From Oxalobacteraceae bacterium (lineage in GTDB: Bacteria > Pseudomonadota > Gammaproteobacteria > Burkholderiales > Burkholderiaceae_D): DNA of 46,825 nt. The translations under genes were made by a program, and so were the position numbers. Below, piece by piece: positions 1-46,825 of the stretch (position 1 is its first letter; each line of letters starts with the position of its first letter). The stretch lies in the NCBI GenBank assembly GCA_947464955.1, contig CANHZI010000010.1, positions 1-46,825 of the forward strand, read 5' to 3'. A model generated the notes under the pieces. The model was not told the DNA's origin. It did no database searches and saw only the letters and a list, made by a program, of their open reading frames with translations.

Positions 1-489
1 CAGCAAAGAATGCAAGCACAAATTGCCAGCCTTAGAGCCCTTAAAAGCAAAGGCCGTGTGAGCTTGGAGTTGGACGCCAACAAACCGGAACTGCCCAGCT
101 TGCCCTTAGAAGATGGCGACACCATTTTGATACCTACCTTGCCAGCCTTTGTGGCTGCTGCGGGCAGTGTGAACAACGACAACGTGTTTATTTTCCGCCA
201 AGGCAAAACAGTGGCCGATGTGCTACAAGCAGCTGGTTTGAACGAAGACTCTGAACCCAATCAAGCGTTTGTGTTGCGTGCAGATGGTTCCATTTTTAGC
301 AGAAGAACGGTTGGTTGGTTAAGCCGCTTTGAAGGCGCTAAGCTGATGCCTGGTGATACGGTGGTGGTACCTACTAAAGTTGACCGCGAGAGTGGTTACA
401 ACTTTCTCATGCGCGGCTTAAGAGACTGGACACAGATTTTCAGTAACTTGGGAATTGGTGCTGCGGCCATCAGGACACTGAGGAATTGA
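1..489 (+). CDS. Polysaccharide export protein (Wza-type), C-terminal part
   Basis: The reading frame is open from the left edge, so the gene starts outside the window; about 162 residues are visible. Two SLBB-like (beta-grasp) stretches can be seen: the end of one near residues 30-48 (DGDTILIP) and a full one with VNNDNVFIF, TVADVLQAAGL, FVLRADGS and LMPGDTVVVP. In Wza-family outer-membrane export proteins SLBB domains form periplasmic rings of the export channel. The stop lies 1 nt before the start of the Wzz-type gene, the usual pairing in capsule/EPS operons. No lipobox can be assessed because the N-terminus is missing. The family assignment is good; which polysaccharide it exports is inferred from context. 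Confidence 0.8.
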   Translation, partial: QQRMQAQIASLRALKSKGRVSLELDANKPELPSLPLEDGDTILIPTLPAFVAAAGSVNNDNVFIFRQGKTVADVLQAAGLNEDSEPNQAFVLRADGSIFSRRTVGWLSRFEGAKLMPGDTVVVPTKVDRESGYNFLMRGLRDWTQIFSNLGIGAAAIRTLRN

Positions 490-490
490 T

Positions 491-1699
491 ATGTCTCAAA
501 CAGTGAATGACAATCAAAGCGCTGAAAGAAATTTGCCCATGGGCATGCAAGAGGCAGATGATGAAATTAGTCTGCTTGATTTACTGCAGACCATTGTTGA
601 CAACTTGAGGTTGCTGGTGCTTGGGCCTTTGGCTGTGGGTTTGATTGCTTTGGGATACAGCTTTTCGATCCCTCCAACTTACACGGCCAAGATGAAGTTC
701 TTGCCGCCTCAGCAGCAGCAAAGTGCTGCGGCCAGTATGTTGGCCAGTCTGGGTAGCTTGGGTGGTTTGGCTGGTGTTGCTGGTGGTATCAAAAACCCTG
801 CTGATCAGTTCATTTCATACATGAAGAGTGTCACGATTCAAGACGCCCTCATTGAGCGTTTTAAACTGCTAGAACGGTATGGAGCCAAAACCAAAACAGA
901 CGCTCGCCTTGCTTTGACCGGTAGCGTTAGGGCAGCTTCTGGCAAGGATGGCTTAATTTCTGTAGAGGTGGACGATAAAGACCCGAAGTTTGCAGCCGAC
1001 CTGGCTAACGCCCACGTTGAAGAATTGGGTAAGCTTTTGGGCAAGTTGGCCACTACAGAAGCCCAACAGAGACGCCTCTTTTTTGAAAATCAACTTACAC
1101 TTGCCAGAGATAAACTCATTCAATCTGAAATAGAACTTAAAGCTACTGGTGTATCTGGCAGTGTTTTAAAGTCAAACCCGTCCTCTGCAGTAGCTGCTGT
1201 AGCTGGCCTACAAGCAGGCGTTACAGCCCAAGAAGTAAAGCTCGGGGCCATGCGTGGCTACCTTGCAGAAACTGCCCCCGAGTTCAAACAAGCCTTGAAC
1301 GAACTTGCCAATCTCAAAGTCCAATTGGCCAAGCAAGAAAAAAACACGCCAGCTAATGGCAATTTGTCAGCCCAAGGAGACTACGTTAGTAAATACCGCG
1401 AATTCAAATACAATGAAGCCTTGTTCGAGCTTTTTGCAAAACAATTTGAAATTGCTAAAGTAGACGAGTCTCGCGAGGGCGCAGTTATTCAAATACTAGA
1501 TGCAGCCCAACCACCTGAGAGAAAATCAAAACCCAAAAAAGCATTGATTGCCGTCATTGCAACTTTGGTTGCAGGTTTTGCGTTGCTTCTTTTTGTATTT
1601 ATCAGGCAAGCGCTTAAAAATGCCGGCAAAGACCCAGAGTCTGCAGATAAGCTTAACTCCCTTAAAGCCTCATGGCAAAAGGCGATTGGCAAAGCTTAA
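491..1699 (+). CDS. Wzz / GNVR-type chain-length determinant protein
   Basis: A 402-residue inner-membrane protein with the polysaccharide co-polymerase layout. A cytoplasmic N-terminus carries an ISLLDLL motif (about residues 26-32), followed by TM1 (about 38-58). The long periplasmic part begins with a Pro-containing YTAKMKFLPP stretch and a Gly/Ala-rich loop, then runs as predicted coiled-coil alpha-helices. A QPPERKSKPKK motif precedes TM2 (about 351-372), and a short basic cytoplasmic tail follows. There is no C-terminal tyrosine kinase domain, so it is Wzz/Wzc-N-like and not a full Wzc. It probably sets polymer length together with the Wzy-like protein at 31340. It starts 1 nt after the export gene stop, so the two are likely translationally coupled. 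Confidence 0.85.
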   Translation: MSQTVNDNQSAERNLPMGMQEADDEISLLDLLQTIVDNLRLLVLGPLAVGLIALGYSFSIPPTYTAKMKFLPPQQQQSAAASMLASLGSLGGLAGVAGGIKNPADQFISYMKSVTIQDALIERFKLLERYGAKTKTDARLALTGSVRAASGKDGLISVEVDDKDPKFAADLANAHVEELGKLLGKLATTEAQQRRLFFENQLTLARDKLIQSEIELKATGVSGSVLKSNPSSAVAAVAGLQAGVTAQEVKLGAMRGYLAETAPEFKQALNELANLKVQLAKQEKNTPANGNLSAQGDYVSKYREFKYNEALFELFAKQFEIAKVDESREGAVIQILDAAQPPERKSKPKKALIAVIATLVAGFALLLFVFIRQALKNAGKDPESADKLNSLKASWQKAIGKA

Positions 1700-1831
1700 A
1701 AGCTTTCTAAACTTTAGTTTTAACCTGACATTATTCATATCGTGTCATTTGTACAAGCATTACAAGCCATTTTTTCTTCGCCCGTTATAGAAACGTGGGT
1801 GTCCGAATTTTTATGTAAACGGAGTTAAGGT

Positions 1832-2047
1832 TCATTGATGAGGGACCCAGTCCTCAAACTCAATACTAAACCGACTCAGCGCAGCCTTCCAGTCCCTAAT
1901 CGGCATGTTCCATTTCTGGCTAATATTTCTCAGTGCCAACTAGAACAATTTGCTCAGCGCCTCATCGCTTGGAAACGATCCACGTTTCTTTGTAATATTG
2001 CGCTGACTCATGTTCAGGGCCGCCAGCCGCGACGGAATCGCGGTGGC
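1832..2047 (-). pseudogene. IS256-family transposase C-terminal remnant
   Basis: Read on the - strand, this stretch gives the typical end of Mutator/IS256 transposases: ALNMSQRNITKKRGSFPSDE, then ALSKLF, an in-frame TAG where a Tyr is usual, LALRNISQKWNMPIRDWKAA and a short tail ending at a TGA (1832-1834). Only about 70 codons survive and the TAG (near 1950) breaks the frame. The catalytic DDE part is absent. It is a dead relic at the junction between wzz and the rest of the cluster. The family call rests on memory of the conserved C-terminal block. Confidence 0.7.
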
Positions 2048-2129
2048 TGAGCAAATGCGCTTTGACCTTGCGCAAGTGCTACTCGATAATGGACTCAATG
2101 GTGCGCGACAACTCACCCTCTCTATGAAT

Positions 2130-2417
2130 TTACAAGCGCCTGAAAGGGCTAAGGCGATCCATGTCCAGGTGCTTGAACGCCATGTTCACCATGGCATTAA
2201 GCATGTTGATGTGCAGCCTCACACTGTTAGCGTGCAGCCCACGGGCTAGTTGGCTATCCCTGAACTCGGTGATGTGCAAATGGCGCAACTCATCCAAGGG
2301 GATATCGCCAAACTGGTCCACAAACAGCGCGTAAGCCTGCTGCGCCACGGCACTTGAACATGAGACGGTGTGCGGAAGGATTCTACCGTATTTAAACGTA
2401 TACGCGTCCGAAAACAA
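2130..2417 (-). pseudogene. Tyrosine recombinase (phage integrase) N-terminal fragment
   Basis: A 95-codon - strand frame resembles the SAM-like core-binding domain of tyrosine integrases: a YALFVDQFGDIPLDEL helix, HITEFRDSQLARGLHANSV and RLHINMLNAMVNMAFKHLD. This helix-loop-helix pattern normally precedes the catalytic RHRY domain. No catalytic domain follows, because the next - strand sequence is the IS256 relic. Upstream - strand DNA (2420-2560) has short integrase-like pieces in other frames (for example ARVELLIRPKGKVRLQGIGF), suggesting frameshifts. It is therefore a degraded integrase and not a functional gene. What it mobilised is unknown. Confidence 0.55.
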
Positions 2418-2910
2418 GGGCGTGGTCTGCCCTGCTGCTGCCTGAAGTAACGGGCAACCAGCTACGATAAAAAGTCCTCATCGAAACCAATGCCTTGAAG
2501 ACGGACTTTCCCCTTGGGACGGATCAGTAATTCAACGCGGGCGGCTGCGGCTACAAGCTCTGATATTCGTGGACAGTGTGGCGGTTTAAAGCACTAATTT
2601 GGTGCCAGCTGCAGGGCAGGGCAACCGCAGCCTCAATGTCCCGAAGGTCTGGAAGCTCTCCGTCCATCGTGCAAGTTGTCAATGGCATTCAAGACAAATC
2701 GGCCACCCAAAAAGATTCTACAATCGATAAATTGTTTTGTTCAAACTTCGAACGTACGGCTGAAATGCGGTACAATTCAACTTCTGACAAAGGCCGCTAC
2801 TTATAAGCTTAGCCGACTCCCAAACTGCATTGCCGATCGTGATACGGCACAGCGGTAGTCTGCCCAAAGTAAATTTTCGATCCCTTTAGTACGACTTTAG
2901 ATCTACCCCC
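2418..2910. other. Non-coding / decayed stretch before the regulator
   Basis: No intact gene is supported here. The left part holds the frameshifted integrase debris noted above. The rest (about 2570-2910) gives only short frames without recognisable families. The regulator promoter must lie in the last 100-150 bases, but no convincing -35/-10 pair was found. Confidence 0.5.
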
Positions 2911-3261
2911 GTGACAAGCCGTCAAGCCAATATCTTAGAAGACACCCATTTTCGGATCATGCGCATCTTGCAAGAAAATCCAGACCTGACCCAATGCGAA
3001 CTGGCTGAGAAACTGGGCATGAGAGTGGGTGGCCTGAACTACTGCCTCAACGTCCTCAGCGACAAGGGCCTGGTGAAGATGCAAAACTTCTCTAACAGCA
3101 TAAACAAGTTCAAGTTTATGTATTTGCTGACCCCGAAGGGAATCTCGGAAAGGATCACTTTGACCAGTAAGTTTCTTGAGCGAAAGCAGGTCGAGTACGA
3201 GGCGCTTAAGGTTGAGATCGAGTCCCAGAAAGCGCAGTCTGATATTTTACAAACTGCCTAA
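2911..3261 (+). CDS. EPS-associated MarR-like transcriptional regulator
   Basis: A 116-residue winged helix-turn-helix protein. About residues 10-70 form the DNA-binding domain (FRIMRILQENPDLTQCELAE, then a recognition helix around VGGLNYCLNVL and the wing KGLVKMQNF). A charged coiled-coil tail rich in Glu/Lys (about 85-110) probably mediates dimerisation. Small MarR-like regulators of this shape are typically found beside exopolysaccharide clusters in betaproteobacteria and are known as the EPS-associated MarR family. The start is GTG at 2911. It precedes the ABC flippase operon by about 340 bases that hold a candidate promoter and dyads, so local regulation is likely but unproven. Confidence 0.8.
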   Translation: MTSRQANILEDTHFRIMRILQENPDLTQCELAEKLGMRVGGLNYCLNVLSDKGLVKMQNFSNSINKFKFMYLLTPKGISERITLTSKFLERKQVEYEALKVEIESQKAQSDILQTA

Positions 3262-3337
3262 CGTTTTGTGGCAATACATCGGTGAGGTCATCAAGATGGA
3301 AAGGCTCGATATTGGGCTTTAGTGAGACTGTTTTACT

Positions 3338-3355
3338 TGTAAACAATTATTTACA
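3338..3355. repeat. Inverted repeat TGTAAA-N6-TTTACA
   Basis: A perfect 6-bp inverted repeat with a 6-nt AT spacer lies in the regulator-flippase intergenic region, about 57 bp upstream of the candidate -35 box. It has operator-like geometry and no T-run, so it is not a terminator. The binding protein is unknown; the adjacent MarR-like protein is one candidate. Confidence 0.35.
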
Positions 3356-3403
3356 TGAAACTCACTTGTGTTTTTCAGGGTTACATTCGTCCCAGAGCAT
3401 GAA

Positions 3404-3439
3404 GTCTGGTTTTGTCTAGTAGACTAGGCAGACCATAAT
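3404..3439 (+). promoter_or_regulatory. Candidate promoter overlapped by nested dyad operator
   Basis: TTGTCT at 3412-3417 and CATAAT at 3434-3439, 16 bp apart, match sigma-70 -35 and -10 hexamers at 4/6 and 5/6. A nested dyad covers the -35 and spacer: outer arms GTCTG (3404-3408) and CAGAC (3429-3433), inner arms GTCTA (3414-3418) and TAGAC (3420-3424) around a central G. This is the layout expected for a repressible promoter driving the operon that begins at 3600, about 150 nt downstream. Function is inferred. Confidence 0.45.
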
Positions 3440-3599
3440 TTCAAATATGCCATGTGAACACTCATGCATCAACTAACTTTGCAACAGGGCTTATGCAGAC
3501 CATCCCTAAGTCAAGCTGAATTCGACGTGGTTTCAACAGCGACTTCATGTAACACAAAACTTGTCTCTCAAAATTTTGATTGTCATTTGAATAGAACTA

Positions 3600-5372
3600 A
3601 TGAATGGTATCCCCAAAAAGCCGCTGTTGCGCTTGTGGCATCACATCAGTCCAAGGCGCCGTAGCCAGTTTGTAGTGGTTTTGGCTCTGATGGTCGCGGC
3701 CTCCTTCGCCGAGATCATCAGCATAGGTGCTGTTTTGCCATTCCTTGCAGTGCTGACTGCACCGGAACACCTGTACCAACAACCCGCAGCAGAGCCCATA
3801 ATCCGCTACTTGGGTGTTACATCACCCGAACAACTGCTACTGCCTTTCACCATAGCTTTTGGTGTGGCCGCCATGATTGCAGGCGCAATGCGTATTCTGC
3901 TTTCATGGGCCAGTATTCGTCTTTCATATGGAACAGGGGCTGACCTGAGTCTTAGCATTTACAAGAGAACCTTGTATCAGCCTTATTTGGTTCACCTTTC
4001 CCGTAACAGCAGTGAAGTCATCACCGGCATTCTTACCAAAGTGAATGGTGTGATTAACAATAATATCAATCCGCTGCTTACGCTGATTAGTTCATCGTTG
4101 ATGTTTGTTGCGATATTGATTGCACTGATTTCTATCGAACCGCTAATAACCATTTATGCATTTATCGGTTTTGGTTTGGTGTATCTGATAATCAGTGCAT
4201 TGACCAAGAAGAAGAAAATCCTAAATGGTCAGCTTATAGCCAATGGGTCGACACAAGTCGTCAAATCATTGCAGGAGGGGCTTGGTGGAATTCGCGATGT
4301 TCTGATTGACGGTAGCCAAGCAACATACTGTGACTCCTATCATATCCTAGATGGTCGCTTGCGGCGCGCGGTGGGAGATAACCAGTTCGTCGCGCAAAGC
4401 CCCAGATTCGTCGTGGAGGCGTTGGGCATGACTCTGATTGCTGGCTTGGCCTATGCGCTTGCTCAGCAAACAGATGGCGTTGCCAAAGCGATTCCGGTGC
4501 TCGGCGCTTTGGCTATAGGCGCACAACGTCTTTTGCCCTTAATGCAGCAATCTTACTCAGCATGGTCATTGATGCAAGGAGGCCACGCTTCATTTTTGGA
4601 TACCCTCGCCTTACTTGAGCAACCGCTGCCTGATTACGCCGACCAACCCCGACAAGCGCCAATTACCTTCTGCAAAGACATTCGACTAAATAGAGTTTCA
4701 TTTCGCTACAAACCAGAGACGACCTGGATTTTGAAAGAACTGAATCTTGTTATTCCCAAAGGTAGTAGGGTTGGGTTTATAGGTGCCACCGGTAGTGGTA
4801 AAAGTACACTGCTAGACATCATAATGTCGCTCCTGTTTCCCAGTGAGGGCACCTTGGAAATTGATTCTCAGCCAATAAATGAGGAGAACCGTCATGCATG
4901 GCAGGCGCATATCGCGCACGTTCCCCAAACTATATTTCTAACAGACAACTCTATAGAGCAAAATATTGCCTTCGGGGTTCCTGTCGATCGGATAAATCAT
5001 GATAGGGTGCGAATAGCAGCGAAGCAGGCCCAGATAGCTGAACTCATAGAGGGGTGGCAAGACGGCTATTCGACCGCTGTAGGGGAGAGGGGCATTCGTT
5101 TATCGGGTGGTCAACGTCAACGGATTGGAATTGCCCGCGCACTCTACAAAGAAGCTGACGTTATTGTTTTTGATGAAGCGACAAGTGCCCTTGATAGCGA
5201 TACAGAGCAATCAGTTATGCAGGCCATTGAAGGTCTTAGTGAGAATCTCACCGTATTGATCATCGCTCATCGACTCTCGACACTAAAAAACTGTACACAA
5301 ATCATTGAACTTGGTGAAGGCGGTATTCGTCGCATTGGCACTTACCAGGATATTGTGACCTTGGTGGCATGA
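3600..5372 (+). CDS. ABC transporter, fused permease-ATPase (PglK-like lipid-linked glycan flippase)
   Basis: A 590-residue half-transporter. The N-terminal membrane domain (about residues 20-330) has several hydrophobic segments (for example 25-50, 83-103, 160-200). The C-terminal ATPase domain (about 355-590) has Walker A GATGSGKST (near 395), signature LSGGQRQRIGIARAL (near 501), Walker B DVIVFDEATSALD (near 520) and the H-loop IIAHRLS. All nucleotide-binding motifs are intact. PglK of Campylobacter, a flippase for undecaprenyl-PP-linked oligosaccharide, has the same order, and the locus also holds PglA-, PglC-, PglD-, PglE- and PglF-like genes. No separate Wzx flippase was recognised in the window, so this protein is the best candidate. 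It is the first gene after the putative regulated promoter. Confidence 0.8.
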   Translation: MNGIPKKPLLRLWHHISPRRRSQFVVVLALMVAASFAEIISIGAVLPFLAVLTAPEHLYQQPAAEPIIRYLGVTSPEQLLLPFTIAFGVAAMIAGAMRILLSWASIRLSYGTGADLSLSIYKRTLYQPYLVHLSRNSSEVITGILTKVNGVINNNINPLLTLISSSLMFVAILIALISIEPLITIYAFIGFGLVYLIISALTKKKKILNGQLIANGSTQVVKSLQEGLGGIRDVLIDGSQATYCDSYHILDGRLRRAVGDNQFVAQSPRFVVEALGMTLIAGLAYALAQQTDGVAKAIPVLGALAIGAQRLLPLMQQSYSAWSLMQGGHASFLDTLALLEQPLPDYADQPRQAPITFCKDIRLNRVSFRYKPETTWILKELNLVIPKGSRVGFIGATGSGKSTLLDIIMSLLFPSEGTLEIDSQPINEENRHAWQAHIAHVPQTIFLTDNSIEQNIAFGVPVDRINHDRVRIAAKQAQIAELIEGWQDGYSTAVGERGIRLSGGQRQRIGIARALYKEADVIVFDEATSALDSDTEQSVMQAIEGLSENLTVLIIAHRLSTLKNCTQIIELGEGGIRRIGTYQDIVTLVA

Positions 5373-5406
5373 ACACCACCGAATTTTTATAGAGATGTAA
5401 ATAGAC

Positions 5407-6405
5407 ATGCTTCAGAACTCCTCGATTCTCATCACCGGCGGTACCGGTTCGTTCGGCAATACCTTTGTGCCAATGACGTTGGCCAAATACAACCCCAAAC
5501 GCCTGGTGATCTACTCGCGTGATGAGATGAAACAATGGGAAATGGCGCAAAAATTTGCCGGTGACAGCAGGGTGGTTTTTATCATTGGGGATGTTCGCGA
5601 CAAGGATCGTCTAACTCGTGCCCTTGACGGCATCGATTACGTTGTACATGCCGCAGCGACCAAGATTGTGCCGACCGCTGAGTACAACCCCTTCGAGTGC
5701 GTAAAAACCAACATAATCGGAGCGATGAACTTGATCGATGCCTGTATTGACCGCGGCATCAATCGTGTGGTTGCCCTATCAACAGACAAAGCAAGCAACC
5801 CTATTAACTTGTACGGTGCTACTAAGCTGGCGTCTGACAAGCTTTTTGTTGCTGGTAACGCCTACGCTGGCACGCATGATACGCGATTTGCTGTTGTACG
5901 TTATGGGAACGTTATGTGCTCAAGAGGGTCGGTGATCCCCTTCTTTATGTCGCATGCTAACACAGGGGCCCTACCCATAACAGATCCGCGTATGACACGT
6001 TTTATGATCACACTCGAGCAGGGCGTTGAGCTCGTTTGGCATGCATTTGATGACATGAGTGGTGGTGAAATTTACGTCAAGAAAATACCATCCATGTCTA
6101 TCCTTGATATTGCTAATGCGGTTGCACCTAATGCGGAAAAGAAGATAATTGGTATTCGTCCTGGCGAAAAAATTCACGAGCAAATGATTGGCTTGGAAGA
6201 TGCACCCAACACCTTTGCCTATGCTGATCACTATAAGATCCTGCCAGTGATCCACAATTGGTCCACCGACCCAAGCCGAATAAAAGACGGTATCAAAGTT
6301 TCCGAAGATTTCACTTATACATCTGACAACAACAGTGAGTGGATGCATATTGAGGAATTGCGAGTGTGGATAGATGTAAATCAAAGCAAGGTTGGTAAGA
6401 TCTAA
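5407..6405 (+). CDS. pseB: UDP-N-acetylglucosamine 4,6-dehydratase (inverting), PseB
   Basis: A 332-residue extended SDR. The NAD-binding motif TGGTGSFG is near residue 10. The active-site block STDKASNPINLYGATK (about 125-140) gives the Asp-Lys pair and the YxxxK couple. Later come RYGNVMCSRGSVIPFF and IRPGEKIHEQMIG, typical of PseB/FlaA1. It would convert UDP-GlcNAc into the 4-keto-6-deoxy-L-arabino sugar, the first step to pseudaminic acid. Length matches the family. The ATG at 5407 is followed immediately by the Rossmann strand. The next gene starts 8 nt after the stop. The presence of pseC, pseG and pseI downstream supports the specific call over FnlA. Confidence 0.9.
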   Translation: MLQNSSILITGGTGSFGNTFVPMTLAKYNPKRLVIYSRDEMKQWEMAQKFAGDSRVVFIIGDVRDKDRLTRALDGIDYVVHAAATKIVPTAEYNPFECVKTNIIGAMNLIDACIDRGINRVVALSTDKASNPINLYGATKLASDKLFVAGNAYAGTHDTRFAVVRYGNVMCSRGSVIPFFMSHANTGALPITDPRMTRFMITLEQGVELVWHAFDDMSGGEIYVKKIPSMSILDIANAVAPNAEKKIIGIRPGEKIHEQMIGLEDAPNTFAYADHYKILPVIHNWSTDPSRIKDGIKVSEDFTYTSDNNSEWMHIEELRVWIDVNQSKVGKI

Positions 6406-6412
6406 ATAAAAT

Positions 6413-7327
6413 ATGAATCAAAGAATTCTGATCACAGGCGGATCGGGGTTATTAGCGCTTAACTGGGCCCACGCAGTTAAAAATCGGTGCCATGTAACTT
6501 TGGGGCTTCACAAGCGCCAAGTGGTATTCCCTGAGGCTCAGATCCATCAAATTGACCTCGAATCTATTGGTGCGCTTGTCCGATCGATCGAAGAAGTCTT
6601 ACCTCAACAAGTAATTCACATGGCTGGTCTGACAAGCGTTGACCGATGCGAATTAGAGCCTCAACTCGCGCACCATATTAATGTCACCCTTGCAGCTAAC
6701 GTCGCAAAAGCTTGCGCGATCACGGGAGTAGGGTTAGTTCACATATCAACAGATCATCTGTTTTCTGGACAAGACTCATTGGTAGATGAAAATCAACCGA
6801 TTTCACCAATAAATGTCTACGGACAAACAAAAGCAGAAGCGGAGTATCAAGTTCTTGACGCTAACCCCGACGCACTAGTTATTAGAACCAACTTTTATGG
6901 ATGGGGAACAAGCTATCGTAAGTCTTTTAGCGATGTCGTTATTAACGCACTTAGGATTGGATCTAACCTGACATTATTTCAAGATGTCTACTACACGCCC
7001 ATATTAGTGGAAACACTCGCTTTGGCGGTTCATGATTTGATTGGTCTTAAGGCAAATGGAATTTTTAACGTTGTAGGCGATGAGCGAATTTCAAAAAAAG
7101 ACTTTGGCCTCAAGGTTGCTGAGGAATTCGGACTTGAATTTAGTAGCGTTAAAACAGGGCTTTTCGCAGCTCAAACAAAATTGATTCAACGCCCTCTAGA
7201 CATGAGTCTTTCAAATCATAAAGCCTGTAATTTACTTGGACGTCGACTTGGCAAAACTAAAGAGCATCTTTTTAAATTGCATGAGCAAGAAATCAATGGA
7301 CTTAAAAAACAAGTGAGCATGCTTTGA
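6413..7327 (+). CDS. RmlD-like NAD(P)-dependent sugar reductase
   Basis: A 304-residue SDR of the dTDP-4-dehydrorhamnose reductase (RmlD) type. It has ILITGGSGLLA at the N-terminus, where the last Gly of the usual GxxGxxG is Ala, then VIHMAGLTSVDRCE, HISTDHLFSG, the catalytic YGQTK (about residues 135-139) and VIRTNFYGW. RmlD-type enzymes reduce 4-keto sugars. Placed between pseB and pseC, it could reduce the PseB product and divert it to another amino sugar, or act later on the nonulosonate. The substrate cannot be read from sequence. The pseC start overlaps its stop. Confidence 0.7.
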   Translation: MNQRILITGGSGLLALNWAHAVKNRCHVTLGLHKRQVVFPEAQIHQIDLESIGALVRSIEEVLPQQVIHMAGLTSVDRCELEPQLAHHINVTLAANVAKACAITGVGLVHISTDHLFSGQDSLVDENQPISPINVYGQTKAEAEYQVLDANPDALVIRTNFYGWGTSYRKSFSDVVINALRIGSNLTLFQDVYYTPILVETLALAVHDLIGLKANGIFNVVGDERISKKDFGLKVAEEFGLEFSSVKTGLFAAQTKLIQRPLDMSLSNHKACNLLGRRLGKTKEHLFKLHEQEINGLKKQVSML

Positions 7328-8496
7328 TACCATACGGAAAACAACAAATCGATGAAAATGATATTCAGTCAGTTATTGATTGTCTGAGCAGTAGTTTTCT
7401 GACCCAGGGCCCATTGATTCCCCAATTTGAGCAATCCGTTGCTGAATATGTTGGTGCTCGCTTTGCTGTCGCTGTTTCAAGTGGAACTGCAGCACTACAT
7501 ATTGCAGCACTAGCTGCAGGTTTAAAGCCTGGCGATGCACTACTTACGTCTCCTATTACTTTTGTAGCGACCTCCAATGCAGCGTTGTACGCTGGAGGAT
7601 TGCCCCTATTTGCAGATGTCGACCCAGGGACAATTAATATCTCTCCAACTGCAGTTGAAAATATGCTGGAAATTAATCCTCGAATCAAGATTATCAGTCC
7701 TGTGCATTTTTCTGGTTTACCTTGTGACATGCATACCATTAAAAAATTAGCAGATGCAGCTGGAGCTGTTATTGTTGAAGATGCTGCCCATGCACTAGGT
7801 TCGCGATACGATGACGGATCTGCTGTTGGAAACTGTAAGTATTCTTTAATGACCGTTTTTTCCTTTCATCCTGTGAAGTCCATCACCACGGGGGAGGGAG
7901 GATTAATTACAACCAACGATGAGGCTATCTATCGTAGTTTACTTCGTTTGCGTAGCCACGGGATTAATAAGGAAGCAGACACTTTTCAGGTACCCGAAAA
8001 TGCATTGACAAAAGGAGTGTCTAATCCTTGGTATTACGAGATGCAGGATTTAGGCTTTCATTACCGTATAACAGACATCCAGTGTGCGTTGGGTTTGTCG
8101 CAACTCAAAAAGTTAGATTCTTATTTATCTAGGCGGCTGGAGCTTGTCAAGCGTTACGATTTGGCATTTGCGGACTCAGAGCTAATCAAGCCTGCCCAGG
8201 CTGCGGGTCGCAATCAAAGTGCCCACCACCTATATCCAGTACGCGTAAATTTTGAAGCAGCTGGTCTAACGCGTGCGATGTTTATGGGCGAGCTTCGCCG
8301 CCAAGGTGTGATCACTCAGGTTCATTACATACCAGTCACCATGCAGCCGTTTTACCAACGACTGGGCTTTCTCACTGATGACTATCCGCATGCCAAATCT
8401 TATTACGCTCAGGCGCTTAGCTTGCCGCTGTATGTCGATCTGACCGATGCACAACAAGACTCTGTTATTGCTCTAGTGCTGGAGTTGCTCGGTTGA
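7324..8496 (+). CDS. pseC: PLP-dependent UDP-4-keto-6-deoxy sugar aminotransferase, PseC
   Basis: A 390-residue DegT/DnrJ/EryC1 aminotransferase. The N-terminus IPYGKQQIDENDI is characteristic of PseC. Other landmarks are SSGTAALH, SPITFVATSNAALYAGG, VEDAAHALGS and the PLP lysine block FSFHPVKSITTGEGG. The C-terminus has GVITQVHYIPV and a PHAKSYYAQALSLPLY stretch. It would add the C4 amino group to the PseB product, giving the 4-amino-altrosamine. The likely start is TTG at 7324, whose last two bases are shared with the TGA stop of the preceding gene (TTGA). No ATG in the first codons preserves the conserved N-terminus, which supports this unusual start. Confidence 0.88.
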   Translation: MIPYGKQQIDENDIQSVIDCLSSSFLTQGPLIPQFEQSVAEYVGARFAVAVSSGTAALHIAALAAGLKPGDALLTSPITFVATSNAALYAGGLPLFADVDPGTINISPTAVENMLEINPRIKIISPVHFSGLPCDMHTIKKLADAAGAVIVEDAAHALGSRYDDGSAVGNCKYSLMTVFSFHPVKSITTGEGGLITTNDEAIYRSLLRLRSHGINKEADTFQVPENALTKGVSNPWYYEMQDLGFHYRITDIQCALGLSQLKKLDSYLSRRLELVKRYDLAFADSELIKPAQAAGRNQSAHHLYPVRVNFEAAGLTRAMFMGELRRQGVITQVHYIPVTMQPFYQRLGFLTDDYPHAKSYYAQALSLPLYVDLTDAQQDSVIALVLELLG

Positions 8497-9365
8497 AACT
8501 CGCGCTAGGAACTGCTCAGTTCGGCCTTGCTTATGGTGTCGCAAATGCTGGAGGCCAAATTAAAACCGACGCTGCGATAAAGATCCTAGCGCGCGCACGT
8601 GAGGCAGGCATCGACATGCTTGATACGGCCATTGCTTATGGCGAAAGTGAGCAGAGATTGGGCGATGCTGGAGTCAATGACTGGCAGATTGTTTCCAAGT
8701 TGCCTGCCATTCCTGATGGCTGCGATAACGTAAATGCTTGGGTCAAAAGGAAAGTAGATGAATCGCTGGCAAGGTTGAAGGTTTCATATCTTTGCGGTCT
8801 TTTGCTTCATCGACCAAGCCAGTTACTTGATAAAAATGGACAGGAAATCTATAAAGCTCTTTTAGAGCTCAAGGACGCCGGAAAAGTCAGAAAAATTGGT
8901 GTGTCGATTTATGATCCCTCAGAACTTAACGAGCTTTGTGCTCAATATGTGTTCGATGTTGTCCAGGCTCCTTTTAATGTGTTTGACAGGAGGTTGGCCT
9001 ATACGGGTTGGCTAAGTCGACTGCATGCCGAAGGTGTTGAAATTCATGTTCGCTCTGTGTTTCTTCAAGGTCTGCTTCTTGTCGCGACTGAAAGCTCACC
9101 TGTTGGCTTTGAAGATTGGGAGTATTTATGGGCTTCATGGAAAAATTGGATAGTCAACGCAGACTCAAACCCTCTACAAGCTGCTCTTGGCCACGTTATG
9201 TCATACCCAGAAATAACAAAAATTATTGTTGGTGTCGATAGCTTGAACCAGCTCAATGAAATCTTGTTTTACGATAGATTTCAGAAAACTAGGGCGCCTG
9301 AAGTGCTCTCAACTGTTGATATCAATTTGCTAGACCCATGGCGTTGGTCAAGACCAAATAAGTAA
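8493..9365 (+). CDS. Aldo/keto reductase
   Basis: A 290-residue AKR-superfamily protein. It begins LALGTAQFGLAYGVAN. The catalytic tetrad residues are visible: Asp in DMLDTAIAYG, Tyr in the same motif, Lys in WQIVSKLP and His in LLLHRP. The TIM barrel continues with GKVRKIGVSIYDP and VVQAPFNVFDRRL. Members next to pse/leg clusters are common, but their step is not established. It may reduce a keto intermediate or handle a precursor. The start is TTG at 8493 overlapping the pseC stop as TTGA. The next gene begins 15 nt after its stop and has a different base composition, so this is probably the end of one transferred segment. Confidence 0.8.
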   Translation: MKLALGTAQFGLAYGVANAGGQIKTDAAIKILARAREAGIDMLDTAIAYGESEQRLGDAGVNDWQIVSKLPAIPDGCDNVNAWVKRKVDESLARLKVSYLCGLLLHRPSQLLDKNGQEIYKALLELKDAGKVRKIGVSIYDPSELNELCAQYVFDVVQAPFNVFDRRLAYTGWLSRLHAEGVEIHVRSVFLQGLLLVATESSPVGFEDWEYLWASWKNWIVNADSNPLQAALGHVMSYPEITKIIVGVDSLNQLNEILFYDRFQKTRAPEVLSTVDINLLDPWRWSRPNK

Positions 9366-9380
9366 ACTCTCTCAAATAAC

Positions 9381-10382
9381 ATGAATATCGAAATCATTGC
9401 CGAACTCGCTCAGGGGTTTGAAGGTCGACCGGAGCAAGCTCGCTTGCTTATGAAAGCAGCTGCTTCTGCCGGCGCAGACGCGGCCAAATTCCAGCTGATT
9501 TACGCCGATGAGCTGGCGACGCCGGATTACAAATACCACGGCCTGTTCCGTTCCCTGGAGATGGCGGACGAAGTCTGGATAGGGCTTTCGAAATACGCAG
9601 CGGAGTTGGGCATCACGCTGCAGGTCGATATTTTCGGTTCGCGCAGTTTGAAACTGGCGGAAGCAATCGGAGTTTCCGCAGTGAAGCTGCACGGCACCGA
9701 CATTGCCAATCTTGGACTGCTCGCCGAGGTGTCTAGTAGCGCGGTTCCAAAGGTGTTACTGGGTGCGGGCGGTGCCTGGTCCGGTGAAATCGAACAGGCG
9801 GTTGCCTCGCTCCATAACAAGGAGGTCGTAGTCCTTTTGGGATTCCAGGGCTACCCGACGCCGACCGAGAGCAACCAGATTGCCCGGGTCAGGCTCTTGG
9901 TGGAACGTTTGGCGAAGAGCCACCCACGTGTATCGATTGGTTTTGCGGATCACGCTTCTCCGGACAGCCCCCTGCGTTACGCACTGGCCGCGGTTGCGGT
10001 TGGGGCCGGTGCGCGCGTCATCGAGAAACACCTGACCTTCGGCCAGACCATGAAGCTGGAGGACCATGAGTCGGCTCTCAACCCTGACCAGTTTCTTGAG
10101 TTCAACCAGACGCTGCGCGCGTGCTCGGAAGCGATGGGATCCGCAGACGACGCGATGGATTTCGGCATGAGCGAATCAGAACAGGGCTATCGGAAGATGA
10201 TTCGTCGTCATGTGGTTGCCGGGGCCGACCTGGATTCCGGGAGCGTCATCTCGCCTGCCGACCTCGTACTCAAACGCACGTCTTCGGAGCAGTTCATGAC
10301 CGACCTCGCGCCGGTTTACGGCAAAACCTTAAAACGAGATGTTCTCAAAAACGCACCGCTCGCCGCGGCTGATATCGAATAG
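9381..10382 (+). CDS. Divergent NeuB-family sialic/nonulosonic acid synthase
   Basis: A 333-residue NeuB-type TIM barrel plus C-terminal antifreeze-like (SAF) domain. Family marks are IIAELAQGFEG, AGADAAKFQL, VKLHGTDI, QGYPTP, IGFADHASPDSPLRYALAAV and VIEKHLTF followed by LEDHESALNPDQF. The last 60 residues are SAF-like (HVVAGADLDSGSVISPADL). Such enzymes condense PEP with an N-acyl-mannosamine-type aldose. It differs clearly from the second synthase at 14309: HGTDI replaces the usual KIAS block and LLGFQGYPTP replaces LLKCTSTYP. A different aldose is therefore likely. It forms a GC-richer trio with the two genes that follow. Confidence 0.78.
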   Translation: MNIEIIAELAQGFEGRPEQARLLMKAAASAGADAAKFQLIYADELATPDYKYHGLFRSLEMADEVWIGLSKYAAELGITLQVDIFGSRSLKLAEAIGVSAVKLHGTDIANLGLLAEVSSSAVPKVLLGAGGAWSGEIEQAVASLHNKEVVVLLGFQGYPTPTESNQIARVRLLVERLAKSHPRVSIGFADHASPDSPLRYALAAVAVGAGARVIEKHLTFGQTMKLEDHESALNPDQFLEFNQTLRACSEAMGSADDAMDFGMSESEQGYRKMIRRHVVAGADLDSGSVISPADLVLKRTSSEQFMTDLAPVYGKTLKRDVLKNAPLAAADIE

Positions 10383-10393
10383 AGAAGACCGGT

Positions 10394-11152
10394 ATGAAAA
10401 GAAGACTTGTCGCCGCCATTGCCTGCCGTAACCAAGGAGCGAGGCTATATGGCAAGCCCGTCCAGAACCTGGATGTCGAACACGGCGTCCGGATCATTGA
10501 CAACATCATCAGCTGTCTGAAAACGATTGAGTGCATCGACGAGATAGTCCTGGGTATTTCAGAGGGTGTCGAAAACGAGGTATTCAAAACCATTGCCGAT
10601 CAAAAAGGCCTCCGCTATGTGGTCGGAGACCAAATAGATGTGCTGTCGCGGCTCGTCAATTGCGGTTTGCTTGCCGGCGCCACTGACGTGTTCAGGGTGA
10701 CCAGCGAGTCCCCGTTTCTTTATTTCGACCCAGTCGAGGAGCTGTGGCGCCGCCATCAAGCCGAGGGTGTTGACGCCTCTTTTCTTGACGACGTGATTGA
10801 CGGGTGCGGTTTTGAAATCATTGCACTGAAGGCGTTGCAAGAATCCCATGACAAAGGTGAGAAAAGGCATCGCTCGGAGCTCTGCACACTTTATATTCGT
10901 GAGAATCACCAGCATTACCGTATCCTCAAGGTCGTTGCGCCGTCGGCACTTGTCCGCAAGGACTTGCGCTTGACTGTCGATAATCCCGAAGACCTGGCGG
11001 TATGCCGGACCATCTTCAGCGTTTTCAAAGACTCGGCCCCAAGAATTTCCGTGCCTGAGATCGTCAAATTCCTTGATGCCAATCCAAAACTGATTGAAAT
11101 GACGGCCCCGTTTGCCGAGGCCGGTTACACAACCATGTACCGCTGGGGTTGA
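10394..11152 (+). CDS. SpsF-like cytidylyltransferase (putative CMP-nonulosonate synthetase)
   Basis: A 252-residue nucleotidyltransferase. The N-terminal CTP-binding loop reads AAIACRNQGARLYGKPVQNL, the counterpart of the ARMGSTRLPGK loop of SpsF/NeuA proteins. It continues with IDEIVLGISEG, FRVTSESPF and, near the C-terminus, LYIRENHQHYRI and LRLTVDNPEDLAVCRTIF, which are SpsF hallmarks. No canonical PseF with an ARSGSKR-type loop was seen in the window, so this enzyme may activate pseudaminic acid, the product of the preceding NeuB-like enzyme, or both. The ATG is at 10394 with an AGA-rich ribosome site upstream. Confidence 0.72.
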   Translation: MKRRLVAAIACRNQGARLYGKPVQNLDVEHGVRIIDNIISCLKTIECIDEIVLGISEGVENEVFKTIADQKGLRYVVGDQIDVLSRLVNCGLLAGATDVFRVTSESPFLYFDPVEELWRRHQAEGVDASFLDDVIDGCGFEIIALKALQESHDKGEKRHRSELCTLYIRENHQHYRILKVVAPSALVRKDLRLTVDNPEDLAVCRTIFSVFKDSAPRISVPEIVKFLDANPKLIEMTAPFAEAGYTTMYRWG

Positions 11153-11191
11153 CCAGCACATCCCTACGGTTAAACCTGAAGTGAAACCCCC

Positions 11192-12520
11192 ATGAATAAA
11201 ATCATCAATTACGAGTTGTCCCGCAGATTTTCTGCCGAAATTCATGACTATGTACCCGGCGGCGCGCACACCTATTCCAAGGGGGACGACCAGTTCCCAC
11301 TGAATGCACCCGGGGCTATCGTGCGCGGCAAGGGAGCGCGTGTCTGGGATCTCGACGACAATGAATTTATCGATTGCAGCATGGGCCTCACCTCCGTCTG
11401 CATCGGACATGGCTATGAACCTGTCGCCCAAGCCGTGTGCGACGCAGCCTTTCAGGGCACCAACTTCCAGCGACCTGCCGCAATCGAACTGGAGGCGGCT
11501 AAACTCTTCCTCGAAACGGTGGAGTCCGGAGATATGGTCAAGTTCGCCAAGAACGGCTCTACTGTGGTGACCGCTGCCGTCAAGCTTGCCCGTGCTTTCA
11601 CTGGCCGCAACCGGGTTGCTGTTGCCAAGGAGCACAATTTTTTTAGCTTTGACGACTGGTTTATCTCGACTACGCCTTGCGATTTAGGCATCCCGACCCA
11701 TGTCCGCTCAATGACCGCCACGTTCAGCTACAACAACTATTCTTCTGTAGAGGCGTTGCTCGCTGACAATGACCATGACATCGCGTGCCTCATCATGGAA
11801 CCAGTCAAGTTTGATCCACCCGTAGACAATTTTCTGCATAAGGTGGCAGCCCTATGCAAGGATCGTGGGGTGGTTTTCGTCATGGATGAAATGGTCTCTG
11901 GCTTCAAATGGGATATCCGCGGCGCGCATAATTTTTACGGTGTTAAGGCTGACCTTGCAACTTGGGGTAAGGGGATTGCCAACGGATTCTCCGCCTGCGC
12001 GTTGACTGGCCGCGCGGACATCATGGAGCTCGGAGGTATTCGCCGTGAAGGGGATGACAAGCTGTTCTTAATCTCCACGACGCACGGCGCCGAAACCATA
12101 GGCCTTGCTGCCATGGTTGCCACGATACAAGCATTCAAGCAGCACGATATGATCGCCAGCAATTGGGGCAGGGGTGAGGCATTGAAGCTGCGCCTGGAGC
12201 AGGTTGTTGCCAAACATGGACTCGGAAAATCCTTGCAGCTCCTTGGCTACCCCTGCCTTTTTATACTGGCTTGCCGCAATGCCGCGGGTGAGGCCGACGA
12301 CGCCTTCCGCACGTTGATGCTTCAGGAAATGATTGCCCGGGGAGTGCTCTTTCAGGGGATGTTCTATCCGACCTGGTCGCACCAACAAGCGGAGATAGAC
12401 CACCTGGTCATGGCGTTCGACGAGTCCTGTGCGATCTATCGCAAAGCGATTGACGCCGGGACGACCAACCAGTTGCTGATGGGTCGGCCTGTTAAGCCAG
12501 TTTTCCGCAAGAAAATATAA
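11192..12520 (+). CDS. Class III aminotransferase, glutamate-1-semialdehyde-aminomutase-like
   Basis: A 442-residue PLP enzyme of fold type I, class III. Markers are the PGGAHTYSKGDDQFP entry motif, VWDLDDNEFIDCSMGL, FAKNGSTVVTAAVKLARAFT, VFVMDEMVSGF (the Asp that binds the PLP ring nitrogen) and the catalytic lysine in TWGKGIANG. It resembles HemL but sits in a sugar locus directly after a NeuB-like and an SpsF-like gene and shares their high GC. A role in transaminating a sugar or nonulosonate is inferred; heme biosynthesis is unlikely. Substrate unknown. Confidence 0.72.
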   Translation: MNKIINYELSRRFSAEIHDYVPGGAHTYSKGDDQFPLNAPGAIVRGKGARVWDLDDNEFIDCSMGLTSVCIGHGYEPVAQAVCDAAFQGTNFQRPAAIELEAAKLFLETVESGDMVKFAKNGSTVVTAAVKLARAFTGRNRVAVAKEHNFFSFDDWFISTTPCDLGIPTHVRSMTATFSYNNYSSVEALLADNDHDIACLIMEPVKFDPPVDNFLHKVAALCKDRGVVFVMDEMVSGFKWDIRGAHNFYGVKADLATWGKGIANGFSACALTGRADIMELGGIRREGDDKLFLISTTHGAETIGLAAMVATIQAFKQHDMIASNWGRGEALKLRLEQVVAKHGLGKSLQLLGYPCLFILACRNAAGEADDAFRTLMLQEMIARGVLFQGMFYPTWSHQQAEIDHLVMAFDESCAIYRKAIDAGTTNQLLMGRPVKPVFRKKI

Positions 12521-12580
12521 GCAAGTGGCTCGTTGGAGTGGCGCTCAGTTCATCCGTTCTGTCTCTTGACAAAATCTCAG

Positions 12581-13672
12581 ATGAGCGAAAAAAATATTGC
12601 CATTCGCGTGGATGCTTCACAAGAAATCGGTACAGGCCATTTCATGCGTTGTCTGACTCTGGCAGATGGTTTAAAACAGCGCGGCGCAAAGGTGTACTTT
12701 GTCAGCCGATATCTTCCTGCGCATCTTGTAAGGTTACTTGAAACAAATGGTCATCGCTTGTTGAAGCTCGCTGATGACGGAGGCGAGGCGTCTGACGGCG
12801 ATTTACCCCATGCCCACTGGCTGGGCACGAGTCAGGAACTGGACGCGGAAGAATGCATCGGATTGTTGAGCGGTCAATCTTGGGATTGGTTGGTTGTTGA
12901 TCACTATGCACTTGATGTTGTTTGGGAGACTAATCTCCGCCGCATGGCAAATAAAATACTGGTCATCGACGATCTTGCCGACCGTCAGCATGACGCTCAA
13001 ATATTACTTGATCAAAATCTTTATCCCGATATGGGTCAAAGGTATGTGGGCCTTGTTTCCAACCGTTGCCGTGCGCTTCTTGGCCCCAATTTCGCGTTAC
13101 TACGACGTGAGTTTGTTGAAGCGCGTGCAGCTACCAGTTCACGTAACTCTGAAGTTCGGAAAGTATTTGTGTTTTTTGGTGGTAGCGATCTTACTAATGA
13201 AACCGAGAAAGCCTTGGCCTCAATTGCGGCCTTAAGCAAGCAAGATTTTTCTGTTGACGTTGTTGTTGGTGCGGGTAATTCTCGTTATGAAGTCATTAAA
13301 GATATCTGCATGTCAATGAGAGGCATTCGACTCCACTGTCAAATTGACAATATGGCTCAGCTCATGTCGGAAGCTGATCTCTCATTAGGTGCAGGTGGTA
13401 GCACAACCTGGGAGCGATGCGCTCTAGGACTTCCCGCACTCGTTTTATCCGTAGCCGACAACCAGATTGCCATAGCTGACGGCGTGGATAAGGCTGGTGC
13501 GCAACGGCATCTTGGTTTATCAAAGAATGTGTCGGTGACTCAACTCACCGCTGCGATAGAAGAGATTGTCAGCTTGCCAAAATTTTTAGTTGAAATGTCG
13601 CGATCAGCCGCAGCACTTGTTGATGCAGAGGGCTGTAAACGCGTTATTAATGCAATGGAAGAATTTTTGTGA
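12581..13672 (+). CDS. pseG: UDP-sugar hydrolase PseG (nucleotide-sugar pyrophosphatase step of pseudaminate synthesis)
   Basis: A 363-residue GT-B-fold protein starting at ATG 12581, which is preferred over TTG 12533 because the family begins right at the IAIRVDASQEIGTGHFMRCL motif. The C-terminal part has FGGSDLTNET, the LSLGAGGSTTWERCALGLP nucleotide-binding block and VADNQIAIADG. PseG removes UDP from the bis-amino L-altrose before condensation with PEP. No fused PseH acetyltransferase domain is present; separate acyltransferases follow. Base composition drops back here from the GC-rich trio. The next gene overlaps its stop as GTGA at 13669. Confidence 0.86.
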   Translation: MSEKNIAIRVDASQEIGTGHFMRCLTLADGLKQRGAKVYFVSRYLPAHLVRLLETNGHRLLKLADDGGEASDGDLPHAHWLGTSQELDAEECIGLLSGQSWDWLVVDHYALDVVWETNLRRMANKILVIDDLADRQHDAQILLDQNLYPDMGQRYVGLVSNRCRALLGPNFALLRREFVEARAATSSRNSEVRKVFVFFGGSDLTNETEKALASIAALSKQDFSVDVVVGAGNSRYEVIKDICMSMRGIRLHCQIDNMAQLMSEADLSLGAGGSTTWERCALGLPALVLSVADNQIAIADGVDKAGAQRHLGLSKNVSVTQLTAAIEEIVSLPKFLVEMSRSAAALVDAEGCKRVINAMEEFL

Positions 13673-14322
13673 AGATTTCGATACTTTGCTCAGATCCGAA
13701 TCATCCAATTTCACCTTGGTTGGAGCGCTGGGCTTTAAACCATGGGGATATGCATGAGGTAAACCTTAGTCGCAAGAAAGATGAACTAACCGGCGGGGAT
13801 ATTCTTTTCTTGATTTCTTGTCACGAGTTAATTTCTTCCCAGATTCGCGCACGTTTTGCGGCAACGCTGGTAATCCATGCAAGCGATTTACCGATAGGTC
13901 GAGGTTGGTCTCCTCACATCTGGCAGATCATAGAAGGAAAGAATCGGATTTCGATTACGCTTCTTGAGGCAGAGGATGCTATAGACAGTGGCGCAATTTG
14001 GGATCAGCGCCATATTCAACTGGATGGACATGAAACGTTTGAAGAAATCAACACTAAGCTATTCGATGCTGAAGTCGAACTCATGGATCTTGCTGTTGCT
14101 GGTTTCAACAAGATTAAGCCTCGGCAGCAAGACACGCGTGAGCCAACGATTTATCGAAAACGCACGCCGGAAGATAGCAGGATTGATCCACACAAATCGA
14201 TCGCCGACCAGTTTGAGTTGTTGCGCGTCGCAGATCCAATGCGGTTTCCTGCCTTCATGGAATTCCGCGGACACCGGTACCACATAAGCCTAGTAAAGGA
14301 AAAACATAATGGGAAAAACTAG
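13669..14322 (+). CDS. Sugar N-formyltransferase-like protein
   Basis: A 217-residue protein with the methionyl-tRNA-formyltransferase-like fold. VIHASDLPIGRGWSPHIWQI corresponds to the HxSLLPxYRG loop and keeps the catalytic His. It is followed by ISITLLEAEDAIDSGAIWDQ, where the Asp of the DxGxI motif is present. The C-terminus (RKRTPEDSRIDP, FELLRVADPMRFPAFM) resembles formyl-sugar enzymes. It would formylate a sugar amine using N10-formyl-THF. Between pseG and pseI the likely target is the C4 amine, which becomes N-7 of the nonulosonate. The start is GTG at 13669 overlapping the pseG stop; its end overlaps pseI by 14 nt. Confidence 0.75.
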   Translation: MKISILCSDPNHPISPWLERWALNHGDMHEVNLSRKKDELTGGDILFLISCHELISSQIRARFAATLVIHASDLPIGRGWSPHIWQIIEGKNRISITLLEAEDAIDSGAIWDQRHIQLDGHETFEEINTKLFDAEVELMDLAVAGFNKIKPRQQDTREPTIYRKRTPEDSRIDPHKSIADQFELLRVADPMRFPAFMEFRGHRYHISLVKEKHNGKN

Positions 14323-15370
14323 AGGCTTTGAGATTGCTGGTCGGAGGATTGGAGAAGATGAGCAACCGTTTGTTATTGCCGAGATGTCTGGTAACCATAA
14401 CCAGTCACTTGAGTGTGCTCTGGAAATCGTCGAGGCTGCGGCAAAAACAGGCGCACACGCGTTAAAAATCCAGACATACACACCGGACACAATGACACTG
14501 GATCTGGATGAGCGTGAGTTTCATATCAGTGATTCCAAAAGTCTCTGGAAGGGCACGTCGCTCTACAAGTTATATGGTCAGGCGCATACTCCTTGGCAAT
14601 GGCACAAGCCGATTTTCGATCGTGCCAAGGATTTCGGTATGATAGCATTTAGCACGCCGTTTGACGATACAGCAGTGGATTTTCTCGAGAGTTTGGACGT
14701 GCCATGCTACAAAATTGCATCGTTCGAGAACACCGACCTGCCCTTGATCAGGCGCGTAGCTTCCACGGGCAAGCCCCTCATCATTTCGACGGGTATGGCT
14801 AGCGTAGCAGAGCTTGACGAGTCAGTTCGGGCTGCGCGAGGCGCGGGCTGCAAGGATCTCGTGCTGTTGAAGTGCACCAGCACTTACCCGGCAACCCCGG
14901 AAAACACCAATATACGGACCATTCCTCATTTGCGCGATCTATTCGGCTGTGAGGTGGGCCTGTCAGACCATACCATGGGCGTTGGTGTTTCCGTGGCCAG
15001 TGTTGCCCTGGGTGCGACTGTCATTGAGAAGCACTTCACCCTCAATCGCGCAAACGGTGGGGTTGATAGTAGTTTTTCGATGGAGCCTTCTGAGATGGCG
15101 CAACTGGTAGTTGAGACCACGCGCGCCTGGCAGTCACTGGGTGCTGTCCGTTACGGTCCTACCGAGGCGGAAAAGGGCTCCATTCAGTTTCGTCGTTCCT
15201 TGTATATAGTGCGTGACTTGAAGGTAGGAGACACGCTGACGCGAGACACCATTCGTGCTATTCGTCCTGGCCACGGTCTGCCTACAAAATATCTTGAGGT
15301 ATTTCTGGGCAAGACTATTAATCGTGACATCCCCCGCGGAACTGCACTGCACTGGGATTTGCTGAATTGA
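14309..15370 (+). CDS. pseI: Pseudaminic acid synthase PseI
   Basis: A 353-residue NeuB-family synthase with a typical PseI sequence: PFVIAEMSGNHNQSLE, HALKIQTYTPDTMTLD, GMIAFSTPFDDTAVDFLE, CYKIASFENTDLPLI, IISTGMAS, LLKCTSTYPATPEN, VGLSDHTMGVG and VIEKHFTLNRANGGVDSSFS. The C-terminal SAF domain (about 295-353) is complete. It condenses the 2,4-diacylamino L-altrose with PEP. Compared with the other NeuB-like protein at 9381 it has all canonical blocks. The ATG at 14309 lies inside the end of the formyltransferase gene, indicating coupling. The GNAT gene start overlaps its stop as TTGA. Confidence 0.92.
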   Translation: MGKTRGFEIAGRRIGEDEQPFVIAEMSGNHNQSLECALEIVEAAAKTGAHALKIQTYTPDTMTLDLDEREFHISDSKSLWKGTSLYKLYGQAHTPWQWHKPIFDRAKDFGMIAFSTPFDDTAVDFLESLDVPCYKIASFENTDLPLIRRVASTGKPLIISTGMASVAELDESVRAARGAGCKDLVLLKCTSTYPATPENTNIRTIPHLRDLFGCEVGLSDHTMGVGVSVASVALGATVIEKHFTLNRANGGVDSSFSMEPSEMAQLVVETTRAWQSLGAVRYGPTEAEKGSIQFRRSLYIVRDLKVGDTLTRDTIRAIRPGHGLPTKYLEVFLGKTINRDIPRGTALHWDLLN

Positions 15371-15936
15371 GCACGAGTCATCCCACGCCAGGTTCGCGGG
15401 CTCCAAATGATGTGTATTTGACGGGGTTCCCGGCTGCCATCGAAACAGGCCGATTCACATTGCGTGAACTGACGATGGCGGATGTCTCGGAAAGATACCT
15501 TCAATGGCTGAGCGACCCAGAGGCGCAAAAGTGGATTGCCGCCGCCGCCGAGGTACAGCGAATGGCCGATCTCAAAGACTATGTGGCCCAGCGCGTCGGC
15601 CGGGTGGACGTGCTTTTCCTCGGCATCTTTGACAAGAGCACCGGTGCCCATATCGGGAACATCAAATACGAACCGGTTTTTCCGGATCAAGGTTCGGCCG
15701 TGATGGGTATTCTGGTCGGGGACCCGTCTTTTCGGGGCAAAGGGGTTTTTGCTGAAGTGTTTGGTGCGAGCGCGGCCTGGTTAAAAAAAGAGCGCCGGAT
15801 TACCCACATCCGTCTGGGCGTTGAAAAAGCGCATGAAGCGGCATTGAAGGCGTACCAAAATGCGGGCTTCGTGCCGGATCTGGCCTTGCAGGCCTACAGT
15901 AGACCGGACGTGCTGATGATGGTCTTTTATATCTGA
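15367..15936 (+). CDS. GNAT N-acetyltransferase (possible PseH-like or alternative acyltransferase)
   Basis: A 189-residue GNAT of the RimJ/RimL type: FTLRELTMADVSERYLQWLS, HIGNIKYEPV, MGILVGDPSFRGKGVFAEV (acetyl-CoA pyrophosphate loop with the RGKG variant) and ALKAYQNAGF. PseH normally N-acetylates the 4-amino sugar; this protein could do that or acylate another position. A formyltransferase is present in the same run, so the pathway may have two acyl choices. The start is TTG 15367 overlapping the pseI stop. The first 25 residues before the GNAT fold are not conserved-looking, so the true start could be later. Confidence 0.72.
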   Translation: MSTSHPTPGSRAPNDVYLTGFPAAIETGRFTLRELTMADVSERYLQWLSDPEAQKWIAAAAEVQRMADLKDYVAQRVGRVDVLFLGIFDKSTGAHIGNIKYEPVFPDQGSAVMGILVGDPSFRGKGVFAEVFGASAAWLKKERRITHIRLGVEKAHEAALKAYQNAGFVPDLALQAYSRPDVLMMVFYI

Positions 15937-15962
15937 GGCGATTTTTTTGCAACACCAGGAAC

Positions 15963-17621
15963 ATGCGCTTGTTTATAAAAATCCCAGGTGTGAGAAGATT
16001 GATGGCGCGCAGGGCTCGCATCCGCCTGATTCGTGTCATGCGGGGCTATCGCCGGCTGAAGGCTGCCGGAGCGTTGGGGCGCGTTGCGGCGGTCAAGGAG
16101 GCGTTGACAGCTACACCCGCGTGCCAGCCTTCAGATGCCATGCGTTTTCTGGGGCTTGAGGTCGCGCAAGCCGAATTGGCGGTCAGGCAGTTTCTACTGG
16201 TTAGGCGGGTGGCAACGGGGCTGAGTGAAGCGTTGCTCGAATCTGTCGGCAATCACGATGCACCCGTGCGCTACGCGCTGCCCCTGAAGTGGCGCGATGT
16301 TTTGCGCTCGCATGGCTTCCCCGTCGCCGAGAGGGTGTCAGCGTTACTGTGGGCCGGATTCAATGCCTTGTATTTTGCCAACGGCCTGTTGACCGTGTTC
16401 AAACTTGCCTTGGCCAATGCCGCAGGGCTCGTGCGAGCCAAGAGCAGGCCGCCCGGCCGTTACGTCTACTTCGACGCACTGGGCGCGGGGAATCTCCCTT
16501 CGGCTGGGAAAGATACCGACAACTATAACATTGTCAATTGGTACCTTGGTTGGGCGCAGCGCGCGACGGATATTGATCAGGTATGCCACGGAGTTGCAAA
16601 TGCAGGTATGAGATTTGCAAGCAGTACGCCGGTTATTTCGATGCAGTCCCCGCTGCTTCCCCTTAATGACCGGTACGCATTGGCGCAGTTCTTTCGATGG
16701 GGTGTGGTTTACGGCTGTGCAGCTTTGCTAGGACTGCTGCGTGGAAATTGGTGGCCGGCGCTGATGCTCGGCGAAGCCGCCAAGGCAGCGCAGGTGAGAT
16801 TTCAGGAGCCGGCATTGCTGGCGCGCGACTACCTGTTCCACAACTCCAACTGGATCTACCGGCCCTTATGGACTTATGAGGCTGAGCGTAAGGGCGCCAG
16901 AATCATTTTCTATTTCTATTCAACTAACTGCGAAAAGTTCCAGCACTCCGGAACCCATTCATCGCTAGCATATGGATGGCAGGCTATGTCGTGGCCACTA
17001 TATATTGTTTGGGACGAGTACCAGGCCGCCTTTGTTCGGCGCGCGGCGGGCGATTCCGCGCACATAAATGTTGTTGGTTCAATTTCATTTAATTCTGGGA
17101 CCAACGTGCCGCGGGATTTGCCTGGACATGCCATTGCTGTATTTGATGTGCAGCCGATGCGGGACGCTATATATAAACCTCTAGGACTGGACTTTGAGTA
17201 CTACGTTCCACGCAACGCCGTCCGCTTTTTGGATGATATTCGGCTAGCCACTTTGATGGCTGGTGAGACCATGGTGTTGAAACGCAAACGCGACGTAGGA
17301 AACAACTTGCATCCGGCTTATGAACTTGCAATACGCCGCTTGAGCAAGACTGCCAACTATCTGGAGCTTGATCCAGATACCTCAGCCAGCGCGCTTATCG
17401 AGAATTGCCAGGCGGTTATCTCGATGCCGTTTACCTCCGCCGCACTAATTGGTCGCGAAATGGGAAAACCATCGATCTTCTATGATCCCCACTCTGTTTG
17501 CGAAAAAGACGACCATGCAGCACATGGAATTGAAGTAGTCTCCGGCTACAAGGAATTGGTGTTATGGATAAATGCATTACCAGCTAGGTTAGGCTTTACC
17601 GGATCGGGGTCGGAAAATTGA
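15963..17621 (+). CDS. PFTS-motif polysaccharide biosynthesis protein
   Basis: A 552-residue protein. The N-terminal 140 residues are basic and helical. One or two hydrophobic segments occur near 125-145 and 245-262. The C-terminal half looks like a GT-B-type domain, with [42 protein letters not shown] and a late [20 protein letters not shown] motif followed by PSIFYDPHS. The PFTS tetrapeptide defines a known but biochemically uncharacterised polysaccharide-cluster family. A role in transferring a nonulosonic acid is plausible from context only. The first two-thirds is GC-rich and the last third (from about 16890) is AT-richer, suggesting a mosaic gene. An AGGA ribosome site precedes ATG 15963. 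Confidence 0.6.
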
Positions 17622-17649
17622 TTTCACCAATACAGAGAAGGAACCTCCA

Positions 17650-18297
17650 TTGAGAGTTGATGCAAAGATTCGGCACCAACGCACCGCGCCAAGTCTGTTA
17701 ATAAGAGAGGTGATCGCATATTTGGAGGCGTTCATATCAATACTACCGGGTGTAAGCGGTTCTAAGTTGCGCGTGCTCTATTACCGCACTAGGTTTGCAT
17801 TTTTAGGTAGTCGTACATACCTTGGACGGGAATTATATGTTGGGGGCGCAAGTAGAATAACCATTGGAAACTTCTTTTCATGCGATAGACGATGCTCACT
17901 TTACGCTGATGGGGTCGGAAGCTTATCTATTGGCGATCATGTCGGATTTAATATAGAAGTCAACATCAATGCTGCTTCTGGCGGAGAAATATCTATCGGT
18001 GACCATGTGCTTGTTGGCCCGGGAGTATTCATGCGGGCAGCAGACCATAAATTTTCAAGAACAGACGTGTCGATTTCGCAGCAAGGGCATATGCCCGGAA
18101 AGATAACTATTGAGGACGGAGTGTGGATTGGTGGCAATGTCACCATTTTGGGGGGTGTTAACGTCGGAAAAGGTGCAATAGTAGCTGCCGGTGCGGTTGT
18201 TACTGGAGACGTACTTCCTTACTCAATTGTGGGAGGGGTTCCTGCCAGACATTTGAAGTGGCGCGAAAATCGGCCGCTACCTTCCTTGGCCGATTAG
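17650..18297 (+). CDS. Hexapeptide-repeat acyltransferase (WbbJ-like)
   Basis: A 215-residue left-handed beta-helix acyltransferase. Repeats of the [LIV]-G-x4 type run from about residue 75 to 195 ([65 protein letters not shown]), and the family terminator [13 protein letters not shown] is present. The AADHKF motif supplies the probable catalytic His. It O- or N-acetylates a sugar. The likely start is TTG at 17650 with a GAAGGA ribosome site about 7 nt upstream. AT-rich relative to the neighbouring methyltransferase gene. Confidence 0.82.
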
Positions 18298-18316
18298 ACG
18301 AGGAACTAAAAAGTGA

Positions 18317-19297
18317 ATGAATTCAAATCATATTGACCTTGCAGAATGGGAAAAAATGAATAAAGACAGCGAGAAAGCTTTGGTTATGGCGATTTGCCCG
18401 ATTTGCGGTAGCCGAAATTCGCGTCGGCAAGGGGCGTTTCGTTACGAGCACTCCTTTTTTGAAGGATGTTCACGGGTGATCTGCGGTGATTGCGAAATGG
18501 TGTTTGCTGCGCCCATGCCAAGTGAAGCAGATCTTTCAAGCTATAACAGCAGCTACTTTGCAACTGCCCATGGCGGGCAACCGAGCTCGCCAACGGCACA
18601 GGCTTTTTTTACAGCAATGGCGCGCTTGCGACTGGCCTTTTTGAAGGGGTTCCTTGATAAGCACCGGATTGTCGTGCAGCGGGTCCTAGAGCTTGGCCCT
18701 GGGCCCGGATTTTTTGCGCGCAGCTGGCTCGAGCAGGCCCCCAAAAGCATATACGCCGCAATTGAAACGGACCGCTCAAGCCACGAATCTTTGCTGAAGA
18801 TAGGCGTCAATTTGGTGGATACGGCCGACGAGGTTTCTGCCGACCTGGTGGTGATGTCGCATGTTCTGGAACATGTTCGCGAGCCAGTTGGCTTTGTAAA
18901 GGCCGCTACTCGAGGTCTCAGATCTGGCGGGGTTCTATTCATTGAAGTTCCCTGCCGGGACTGGGAGCACAAGACCATTGATGAGCCGCACATCCTGTTT
19001 TTTGACAAAGTTCCAATGCTCCTTTTTCTTAATAACCTGGGTTTCACAGACATTGAAATAGCCTATTACGGGCAAACTATTTCTCAGTTGAAAACTAACT
19101 CAAAGCTTCATTCAGTCCTGATGAGGGTTCGTTCAAAGCTGATAAGTTGGGGCCTGGTCGTTCCGTTCGCGACGACGCAAGCTGGAATGGAGACCCTGAC
19201 TGACCCGCTTCAACGTGCCATGGTGGGGCCTTACGGGGCGCATCGCGAGTCGACTGAGCCGGCCTGGTGGCTCAGGGCCGTCGCTCGGAAAAGATAG
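18317..19297 (+). CDS. SAM-dependent methyltransferase with N-terminal zinc ribbon
   Basis: A 326-residue class I methyltransferase. The N-terminus has a Cys4 zinc ribbon (CPICG near residue 28, CGDC near 56). Then come an aromatic YNSSYF linker, the SAM-binding motif VLELGPGPGFFARSWL (about 120-135), the acidic AIETDRSS strand and VVMSHVLEHVREPVGFV. Proteins of this build methylate sugars or sugar-linked groups in O-antigen and antibiotic loci, but the acceptor is unknown. ATG 18317 follows the acyltransferase by 19 nt. The next gene lies 15 nt downstream. Confidence 0.8.
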   Translation: MNSNHIDLAEWEKMNKDSEKALVMAICPICGSRNSRRQGAFRYEHSFFEGCSRVICGDCEMVFAAPMPSEADLSSYNSSYFATAHGGQPSSPTAQAFFTAMARLRLAFLKGFLDKHRIVVQRVLELGPGPGFFARSWLEQAPKSIYAAIETDRSSHESLLKIGVNLVDTADEVSADLVVMSHVLEHVREPVGFVKAATRGLRSGGVLFIEVPCRDWEHKTIDEPHILFFDKVPMLLFLNNLGFTDIEIAYYGQTISQLKTNSKLHSVLMRVRSKLISWGLVVPFATTQAGMETLTDPLQRAMVGPYGAHRESTEPAWWLRAVARKR

Positions 19298-19312
19298 GCC
19301 AGCGCCGCTTTT

Positions 19313-20098
19313 ATGTCGTATTACCCCATCCTCCAGGCACCCGGCGCGAAGGGCTGGGTGACCCTATGCAATTTCTCCCCCAATAACTGGGAGTCCAACC
19401 TGCGCCAGCAGCAATTCATTAATGTGACTTGGGCGACAGGCGATCTTTGGGCAAGCAAAACCCTCGGGGTTCTCGCGCCCGGCGGCTTGCGGACGATCAC
19501 TGCCGGCGATGTCGCCAATGTGGTTCCTGCCGATGCACTGGCGCTGCTGTCGCTGACCCGCACACCACAACCGGCTGAAATTGCTGTCTTGCCCAAACTC
19601 GACACCGTTCCGGTCAGCGTCCCCGCCTGGCGGGCAACACTGGGTTTGTCGACTCCAGCCGCGCAAACCAGTTACCAGGGGGAACTGGATGCTTTTCCGC
19701 CCCAAGGCTCATTGCTGACGTTTGGGCCGTTTTTGCAGTTTGGCGAGAGTATCAAAAATCATCTGATTTTGCTTAATGTCGAGAATTCTCCCGCAAAACG
19801 TTCAGCTGAATTGGAAATTTACGACGCAGCCACGCTTGAGCTCAAAGGGAGGTTCCCGGTTGGCAACAATGCGGCTACAGGGGTTTCGCTTGACGGGTTC
19901 GGCTTTGGGCCAGGGGATTTGCCGCTTTTTGTCTGCCGCGGCATGGCCGCCATTCCTCTTTATTTTTCAAGTGCGATGGAGGGGGCTTACCTCAGTCTTG
20001 AACACACCCACCCGCCGGCGTCGCTGGTCGTCCATGGCCGGCGTTGGGAGGCTCAAAAGCTTCTCAAAAGTCGCTGGTTCGCAAAGGCCTCAACATGA
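19313..20098 (+). CDS. Protein of unknown function, predicted all-beta (first of an adjacent pair)
   Basis: No family was recognised. The 261-residue protein has no signal peptide or membrane segment. It looks all-beta, with two roughly 90-residue sandwich-like modules: one around LCNFSPNNWES, INVTWATGDL and LAPGGLRTITAGD, the other around GPFLQFGESIKNHLILLNVE, AELEIYDAATLELKGRF and GVSLDGFG. A third stretch reads AAIPLYFSSAMEGAYLSLEH. It overlaps the next gene by 4 nt (ATGA) and that protein shows a similar module order. In this position it could bind sugar or modify the glycan; this is only inference. Confidence 0.6.
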   Translation: MSYYPILQAPGAKGWVTLCNFSPNNWESNLRQQQFINVTWATGDLWASKTLGVLAPGGLRTITAGDVANVVPADALALLSLTRTPQPAEIAVLPKLDTVPVSVPAWRATLGLSTPAAQTSYQGELDAFPPQGSLLTFGPFLQFGESIKNHLILLNVENSPAKRSAELEIYDAATLELKGRFPVGNNAATGVSLDGFGFGPGDLPLFVCRGMAAIPLYFSSAMEGAYLSLEHTHPPASLVVHGRRWEAQKLLKSRWFAKAST

Positions 20099-20895
20099 TT
20101 GCCAAAAAAATTCAGCGAATCCGGCGTGCCGTCTGGACCTGGCAGCAGCCGTTGACGCACCTTCCGTCCCTGTCGGACGCACCCATCAGTGATTTATTTG
20201 TCTGGCGAAGCTCCCCGGAGTGGCAGACTTTCTTTGAATTGATCGACATTTCGTCGTTGTTCGAGGACGACTCCCTTCCCCAGCATGTGACCTTTGTGTT
20301 TTTTGACGGCAGTGGCCACCGGATTTCGGAGCGCAAGGCGGATCTGCAGGCAAGCTGCAGGCAAACACTGGACATCTCGTCCATGGTGGGTCGAGCTCAG
20401 GGAGAAACGGGGACTTTCGCTGTCTTCCACTCCAAAACGCCTGGTGGTATCACCAAGCTTGGATCATTTCTGGCCGAGCGTGGGTATGTCAGCTACTGCT
20501 ACCGAGATGCCCCTTTGAGGGCTTATGTGCATGGCAATTTTGATGCCGTCGCGCAGGTAGGAGCGGATGGTCAACTCCAATTGCTTGGGGGAACCAGCTT
20601 TCTGCGCCGCCAATACAGCCTCCAGCATGAATTGCAACCGGACGTGGTTTACGAACTTGGGCTGGTAAATCCCACTACCACCGCGCAGCGGTACGCCTGC
20701 AAGCTGATTTCGGTCCTTACCGGTAATGTAACTCGTGTTAAAATGGTTAATGTCCCTTCTGGCGGCATTCAATTGGTTGCTTTCCCTGTGGACGACGCCG
20801 GCTCGATGAGATTGGTCATCGAAAGTCGCCTAGTCATGGCCCGGCCCCTCGTGTTTCGTATTCAAAATCTCAAACTGGATGTTTTTCATGGTTAA
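20095..20895 (+). CDS. Protein of unknown function, predicted all-beta (second of the pair)
   Basis: No family was recognised. About 266 residues from ATG 20095, which overlaps the TGA of the preceding gene (ATGA); an upstream in-frame start at 20044 would overlap much more and is less likely. The protein is soluble and beta-rich: HVTFVFFDGSGHRISERKAD, TLDISSMVG, TFAVFHSK and GYVSYCYRDAPLRAYVHGN, then a second module with YELGLVNPTTTAQRYACKL, RVKMVNVPSGGIQLVAFPV and MRLVIESRL. The GYVSYCYRDAPLRAY block faintly parallels PLYFSSAMEGAYLS in the neighbour, suggesting an old duplication. The KdsA-like gene starts inside its last codons. Confidence 0.58.
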   Translation: MIAKKIQRIRRAVWTWQQPLTHLPSLSDAPISDLFVWRSSPEWQTFFELIDISSLFEDDSLPQHVTFVFFDGSGHRISERKADLQASCRQTLDISSMVGRAQGETGTFAVFHSKTPGGITKLGSFLAERGYVSYCYRDAPLRAYVHGNFDAVAQVGADGQLQLLGGTSFLRRQYSLQHELQPDVVYELGLVNPTTTAQRYACKLISVLTGNVTRVKMVNVPSGGIQLVAFPVDDAGSMRLVIESRLVMARPLVFRIQNLKLDVFHG

Positions 20896-21769
20896 CAAAA
20901 TAATTGAAGTTGGCTACGGCAAGGTCAACAAGGTCAGGATTGGCGACAAGCTGCCCCTGGCTTTTATTGGCGGCCCGTGCGCGATCGAAAGTCGGGATCA
21001 CGCCTTCATGATGGCCGAGGCCATCGGCAAGATCTGCCGGAAGATCGGTATAGATTGGATCTACAAATCGTGTTACGACAAGGATTGCCGCTCTGCGCCT
21101 GACAGCTATCACGGTCTGGGCGTCGACGACGGCCTGCGTATCCTGGCTGACATCCGCGACGAATTTGGCATACCGGTTGTTTCCGATTTTTCCGATCCCG
21201 CATGGGCGCCGGCAACTGGCGAAGTTTGCGACATGGTGCAGGTGCCTGCGTATCTCTGCCGCCAGACATCCATCCTGAGGGCGGCTGCAGCGACTACGCG
21301 CCCCATTCATCTGAAGAAGGGACAGTTCATGAGCCCGTGGAACATGAAGAACTCGGTGCGCAAAATCGAGGCTGCAGGTAATCATCAAGTTCTGCTGGCC
21401 GACCGAGGCACATTTTTCGGTTACAACATGCTGGTTAATGATTTCACCTGTTTCCCGATTATGGCCAAAACTGGTTACCCCGTTTGTTTTGACGCCACGC
21501 ATTCGATTCAATTGCCAACCTCCATGGGTAATATTTCGGGTGGCCAGCGTGAGTTCATCCCATATCTCGTTCGTGCCGCTGCAGCTTGTGGAATCAATGC
21601 GTTGTTCATGGAAACGCACAACGATCCGGATAATGCTATGTCGGATGCGAACACTGTTATGAACATCAAACATCTTGAAAATGTGCTGATTCAGGCCAAG
21701 GCGGCCCACGAGTTCCGTCTTGAAATGTTGGATAAATTTGGAGAAGACAATGTCCACACTGAAAAGTAA
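20879..21769 (+). CDS. KdsA-like 3-deoxy-ulosonate-phosphate synthase with altered substrate motif
   Basis: A 296-residue member of the Kdo-8-phosphate / DAHP synthase family. Conserved blocks are IGGPCAIESRD, VPAYLCRQTSILRAAA, HLKKGQFMSPWNMKN, LADRGTFFGYNMLV, CFDATHSIQLP and FMETHNDPDNAMSDANT. Cys34, the His of THS, Glu of METH and Asp of MSD match the ligands of the metal-dependent KdsA class. The aldose-binding motif that is KANRS in KdsA reads KDCRS here (residues 68-72), so the usual Asn is Cys. This suggests an aldose phosphate other than arabinose 5-phosphate. It overlaps the CBS gene by 20 nt and leads a seven-gene run ending in a KdsB-like gene. The start could also be ATG 20888. Confidence 0.8.
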   Translation: MFFMVNKIIEVGYGKVNKVRIGDKLPLAFIGGPCAIESRDHAFMMAEAIGKICRKIGIDWIYKSCYDKDCRSAPDSYHGLGVDDGLRILADIRDEFGIPVVSDFSDPAWAPATGEVCDMVQVPAYLCRQTSILRAAAATTRPIHLKKGQFMSPWNMKNSVRKIEAAGNHQVLLADRGTFFGYNMLVNDFTCFPIMAKTGYPVCFDATHSIQLPTSMGNISGGQREFIPYLVRAAAACGINALFMETHNDPDNAMSDANTVMNIKHLENVLIQAKAAHEFRLEMLDKFGEDNVHTEK

Positions 21770-22172
21770 CATATTAGTTAGTGAGGTAATGCTAACTTTA
21801 GATCGAGCACCTTTGGTTCATGAAGAAGCTATCCTGAAAGAAGCGATGGAGGAAATGGGGCGAACCCGCCTCGGTATTGTTTGCGTTGTTGACGCTTATA
21901 AAAACCTTTTGGGCATATTAACGGATGGCGATATTCGTCGCAAGTTACTGAAGGTGCAGAAGCCGTTCTCGGCATTTTTGGTCGATGACGCCCTCGATCA
22001 TGCTATTCGTACGCCCACAACATCCAAACCCGATGACACACTTGTTTGTGCGGTTGAACTGATGGAAGAAAAACAAATCTGGGATTTGCCAGTAGTGTCT
22101 GACGAAGGAAAACTTGTTGGTTTGTTACATCTCCACCCGGCGGTGCAAGCTTTGTTGGGGATTGCGAAATAA
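21750..22172 (+). CDS. Stand-alone CBS-domain pair, KpsF/KdsD C-terminal-like
   Basis: A 140-residue protein starting at ATG 21750, with GGAGAAG as ribosome site. It is made only of two CBS motifs: VSEVMLTLDRAPLVHEEAIL with LLGILTDGDIRRKL, then TPTTSKPDDTLVCAVELMEE with VGLLHLHPAVQAL. TDGDIRR and LHLHP are typical of the CBS tail of arabinose-5-phosphate isomerases (KdsD/KpsF), but the SIS isomerase domain is absent and no remnant of it is present upstream. It may sense a nucleotide and regulate the overlapping KdsA-like enzyme, or be a scaffold. It overlaps the next gene by 1 nt (TAATG). Confidence 0.8.
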   Translation: MSTLKSNILVSEVMLTLDRAPLVHEEAILKEAMEEMGRTRLGIVCVVDAYKNLLGILTDGDIRRKLLKVQKPFSAFLVDDALDHAIRTPTTSKPDDTLVCAVELMEEKQIWDLPVVSDEGKLVGLLHLHPAVQALLGIAK

Positions 22173-23119
22173 TGCATTCTGGACAAGCAGCCATCGACTA
22201 CTTGGCGTCAGTGGTCGGTAAAACAGACAGTGCCACGAGCTCGCATTGGCATAAATACCATTCTTCTTTTCTCTTCACAGGTAGTGGATTTGAAGGACTC
22301 CAAGGGTTCGGTGGCTGTAGTAAACCTCGTGGAATAATTCTTTCAGCTACCGAACGCCTATTACAGTCTCGTTTCAGAAAAATGGGCGGTACCAAGTTTG
22401 CATTGCTAGATCAATTAGCCTATGAAATAACCAATAAACAAAATCGCGCATACGATTTGGACGTGCTGCGACAATCGTTGACTCTTTCATATCTTCATGA
22501 CCATACCGTTGGACTCTTGTCAGAAAAGTCCACAGGTGTAGTAATTGGTGATGGTTTTGGCTCAATGACATCACTTTTAATTGCGAGTCGTTCTGCCGGC
22601 CGTGTTGTACTGATAAACCTGACTAAGACACTTATGGTTGATCTGTGGTTCTTGAAGCTATGGATGGGTGATCAAGTGTTCGATACGTCGGTTGACCTGG
22701 TTACCAACTCTGAAGAGTTGTCGACTGCACTTGGTAAACCTGCTGGCGAAGGATTCGGTAGGGTCATCGCCATTCAGGCGATGGATCATCAGCTTTTACG
22801 TGAATGTCCTGCTAATTTAGTAGTCAATATCGCTTCAATGCAGGAGATGGATCCTCCGGTTATCGCAGCTTACTTTGATGATCTGCGTTCCATCGCAGGC
22901 CATCAGAAGTTGATGTTTTACTGCTGTAATCGCGAGGTGAAGTATCTACCGGATGGAACGATAACGCGATTTTCTGACTATCCGTGGGCTGCGGGTGATG
23001 AGATTCTCGCGGACGAACTTTGTCCATGGCATCAGCAATATTACTCATTTAAACCGCCATTCTTTAGGCCATATGATGGACCTCATAGACATCGTTTGGC
23101 CGTCATGACAAATCATTGA
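22172..23119 (+). CDS. Putative sugar O-methyltransferase
   Basis: A 315-residue protein resembling the NanM-type putative sugar O-methyltransferases. It has an FGGCSKPRGIILSATERLLQ block, DLDVLRQSLTLSYLHDH, then a Rossmann-like start GVVIGDGFGSMTSLLIASRS (about residues 122-141), VVLINLTKTLMVDLWFLKLW and VVNIASMQEMDPPVIAAYFD. The glycine-rich loop fits SAM binding. The family is uncharacterised; members sit in polysaccharide loci. Here it may methylate the ulosonic acid made by its neighbours. ATG 22172 shares a base with the CBS stop. Confidence 0.55.
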   Translation: MHSGQAAIDYLASVVGKTDSATSSHWHKYHSSFLFTGSGFEGLQGFGGCSKPRGIILSATERLLQSRFRKMGGTKFALLDQLAYEITNKQNRAYDLDVLRQSLTLSYLHDHTVGLLSEKSTGVVIGDGFGSMTSLLIASRSAGRVVLINLTKTLMVDLWFLKLWMGDQVFDTSVDLVTNSEELSTALGKPAGEGFGRVIAIQAMDHQLLRECPANLVVNIASMQEMDPPVIAAYFDDLRSIAGHQKLMFYCCNREVKYLPDGTITRFSDYPWAAGDEILADELCPWHQQYYSFKPPFFRPYDGPHRHRLAVMTNH

Positions 23120-23132
23120 GTAGGAAATTTAC

Positions 23133-23918
23133 ATGAGCTTATTTTTTGAGAGGCGTGAGGCGCTTAAAGCTAGACTGCGTAATCGCGAGCGATTGTTTGC
23201 GGGATGGGTTTCGTACTCACACCCGTCAATAACCGAAACCTTCGCTCGCGCTGGCTTTGACTTTATGTTCATCGACATGGAGCATTCCACCATATCGATT
23301 GAGCAAGGACAACGCATTATCGCAGCGAGCCAAAGTGAAGGTGTTCCTTGCATTCCCAGACCTGTCTCGCATTCCAATGACTACCTTAAGCCTTTACTGG
23401 AATCCGGTGCGGACGGTATGCTGGTCCAGATGGTAGAAACACCTGAGCAAGTACAAGCGCTTATTCGAGATGTGAAGTACCCCCCTTTAGGGCGCCGCAC
23501 CTACGGCGTTAATCGTGCTCAGGCATATGGATTTGACTTTGACGAATACATCCAGAACTGGAACTCAACGTCCACCTTCATGCTCCAGGTTGAGTCGATC
23601 AAGGGTGTCGATAATATTGATCAGTTGTTGGCTTTCGACGAAGTCGATGGCGTAATGGTGGGGCCATTGGATATCTCCGGTTCGCTTGGCGTTCCTGGGC
23701 AAACAACTCACCCTCTTGTGATCGAGGCTTCACGTAAGGTTATTGAATCTTGTGAGCGGCATGGCAAGAGTTGCGGCACTCAAGTCGCTGACGTTAATTT
23801 GGCAAGTGTTAATGCCTTGTTCGAATTGGGATACAACTACGCCATTCTGGGCTCTGATCTCTTCGTCCTTTGGAAATGGGCTTCCCAGATGCGGGACATG
23901 ATGAAATCGATACGATAA
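23133..23918 (+). CDS. HpcH/HpaI-family class II aldolase
   Basis: A 261-residue TIM-barrel aldolase of the 4-hydroxy-2-oxo-heptanedioate / 2-keto-3-deoxy-glucarate aldolase family. It shows FAGWVSYSHPSITE, FDFMFIDMEHSTIS (catalytic His), PCIPRPVS (Arg), SGADGMLVQMVET, the metal-ligand Glu in MLQVESIKGVDNI and the Asp in VGPLDISGSLGVPG. These enzymes join or split pyruvate and a short aldehyde. In a degradative operon it would be catabolic, but here it lies between KdsA-like, SDR and KdsB-like genes, so a synthetic step making a 3-deoxy-2-keto acid or trimming an intermediate is inferred. All catalytic residues seem intact. Confidence 0.82.
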   Translation: MSLFFERREALKARLRNRERLFAGWVSYSHPSITETFARAGFDFMFIDMEHSTISIEQGQRIIAASQSEGVPCIPRPVSHSNDYLKPLLESGADGMLVQMVETPEQVQALIRDVKYPPLGRRTYGVNRAQAYGFDFDEYIQNWNSTSTFMLQVESIKGVDNIDQLLAFDEVDGVMVGPLDISGSLGVPGQTTHPLVIEASRKVIESCERHGKSCGTQVADVNLASVNALFELGYNYAILGSDLFVLWKWASQMRDMMKSIR

Positions 23919-23933
23919 TTTTTCTAAAAAAAC

Positions 23934-24716
23934 ATGAATAACTACCTAAATAAACTGTTCAATCTCGAAAGCAAGGTTGTCGTCATTACAGGTGCAGGAG
24001 GACATTTGTGCAGCGAAATGGCCCGCGGATTCGCTCGTGCAGGTTGCGCTGTCGCAGTTCTCGATGTACGCTTGGAAAAGGCTGTAGCTGTAGAACAGGA
24101 AATAAAATCAGAAGGATTTGACAAGGTTATATCGCTAGCCATCGACGTTGCTATAAAAGATCAGCATGTTACTGCCCTCGATGCCATCGTTGCCAAGTTT
24201 GGTCATGTTGATATCTTGGTGAATGGCGCCGGTATCAACGGACCAACTCCATTCTTTGACCTGTCGCTTGATGAGTGGTACTCAATTCTCGATTCCCAAC
24301 TAACCGGAACATTTCTAGGTTGCCAAGTGTTTGGTGAGTATATGGTGAAACGCGGGCAAGGGGCGGTTATCAACATTTCATCTGCCTCGGCCGGACCACC
24401 TCTGTCGAAGGCCTTTACCTATTCAATTGCCAAGGCTGGCATTCTTAACTTGACTCAGAATCTCGGACGTGAATGGGGAACTAAGGGAGTCCGAGTAAAT
24501 GCATTACGCCCTGGTTTCTTGCCAACGGATTGGAATCGGAAAAACTTCATTACGCCAGAGCGCGAAAATGCCATCTTAGGTCATACTCCTATGGCACGTT
24601 ATGGTAAACCGAGCGAATTGGTTGGAGCGACACTGTGGTTGGCCTCTGATGCGGCAAGCTTTGTGACCGGGGCAGAAGTTGCTGTAGATGGTGGCTTTTC
24701 GTGCATGACCATTTAA
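23934..24716 (+). CDS. Short-chain dehydrogenase/reductase (first of two)
   Basis: A 260-residue classical SDR: VVVITGAGGHLCSEMARGFA, DILVNGAGINGP, VINISSASAGPPLSKAFTYS with YSIAK giving YxxxK, VRVNALRPGFLPT, and the C-terminal TGAEVAVDGGFSC. The nucleotide loop is unusual: the common GxxxGIG reads GAGGHLC. Asp in AVLDVR (end of beta-2) favours NAD(H). Probably an oxidoreductase acting on a sugar carbon of the ulosonic acid or its precursor. It is followed 10 nt later by a second SDR; the two are clearly different sequences. Confidence 0.82.
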   Translation: MNNYLNKLFNLESKVVVITGAGGHLCSEMARGFARAGCAVAVLDVRLEKAVAVEQEIKSEGFDKVISLAIDVAIKDQHVTALDAIVAKFGHVDILVNGAGINGPTPFFDLSLDEWYSILDSQLTGTFLGCQVFGEYMVKRGQGAVINISSASAGPPLSKAFTYSIAKAGILNLTQNLGREWGTKGVRVNALRPGFLPTDWNRKNFITPERENAILGHTPMARYGKPSELVGATLWLASDAASFVTGAEVAVDGGFSCMTI

Positions 24717-24726
24717 GGTGACTGCT

Positions 24727-25476
24727 ATGAACATGAAAACTGTGGTAATCACTGGTGGCAATCGTGGTATTGGATTAAGTATCACAGAAGCTTTTGTGAA
24801 TGCGGGCTACTGGGTTTTCGTCGGAGCACGTAACGAATCCGATCTTGAAGCAAAATTTGGTGACAAGGTCACTTTTATTCCGACGGATGTGCGAAATGAC
24901 TCTGCCCATCGACACTTAGTGAAGCAGGCAATTGATGTGACCGGGCGCCTGGATGTATATATCAATAACGCGGGTTACTCTGAATGGCGTCCGATTGAAG
25001 AAATTGATGACCTCTTTCTTGACGATATTATTGCAACAAATCTTAAGGGTGCATTCTGGGGTTGCAAGGCTGCCCTGTCTGCAATGAAAGAGGGCGGGTG
25101 TATCATTAATATTTCTAGTATCGCTGGTAAGCGAGGCAGTCCAAACAACTCAGCGTACGTAGCGACCAAGTTTGCGATGAACGGGCTAACCCAGTCACTT
25201 GCTAAGGAAGTAGGCTCGCGAGGCATTCGTGTCAATGGTGTTTGTCCAGTTTTAATCCCGACCGATGGTTTGATAGAGGCGTTGAAAAGCCCTCATGGCC
25301 CAGCAAAAGGTGATGGTGCAGGATTCATTGCAAAGTTCGGGCTGGAAAACGCGGCACTTAAACGTCTGCCAACCGGGGCAGAAGTTGCTGCAATGTGTAT
25401 TTTCTTAGCCTCTGAGTCCTCGTCTGCCGTAACAGCCCAAAACATTAACGTCGATTGCGGCGTATTTCCTCAGTAA
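24727..25476 (+). CDS. Short-chain dehydrogenase/reductase (second of two)
   Basis: About 249 residues from ATG 24727 (AAGGTG ribosome site 5 nt upstream; an alternative GTG at 24718 is less likely). It has canonical TGGNRGIG, VYINNAGYSEW, IINISSIAGKRGSPNNSAYV with YVATK as YxxxK, IRVNGVCPVLIPTDG and the terminal NINVDCGVF. All catalytic residues are intact. Paired with the SDR before it, it could carry out an oxidation-reduction (epimerisation) at one carbon, a scheme known for SDR pairs, but this is inferred. Confidence 0.82.
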   Translation: MNMKTVVITGGNRGIGLSITEAFVNAGYWVFVGARNESDLEAKFGDKVTFIPTDVRNDSAHRHLVKQAIDVTGRLDVYINNAGYSEWRPIEEIDDLFLDDIIATNLKGAFWGCKAALSAMKEGGCIINISSIAGKRGSPNNSAYVATKFAMNGLTQSLAKEVGSRGIRVNGVCPVLIPTDGLIEALKSPHGPAKGDGAGFIAKFGLENAALKRLPTGAEVAAMCIFLASESSSAVTAQNINVDCGVFPQ

Positions 25477-25489
25477 TTTTGGAGTATTG

Positions 25490-26266
25490 ATGAAAATAGT
25501 AGCAGTGATCCCGGCGCACATGGCCTCAGTCAGGTTTCCAGGAAAGATTTTATTCCCATTCCACGGTTTGCCTATGATCGAGCATGTACGCCGTCGTGCA
25601 TTGATGTCAAAATCGGTCGCTGAGGTCATTGTGGCTACTTGCGACAATGAAATCGCATCAGCGATTCGTGGCTTTGGTGGCAAGGTTATCATGACAGCCA
25701 ACACCCATAAAAACGGTACAACACGGGTGGCCGAAGCTGTAAAGGCCTTAGATTGTTCCCATGTCATGTTGCTTCAGGGCGATGAACCCTTGTTATTGCC
25801 AAGGCACATTGATGCGTTTGCCAACGCAATAGAGGCCGATCCCAATGGAGATGCGTGGAACGCGACAGGTCCGATCGATCATCCAGATGAGCTGGATCGC
25901 CATTCGTTCGTGAAGTGCTCTGTAGATTCGATGGGTCGTATTTTATATTGTTTCCGCAGGTCACCGTGTTACACCAATTTCGATATACAGAAAAAATTCA
26001 TAATGAAAATTTTAGGAATCATTGCATATCGAAAAGAATTTCTGCTTGAAATTACCAAATTACCACCTTCTCCAATCGAGCAGGCGGAGTTTATTGAGCA
26101 AATGCGTATTATTGAAAATGGATACGTGATCCGTTCAGTCCCTGTAAATCCAAGTCTGCCATCCGTCAATGAACCTGAAGAAGCAAATGTAATATTGAAT
26201 TTTATTCAGTCTGACTATGAGCAACGAAATTTGTTGGAAAATGTTCTCACGCAATATAACACATAG
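25490..26266 (+). CDS. KdsB-like CMP-ulosonate cytidylyltransferase
   Basis: A 258-residue nucleotidyltransferase of the KdsB type, starting at ATG 25490 with GGAG about 6 nt upstream. Blocks: IPAHMASVRFPGKILF (CTP loop), VIVATCDN, GTTRVAEAV, VMLLQGDEPLLLP and KLPPSPIEQAEFIEQMRIIE with NGYVIRSVPV. KdsB activates Kdo as CMP-Kdo. Two places differ from the KdsB pattern I recall: the loop lacks the STRLPGK form, and the HIGIYAYR block reads ILGIIAYRKE, losing the His. Together with the altered KdsA motif this suggests a modified sugar substrate. It closes the seven-gene run that begins at 20879. Confidence 0.8.
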   Translation: MKIVAVIPAHMASVRFPGKILFPFHGLPMIEHVRRRALMSKSVAEVIVATCDNEIASAIRGFGGKVIMTANTHKNGTTRVAEAVKALDCSHVMLLQGDEPLLLPRHIDAFANAIEADPNGDAWNATGPIDHPDELDRHSFVKCSVDSMGRILYCFRRSPCYTNFDIQKKFIMKILGIIAYRKEFLLEITKLPPSPIEQAEFIEQMRIIENGYVIRSVPVNPSLPSVNEPEEANVILNFIQSDYEQRNLLENVLTQYNT

Positions 26267-26317
26267 AAAGCCAAACCACTTCAAACATATCGAAAATAAG
26301 TAATAATAATTTTTTTA

Positions 26318-27820
26318 ATGACTGAAGATCAGTACAACTTATTATGTAACTGCTGCGACTCATTTCTACTCGATCAAGATTCAGACGTCGATAGTTTGGC
26401 AATACCGTGGCTGCATATAATGAATGAGCACCCAGTAAACCAAGTTAAGTATAACAGTGTTTTTGCAGATAATACATCAAACAACCTGATCGCAATAAAA
26501 TCTCTATTGCGAACCGTATTCGACTTTTTCAAGACAGTTAAATCCATCGATGGTTGGCATCTTTCAAGAGATATTTCAGAGTCCGTGGATGTATTGTTTG
26601 TATCACATTTGCTAAATAGTAAGCAAATAGGCGCAAAAGAAGATTTCTATTATGGTTCATTACCAGAAAAATGTTTAGAAAAAGGCATTTCCTCTGCTGT
26701 TTTGCTGCATGATCATACTGGCTGCAATATAAATAGTATTTTAGGAAAATGGCCTAGTTCAAATGCACCTCGCATAATTTTAGATCGCACGCTGCCTTGG
26801 CGGGATGAGTTGTCACTTCGAACTCGCTTAACGAGGCAGTCTCAACGATTGTTGAGATTGGCTAAGAAAAATAGTAGCTCCCTGCAACAAAGGATATTTA
26901 GGCAGGCCTCCAAACAAGCGATGAATTCGAATTCAATTTATACGCTCCGATTCTTTATGCAACTAGGAAAACTGATTGATCGTATCAAGCCAAAGGTGAT
27001 AGTTGTGACCTATGAGGGTCATGCATGGGAGCGATTGGCATTTGCAGCCGCAAGAAAAATTGAGCCGACGATTGCTTGTATTGGATATCAGCATGCAATA
27101 CTTTTTCCTCGGCAGCATGCAGCAATGAGAAGTCTTGGACCAGCCTACAACCCAGACTTAATATTTACCACGGGCTTAGTCACAGAAACCGTTTTTCGGG
27201 AAGAAAAAAAGGTCGGTAGTGCCTCTGTGGCAACAATAGGAACACATCGCTTTAAATTACCGAATTGCGATGTATCGGAAAAATTTCAAGCACACGCCCA
27301 TTTATCGTGCCTTGTTATACCCGATGGCACTATTAGTGAGTGCTTAATAATTTTTAAATTTGCACTTAAAGCTGCAGAATTAATGCCTTCAATTAAGTTT
27401 ATATTTCGAATGCACCCTGTATTAAAAATAGAAAGTTTGTTTGGCGCACTTCCACAATTAACGACCTTGCCTCAAAACATTGAAGTATCTATCAAAGAAA
27501 TTGAAGATGACTTAAGTAGGGCGCGCTGGGCGCTGTATCGAGGCAGTAGTGCAGCAATCCATGCCGTAATTTCTGGAGTACGCCCGTTTTATATAAATCA
27601 AATTGGAGAATTGAGCATGGACCCTATGTACCAGTTATCTGTTTGGCGAATAATTGTGAACAGCCCGATTGATTTTGTAGCTCAGGTCCAAATTGATTTG
27701 GAGAGCCAGTCTGAAATATTAGAAACGGAGTGGTCATCAGCAAAAAACTTCTGTATTAGTTATTTTCAACCGTTAAACTGTGCGGAGTTTTTTAGTCAAA
27801 TTAAAGAGCATGTTGCATGA
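26318..27820 (+). CDS. Surface-carbohydrate biosynthesis protein, GT-B glycosyltransferase-like
   Basis: A 500-residue protein, markedly AT-rich. The N-terminal part has VDVLFVSHL and AVLLHDHTGC. The central part has IKPKVIVVTYEGHAWERLAF and IACIGYQHAILFPRQHA. The C-terminal nucleotide-binding half has CLVIPDGTISECLI, IKFIFRMHPVL and ALYRGSSAAIHAVISGVRPF, which resembles the CMP-sugar-site block of Kdo/sialyl-type capsule transferases. Position right after the CMP-ulosonate synthetase makes it the best candidate to transfer that sugar; this is inference. It ends in an ATGA overlap with a 32-codon frame that appears decayed. Confidence 0.62.
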   Translation: MTEDQYNLLCNCCDSFLLDQDSDVDSLAIPWLHIMNEHPVNQVKYNSVFADNTSNNLIAIKSLLRTVFDFFKTVKSIDGWHLSRDISESVDVLFVSHLLNSKQIGAKEDFYYGSLPEKCLEKGISSAVLLHDHTGCNINSILGKWPSSNAPRIILDRTLPWRDELSLRTRLTRQSQRLLRLAKKNSSSLQQRIFRQASKQAMNSNSIYTLRFFMQLGKLIDRIKPKVIVVTYEGHAWERLAFAAARKIEPTIACIGYQHAILFPRQHAAMRSLGPAYNPDLIFTTGLVTETVFREEKKVGSASVATIGTHRFKLPNCDVSEKFQAHAHLSCLVIPDGTISECLIIFKFALKAAELMPSIKFIFRMHPVLKIESLFGALPQLTTLPQNIEVSIKEIEDDLSRARWALYRGSSAAIHAVISGVRPFYINQIGELSMDPMYQLSVWRIIVNSPIDFVAQVQIDLESQSEILETEWSSAKNFCISYFQPLNCAEFFSQIKEHVA

Positions 27821-28054
27821 CTAATACCTGGACTTCCGTTGATGATGACGACCTGAACGATATTGAACGGGCAGTTCAGTTTCTACAATTTGAGTTTTGC
27901 CTGGCAGAATCATAATAAATTTTTTGAGGTTCATTGGACTGCGAGATATATACAAATAAATCATTCTGAAATGTTGAGTAGAATTTTTAGTTATTGCTCT
28001 ACAAATGATTCAGAAGAACAACTCAGATCCTTTTGGTTAAGGGTTGTAAGTTGA
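27817..28054 (+). pseudogene. Short decayed gene remnant
   Basis: A frame begins at ATG 27817, overlapping the previous stop (ATGA), and runs 32 codons (MTNTWTSVDDDDLNDIERAV...) to TAATAA at 27913. A second frame (27863-28054) covers the following DNA and ends KFFEVHWTARYI...SFWLRVVS. Coupled start, acidic N-terminus and an overlapping second frame suggest one small gene broken by a frameshift. Nothing was recognised in either part. Confidence 0.35.
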
Positions 28055-28388
28055 TCGTGACGAGTATTCATTTCTCTCCCGTTTTATGTTCAGAAGTTAT
28101 TAGTATTGACTGACGAATAGGTACGTGAAGCGTACGTCGCTACTAGAGGTGCTGAAGCATCTTCTGAAAGTTCGTGTACTGTTGGCCAAACGAAAATTAT
28201 GTTATTAAACATTGATAAAAAGTCGATAACACAGATCGACTCGTAGCTCATTTCAAGGCTAAATTATTTTTCCTCTGGTTCGATCTTAATGTTTTTTGAT
28301 TTTCGATTCTGTACTTGTGCTCAAAGCACAACCGCTGCCCTCCAAATGGATGGTTGATATTCATATTATGTAATTAAAGGATTACCAC
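28055..28388. other. AT-rich intergenic stretch
   Basis: No gene, RNA or strong inverted repeat was seen. It separates the preceding polysaccharide gene from the glycosyltransferase at 28389, whose AAAGGA ribosome site lies at the right edge. It may hold a promoter, but no convincing hexamer pair was found. Confidence 0.4.
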
Positions 28389-29258
28389 TTGAGTTACTTG
28401 GTTTCAATTGTCATTCCTACGCTAGGTGGTGAGTCGCTTCTTGGCACAATTAATCAACTGAATCGTGGCACAGTTGTTCCAGCAGAAATTTTAGTGTGCA
28501 TTCCGACCAAGGAAGCTGCAAAATTGCACACTAAGTACGAGCAATTTTCCAATGTGAAAATCGTTATTACATCATTCCGTGGGCAAGTTGCTCAACGAAT
28601 TTTTGGGTTCAAACTTGCTGCATACGATTTTGTACTGCAACTCGATGATGATATTCTTGTTGATACGGGGTGTATTGAAAGTCTAATAACGGCTCAAATT
28701 ATGCATGGACCCAAATCCGCCGTGGCACCATCACTGCGTAGCGTTTCGAATGGAAATTCATTCTATCGAGCACCCACGAATAGATTGTTGTTAGATATTT
28801 ATTATTGGATTTTGAATGGGTCCATCGGATATAAGCCCGGTTGCCTTACCAAAGCTGGGACCAATGTTGGCGTAGACCCAGATATCAATTGCGATTATAT
28901 TGTTGAAACAGAATGGTTACCTGGTGGATGCGTCTTGCATCATCGAGACAATCTTATTCTGGAGAATTTTTACCCATTCAGTGGAAAAGCGTATTCTGAA
29001 GATATCTATCATTCGCATTATCTTCGGTGCGCTGGAGTAAAATTAATAACAACCTCTAGGGCTAACTGTTCGGTTGATGACCCTAAAAAATGTCAGGAAA
29101 TGACTCTTAATGAATTAAAAAAATACATAATATCAGACTATGTTGCCAGAAAGTTTTTTGTTAAATTGAGTGGTAGAAGTTTTATAAGAATGCATATTTA
29201 TTATTTTATTTTTGTTTCGAGGTGCTTGATTGGAATGGTACGTCGGATTCAAAAGTGA
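28389..29258 (+). CDS. Family 2 glycosyltransferase
   Basis: A 289-residue GT-A enzyme: LVSIVIPTLGGESLLGTINQ at the N-terminus, VLQLDDDILVD giving the metal-binding DxD, VETEWLPGGCVLHHRDNLIL, and SEDIYHSHYLRCAG with the catalytic ED pair. The C-terminus has a hydrophobic segment (IYYFIFVSRCLIG), so it may sit at the membrane. Donor and acceptor are unknown. The start is TTG 28389 with AAAGGA upstream. It is strongly AT-rich. Insertion-sequence debris begins just after the stop. Confidence 0.8.
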   Translation: MSYLVSIVIPTLGGESLLGTINQLNRGTVVPAEILVCIPTKEAAKLHTKYEQFSNVKIVITSFRGQVAQRIFGFKLAAYDFVLQLDDDILVDTGCIESLITAQIMHGPKSAVAPSLRSVSNGNSFYRAPTNRLLLDIYYWILNGSIGYKPGCLTKAGTNVGVDPDINCDYIVETEWLPGGCVLHHRDNLILENFYPFSGKAYSEDIYHSHYLRCAGVKLITTSRANCSVDDPKKCQEMTLNELKKYIISDYVARKFFVKLSGRSFIRMHIYYFIFVSRCLIGMVRRIQK

Positions 29259-29292
29259 AGTGAAACACCTGCAAGCCGCGTAAGGTCCGCAG

Positions 29293-29580
29293 ATGCAAAC
29301 GACAGCCCGCCGATACCGGCAACTCCAGCCAGAAGACCCCTTGACCATGGCCAGCCTGCTACAACAGTTCTACAGCTTGAGCGACTTCGCGCTCGAGCTC
29401 CAGCGGTCACCTAGCACCATGGAGCCGTAAATTGTCTCGTAATGCCGTGCAGGCGCCCTTGGAGGGCCCCCAGTCACGGACATACGGTACATCATCGTCA
29501 CGGCCCAGCACCGCTGTCAGCAACGCCGACGCGATGGACCCCCCACCACAAGCTGCATCTCGACAGCCCGTGAGTTAGCA
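29293..29580 (+). pseudogene. IS30-family transposase N-terminal remnant
   Basis: From ATG 29293 the frame reads a recognisable IS30 N-terminus: RRYRQLQPEDPLTMASLLQQ, then FALELQRSPSTMEP ending in TAA at 29428 where IS30 proteins continue REL. Beyond it, frames give RNAVQAP, then AQHRCQQRRRD and HKLHLDSP pieces in shifted frames. The matching C-terminal part lies at 30862-31230 on the far side of the IS2-like element, so one IS30 copy was split by the later insertion. Confidence 0.68.
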
Positions 29581-29634
29581 CCCTGAATGACAATCCCATC
29601 GGTATTCCTTAAACTAAAAACTAGGAATACGACT

Positions 29635-30036
29635 ATGTATATGACTATGTCTTCAATAAGACCTAATCGGGTGGAAGTGGTCACCAGTGTTCAGTGCCGC
29701 AGGCGCTGGACTCCTGAACAAAAGCTTGAAATCGTCAAACAAACCAATGAACCAGGAAGCTCTGTATCTTTGGTAGCCCGACAGCATGGATTGACTGCAG
29801 CCCAGTTGTTTCAATGGCGCAAAGCTTATTCGGAAGGTTCTTTGGTCGCAGTTGGTGCCAATGAAACTGTCGTCCCGCCTTCTGAACTTCAAGAATCAAT
29901 GAGACGTATTAAACAACTTGAAGGTGCGCTTGGACGCAAGACTCTGGAGAACGAGATTCTCAAGGAGGCTGTGGACTTTGCCAAAGCAAAAAAGTGGATT
30001 GCGCGCTCGCCTGTATTGCCCGGGGACGAGCAATAA
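29635..30036 (+). CDS. IS2-like OrfA (InsC-type helix-turn-helix protein)
   Basis: About 133 residues from ATG 29635 (other ATGs at 29587, 29641 and 29647 are possible). [40 protein letters not shown] and the end [20 protein letters not shown] closely follow IS2 InsC. The frame contains A_AAA_AAG at 29988-29994, the slippery heptamer used by IS3-family elements for -1 frameshifting to make the OrfAB transposase. The frame appears intact. OrfA alone is a DNA-binding repressor-like product in the IS2 model. Confidence 0.82.
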
Positions 30037-30834
30037 GGGCGGTGTGCACGGCACTGGACGTATCGCGCAGCAACGTATTAACCAAGAAAACTCGATCCTC
30101 CGAATGGACTGATTTGAGAAAGTCACCACCCAAGGCCGATGACGCTGACCTGAAGGAGGCCATTGCCAGCGTGGTTAAAGACCGAGCAACATACGGTTAC
30201 AGGCGCGTTTGGGCTAGGCTGAAGATCGACGGCCGTCAGATTAATCACAAGCGGGTTTACAGGGTAATGCGCGATGAGGGCTGGCTGCTGTTCAGACAAG
30301 GTCAAAAGCCTTTGGACACGAGAAAGCATGAAGGCACAGTAGCGGTCAAGGAAAGCGACACGCGCTGGTGCTCAGATGGATTGGAACTATCGTGCGACAA
30401 CGGAGAACGCGTGAGGGTGGCATTTGCACTGGACTGCTGCGATAGGGAAATCATGAGCTGGGTGGCCACTACGAAAGGCATTGATGCAGGCTGTGGAGAA
30501 ACGATTCGGCTCAAACGGCAAGCCACCTAAAACGATTGAGTGGCTGACTGATAACGGCAGCTGTTACACAGCGACTGAGACAAGAAGCTTTGCCAAAGAA
30601 CTAGGTCTAAAGCCTGTGACAACACCCATCACAAGCCCCCGAAGTAACGGCATGGCTGAGAGCTTTGTGAAGACACTGAAACGGGACTATGCCAAGCTGG
30701 CTAATCGGCCAGATTCAAAAACCGTGATGGCTCAGTTGAAAGATTGGTTCGATGACTACAATTTTTATCACCCGCACAGTGCACTTGGCTACTTGCCACC
30801 AACGCTGTTAAGGGAGAAGAGATCGGTAACTTAA
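29994..30834 (+). pseudogene. IS2-like OrfB transposase, frameshifted/deleted
   Basis: Two frames together make an InsD-like integrase core. The first (GTG 29994 to 30530) has [32 protein letters not shown], then WCSDGLELSCDNGERV with the first catalytic Asp and FALDCCDREIMSW. The second (about 30481-30834) has AVEKRFGSN, WLTDNGSCYTATETR with the second Asp, and SNGMAESFVKTLKRDY with the catalytic Glu, ending NFYHPHSALGYLPP. Between TTKGID and MQAVEKRFG about ten residues usual for IS2 are missing and the frame changes (near 30480). Hence a small deletion inactivated the gene. Confidence 0.8.
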
Positions 30835-30861
30835 ACATACCGGCGGTACTGGAATACAGGG

Positions 30862-31230
30862 TTAAGACCAGTGCGACAATTGATGGCTAGGCACTAGTTG
30901 CCCGAGCAAATTGCCCTGACACTGGCGGCTCTGTACACAAAGGGCCATCGATACCGCTTGTCAACCGAAAAAACCTAAAACTGCATCTATGCCCAGCCCG
31001 TGGGGGAATTGAAACGCGAGGTGGTGGGCCTGTTTGCGTCATGCCCACAACAAGTCTGTACTGCTCAGAAAAGGGCTTCAACTAGAACATGAATGGACTG
31101 TTACTGCAGTACCTGCCGAAGATCACGGACCTGTCGGTCTTCAGCCAAGAACAACTCGACGCAATTGACGATGAAATCAACAACCGACCACGAAAGGGCT
31201 TGAGCGTAAAATCGCCCTTGTCGGTATAGA
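30862..31230 (+). pseudogene. IS30-family transposase C-terminal remnant
   Basis: The frame reads QLMARH, a TAG, LPEQIALTLAALYTKGH, RLSTEKT, a TAA where Ile is usual, then NCIYAQPVGELKREVVGLFA, all matching the IS30 SPEQI...ETIYxxIYA...GELRRE block. After a gap lacking most of the DDE core comes MNGLLLQYLPKITDLSVFSQ then EQLDAIDDEINNRPRKGL, the end of IS30 transposases. Stops and an internal deletion show it is dead. It is the other half of the copy at 29293. Confidence 0.72.
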
Positions 31231-31339
31231 CAGAACCCCTGATGAACACCCCTCAGCACTTCACACTCATACATTGAAAACCAGAGTGTTGCACTTCACG
31301 ATTAATCCGCCCAGCTTTAGTAATTAATTTTTTAATTTA

Positions 31340-32641
31340 ATGCACTACACAACCCCATATTATTTACTATTCCCATTTATTTGGTTGAATACTCTGGCTG
31401 GAAATCAGTTGTGGTCTCCACTCTTAACATCTCTTGGACAGGTATCGTATTGGTGCAGCAATTTAATGGCTTGGCTAATTATAAGTTGGCCACTTGGTAA
31501 GCGCTCGCTACCATTTTTAATAATACTATTAATTGTCGTCTTCCGCATTGCATCTGGTATGGATGTTCCTGGAAGTAACATAGCTTATGTTGCTTCTGTA
31601 AGTTTTTTATTCGCTCTTGCTGGTGCAAAAATTATTCTGAACAAACCCTGCATATTAAGTTTTCAATTAAAAATTTTCATCATTGTATCTGTTCCGTTGA
31701 TGCTTTTGCAATTAGCAGGAGTCTCTGATTGGCTGCAGGTTTTCAATTCACTATACGCTTCTGCAGATGTTTTTGGAAATATTGAATATTTGGAAGTTAA
31801 ATTAATCCCTTTGGCTTTTTCATCAGAGATTTTTATAAAAGACAATTTTTATGAGTTATATCAGGGGTTGTCAATGCAGGTAAGGCCGCCAGGGCTTACG
31901 CATTCGAGTGCGATGAATTCTATTTTCATTCTGGCTGGTTCAGCGCTATATTTTGGAATGGAAAATGGATCTAAATCTAACAAGTTTGATCCTATCTTGG
32001 TTTCTGCTATAGTATTGACTGGATCAAAGCTTGCTGTTCTGGGCTTTCTTATAATAGTTATTTTATTCTATTTTTTTTCTTACTCAATTCAGATGCGTAT
32101 GCGATTTCTTAAAATATTTGGACTAATCATTTTTATTTTTGCTTTATATGTCGCAGTATTTCCTGTGGCTTATATTCATAATTTTGATGTTGGTTCTTTT
32201 GAAGTTTCATTCCTCGGGCGCATTGGAGACGCTATCACCGCTGTGGCGCCTTCTTTTGTTGACTCGGCGCTGTTGAGTGCAACCATGGAGTTTTACTATT
32301 CAACTGTTGATAAAAGCGTGGTCCCCGGCACCCTTTCTGGTATGGCTGCCTTTATTCGTGTCTTACCATATATTGTTATGTTTGTATTTTTCTTGGCTCC
32401 ATGGCTATTTTCTCTGTTTAGTCGATTCAAGAAAATATATCCCGAAATTGCACGCACATCACTTATTACTTTTCTTGTTGTGCTTCTAACGCCTTTAGCA
32501 ACTCCTATTGCCGGTTCGCAGTTTTATGCTTTGATCGTGGGGATTGCACTAGCACCGTTTATTTTTAAAATTAAGTTAATGCGTCATCATCATGCCCTGA
32601 AGAATAATATTTTCCTGTCTGATCATATGGTTAAGTTTTGA
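31340..32641 (+). CDS. Wzy-like O-antigen polymerase / membrane protein
   Basis: A 433-residue, highly hydrophobic, AT-rich protein with about ten or more predicted membrane segments (for example residues 58-67, 80-98, 110-127, 190-206, 215-245, 253-275, 335-362, 375-420). A long polar loop around residues 130-185 contains YQGLSMQVRPPGLTHSSAMN; an Arg-Pro-Gly loop of this kind is common in Wzy and O-antigen-ligase-like proteins. Sequence is otherwise very divergent, as usual for Wzy. Position among glycosyltransferases and the absence of another polymerase candidate support the call; a ligase or another multispan protein is possible. The next gene overlaps its stop as TTGA or starts 3 nt after it. 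Confidence 0.6.
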   Translation: MHYTTPYYLLFPFIWLNTLAGNQLWSPLLTSLGQVSYWCSNLMAWLIISWPLGKRSLPFLIILLIVVFRIASGMDVPGSNIAYVASVSFLFALAGAKIILNKPCILSFQLKIFIIVSVPLMLLQLAGVSDWLQVFNSLYASADVFGNIEYLEVKLIPLAFSSEIFIKDNFYELYQGLSMQVRPPGLTHSSAMNSIFILAGSALYFGMENGSKSNKFDPILVSAIVLTGSKLAVLGFLIIVILFYFFSYSIQMRMRFLKIFGLIIFIFALYVAVFPVAYIHNFDVGSFEVSFLGRIGDAITAVAPSFVDSALLSATMEFYYSTVDKSVVPGTLSGMAAFIRVLPYIVMFVFFLAPWLFSLFSRFKKIYPEIARTSLITFLVVLLTPLATPIAGSQFYALIVGIALAPFIFKIKLMRHHHALKNNIFLSDHMVKF

Positions 32642-32643
32642 CA

Positions 32644-33600
32644 ATGAGTTCTACTGTTACCGATATTTACCTGCCCCCTAGGTTTTCTGTTGTTATACCG
32701 CTTTATAACAAGGAGAGGTATATTGATAGAGCAATACGTTCTGTGCTTGCACAAAGTTTTGTTGATTTTGAAATTGTCGTTGTCGACGATGGATCCACCG
32801 ACAATAGCGCCAATATCCTGATGAAACATACTGACCCAAGAATTAAATGTATTCATCAGAAGAATGCTGGGGTCTCAGCCGCACGCAATATTGGAGTGCG
32901 TCAATCGTCAGCGGAATTTATTGCTTTTCTCGATGCTGATGACGAGTGGTATCCTTGGCACTTAGAAGAGCTTGATGGATTAATTATCGATTACTCAGAT
33001 GCCGGTATTTATAGCGTGGCACATAAAATTTCGCAGGATGGTAAATACTTTCTTCCTGCTCGGTGTGTCGATGATAAATTTCGTGGCTACGTTGAAAATT
33101 TTTTCAAAGCTTTTGGCAACGGCCTATCGCTTGTTAATAGCAGTACTGCATGCGTAAACAGGAGTGCGTTTTTAGATTGTGGAGGGTTCCCTGTTGGTAT
33201 TCGGCGAGGTGAAGATGTTTATGTATGGCTTAAGATTGCACATGCGACGAGGCTTGTTCACAGTGGAAAGGTGTGCGCAGTCTATGATAGAGATACTGTT
33301 AAAAATCTATCTGAGATTTATGACCCGGAGATTCCTTATTATTTTAACTACCTTGATGAGCTTGTTTGTGGCAATTCTCTTTCAGATAAAGACAGGTCAG
33401 ATGCTAATAAATTACTAATCAAGAGTGTCATTGTTCAGGCTGCAGGATTTCGACTGGTTGGAAATAATTACGCTATTTGTGAATTGAAAAAGTTGTTAAT
33501 AATTAAAAGGTCAATGTTTTTAAGTGCAGTGTTGTCTTTTATTTTGCGTGCACCAAAAAAATTATTTTTATACTTGCGAATTATTCGAAGGCATGCATAG
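32644..33600 (+). CDS. Family 2 glycosyltransferase
   Basis: A 318-residue GT2: FSVVIPLYNKERYIDRAIRS, VLAQSFVDFEIVVVDDGSTD, NAGVSAARNIGV, FIAFLDADDEWYPWHLEELD (DxD) and GIRRGEDVYVWLKIA (catalytic ED). A hydrophobic C-terminal helix (SAVLSFILRAPKKLFLYLRI) could anchor it. ATG 32644 is likely, but TTG 32638, overlapping the previous stop as TTGA, is an alternative given the same junction elsewhere in this locus. Donor sugar unknown. Confidence 0.85.
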   Translation: MSSTVTDIYLPPRFSVVIPLYNKERYIDRAIRSVLAQSFVDFEIVVVDDGSTDNSANILMKHTDPRIKCIHQKNAGVSAARNIGVRQSSAEFIAFLDADDEWYPWHLEELDGLIIDYSDAGIYSVAHKISQDGKYFLPARCVDDKFRGYVENFFKAFGNGLSLVNSSTACVNRSAFLDCGGFPVGIRRGEDVYVWLKIAHATRLVHSGKVCAVYDRDTVKNLSEIYDPEIPYYFNYLDELVCGNSLSDKDRSDANKLLIKSVIVQAAGFRLVGNNYAICELKKLLIIKRSMFLSAVLSFILRAPKKLFLYLRIIRRHA

Positions 33601-33658
33601 GCATTCCACTTTATGAGAGAATGTTTGATGTTTTTTATTTGATCACAAAGGCTGGCAA

Positions 33659-34774
33659 ATGATCCATGTGGTAATTGTAGGAGCGTTACCAGAATCCTTA
33701 GTCAACTTTCGTGGTGAATTGATTCGAACTTTAATCGCGTCCGGTCATCGTGTGACCGCGATGGCCGCAGCTGCCAGTTTGGAGCATGTCAAAGCGATCG
33801 AGATTCTTGGGGCCAATTTTATGTCCTACCCGGTGTCGCGAAACGGGATGAACCCCTTGCGCGATATTCAAACAATCATTGCGCTTTGTAGATTGTTTTA
33901 CCGCATTAAACCAGATATTGTTCTTGCGTACACTATTAAGCCAGTGGTTTGGGGTGGTTTGGCCGCATTTGTGACTCAAGTGCCTAGTTTTTACGCGCTA
34001 ATTGAAGGGCTCGGATATATGTTTCAGGGTGGGCGATGGCTTGCCGCAACAGTGGCTAAGGCTTTATATCGGCTATCACTATTGCGCTCAAGAAAAGTGA
34101 TTTTTTTGAATCCGGATAACAAATTTTACTTTTTATCCAGAAACATTATTAAAGAGCATAAGGCAGCGTTGATTGACGGTATAGGACTTGATCTTGATTG
34201 GTATAAATCGACTAAACTTCCTGAGGGCGCGCCGGTTTTCCTTTGTATTGCTCGGCTTTTGGGCGAGAAAGGCTTGCGTGAGTATGTGGCAGCGGCGTAT
34301 CAGGTGAAAGTTCGCTATCCAGAGGCCGTGTTCAATTTGCTAGGTCCACTTGACCCGTCGCCTGATGGCATACCTATCAAGGTCGTGGACGCTTGGATTG
34401 GTGAAGGCAAAATACAGTACTTGGGTGAAGCACGTGATGTCCGTCCTTTGATCGAGAACTGCCACGTCTATGTACTGCCTTCCTACCATGAAGGTATGCC
34501 GCGTACCGTGCTTGAAGCTATGGCTATTGGTCGTCCCATCCTGACTACGGATGTCCCGGGTTGTAGGGAAACTGTGGTACAGGGTGAAAATGGATATCTT
34601 GTACCTAAGAAAAATGTTGGAGCCCTGTATGAACGCATGATCTGGTTTATTGAAAATCGTGATCAGTGGGAGCGTATGGGGCAGGTTAGTCGTCGTATGG
34701 CAGAGAACCGTTTTGATGTTCATAAAATTAATGCCGAATTATTGCGCCTTATGGACTTGTCTGGTAAACATTAG
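33659..34774 (+). CDS. Family 4 glycosyltransferase, PglA-like
   Basis: A 371-residue GT-B enzyme: VIVGALPESLVNFRGELIRT, PDIVLAYTIKPVVWGGLAA, YALIEGLGYMFQGG, FLCIARLLGEKGLREYVAAA and YVLPSYHEGMPRTVLEAMAI, giving the EX7E-type donor-site Glu pair. It resembles PglA/WbpH-type transferases that add the second sugar to undecaprenyl-PP-bacillosamine-type sugars. With PglC-like, PglE-like and PglF genes nearby this role fits well. Base composition is higher than in the genes just upstream. Ribosome site weak; ATG 33659. Confidence 0.8.
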   Translation: MIHVVIVGALPESLVNFRGELIRTLIASGHRVTAMAAAASLEHVKAIEILGANFMSYPVSRNGMNPLRDIQTIIALCRLFYRIKPDIVLAYTIKPVVWGGLAAFVTQVPSFYALIEGLGYMFQGGRWLAATVAKALYRLSLLRSRKVIFLNPDNKFYFLSRNIIKEHKAALIDGIGLDLDWYKSTKLPEGAPVFLCIARLLGEKGLREYVAAAYQVKVRYPEAVFNLLGPLDPSPDGIPIKVVDAWIGEGKIQYLGEARDVRPLIENCHVYVLPSYHEGMPRTVLEAMAIGRPILTTDVPGCRETVVQGENGYLVPKKNVGALYERMIWFIENRDQWERMGQVSRRMAENRFDVHKINAELLRLMDLSGKH

Positions 34775-34881
34775 ATATTATTTTTTTAATTTATAGGCAT
34801 TCTCACGTTCCTTCTGGAATAGTGCATCCTCAACGATTTGAAAGTGCTTTTTTTGCTCATGGCCGTAGCGTTACGTTTGAC

Positions 34882-34995
34882 TGACCTGCTCCCTACCAGC
34901 CGTACCAAAGTGATGGAACAAAGTCCGCTAATTTCGGAGAATAGGGGCTATGAAACAATCCAGATTTACCGATGAGCAAAACTCAGATCAGTGCT
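34882..34995 (+). mobile_element. IS3-family 5' end relic
   Basis: TGACCTGCTCCC at 34882 looks like the left end of an IS407-group IS3 element, and ATG 34950 begins MKQSRFTDEQ, the standard OrfA start, which then loses frame. No further transposase follows. The rest of the 34775-35193 gap (AT-rich leader, then mixed sequence to the next gene) holds nothing recognisable. Confidence 0.5.
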
Positions 34996-35193
34996 GTGCG
35001 CTGGCTTGAAATGAATTTTGCATGGGCGACTACGTAGGCGCTGTTATGAAACAAGGTAGACCGGGGGCCCTATTGTTGTTGTATTCGGGTCTTTTGATGG
35101 TATGGTTGCCGTAGTAACCAAAAGTGTGCACCCAGGATTGACCATGGTGGGCAACCCGGCCAGGCCGATAATGTCAACCTAGTAAACATAAAG

Positions 35194-35805
35194 ATGAAAC
35201 GACTGTTCGATGTAGCAATAGCAATAATTGGTTTGCTCTTTCTCTCTCCCTTTTTACTTGTACTCTATTGGCAGGTCCATCGCAAACTCGGTGCGCCAGT
35301 TTTCTTTTACCAAGTACGCCCCGGACTAAACGGTCAGCCGTTTAAGATGCTTAAGTTCCGCACTATGACAAGCGAAATCGGTCCCGATGGCCAGATGTTA
35401 CCCGACGCCCTCCGCCTAACGCCCTTTGGACGCTTTTTGCGCGCCACTAGTCTTGACGAGTTGCCCGAGCTATGGAATGTGCTACGCGGCGAGATGAGCC
35501 TGGTGGGGCCGCGCCCTTTGCTCATGGAATATTTGCCGCTCTATTCGCCCGAGCAGGCCCGTCGCCACGAGGTGCTCCCGGGCATCACGGGTTGGGCGCA
35601 AGTCAATGGCCGCAACGCGATCAGCTGGGCCGAGAAATTTACGTTGGATGTTTGGTATGTGGATCACCGTAGCCTGTTGCTGGATGTGCGCATCTTGTGG
35701 ATGACAGTGCGCAAGGTGCTTGTGCGCGATGGCATCAGCGCAGCAGGGGAGGCGACGATGCCTGCATTCACGGGGTCAAAACCCTTAAAACAAGAAGACC
35801 TCTGA
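35194..35805 (+). CDS. Initiating sugar-phosphate transferase, PglC-like
   Basis: A 203-residue bacterial sugar transferase (small monotopic phosphoglycosyltransferase). One N-terminal hydrophobic hairpin (residues 4-27), then FFYQVRPGLNGQPFKMLKFR, RFLRATSLDELPELWNVLRG, MSLVGPRPLLMEYLPLYSPE and LPGITGWAQVNGRNAISWAE. The Asp-Glu pair of SLDELPE is the catalytic dyad of PglC-type enzymes. It transfers a UDP-bacillosamine-type sugar phosphate to undecaprenyl phosphate, starting repeat-unit assembly. It is the first gene of the run that makes the modified sugar. Its TGA overlaps the next ATG (TGATG). Confidence 0.88.
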   Translation: MKRLFDVAIAIIGLLFLSPFLLVLYWQVHRKLGAPVFFYQVRPGLNGQPFKMLKFRTMTSEIGPDGQMLPDALRLTPFGRFLRATSLDELPELWNVLRGEMSLVGPRPLLMEYLPLYSPEQARRHEVLPGITGWAQVNGRNAISWAEKFTLDVWYVDHRSLLLDVRILWMTVRKVLVRDGISAAGEATMPAFTGSKPLKQEDL

Positions 35806-36827
35806 TGAAAAAAATCTCTGCCCGTTTAAAAGACATTGCTGTGTTCTATCCCAGCATAGTGTTAGGTAACGATGAGTTGGCCGAACTTTACCCAGAATGG
35901 CACACGGATAAGATTTTTGAGAAAACAGGTATCAGGGAAAGGCCTGTTGCTGATCTTGGACAGACAGCAGGTGATTTGGCCTATGAGGCAGCCGAAAATC
36001 TTTTTGCTCAGGGTCAGATTGCAGCGGAGGATGTTGACTTCATCATTCTCTGTACGCAGGCTCCAGACTATGTGTTGCCCACAACTGCATGTGTTTTACA
36101 GGACCGTTTAGGTGTATCGCGGCAAGCTGGTGCGTTAGACATCAACTTAGGTTGTTCCGGCTTTGTCTATGGTTTGTCTCTGGCCAAAGGACTGATTGAA
36201 ACAGGGGCTGCGCGTTGTGTTTTGTTGCTCACTGCTGACACTTATTCCAAGTACATTCATCCAATGGATAAGAGTGTGCGTACGCTCTTTGGAGATGCAG
36301 CGGCGGCTACGGCCATTGTGGCAATAGAAGATGCTGATGTGGCGATTGGTCCGTTTGTCTTTGGAACAGATGGCAGTGGGGCAAAGAACTTGATCGTAGA
36401 GGCTGGTATGTTCCGTGTACCCAAATCGCCAGAGACAGCAAAAGAAATGACAGACGATTCGAGCAATGTTCGCACTCGAGAGAACTTGTACATGAACGGC
36501 GCTGAAGTCATGGCCTTTTCTCTGAAGGAAGTACCCAAGGCTGCAGATGCATTACTTTTAAAAGCAGGCAAGGCAAAAGAAGATATGGATTTCTTTGTGT
36601 TGCATCAGGCCAATAAGTTCATGCTCGAAGCATTGCGCAGGAAGTTAAAGGTGCCACAAGAGAAGTTGCCCATCTTGGTTGAAGACTGTGGCAATACAGT
36701 GTCTTCAACCATACCAATTGCATTGTTCAAGTTGCGTAAACAAGGACGATTGAGGCATGGCCATCAGCTCATGTTGATTGGGTTCGGTGTAGGTTACTCG
36801 TGGGCTGCGTGTTTAATGATTTTTTAA
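35805..36827 (+). CDS. Beta-ketoacyl-ACP synthase III-like (first of two)
   Basis: A 340-residue thiolase-fold enzyme starting at ATG 35805, overlapping the pglC stop. The catalytic triad is intact: Cys117 in INLGCSGFVYG, His267 in FVLHQANKF and Asn297 in EDCGNTVSS. C-terminal GFGVGYSWAA replaces the usual glycine-rich end. KAS III condenses acyl-CoA with malonyl-ACP. It is not a housekeeping FabH because an ACP and a second KAS III follow at once and the neighbours are sugar genes. It probably makes a short 3-ketoacyl-ACP for N-acylating a sugar. Confidence 0.85.
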   Translation: MKKISARLKDIAVFYPSIVLGNDELAELYPEWHTDKIFEKTGIRERPVADLGQTAGDLAYEAAENLFAQGQIAAEDVDFIILCTQAPDYVLPTTACVLQDRLGVSRQAGALDINLGCSGFVYGLSLAKGLIETGAARCVLLLTADTYSKYIHPMDKSVRTLFGDAAAATAIVAIEDADVAIGPFVFGTDGSGAKNLIVEAGMFRVPKSPETAKEMTDDSSNVRTRENLYMNGAEVMAFSLKEVPKAADALLLKAGKAKEDMDFFVLHQANKFMLEALRRKLKVPQEKLPILVEDCGNTVSSTIPIALFKLRKQGRLRHGHQLMLIGFGVGYSWAACLMIF

Positions 36828-36840
36828 ACTGGAGAAGATA

Positions 36841-37071
36841 ATGAGCGATTTTTTCGAAGGCATGGCCGAAATTTTTGAAGTGGAAGTCAGCAAAATTTCG
36901 TCCGAATTTGAGCTGCACTCTGGTGAGGCGGCGTGGGATTCTTTGGCCATTGTGTCAACCATCGCCCTGGCGGACGATTGCTTTAATGTGATGCTTGAAG
37001 GCAAGGCCTTGGAGGCTTGTCAGACGATCGCCGACATTGAGAAGTTGATTGCACAAGCCAAGAAAGCCTGA
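36841..37071 (+). CDS. Dedicated acyl carrier protein
   Basis: A 76-residue acidic four-helix protein. The phosphopantetheine site is Ser34 in AAWDSLAIVS. Helix II continues with TIALADDCF, and the C-terminal helix is ADIEKLIAQAKK. Starting after GGAGAAG, it lies between two KAS III genes and overlaps the second (TGATG region at 37069-37074). The length fits small ACPs, but the loop differs from the DSLD form of fatty-acid AcpP, fitting a pathway-specific carrier. Needs a holo-ACP synthase from elsewhere. Confidence 0.88.
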   Translation: MSDFFEGMAEIFEVEVSKISSEFELHSGEAAWDSLAIVSTIALADDCFNVMLEGKALEACQTIADIEKLIAQAKKA

Positions 37072-38135
37072 TGATGACATCTCAATCCACTTCCGTAGGA
37101 CGAAACATCAAGGTGACGGGGGCAGGTATTGCTGGTGTTGTGTCGTGCTTGCCTGAGCGGCAAGTTACCAATGCTCATTTTGAAGCCCAATTTGGAGAGT
37201 CTGCGGTCAAAGATGTTGTGAAAATGATCGGGGTTGAAAACAGATATTGGACTGACGATAAGACATCGACAAGAGACTTATGCTTGAAAGCCGGTCAGCA
37301 TCTGTTGACTCAGCTGGACTGGTTGCCTGAGTCCGTCGATGCGTTAATTTTTGTATCGCAAACACCTGATTACAGACTCCCAGCCACCGCTTGTGCTTTG
37401 CAAGCGGATCTTGGCTTGTTAACTACTTGTATCGCGTTTGATGTGAACCTGGGGTGCTCAGCTTACCCATATGCTTTGTGGCTGGGTATGACCATGGTGC
37501 AAGCAGGCGCGGCACATCGTGTGTTGTTGGCTGTGGGTGACACGATCAGCAAGATCGTTGATCCAACAGACCGTTCAACAGCCTTGTTGTTTGGCGACGC
37601 AGGCACTGTAACTGCCATTGAGGAGGCATCTGGGCAGAGTGCAAGTTTTGTGCTGGGTACAGATGGGCGGGGCGCTTGTAATTTGATTGTACCCAAGGGG
37701 GCGTTCAAGGATTACTCGCTGTCAGGTGATCCTCGCTTGCTGGATAAAGCATCGGATTGTCTGTACATGGATGGTGGTGAAATTTTCAATTTCACGCTCA
37801 AAGCCGTTCCAGTATTGGTCAATGAAACCATTGAACTTTCAGGGGTTGCAGCTGATGGACATGATGGATTTTTGTTTCATCAGGCCAATATGTTCATGCT
37901 GAAGCATTTGACTAAAAAATCCAAGTTGCCAGCCGAGAAAGCGCCGATCAATATTAATCAATATGGCAACACCAGTTGCGCTTCTATCCCCTTGTTGATG
38001 ACCACTTGCTTGCAGGACCAACTCCGCAATGGGCCGATGCTATTGGGTTTGTTTGGCTTTGGTGTGGGGTACTCATGGGCTGGCGCATCGCTTTCTGTGG
38101 GGCCATTGAAATGCGTGGAGACAATCAAATGCTGA
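37071..38135 (+). CDS. Beta-ketoacyl-ACP synthase III-like (second of two)
   Basis: A 354-residue KAS III (ATG 37071 or 37074). The triad is Cys129 in VNLGCSAYPYA, His270 in FLFHQANMF and Asn300 in NQYGNTSCAS, all present. Its sequence is clearly different from the first copy, so it is an old paralogue pair and not a recent duplication. The two may form a heterodimer, or act in successive condensations, or one may transfer an acyl chain. Its tail overlaps the SDR gene by 7 nt. Confidence 0.85.
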   Translation: MMTSQSTSVGRNIKVTGAGIAGVVSCLPERQVTNAHFEAQFGESAVKDVVKMIGVENRYWTDDKTSTRDLCLKAGQHLLTQLDWLPESVDALIFVSQTPDYRLPATACALQADLGLLTTCIAFDVNLGCSAYPYALWLGMTMVQAGAAHRVLLAVGDTISKIVDPTDRSTALLFGDAGTVTAIEEASGQSASFVLGTDGRGACNLIVPKGAFKDYSLSGDPRLLDKASDCLYMDGGEIFNFTLKAVPVLVNETIELSGVAADGHDGFLFHQANMFMLKHLTKKSKLPAEKAPININQYGNTSCASIPLLMTTCLQDQLRNGPMLLGLFGFGVGYSWAGASLSVGPLKCVETIKC

Positions 38136-38896
38136 ACATTTTCAAATCAGATGCATTGCAGGGCCGAATATACCTTGTGACGGGTGCGTCTTCAGGTATT
38201 GGTAAGGAAACAGCGGTACTTTTGTCCAAATGTGGCGCGCGGGTTATGATCAATGGGCGCGATGAAAGTCGCTTGCATGAAACGCTGGCTCAATTGTCGG
38301 GTGCCGGGCATTTGGCTTTTGCTGCACCGCTTGAAACAGTTGACCAAACAAACGATTGGCTCAAGAGCGTGTTTGAGTCTTCTGGGCCTTTGGATGGTGT
38401 ATTTCACTGCGCGGGTATTGAGTTGATTCGACCGGCTCGAATGATCAAACAGGCGCAGTTGAACGATGTGCTTGGTAGCAGCCTTTTTGCAGCCTTCGGC
38501 ATTGCGCGGGCTTTGAGTTCGAAAAATGCCATGGTCGATGGCGGTTCGCTTGTGTTCATGTCATCTGTTGCCGGTTCAACTGGACAAGTTGGCTTGTCGG
38601 CCTACAGCGCAGCTAAGGCTGCGATTGATGGAATGGTTCGTTCATTGGCCTGTGAACTGTCGGCTAAGAAAATTCGAGTGAATTCCATTGCGGCCGGTGC
38701 TGTCCACACGGCTATGCACGATCGACTGACCAAAAGCAGCGGTGACGATGCAACCACGGCCTATGAGCAGTCACATTTGCTTGGCTTTGGTGACCCACAA
38801 GATGTTGCCCAGGCAGCGCTGTACCTTTTGAGTCCAGCCAGTCGCTGGGTGACGGGTACGACGATGGTAGTTGATGGCGGATACATGGTGCGATGA
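38129..38896 (+). CDS. FabG-like short-chain dehydrogenase/reductase
   Basis: A 255-residue classical SDR from ATG 38129 (GGAG about 9 nt upstream; ATG 38111 is also in frame). YLVTGASSGIGKETAVL, GVFHCAGIELI, FMSSVAGSTGQVGLSAYSAA with YSAAK as YxxxK, IRVNSIAAGAVHTAM and VDGGYMV. Following KAS III-ACP-KAS III, a 3-ketoacyl-ACP reductase giving a 3-hydroxyacyl-ACP is the simplest role. The stop overlaps the next start (ATGATGA). Confidence 0.82.
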   Translation: MLNIFKSDALQGRIYLVTGASSGIGKETAVLLSKCGARVMINGRDESRLHETLAQLSGAGHLAFAAPLETVDQTNDWLKSVFESSGPLDGVFHCAGIELIRPARMIKQAQLNDVLGSSLFAAFGIARALSSKNAMVDGGSLVFMSSVAGSTGQVGLSAYSAAKAAIDGMVRSLACELSAKKIRVNSIAAGAVHTAMHDRLTKSSGDDATTAYEQSHLLGFGDPQDVAQAALYLLSPASRWVTGTTMVVDGGYMVR

Positions 38897-39528
38897 TGAC
38901 CGAGAGATTGATACTGGTTGGCGGTGGTGAATTCGGGCGGGAGTTGATCAACTGGACAGATGATCTGGCGGATCTGGGGAAAAGCATTCGGGTAACAGGG
39001 TTTCTGGACGACAACCCTGATGCCTTGAAAGGCTTTCAATACCCCGTGGCATATCTGGGTTCTATCCAATCGTATGTTCCGCAGCCAGGGGATAGCTTGC
39101 TGATGGCAGTGGGCAATCCTAAAGTTAAAAAAACACTCTTTGCAGACATGAAATTGAGGGGTTGTCATTTTTCAACTTTGATTCATCCCTCTGCTGTCGT
39201 TGCTAGGACTGCAAGATTTGGTGAAGGCGTTGTTGTGTGTCCTCAGGCACTTATTTCTGCGGATGCAACGGTTGGCGATTTGTGCGCAATCAATGGCAGC
39301 GCCAGTGTGGGGCACGACGTTAAGTTGGGTAGCTTTGCAACTTTGAGCGCACACGTGGACTTGACGGGGTGGGTTCAAGTCGATGAGTGTGTATTTTTTG
39401 GAAGCGGTGCGCGTGTTTTGCCCAAAGTAAAAATTGGGACTGGCGCGCGCATTGGTGCTGGCGCCGTTGTGATGCGTTCTGTACCTGCCGATGCTGTGGT
39501 TTATGCGCCGCCTGCTAAAAGGCTTTGA
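38893..39528 (+). CDS. PglD/NeuD-like sugar N-acyltransferase
   Basis: A 211-residue protein with the PglD plan: an N-terminal Rossmann-like part (LILVGGGEFGRELINW, GFLDDNPDAL, LLMAVGNPKV) and a C-terminal left-handed beta-helix (STLIHPSAVVARTARFGEGV, GSASVGHDVKLGSFATLSAH with the catalytic His, VFFGSGARVLPKVKIGTGAR). PglD acetylates the C4 amine of UDP-4-amino sugars with acetyl-CoA. Next to a dedicated ACP pathway it may instead accept the specialised acyl chain. ATG 38893 or 38896. Confidence 0.82.
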   Translation: MMTERLILVGGGEFGRELINWTDDLADLGKSIRVTGFLDDNPDALKGFQYPVAYLGSIQSYVPQPGDSLLMAVGNPKVKKTLFADMKLRGCHFSTLIHPSAVVARTARFGEGVVVCPQALISADATVGDLCAINGSASVGHDVKLGSFATLSAHVDLTGWVQVDECVFFGSGARVLPKVKIGTGARIGAGAVVMRSVPADAVVYAPPAKRL

Positions 39529-39529
39529 T

Positions 39530-40537
39530 ATGGACCTTGGAACTAAGCTGTTTCAGAAATATTGGCATATGGTGTGCCATCGCAACGAACTACCAAGCGA
39601 TGGTGACTTTTTGCGGTTCAAGACGCCGATTGGTCATGTGGTGGTTTTCAATGATGGCGGTGATTACGTTGTCTTTGATAACCGATGCGCGCACCGTGGT
39701 ACCTCAATTTATCTGACGGATTTTGGCAATCAGAGCAATACCTGCAAATACCACGGCTGGACATTCAAATCAGGCAAGTTGATTATTCCAACTGTTGAGC
39801 AGTTCAAGGGCTGTGATATCTCCAAAGCAGATCTGAGGCAGTACAGGCTTGATTGGTGCGGTGACTTTTTGTTCTTTGGGGTTGCACCAGAGAAAGACCT
39901 CTACGAACAGCTGGATGGGGTCGCTCAGTACATCGAGAATATTTCATTCAATATCAGTGGCAGAGTCGATTTAAGTGCGTACGAGTACGAGTGTGCATGG
40001 CCCTTGGCACTTGAGAATGCGCTTGAGCCCTATCACATTGGTATGGTGCACCCAGGTACGTTGGCCAACTTGAAACTCGAAGATGGTGTGAATACTTTCC
40101 ATGGCGCGAACTCCGTTTGGCAAGCGCCGGTAGGTGATGTCAGGATCAAGAAACAACTTGGAAAACTTGGCTCGTTCTTCAACATCGACTATGCATATGA
40201 AGGTTACATGAGCATTTTCATGTTCCCCTTCACAATGATTTCGTCAACCTTTGGCTATTCCTATTCTGTACAGAATTTCTTTCCGCATCAGACCAGAAAC
40301 GATCGAACAAATTTCATGAGTCGTTTGCTGACATGCAATGTGAAAGATGAGCATGCCCAGAAAATTGTTCAGCCTTTCTTTGATTCAAGTGCCAAATTGA
40401 ATCGTATGGTGTTCGAAGAAGACCATGCGATTTGCAAGATCATGCCCACTGATTCGTGGAGCCCAGAACCACTTGAGTTCATCTCCGAGCAGGAAGTAAA
40501 GATTGCCCACTTCCGTGACTTGTGTCGAGCCGGCTGA
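39530..40537 (+). CDS. Rieske non-heme iron oxygenase
   Basis: A 335-residue oxygenase alpha-subunit-like protein starting at ATG 39530, 1 nt after the previous stop. The Rieske [2Fe-2S] ligands are Cys53 and His55 (NRCAHRGTS) and Cys72 and His75 (TCKYHGWTF). The mononuclear iron site is in LENALEPYHIGMVH with His169 and His174. The C-terminal part is the catalytic domain. No ferredoxin or reductase gene is present in the window, so electrons must come from elsewhere. Within the sugar-acyl module it may hydroxylate or desaturate the acyl chain or oxidise the sugar. A Rieske protein is unusual in a polysaccharide locus. Confidence 0.88.
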   Translation: MDLGTKLFQKYWHMVCHRNELPSDGDFLRFKTPIGHVVVFNDGGDYVVFDNRCAHRGTSIYLTDFGNQSNTCKYHGWTFKSGKLIIPTVEQFKGCDISKADLRQYRLDWCGDFLFFGVAPEKDLYEQLDGVAQYIENISFNISGRVDLSAYEYECAWPLALENALEPYHIGMVHPGTLANLKLEDGVNTFHGANSVWQAPVGDVRIKKQLGKLGSFFNIDYAYEGYMSIFMFPFTMISSTFGYSYSVQNFFPHQTRNDRTNFMSRLLTCNVKDEHAQKIVQPFFDSSAKLNRMVFEEDHAICKIMPTDSWSPEPLEFISEQEVKIAHFRDLCRAG

Positions 40538-40560
40538 AATAATTTTTGATTGGGATAGTA

Positions 40561-41778
40561 ATGCTGAATACTAAGTTTTCCCCCTGGCCTAGTTTCACCC
40601 CCGAAGAGGCCGATGCGGTGCACCGCGTGGTGATGTCCAACAAGGTGAACTATTGGACAGGCACCGAGACCCGTGCTTTTGAAAAAGAGTTTGCCGCTTG
40701 GTGTGGCACGGCGCACGCCGTGGCGCTGGCCAATGGCACGCTGGCACTGGATGTGGCGCTGAAAGCCTTGGGCATTGGCCCGGGGGACGAGGTGGTGGTG
40801 ACACCGCGCACCTTCATTGCTTCGATTTCGTGTGTGGTCAATGCGGGGGCGGTGCCGGTGTTTGCGGATGTTGAGGCTGATTCGGGGAATTTTTCAGCAC
40901 GCACGATCGCTGCAGTTTTGACACCTCGCACGCGGGCGGTGATTTGCGTGCATTTGGCGGGTTGGCCGTGCGACATGGACCCGATCATGGCGCTGGCTGA
41001 GCAGCATGGTTTTAAGGTGATCGAGGATTGCGCGCAGGCGCATGGGGCGCGTTACAAGGGGCTGCCTGTGGGCAGCATTGGCCATGTCGGAGCCTGGAGT
41101 TTTTGCCAGGACAAGAACATGACCACGGGCGGCGAGGGTGGCATGGTGACGACGAATGATGAGGCGTTGTGGCGGGCGATGTGGTCGTTTAAAGACCATG
41201 GCAAGAGTTATGAGGCGGTGTATGAACGTGAGCACGCGCCAGGCTTCCGGTGGCTGCATGAGAGTTTTGGCACCAATTGGCGCATGCTGGAGATGCAGGC
41301 CGTGATTGGGCGCATTCAATTGCAGCGTTTGCCTGAGTGGTCCGCTGCGCGCAAACGCAATGCCGAGGCGGTATGGGCGGCGTGCCATGAGTTTTCTGCG
41401 CTTCGGGTGCCTCAGATCAAGTGCGCCAGTTGCCCAGGCAATTGCAAGGCTGCTGGTGCTAACTGTGATCATGCGAATTACAAGTGTTATGTATATGTAC
41501 AGCCAGAGCGTTTGGCAGCAGGGTGGACTCGTGACCGAATCATTGAGGCGATCAATTCTGAAGGTGTGCCATGCTATCAAGGCAGTTGCAGCGAGGTTTA
41601 TTTGGAGAAAGCCTTTGATGACACAGGGTGGCGTCCGCAGGATCGTTTGCCGGTTGCCAAAGCTCTGGGAGAAACGAGCGTGATGTTTTTGGTGCATCCC
41701 ACGTTGATTGAACCGGAGATAGCGAAAACCTGTGAAGCCATCAAGATGGTCATGACTGAAGCCAGTAACGCAAGTTAA
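40561..41778 (+). CDS. DegT-family aminotransferase, PglE-like
   Basis: A 405-residue PLP aminotransferase from ATG 40561. It has NKVNYWTGTETRAFEKEF, ALANGTLALDVALKALGIGP, VIEDCAQAHGARYKG and the catalytic lysine in FCQDKNMTTGGEGG. A Cys-rich insertion (CASCPGNCK...CDHANYKCYVYV) is characteristic of the subgroup that aminates UDP-4-keto-6-deoxy-GlcNAc in bacillosamine pathways. It would use the PglF product. GC content rises here relative to the acyl module. Confidence 0.85.
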   Translation: MLNTKFSPWPSFTPEEADAVHRVVMSNKVNYWTGTETRAFEKEFAAWCGTAHAVALANGTLALDVALKALGIGPGDEVVVTPRTFIASISCVVNAGAVPVFADVEADSGNFSARTIAAVLTPRTRAVICVHLAGWPCDMDPIMALAEQHGFKVIEDCAQAHGARYKGLPVGSIGHVGAWSFCQDKNMTTGGEGGMVTTNDEALWRAMWSFKDHGKSYEAVYEREHAPGFRWLHESFGTNWRMLEMQAVIGRIQLQRLPEWSAARKRNAEAVWAACHEFSALRVPQIKCASCPGNCKAAGANCDHANYKCYVYVQPERLAAGWTRDRIIEAINSEGVPCYQGSCSEVYLEKAFDDTGWRPQDRLPVAKALGETSVMFLVHPTLIEPEIAKTCEAIKMVMTEASNAS

Positions 41779-41920
41779 TCCAAGGGATTTAGGTCACGTG
41801 AACGCCAGCCTGATTGGTGACATAAAGCCTACTACAGGCAAAGGTGGCGCTCGGCTATGGGGCAGTCGATGCAACTGAAGTGCTCCCACCCGGTGCGGTC
41901 AGAGAAATGAGTCGAAAATA

Positions 41921-42949
41921 GTGAATGCATACAAAACAGTACTGGTTACGGGAGGTGCCGGCTACATCAGCTCTCATGCCACCCTGGCGCTGTTGCAGGC
42001 GGGCTTTGACTTGGTGGTGCTGGACAACCTGTGCAACGCATCCGCTGAGTCGCTGCGGCGCGTGGCTCAGTTGTCTGGGCGGGCCCCTGTGTTTGTGCAA
42101 GGCGACATTCGCGACCGTGCCCTGCTGGACCATCTGCTGGCCCAGCACTGGGTGCAGGCCGTGCTGCATTTTGCTGGTCCAAAAGCTGTGGGCGAAAGCT
42201 TGGCTCAGCCGCTGTCCTACTACAGCAACAACGTGGGCGGCACCGTTAACCTGTGCCAGGCCATGGCAGCGGCGAGTGTGTTTACGCTTTTGTTTAGTTC
42301 GTCGGCCACCGTTTACGGCGACTCGGCCACCGTTTCCATTACCGAAGACCAGCCGTTGGGCCAAATCACTAACCCCTATGGGCGCAGCAAGTTCATGGTG
42401 GAGCAGTTGCTAGGCGACATAGTCGCGTCTGACAAGCGCTGGCGTGTGGCGCTGCTTCGATACTTCAATCCGGTGGGTGCGCACGAAAGCGGCCAGATAG
42501 GCGAAGACCCCAACGGGATTCCCAACAACCTGTTGCCCTTTGTGGCCCAGGTGGCCGTTGGCCAGAGTCCCGAACTGGCGGTATTTGGTCACGATTACCC
42601 CACATTGGATGGAACCGGAGTAAGCGACTACATCCACGTTGTGGACCTAGCCGAAGGCCACTTGGCGGCGCTAAAAGCGATATATAGCTGTCCCGGAATG
42701 GAGGTCTGGAGCCTTGGCACCGGCAATGGCTACAGCGTGCTGCAGTTGGTGCGCGCCTTTGAAGCCGCCAGCGGGCGCCACGTGCCTTACCGCCTAGCCG
42801 AGCGCCGCCCCGGCGACGTGGCCACTTGCTATGCCCATCCTGGCAAAGCCGCAGCCGAACTAAACTGGATCTCAAAGCGGGACCTTCACAGCATCATGCG
42901 CGACGCCTGGCGTTGGCAGTCTCAGAACCCGGATGGTTATCGTGGATGA
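41921..42949 (+). CDS. galE: UDP-glucose/UDP-GlcNAc 4-epimerase GalE, with altered NAD motif
   Basis: A 342-residue GalE: VLVTGGAGYISSHA, VVLDNLCN, VLHFAGPKAVGESL, LLFSSSATVYGD (catalytic Ser), NPYGRSKFMVEQ (YxxxK), YFNPVGAHESG and DYIHVVDLAEGH. The glycine-rich loop, normally GAGYIGSH, reads GAGYISSH: codon 17 is AGC at 41969-41971. Everything else appears intact. It may supply UDP-galactose or UDP-GalNAc for the repeat unit. The start is GTG 41921. The 142-nt gap before it shows nothing recognisable. Confidence 0.88.
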   Translation: MNAYKTVLVTGGAGYISSHATLALLQAGFDLVVLDNLCNASAESLRRVAQLSGRAPVFVQGDIRDRALLDHLLAQHWVQAVLHFAGPKAVGESLAQPLSYYSNNVGGTVNLCQAMAAASVFTLLFSSSATVYGDSATVSITEDQPLGQITNPYGRSKFMVEQLLGDIVASDKRWRVALLRYFNPVGAHESGQIGEDPNGIPNNLLPFVAQVAVGQSPELAVFGHDYPTLDGTGVSDYIHVVDLAEGHLAALKAIYSCPGMEVWSLGTGNGYSVLQLVRAFEAASGRHVPYRLAERRPGDVATCYAHPGKAAAELNWISKRDLHSIMRDAWRWQSQNPDGYRG

Positions 42950-43005
42950 TTTAAAAAAATCAGTGATGAACACTAATTTTGATCGAGACTCGGGGGATTC
43001 ACATC

Positions 43006-45057
43006 ATGAGTGAAACCATGATCCGCACCTTGAGCCGTTTTGCAGCACCGGCTTTGGCGCTGCCACGTGCAGTCAAGCGCGGTGTTGTGCTTGCCCTGGA
43101 TGCCGCACTTTGCATTTTGTCTGTATGGCTGGCTTTTTACCTACGCAGTGGCAGTTTCACGCCTTTGTCTGGTCCAGCCATTTGGCCCGTTATGGCGTCT
43201 GTGGTGTTGGCGTTGCCGATTTTCATTACTTCAGGCCTTTACCGGGCTATCTTCCGCTACAGCGGCGTGCCAGCCATGGTGGCTGTGGGGCGAGCCATGC
43301 TGTTGTATGGCTTGGCATTTGCAGCTATTTTTACTTTATGGGGTGTGGATGATGTGCCGCGCACGGTGGGCTTGATTCAACCCATGCTTTTGCTTCTCTT
43401 GGTGGGGGCTTCGCGCGCTGCGGCGCGGGTTTGGTTGGGCGGGCTGTATCGCCAGCAGCTGCGCAAGGCGTCTTTGCCTCAGACACTCATCTACGGTGCT
43501 GGCAGTGCCGGGCGGCAATTGGCCTCGGCCATGGCCACCAGCCCAGAGATTTGGGTGGTGGGCTTTCTGGACGATGACGATCGGCTGCATGGCCACTTGA
43601 TTAATGGCTTGCCGATCTACAACCCTGCCGACTTGGCCGAGGTGTTAAGCATCTACCCCATCACCAACGTGCTCCTAGCCCTCCCCAGTGTGTCGCGCCA
43701 GCGGCGTAACGAGATTTTGAATGCGCTCAAACCGCATAGGTTGGCGGTGCGAACCTTTCCAGGCCTGAGCGACATTGCCACCGGCAAGGTGAGCCTCAGC
43801 GATGTGCGCGAGCTGGACATTGACGACCTGTTGGGCCGCGAACCCGTCAAGCCCAACGGCCTGCTGCTCAACCTGAACACCCATGGCAAAACTGTGCTGG
43901 TTACGGGGGCGGGGGGGAGCATTGGCAGCGAGCTGTGCCGCCAGATCATCAAGACCAACCCCAAGCAGCTGCTGTTGGTGGAGATGAGTGAGTTTGCGCT
44001 TTACCAGATTCACCAGGAACTGCAAGTGGCTCTGGCGGGCGAACGTCTGAGCGTGAACGAGTCGGTGGAGGGCGCTGCCCCTTATGCGCCTGTGGTGGGT
44101 GACGGGCCAGACATCGAAATCGTTCCCTTGTTGGCATCGGTGTGCGATGAAGTGCGCATGCACGAGATCATGGACACCTGGAAGCCGCACACGTTTTACC
44201 ACGCGGCCGCCTACAAGCATGTGCCCCTGGTAGAGCACAACCCAGCCGAAGGTGTTCGTAACAATGTGTGGGGCACCCGGGTGTGTGCCGAGGCCGCCAT
44301 GCGCAGCAGCGTGCGCAACTTTGTGCTGGTGAGCACCGACAAAGCCGTGCGCCCCGCCAACATCATGGGTGCAACCAAACGGCTTGCAGAGATGGTGTTG
44401 CAAGCCCTGGCCGAGGTGAATGCGGCAGTGGCTGCCCAAGGGGGCAGGGCGCCCACTGCCAGAACGACATTCAGTATTGTGCGCTTTGGCAACGTGTTGG
44501 GCTCCAGTGGATCGGTTGTGCCCTTGTTCCGCGAGCAGATCAAAAACGGCGGCCCGATTACCCTGACGCATACCGACATCACCCGCTACTTCATGACCAT
44601 CCCCGAGGCGGCGCAGCTGGTGATACAGGCCGGTGCCATGGGGCAGGGGGGCGATGTGTTTGTTTTGGACATGGGTCAGCCCGTCAAGATCATCGACCTG
44701 GCCCGCCGCATGGTGGAGTTGTCGGGCATGACGGTGCGCGACGAGCTGAACCCCGCTGGCGACATTGAGCTCACGGTGACGGGCTTGCGCCCCGGAGAAA
44801 AGCTCTACGAAGAGCTGCTGATTGGCGACAACCCCAAGCCCACCCAGCATGCACGCATCATGAAGGCGCATGAGCAGTTCTTGAGCTGGCCGCTGCTGGA
44901 GCAAAAGCTTAATGCCCTGAGCATTGCCATGAGCGTGAACGACGTGCCGGTTATCCGGGGCCAATTGCAAGAGTTGGTGTCGGGTTATGTACCCAGCGGC
45001 GAGGTGGTCGACTGGGTGCACATGGCGCTGGAGCGTGAAGTGCTGGCCAACGAATAA
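43006..45057 (+). CDS. pglF: Membrane UDP-GlcNAc 4,6-dehydratase PglF/WbpM/CapD-type
   Basis: About 683 residues from ATG 43006 (TTG 42979 also possible). Four hydrophobic segments occur in the first 150 residues. A first Rossmann fold (LIYGAGSAGRQLA) follows. Then a catalytic SDR domain carries TGAGGSIGSELC (near 300), HAAAYKHVPLVEHNPAEGV and VSTDKAVRPANIMGATKRLA. The usual SDR Tyr is Met in IMGATK, which is the norm for PglF/WbpM/FlaA1-like long dehydratases. RFGNVLGSSGSVVPLF and LRPGEKLYEELL are typical. It makes UDP-4-keto-6-deoxy-GlcNAc for bacillosamine-type sugar synthesis. Together with pseB the locus has two 4,6-dehydratases of opposite stereochemical class. Confidence 0.9.
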   Translation: MSETMIRTLSRFAAPALALPRAVKRGVVLALDAALCILSVWLAFYLRSGSFTPLSGPAIWPVMASVVLALPIFITSGLYRAIFRYSGVPAMVAVGRAMLLYGLAFAAIFTLWGVDDVPRTVGLIQPMLLLLLVGASRAAARVWLGGLYRQQLRKASLPQTLIYGAGSAGRQLASAMATSPEIWVVGFLDDDDRLHGHLINGLPIYNPADLAEVLSIYPITNVLLALPSVSRQRRNEILNALKPHRLAVRTFPGLSDIATGKVSLSDVRELDIDDLLGREPVKPNGLLLNLNTHGKTVLVTGAGGSIGSELCRQIIKTNPKQLLLVEMSEFALYQIHQELQVALAGERLSVNESVEGAAPYAPVVGDGPDIEIVPLLASVCDEVRMHEIMDTWKPHTFYHAAAYKHVPLVEHNPAEGVRNNVWGTRVCAEAAMRSSVRNFVLVSTDKAVRPANIMGATKRLAEMVLQALAEVNAAVAAQGGRAPTARTTFSIVRFGNVLGSSGSVVPLFREQIKNGGPITLTHTDITRYFMTIPEAAQLVIQAGAMGQGGDVFVLDMGQPVKIIDLARRMVELSGMTVRDELNPAGDIELTVTGLRPGEKLYEELLIGDNPKPTQHARIMKAHEQFLSWPLLEQKLNALSIAMSVNDVPVIRGQLQELVSGYVPSGEVVDWVHMALEREVLANE

Positions 45058-45081
45058 ACTCTAGAAAAACAGGAGCCTGCT

Positions 45082-45282
45082 TTGGGAATCATCCAGTTGG
45101 CCGTTGGTGATGACATGTTGATGAGTCGCGACATTTAGCTTGAGACTTCAGCGACGGAAGAGCTGCTAGGCTGGATCGAGCGGAACCTGCTGAAGATCAA
45201 AGCTTCGGGCTATCGGGAAGTGCAATTCGAAAATGTGGCGAAGCCACTGCAAGAACGAATCAAAGCGCTGCTAAATGGCTAA
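45082..45282 (+). pseudogene. Small unrecognised frame with in-frame TAG
   Basis: TTG 45082 preceded by AGGAG begins GIIQLAVGDDMLMSRDI, then TAG (45136-45138), then continues in the same frame to TAA 45280: ELLGWIERNLLKIKASGYRE, then EVQFENVAKPLQERIKALLN. The helical, charged second half looks like real coding sequence. Family not recognised. Either a gene killed by one stop or a tail fragment. The remaining DNA to 45401 shows nothing. Confidence 0.3.
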
Positions 45283-45401
45283 AAAGCCCTGTAAACCATA
45301 AACCAGAATATCGGGGGCCATGAGTGGACCCTTTGGCATTGTGGACGTTGCTTGGTTTAAGGGTCAAGATCAGCTGGGTGAGTTGTCTGCCGCGATGGCT
45401 T

Positions 45402-45902
45402 TCAGCGGACTTTGCGCACGCTGGCGGGTGACACGGTCATTTTGACTTGTTTGCTCAAGATGTTAAGCAGCAGCATGACTCGGTCCTCGCCGTCGGCCAT
45501 TTGGTATATGGCCTCAACGCCCACAAATGGCCCCTTGGTCACAACTACCTGCTCGCCGGGCTCAAAGTGGCGCAGTACGATCTCAGACGCCTCACTTTGG
45601 GATTGCATGGCGGCAATCAGATCGTCGTCGATTTTGGCGGGAATTTGACCAAAGGTGACCAAACGGCTCACGCCCAAGGTGGAGCGGATGGGAGCCCAAC
45701 TTTGCGATTCCAGCACGGTGCCCAGGCGGATGAACAAATAGCGTGGAAACAGCTCTTCTTGAACAATTTGCAGCGCGCCTCGTCGGAGTTTTTCTGCGCG
45801 GATGAGCGGTAAGTAACACTCAAAACCCTGACGTTCCAGGTTTTCCAGAGCTACACGTTCTTGACGAATCTTGGTGTGAATCAAGTACCAGTTGCTAATC
45901 AC
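45402..45902 (-). CDS. rfaH: RfaH/NusG-like transcription antiterminator
   Basis: A 166-residue NusG-superfamily protein. The N-terminal NGN domain has WYLIHTKIRQERVALENLER, FECYLPLIRAEKL, EELFPRYLFIRL and TLGVSRLVTFGQIPA. A linker is followed by a KOW-like C-terminal domain: FEPGEQVVVTKGPFVGVEAI and VMLLLNILSKQVKMTV. Length and QEELFPRYLF agree with RfaH, which promotes full transcription of long surface-polysaccharide operons. It is convergent with the polysaccharide genes. The start is GTG 45902 with GGGGA upstream; TATAAT on the - strand (45935-45930) is a possible -10. Confidence 0.85.
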   Translation of the reverse strand: MISNWYLIHTKIRQERVALENLERQGFECYLPLIRAEKLRRGALQIVQEELFPRYLFIRLGTVLESQSWAPIRSTLGVSRLVTFGQIPAKIDDDLIAAMQSQSEASEIVLRHFEPGEQVVVTKGPFVGVEAIYQMADGEDRVMLLLNILSKQVKMTVSPASVRKVR

Positions 45903-45929
45903 AATCCCCAGTTATTGTAAATTTGATTA

Positions 45930-45935
45930 ATTATA
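45930..45935 (-). promoter_or_regulatory. Possible -10 box for rfaH
   Basis: A perfect TATAAT on the - strand lies 28 bp upstream of the rfaH GTG. No good -35 at 16-18 bp was found, so this is tentative. The rest of the 45903-46165 gap holds only the terminator. Confidence 0.3.
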
Positions 45936-46092
45936 GCCACCAGTTTGACCAGCAGCTGACATGGGCTGTCAACTTGCAGCAATCCAGAACAGGCTGTGGG
46001 CTTGGCAATCCATCAAGCAATCAAGCCAACTCCACCGCCGCCTTGAGCAAATTGTTGCTACTGGTTGGGAGCAGGTCACACCTTAGGCCAGT

Positions 46093-46128
46093 AAAAAGGT
46101 CAAACACCTCGCAGTGTTTGACCTTTTT
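46093..46128. terminator. Bidirectional intrinsic terminator downstream of metK
   Basis: A perfect 15-bp inverted repeat (AAAAAGGTCAAACAC / GTGTTTGACCTTTTT) with a 6-nt loop CTCGCA. A-tract on one side and T-tract on the other make it work in both directions. It lies 38 nt beyond the metK stop (- strand). Confidence 0.88.
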
Positions 46129-46165
46129 GTGGCGCATCACTCAGGATGCGCCAAAGCTTTGAAGA

Positions 46166-46825
46166 TTACTTCAAGCCAGCCGCCGCACGCAGTGTGGCGG
46201 CCTGGTTTGTGCGTTCCCATGTGAAGTTAGGTTCATCACGGCCAAAGTGGCCATAAGTCGCTGTCTTGCTGTAGATGGGGCGCAACAGGTCAAGCATTTG
46301 AATGATGCCCTTTGGACGCAGGTCAAAGTGCTCATGCACCAAGGCTGCAATCTTGTCGTCAGAGATCACACCAGTGCCTTCGGTGTTGATGGTGATGTTC
46401 ATGGGACGGGCCACACCAATGGCGTAAGCCACTTGAATTTGGCACTTGGTAGCCAAACCAGCCGCCACAATGTTCTTGGCCACATAACGAGCTGCATAAG
46501 CTGCAGAGCGGTCAACTTTCGATGGGTCTTTGCCTGAGAAGGCACCGCCGCCGTGAGGGCAAGCACCGCCATAAGTGTCCACAATGATCTTGCGACCTGT
46601 TAAGCCGCAATCGCCCTGAGGACCACCAATCACAAAGCGGCCTGTGGGGTTGATCAGGTACTTGGTGTCTTGCAGCCACTCTTTGGGCAACACGGGCTTG
46701 ATGATCTCTTCAATGATGGCTTCATTGAAGCTGGCCTTCATCTTGGTAGACGATTCGCTTTGATCGGGGCTGTGCTGAGTCGACAACACCACGGTGTCAA
46801 TGCTGTGGGGCTTGCCATCGACATA
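46166..46825 (-). CDS. metK: S-adenosylmethionine synthetase MetK, C-terminal part
   Basis: The - strand frame is open to the right edge, so the N-terminal part is outside; 219 residues are visible. It has [58 protein letters not shown] and [20 protein letters not shown], the invariant MetK signature, and ends [20 protein letters not shown]. It makes SAM from methionine and ATP. It is a housekeeping gene marking the right border of the polysaccharide locus. Confidence 0.97.

What the first reader, a model, noticed from the sequence alone, without database searches (positions are those of the whole stretch)
35805..41778. KAS III - ACP - KAS III - SDR - PglD-like - Rieske oxygenase - PglE-like module for a custom N-acyl sugar
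Seven consecutive genes combine a private mini fatty-acid pathway with the acyltransferase and aminotransferase of a bacillosamine-type sugar. KAS III plus FabG-like SDR on a dedicated ACP would give a 3-hydroxyacyl-ACP, and the PglD-like enzyme could transfer it to the 4-amino sugar. A related logic is known for the 3-hydroxybutyryl-viosamine of Pseudomonas syringae flagellin. The Rieske oxygenase and the paired KAS III proteins extend this to something not described to my knowledge.
Basis: partly seen in the sequence, partly recalled or inferred. Interest (0 to 1): 0.82.

Follow-up and report, generated by a model that had tools for sequence, protein, structure and literature searches.

The report
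Acyl-decorating gene cassette with Rieske oxygenase
Seven neighbouring genes appear to build a small hydroxylated fatty acid and hang it on an unusual bacterial surface sugar; most of the set resembles a published pathway, but it carries an extra oxygenase that travels with the acyl genes and probably adds one more oxygen.

Summary
In detail: all seven genes are at the stated coordinates and intact. Two ketoacyl synthases on a private ACP are already described: in the Flavobacterium psychrophilum O-antigen locus, wfpC-G (two synthases, ACP, reductase, PglD homologue) are credited with the 3,5-dihydroxyhexanoyl group seen by NMR on Qui2NAc4N (PMC6519341). The aminotransferase is closest to Pcryo_0638, a proven UDP-QuiNAc4N enzyme. 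What I did not find in print is the Rieske oxygenase. It follows the PglD-like gene in 21 of 22 distinct cassettes; of the 17 found by synthase rather than Rieske similarity in 294 family genomes, 16 have it, and all 17 Rieske orthologues there, own included, lie in a cassette. Sugar genes change (VioA in 16 of 22, PglC/PglE in 4) while the Rieske stays with the acyl genes. Best reading: 3,5-dihydroxyhexanoyl-ACP is made, the Rieske adds a third oxygen, PglD attaches the group. No chemistry was shown here; homology to WfpC-G was not tested. New variant of a known kind. The contig is probably Limnohabitans-like and misbinned.

The parts
35194..35805 (+). PglC-like polyprenyl-phosphate sugar-1-phosphate transferase (first sugar to lipid carrier; role inferred)
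   Evidence: PF02397 8.5e-63; homologue beside the cassette also in L007, L008, L009
35805..36827 (+). KAS III-1 (beta-ketoacyl-ACP synthase III type)
   Evidence: PF08541/PF08545 over cut-off; C117, H267, N297 invariant in 21 rows; nearest solved chain 3gwa, 6.8e-152
36841..37071 (+). Dedicated acyl carrier protein, presumed phosphopantetheine serine S34 (DSL)
   Evidence: NF002150 1.3e-4, below its cut-off; W32-D33-S34-L35-A36 invariant in 22 rows
37071..38135 (+). KAS III-2 (second beta-ketoacyl-ACP synthase III type)
   Evidence: PF08541/PF08545 over cut-off; C129, H270, N300 invariant in 22 rows; nearest solved chain 4efi, 2.1e-150
38129..38896 (+). FabG-like short-chain dehydrogenase (3-ketoacyl-ACP reductase; substrate inferred)
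   Evidence: PF13561 8.3e-49; S146, Y159, K163 invariant in 22 rows
38893..39528 (+). PglD/NeuD/VioB-family left-handed beta-helix N-acyltransferase
   Evidence: TIGR03570 193.4 bits, over cut-off; VioB 7txp 2.2e-25; H98 and H141 invariant in 22 rows
39530..40537 (+). Rieske non-haem iron oxygenase, 335 aa, proposed acyl hydroxylase
   Evidence: PF00355 and PF00848 over cut-off; C53, H55, C72, H75, H169, H174, D298 invariant in 21 of 21; next to the PglD-like gene in 21 of 22 cassettes
40561..41778 (+). PLP aminotransferase, UDP-4-keto-QuiNAc to UDP-QuiNAc4N (Pcryo_0638/PglE function, by similarity)
   Evidence: DegT 1.5e-90; 7l7x = Pcryo_0638, 1.5e-183
41921..42949 (+). GalE-type epimerase (role in this sugar not established)
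   Evidence: TIGR01179 4e-129, over cut-off
43006..45057 (+). PglF/WbpM-like UDP-GlcNAc 4,6-dehydratase
   Evidence: PF02719 8.4e-117 (scanned from 43009); homologue downstream of the cassette also in L007 and L008

Best explanation
The genes are a portable N-acyl cassette plus the sugar genes it serves. PglF-like and Pcryo_0638-like enzymes make UDP-QuiNAc4N. On the private ACP, one KAS III condenses an acetyl primer with malonyl-ACP and the FabG-like SDR reduces the product to 3-hydroxybutyryl-ACP; the other KAS III extends that by two carbons and the SDR reduces it again, giving 3,5-dihydroxyhexanoyl-ACP, in line with what is proposed for wfpC-F of F. psychrophilum. The Rieske oxygenase adds one oxygen, most likely as a hydroxyl on the acyl chain (on ACP or after transfer to the UDP-sugar), so the predicted N-4 substituent is a trihydroxyhexanoyl group. 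The PglD-like enzyme makes the amide and the PglC-like transferase puts the sugar on the lipid carrier. Shown here: gene content, conserved catalytic residues, conserved order, association with the acyl genes rather than the sugar genes. Inferred: every chemical step, the steps of the chain, which KAS acts first, and the site of oxidation.
For: Same gene functions as wfpC-G, whose polymer carries 3,5-dihydroxyhexanoyl on Qui2NAc4N by NMR. P. syringae, with one KAS III, makes a C4 group; F. psychrophilum, with two synthases, a C6 group. Both KAS keep Cys-His-Asn, the ACP its Ser, the SDR Tyr/Lys, the Rieske all cluster and iron ligands. In 22 distinct cassettes 21 have the Rieske directly after PglD; seven of these were first met through the Rieske or are the window itself, but of the 17 other cassettes met through KAS2, 16 have it. 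All 17 Rieske orthologues (42-100% identity, own included) in 294 family genomes lie in a cassette. The Rieske keeps to KAS/ACP/SDR/PglD whether VioA (16 of 22) or PglC/PglE (4 of 22) is beside it. Rank correlation of pairwise identities over 19 cassettes, Rieske with KAS2 0.89, PglD 0.81, SDR 0.78, KAS1 0.61, ACP 0.54. One single-contig genome (G858) has the cassette without the Rieske and no close copy elsewhere, as expected of a tailoring enzyme. Aminotransferase match to a proven UDP-QuiNAc4N enzyme.
Against: No F. psychrophilum sequence could be reached, so the link to WfpC-G rests on described functions; the figure with the gene order was not seen. No product is known. None of the ten proteins scanned in and around the cassette is a Rieske reductase; the own assembly has two FAD_binding_6 matches on other contigs, not examined. 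Thirteen of 18 more divergent loci carry a distant Rieske (23-28%), seven of them with one KAS-like gene and two SDRs, so the oxygenase is not tied to a C6 chain. KAS III proteins can act as acyltransferases (recalled), so two KAS need not mean two extensions. The rank correlations partly reflect shared phylogeny. In L009 the Rieske differs in history from its neighbours.
Confidence: 0.55

Rival explanations
1. The cassette makes a C4 group: only one KAS III extends, the other primes, edits or transfers the acyl chain; the Rieske oxidises the C4 unit (for example to dihydroxybutyryl).
For: P. syringae, with one KAS III, ACP, KR and VioB, makes 3-hydroxybutyryl. Seven of 18 divergent loci have one KAS-like gene, two SDRs and a distant Rieske.
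Against: Both KAS keep the Cys-His-Asn triad in every row used (21 and 22 rows), and the two-synthase system with a known product is C6.
Confidence: 0.17
2. The Rieske acts on the sugar or on nitrogen (for example on the 4-amino group or the 6-deoxy carbon), not on the acyl chain.
For: Rieske oxygenases can be N-oxygenases (recalled: PrnD). The nearest solved relatives are aryl dioxygenases and carnitine monooxygenase, at only about 3e-15, so the substrate is open.
Against: The gene stays with the acyl genes beside two different sets of sugar genes; a sugar-acting enzyme would have to accept both nucleotide sugars, one with a 2-acetamido group.
Confidence: 0.15
3. The Rieske supplies one of the two ordinary hydroxyls, so that the product is still dihydroxyhexanoyl, or it desaturates the chain.
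For: Only one SDR for two reductions; Rieske enzymes can desaturate (recalled).
Against: F. psychrophilum is described with one reductase gene (wfpF) and makes dihydroxyhexanoyl; the words oxygenase and Rieske do not occur in that paper's main text.
Confidence: 0.1
4. The region is a decayed or silent transferred block.
For: The contig looks foreign to its assembly, and a TnpA-like gene lies upstream (29587-30036).
Against: All seven frames are open with the expected catalytic residues, and L007 and L008 keep KAS1 to Rieske at 86-95% protein identity.
Confidence: 0.03

Closest known systems
wfpC-wfpG of the Flavobacterium psychrophilum O-polysaccharide locus (PMC6519341; abstract and passages seen, not the figures or supplement)
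   Same: Two 3-ketoacyl-ACP synthases, an ACP, a ketoacyl-ACP reductase and a PglD homologue, with pglE/pglF and a PglC homologue; C6 dihydroxyacyl on Qui2NAc4N
   Different: No oxygenase mentioned in the main text; other phylum; type of synthase and gene order not seen; sequences not compared here
Viosamine island of Pseudomonas syringae (vioA, vioS, vioR, acp, vioB, vioM, vioT; PMC3927599, passages seen)
   Same: Private ACP, KAS III, reductase and acyltransferase on a 4-amino-6-deoxysugar
   Different: One KAS III, C4 acyl, dTDP-viosamine, a methyltransferase, no oxygenase among its seven ORFs
Flagellin locus of Burkholderia glumae plasmid pBGF3 (NZ_DQ996271)
   Same: KAS III, ACP, second KAS match, SDR, acetyltransferase, Rieske in the same order
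   Different: VioA and flagellin genes instead of PglC/PglE; the second KAS matches in two pieces and has no gene in the (incomplete) PLSDB gene table
Pcryo_0638/Pcryo_0637 of Psychrobacter cryohalolentis (PMC8040287, abstract and passages seen)
   Same: UDP-QuiNAc4N aminotransferase (7l7x, 1.5e-183)
   Different: Its N-acyltransferase uses acetyl-CoA; no ACP set or Rieske in the passages seen
CMP-Neu5Ac hydroxylase (recalled, no call)
   Same: Rieske-type iron enzyme hydroxylating the N-acyl group of a sugar nucleotide
   Different: Other substrate and organisms; not compared by sequence here

Membership tests
wfpC-G-type dihydroxyhexanoyl cassette | Two ketoacyl-ACP synthases, one ACP, one reductase and a PglD homologue together | tested here: met
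   against the description
wfpC-G-type dihydroxyhexanoyl cassette | Sequence homology to WfpC-WfpG | not testable with these tools
wfpC-G-type dihydroxyhexanoyl cassette | 3,5-dihydroxyhexanoyl on N-4 of Qui2NAc4N | not testable with these tools
   Needs NMR or MS of the glycan
UDP-QuiNAc4N (bacillosamine) sugar pathway | 4,6-dehydratase and C-4 aminotransferase of the right type | tested here: met
   PF02719 8.4e-117; 7l7x 1.5e-183, enzyme proven in PMC8040287; activity of the window proteins not tested
PglD/NeuD/VioB acyltransferase family | TIGR03570 over its cut-off | tested here: met
   193.4 bits against 160.8
PglD/NeuD/VioB acyltransferase family | Acetyl-CoA as donor | not tested
   Acyl-ACP as donor is inferred from the neighbouring ACP
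Rieske non-haem iron oxygenase | CxH...CxxH cluster ligands and two-His-one-carboxylate iron site | tested here: met
   C53, H55, C72, H75, H169, H174, D298 in 21 of 21; D298 as third ligand is by motif and recall
Rieske non-haem iron oxygenase | Fold | tested here: inconclusive
   AlphaFold model from six sequences, mean pLDDT 35.4, unusable
Viosamine island | VioA-type aminotransferase and a single KAS III | tested here: not met
   The window block has two KAS III and a Pcryo_0638-type aminotransferase

The most novel reading that the evidence does not exclude
A Rieske oxygenase is a standing component of a bacterial N-acyl-sugar cassette and hydroxylates a 3,5-dihydroxyhexanoyl chain, giving a trihydroxyhexanoyl group (not found on a bacterial glycan) that bacteria place either on dTDP-Qui4N for flagellin or on UDP-QuiNAc4N for polysaccharide. 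Qui4N carrying it weighs 291.13 Da per residue (582.6 Da, average mass, for two), the same nominal mass as the incompletely identified flagellin glycan reported for Burkholderia pseudomallei (291.1 Da; 582.4 Da as 2 x 291; review PMC3958885). Against this: the review says that glycan contains acetyl, formic acid and possibly acetamidino groups, Neu5Ac has the same nominal mass (291.095), and I did not show that the species carries the cassette.
Probability: 0.4. Interest if true: 0.7.

Novelty: new variant of a known kind. Interest (0 to 1): 0.55.

Why it matters
N-acyl groups on 4-amino-6-deoxysugars help to set the antigenicity of O-antigens and flagella. If the reading is right, the acyl part is a swappable cassette whose length follows the number of ketoacyl synthase genes and whose oxidation follows a Rieske gene, so that acyl groups could be predicted from sequence. 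It makes sharp mass predictions for harmless freshwater bacteria and would add glycan acyl groups to the substrates of bacterial Rieske oxygenases.

Tried and rejected
Structure prediction of the Rieske protein (window plus five named relatives, alignment A1) gave mean pLDDT 35.4, so no fold search was made. Telling which KAS primes and which extends from FabH-type residues failed: the tryptophan of KAS1 lies beside a four-residue gap in the alignment with the assembly's own FabH, so I make no claim. The order-wide Rieske search found only the own genome in 399 at E <= 1e-30; only 12 other genomes of the family were in that draw, so the family-wide search carries the argument. The phylum search (398 genomes, E <= 1e-20) gave the own gene and six matches of 26-32%; five of the six cover only residues 6 to 195 of 335. 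KAS relatives on an Azospirillum plasmid and two Parabacteroides plasmids lie in other sets without an annotated Rieske; the Azospirillum record H28 has a 26% Rieske near a KAS and two SDRs. None was pursued. PADLOC gave nothing for four proteins. A 16S test of kinship failed: one of six genomes had a match, not the own. Paper searches: (23 papers, 20 listed; 13 papers, 10 listed) gave none whose title bears on a Rieske protein in glycosylation; several hold the words and were not opened. One search gave 5, one search gave 8, none on bacterial glycans by title; two of the four phrases were too exact to be a fair test.

L052 was not counted as a cassette: its 60% KAS2 stands apart from a divergent set. 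L061 is cut by its contig end and L054 has KAS1 after the Rieske; both are in the 22. For the KAS1 residues L061, and for the KAS2 residues L084, were dropped, and L052 was left in the KAS2 rows. The rank correlations used 19 cassettes with all six genes; L058, L061 and L084 were left out. Of 38 family genomes with a KAS2 match I fetched 32 of the 37 other than the own; G698, G739, G756, G817 and G846 were not read.

Full report
WHAT IS THERE. KAS III-1 starts at 35805, sharing one base with the stop of the PglC-like gene; KAS III-2, SDR and PglD-like overlap their upstream neighbours, and the other gaps between the seven genes are 13, 1 and 23 bases, so one transcription unit is likely (inference). 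Profile searches support each assignment; the ACP is weak by profile, below its cut-off, but has the WDSLA motif, invariant in 22 cassette ACPs. Downstream lie GalE and a PglF/WbpM-like dehydratase; upstream a GT4, a GT2 and a protein of 433 aa without Pfam match that could be a polymerase (that label is inference).

WHAT IS ALREADY KNOWN. They are not. For the F. psychrophilum O-polysaccharide, Cisar and colleagues (PMC6519341; abstract and passages of Results and Discussion seen) assign wfpC and wfpE (3-ketoacyl-ACP synthases), wfpD (ACP), wfpF (reductase) and wfpG (PglD homologue) to the 3,5-dihydroxyhexanoyl group on Qui2NAc4N, found by NMR; wfpB is a PglC homologue. The passages do not say KAS III, I did not see the gene map, and the assignment there is a prediction from genes. 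A 3,5-dihydroxyhexanoyl group is also reported for V. cholerae O3 (PMC3210612, passages). P. syringae, with one KAS III gene, makes a C4 group (PMC3927599, passages). So chain length follows the number of synthase genes in two published cases; that is a pattern of two, not a rule.

THE SUGAR. The window aminotransferase matches PDB 7l7x at 1.5e-183, next best 1.3e-53. 7l7x is Pcryo_0638, shown to be the aminotransferase of the UDP-2,4-diacetamido-2,4,6-trideoxy-D-glucose pathway (PMC8040287, abstract and passages). With the PglF-like and PglC-like genes this supports UDP-QuiNAc4N as acceptor.

THE RIESKE GENE. Five named genomes came from the genome-contig scan with the Rieske protein and B. 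glumae from plasmids, found by both KAS2 and Rieske. KAS2 matched in 38 of 294 family genomes. In the maps there are 22 distinct cassettes: window; L007-L011; L084; L049-L051, L053-L061, L063-L065. The order KAS1-ACP-KAS2-SDR-PglD holds in 21 of 22 (L054 has KAS1 after the Rieske; L061 is cut within KAS1; L084 has KAS2 in two pieces). The Rieske follows PglD in 21 of 22. To avoid the bias of finding loci by their Rieske: of the 17 cassettes other than the own that came from the KAS2 search, 16 have it. The exception, L058 (G858), is a single-contig genome whose best match anywhere is 31% over residues 6-183 at 2e-7. Asked the other way, 18 of 294 family genomes have a Rieske at E <= 1e-25; 17, own included, have 42-100% identity and all lie in a cassette, while the eighteenth (G720, 27%) lies in a stretch with a divergent set. 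The cluster and iron ligands are invariant in 21 of 21.

ACYL OR SUGAR? VioA lies on the same stretch in 16 of 22 cassettes, 14 of those with a match to the TPR glycosyltransferase-like protein of B. glumae and 9 with flagellin; PglC and PglE lie there in 4 of 22 (window, L007, L008, L009); neither is seen in L053 and in the truncated L061. So the sugar genes change while KAS/ACP/SDR/PglD/Rieske stay. DNA identity of L007 and L008 to the window is 91.7-94.3% from ACP to Rieske, 80.8-84.9% for KAS1, 76.6-87.6% for the aligned part of the aminotransferase, 68.7-77.0% for the aligned part of PglC and 70.8-73.5% for the best PglF piece. In L009 the Rieske is 89.9% identical while ACP, KAS2, SDR and PglD are 70.5-80.1%, which suggests that the Rieske also recombines on its own. 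This favours action on the acyl group but does not prove it. Against a tie to C6 chains: 13 of 18 more divergent loci (L066-L083) carry a distant Rieske (23-28%) on the stretch, seven with one KAS-like gene and two SDRs.

THE ORGANISM. The assembly is placed in the genus of U. squillarum (G910, called same genus, has the contig length of L011), but the contig seems foreign. Its end carries part of metK, 82-83% identical in DNA to Limnohabitans lacus and the genomes of L007 and L009 but 75-77% to three Undibacterium genomes; the assembly has a second metK on C45 that is nearer Undibacterium (76.5-78.2%) than the three others (72.3-74.1%). At protein level the signal is weak: 90-92% against 88-90%, and 85% to C45. 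Tetranucleotide correlation of four contig pieces is higher with Limnohabitans than with the assembly's own contigs in all four, but lower than either genome's own stretches are with each other. A misbinned Limnohabitans-like contig is the simplest reading; transfer is not excluded.

MECHANISM AND MASSES. Predicted: acetyl primer, two rounds of KAS plus SDR on the private ACP, oxidation by the Rieske, amide formation by PglD. Calculated residue masses: QuiNAc4N with dihydroxyhexanoyl 332.158, with one more oxygen 348.153; Qui4N 275.137 and 291.132. The last equals in nominal mass the flagellin glycan reported for B. pseudomallei in a review (the original paper was not held), where the fragment interpretation does not obviously fit; it may be coincidence. 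That 3gwa, the nearest solved chain to KAS1, comes from that species is recalled, not from a call.

VERDICT. A known kind of cassette, correctly spotted, with an added, conserved and, as far as the open-licence library shows, undescribed oxygenase.

Noticed in passing
window 46166-46792 and whole contig: Partial metK at the contig end is nearer Limnohabitans in DNA, and the assembly has another metK on C45; the contig is probably misbinned.
   Followed up: partly
window 5407-15370: Pseudaminic-acid-type set: PseB, PseC, PseG and PseI models over cut-off, with a NeuB-like gene (below cut-off) and a PRK06209 aminomutase-like gene between them.
   Followed up: no
window 20879-26266: Kdo-like set inside a polysaccharide locus: KdsA and a KdsB-type cytidylyltransferase over cut-off, a CBS protein, an HpcH/HpaI aldolase and two SDR-like genes.
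   Followed up: no
window 29587-30530: TnpA-like gene of IS2 type at 29587-30036 (NF006928, 1.2e-44, below its cut-off); the ORF at 29994-30530 after it was not scanned.
   Followed up: no
L084 17474-18545: In the B. glumae pBGF3 record the second KAS matches in two pieces and has no gene in the (incomplete) table, while its neighbours do.
   Followed up: no
L058 about 7840-8030: A single-contig genome keeps the cassette beside VioA and flagellin but has lost, or never had, the Rieske.
   Followed up: yes
L066-L083: Distant Rieske proteins (23-28%) recur on stretches with divergent KAS/SDR sets in 13 of 18 loci, so oxygenases may be common in such acyl cassettes.
   Followed up: no
window 41422-41466: The aminotransferase has a cysteine-rich stretch at about residues 288-302; not examined.
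   Followed up: no
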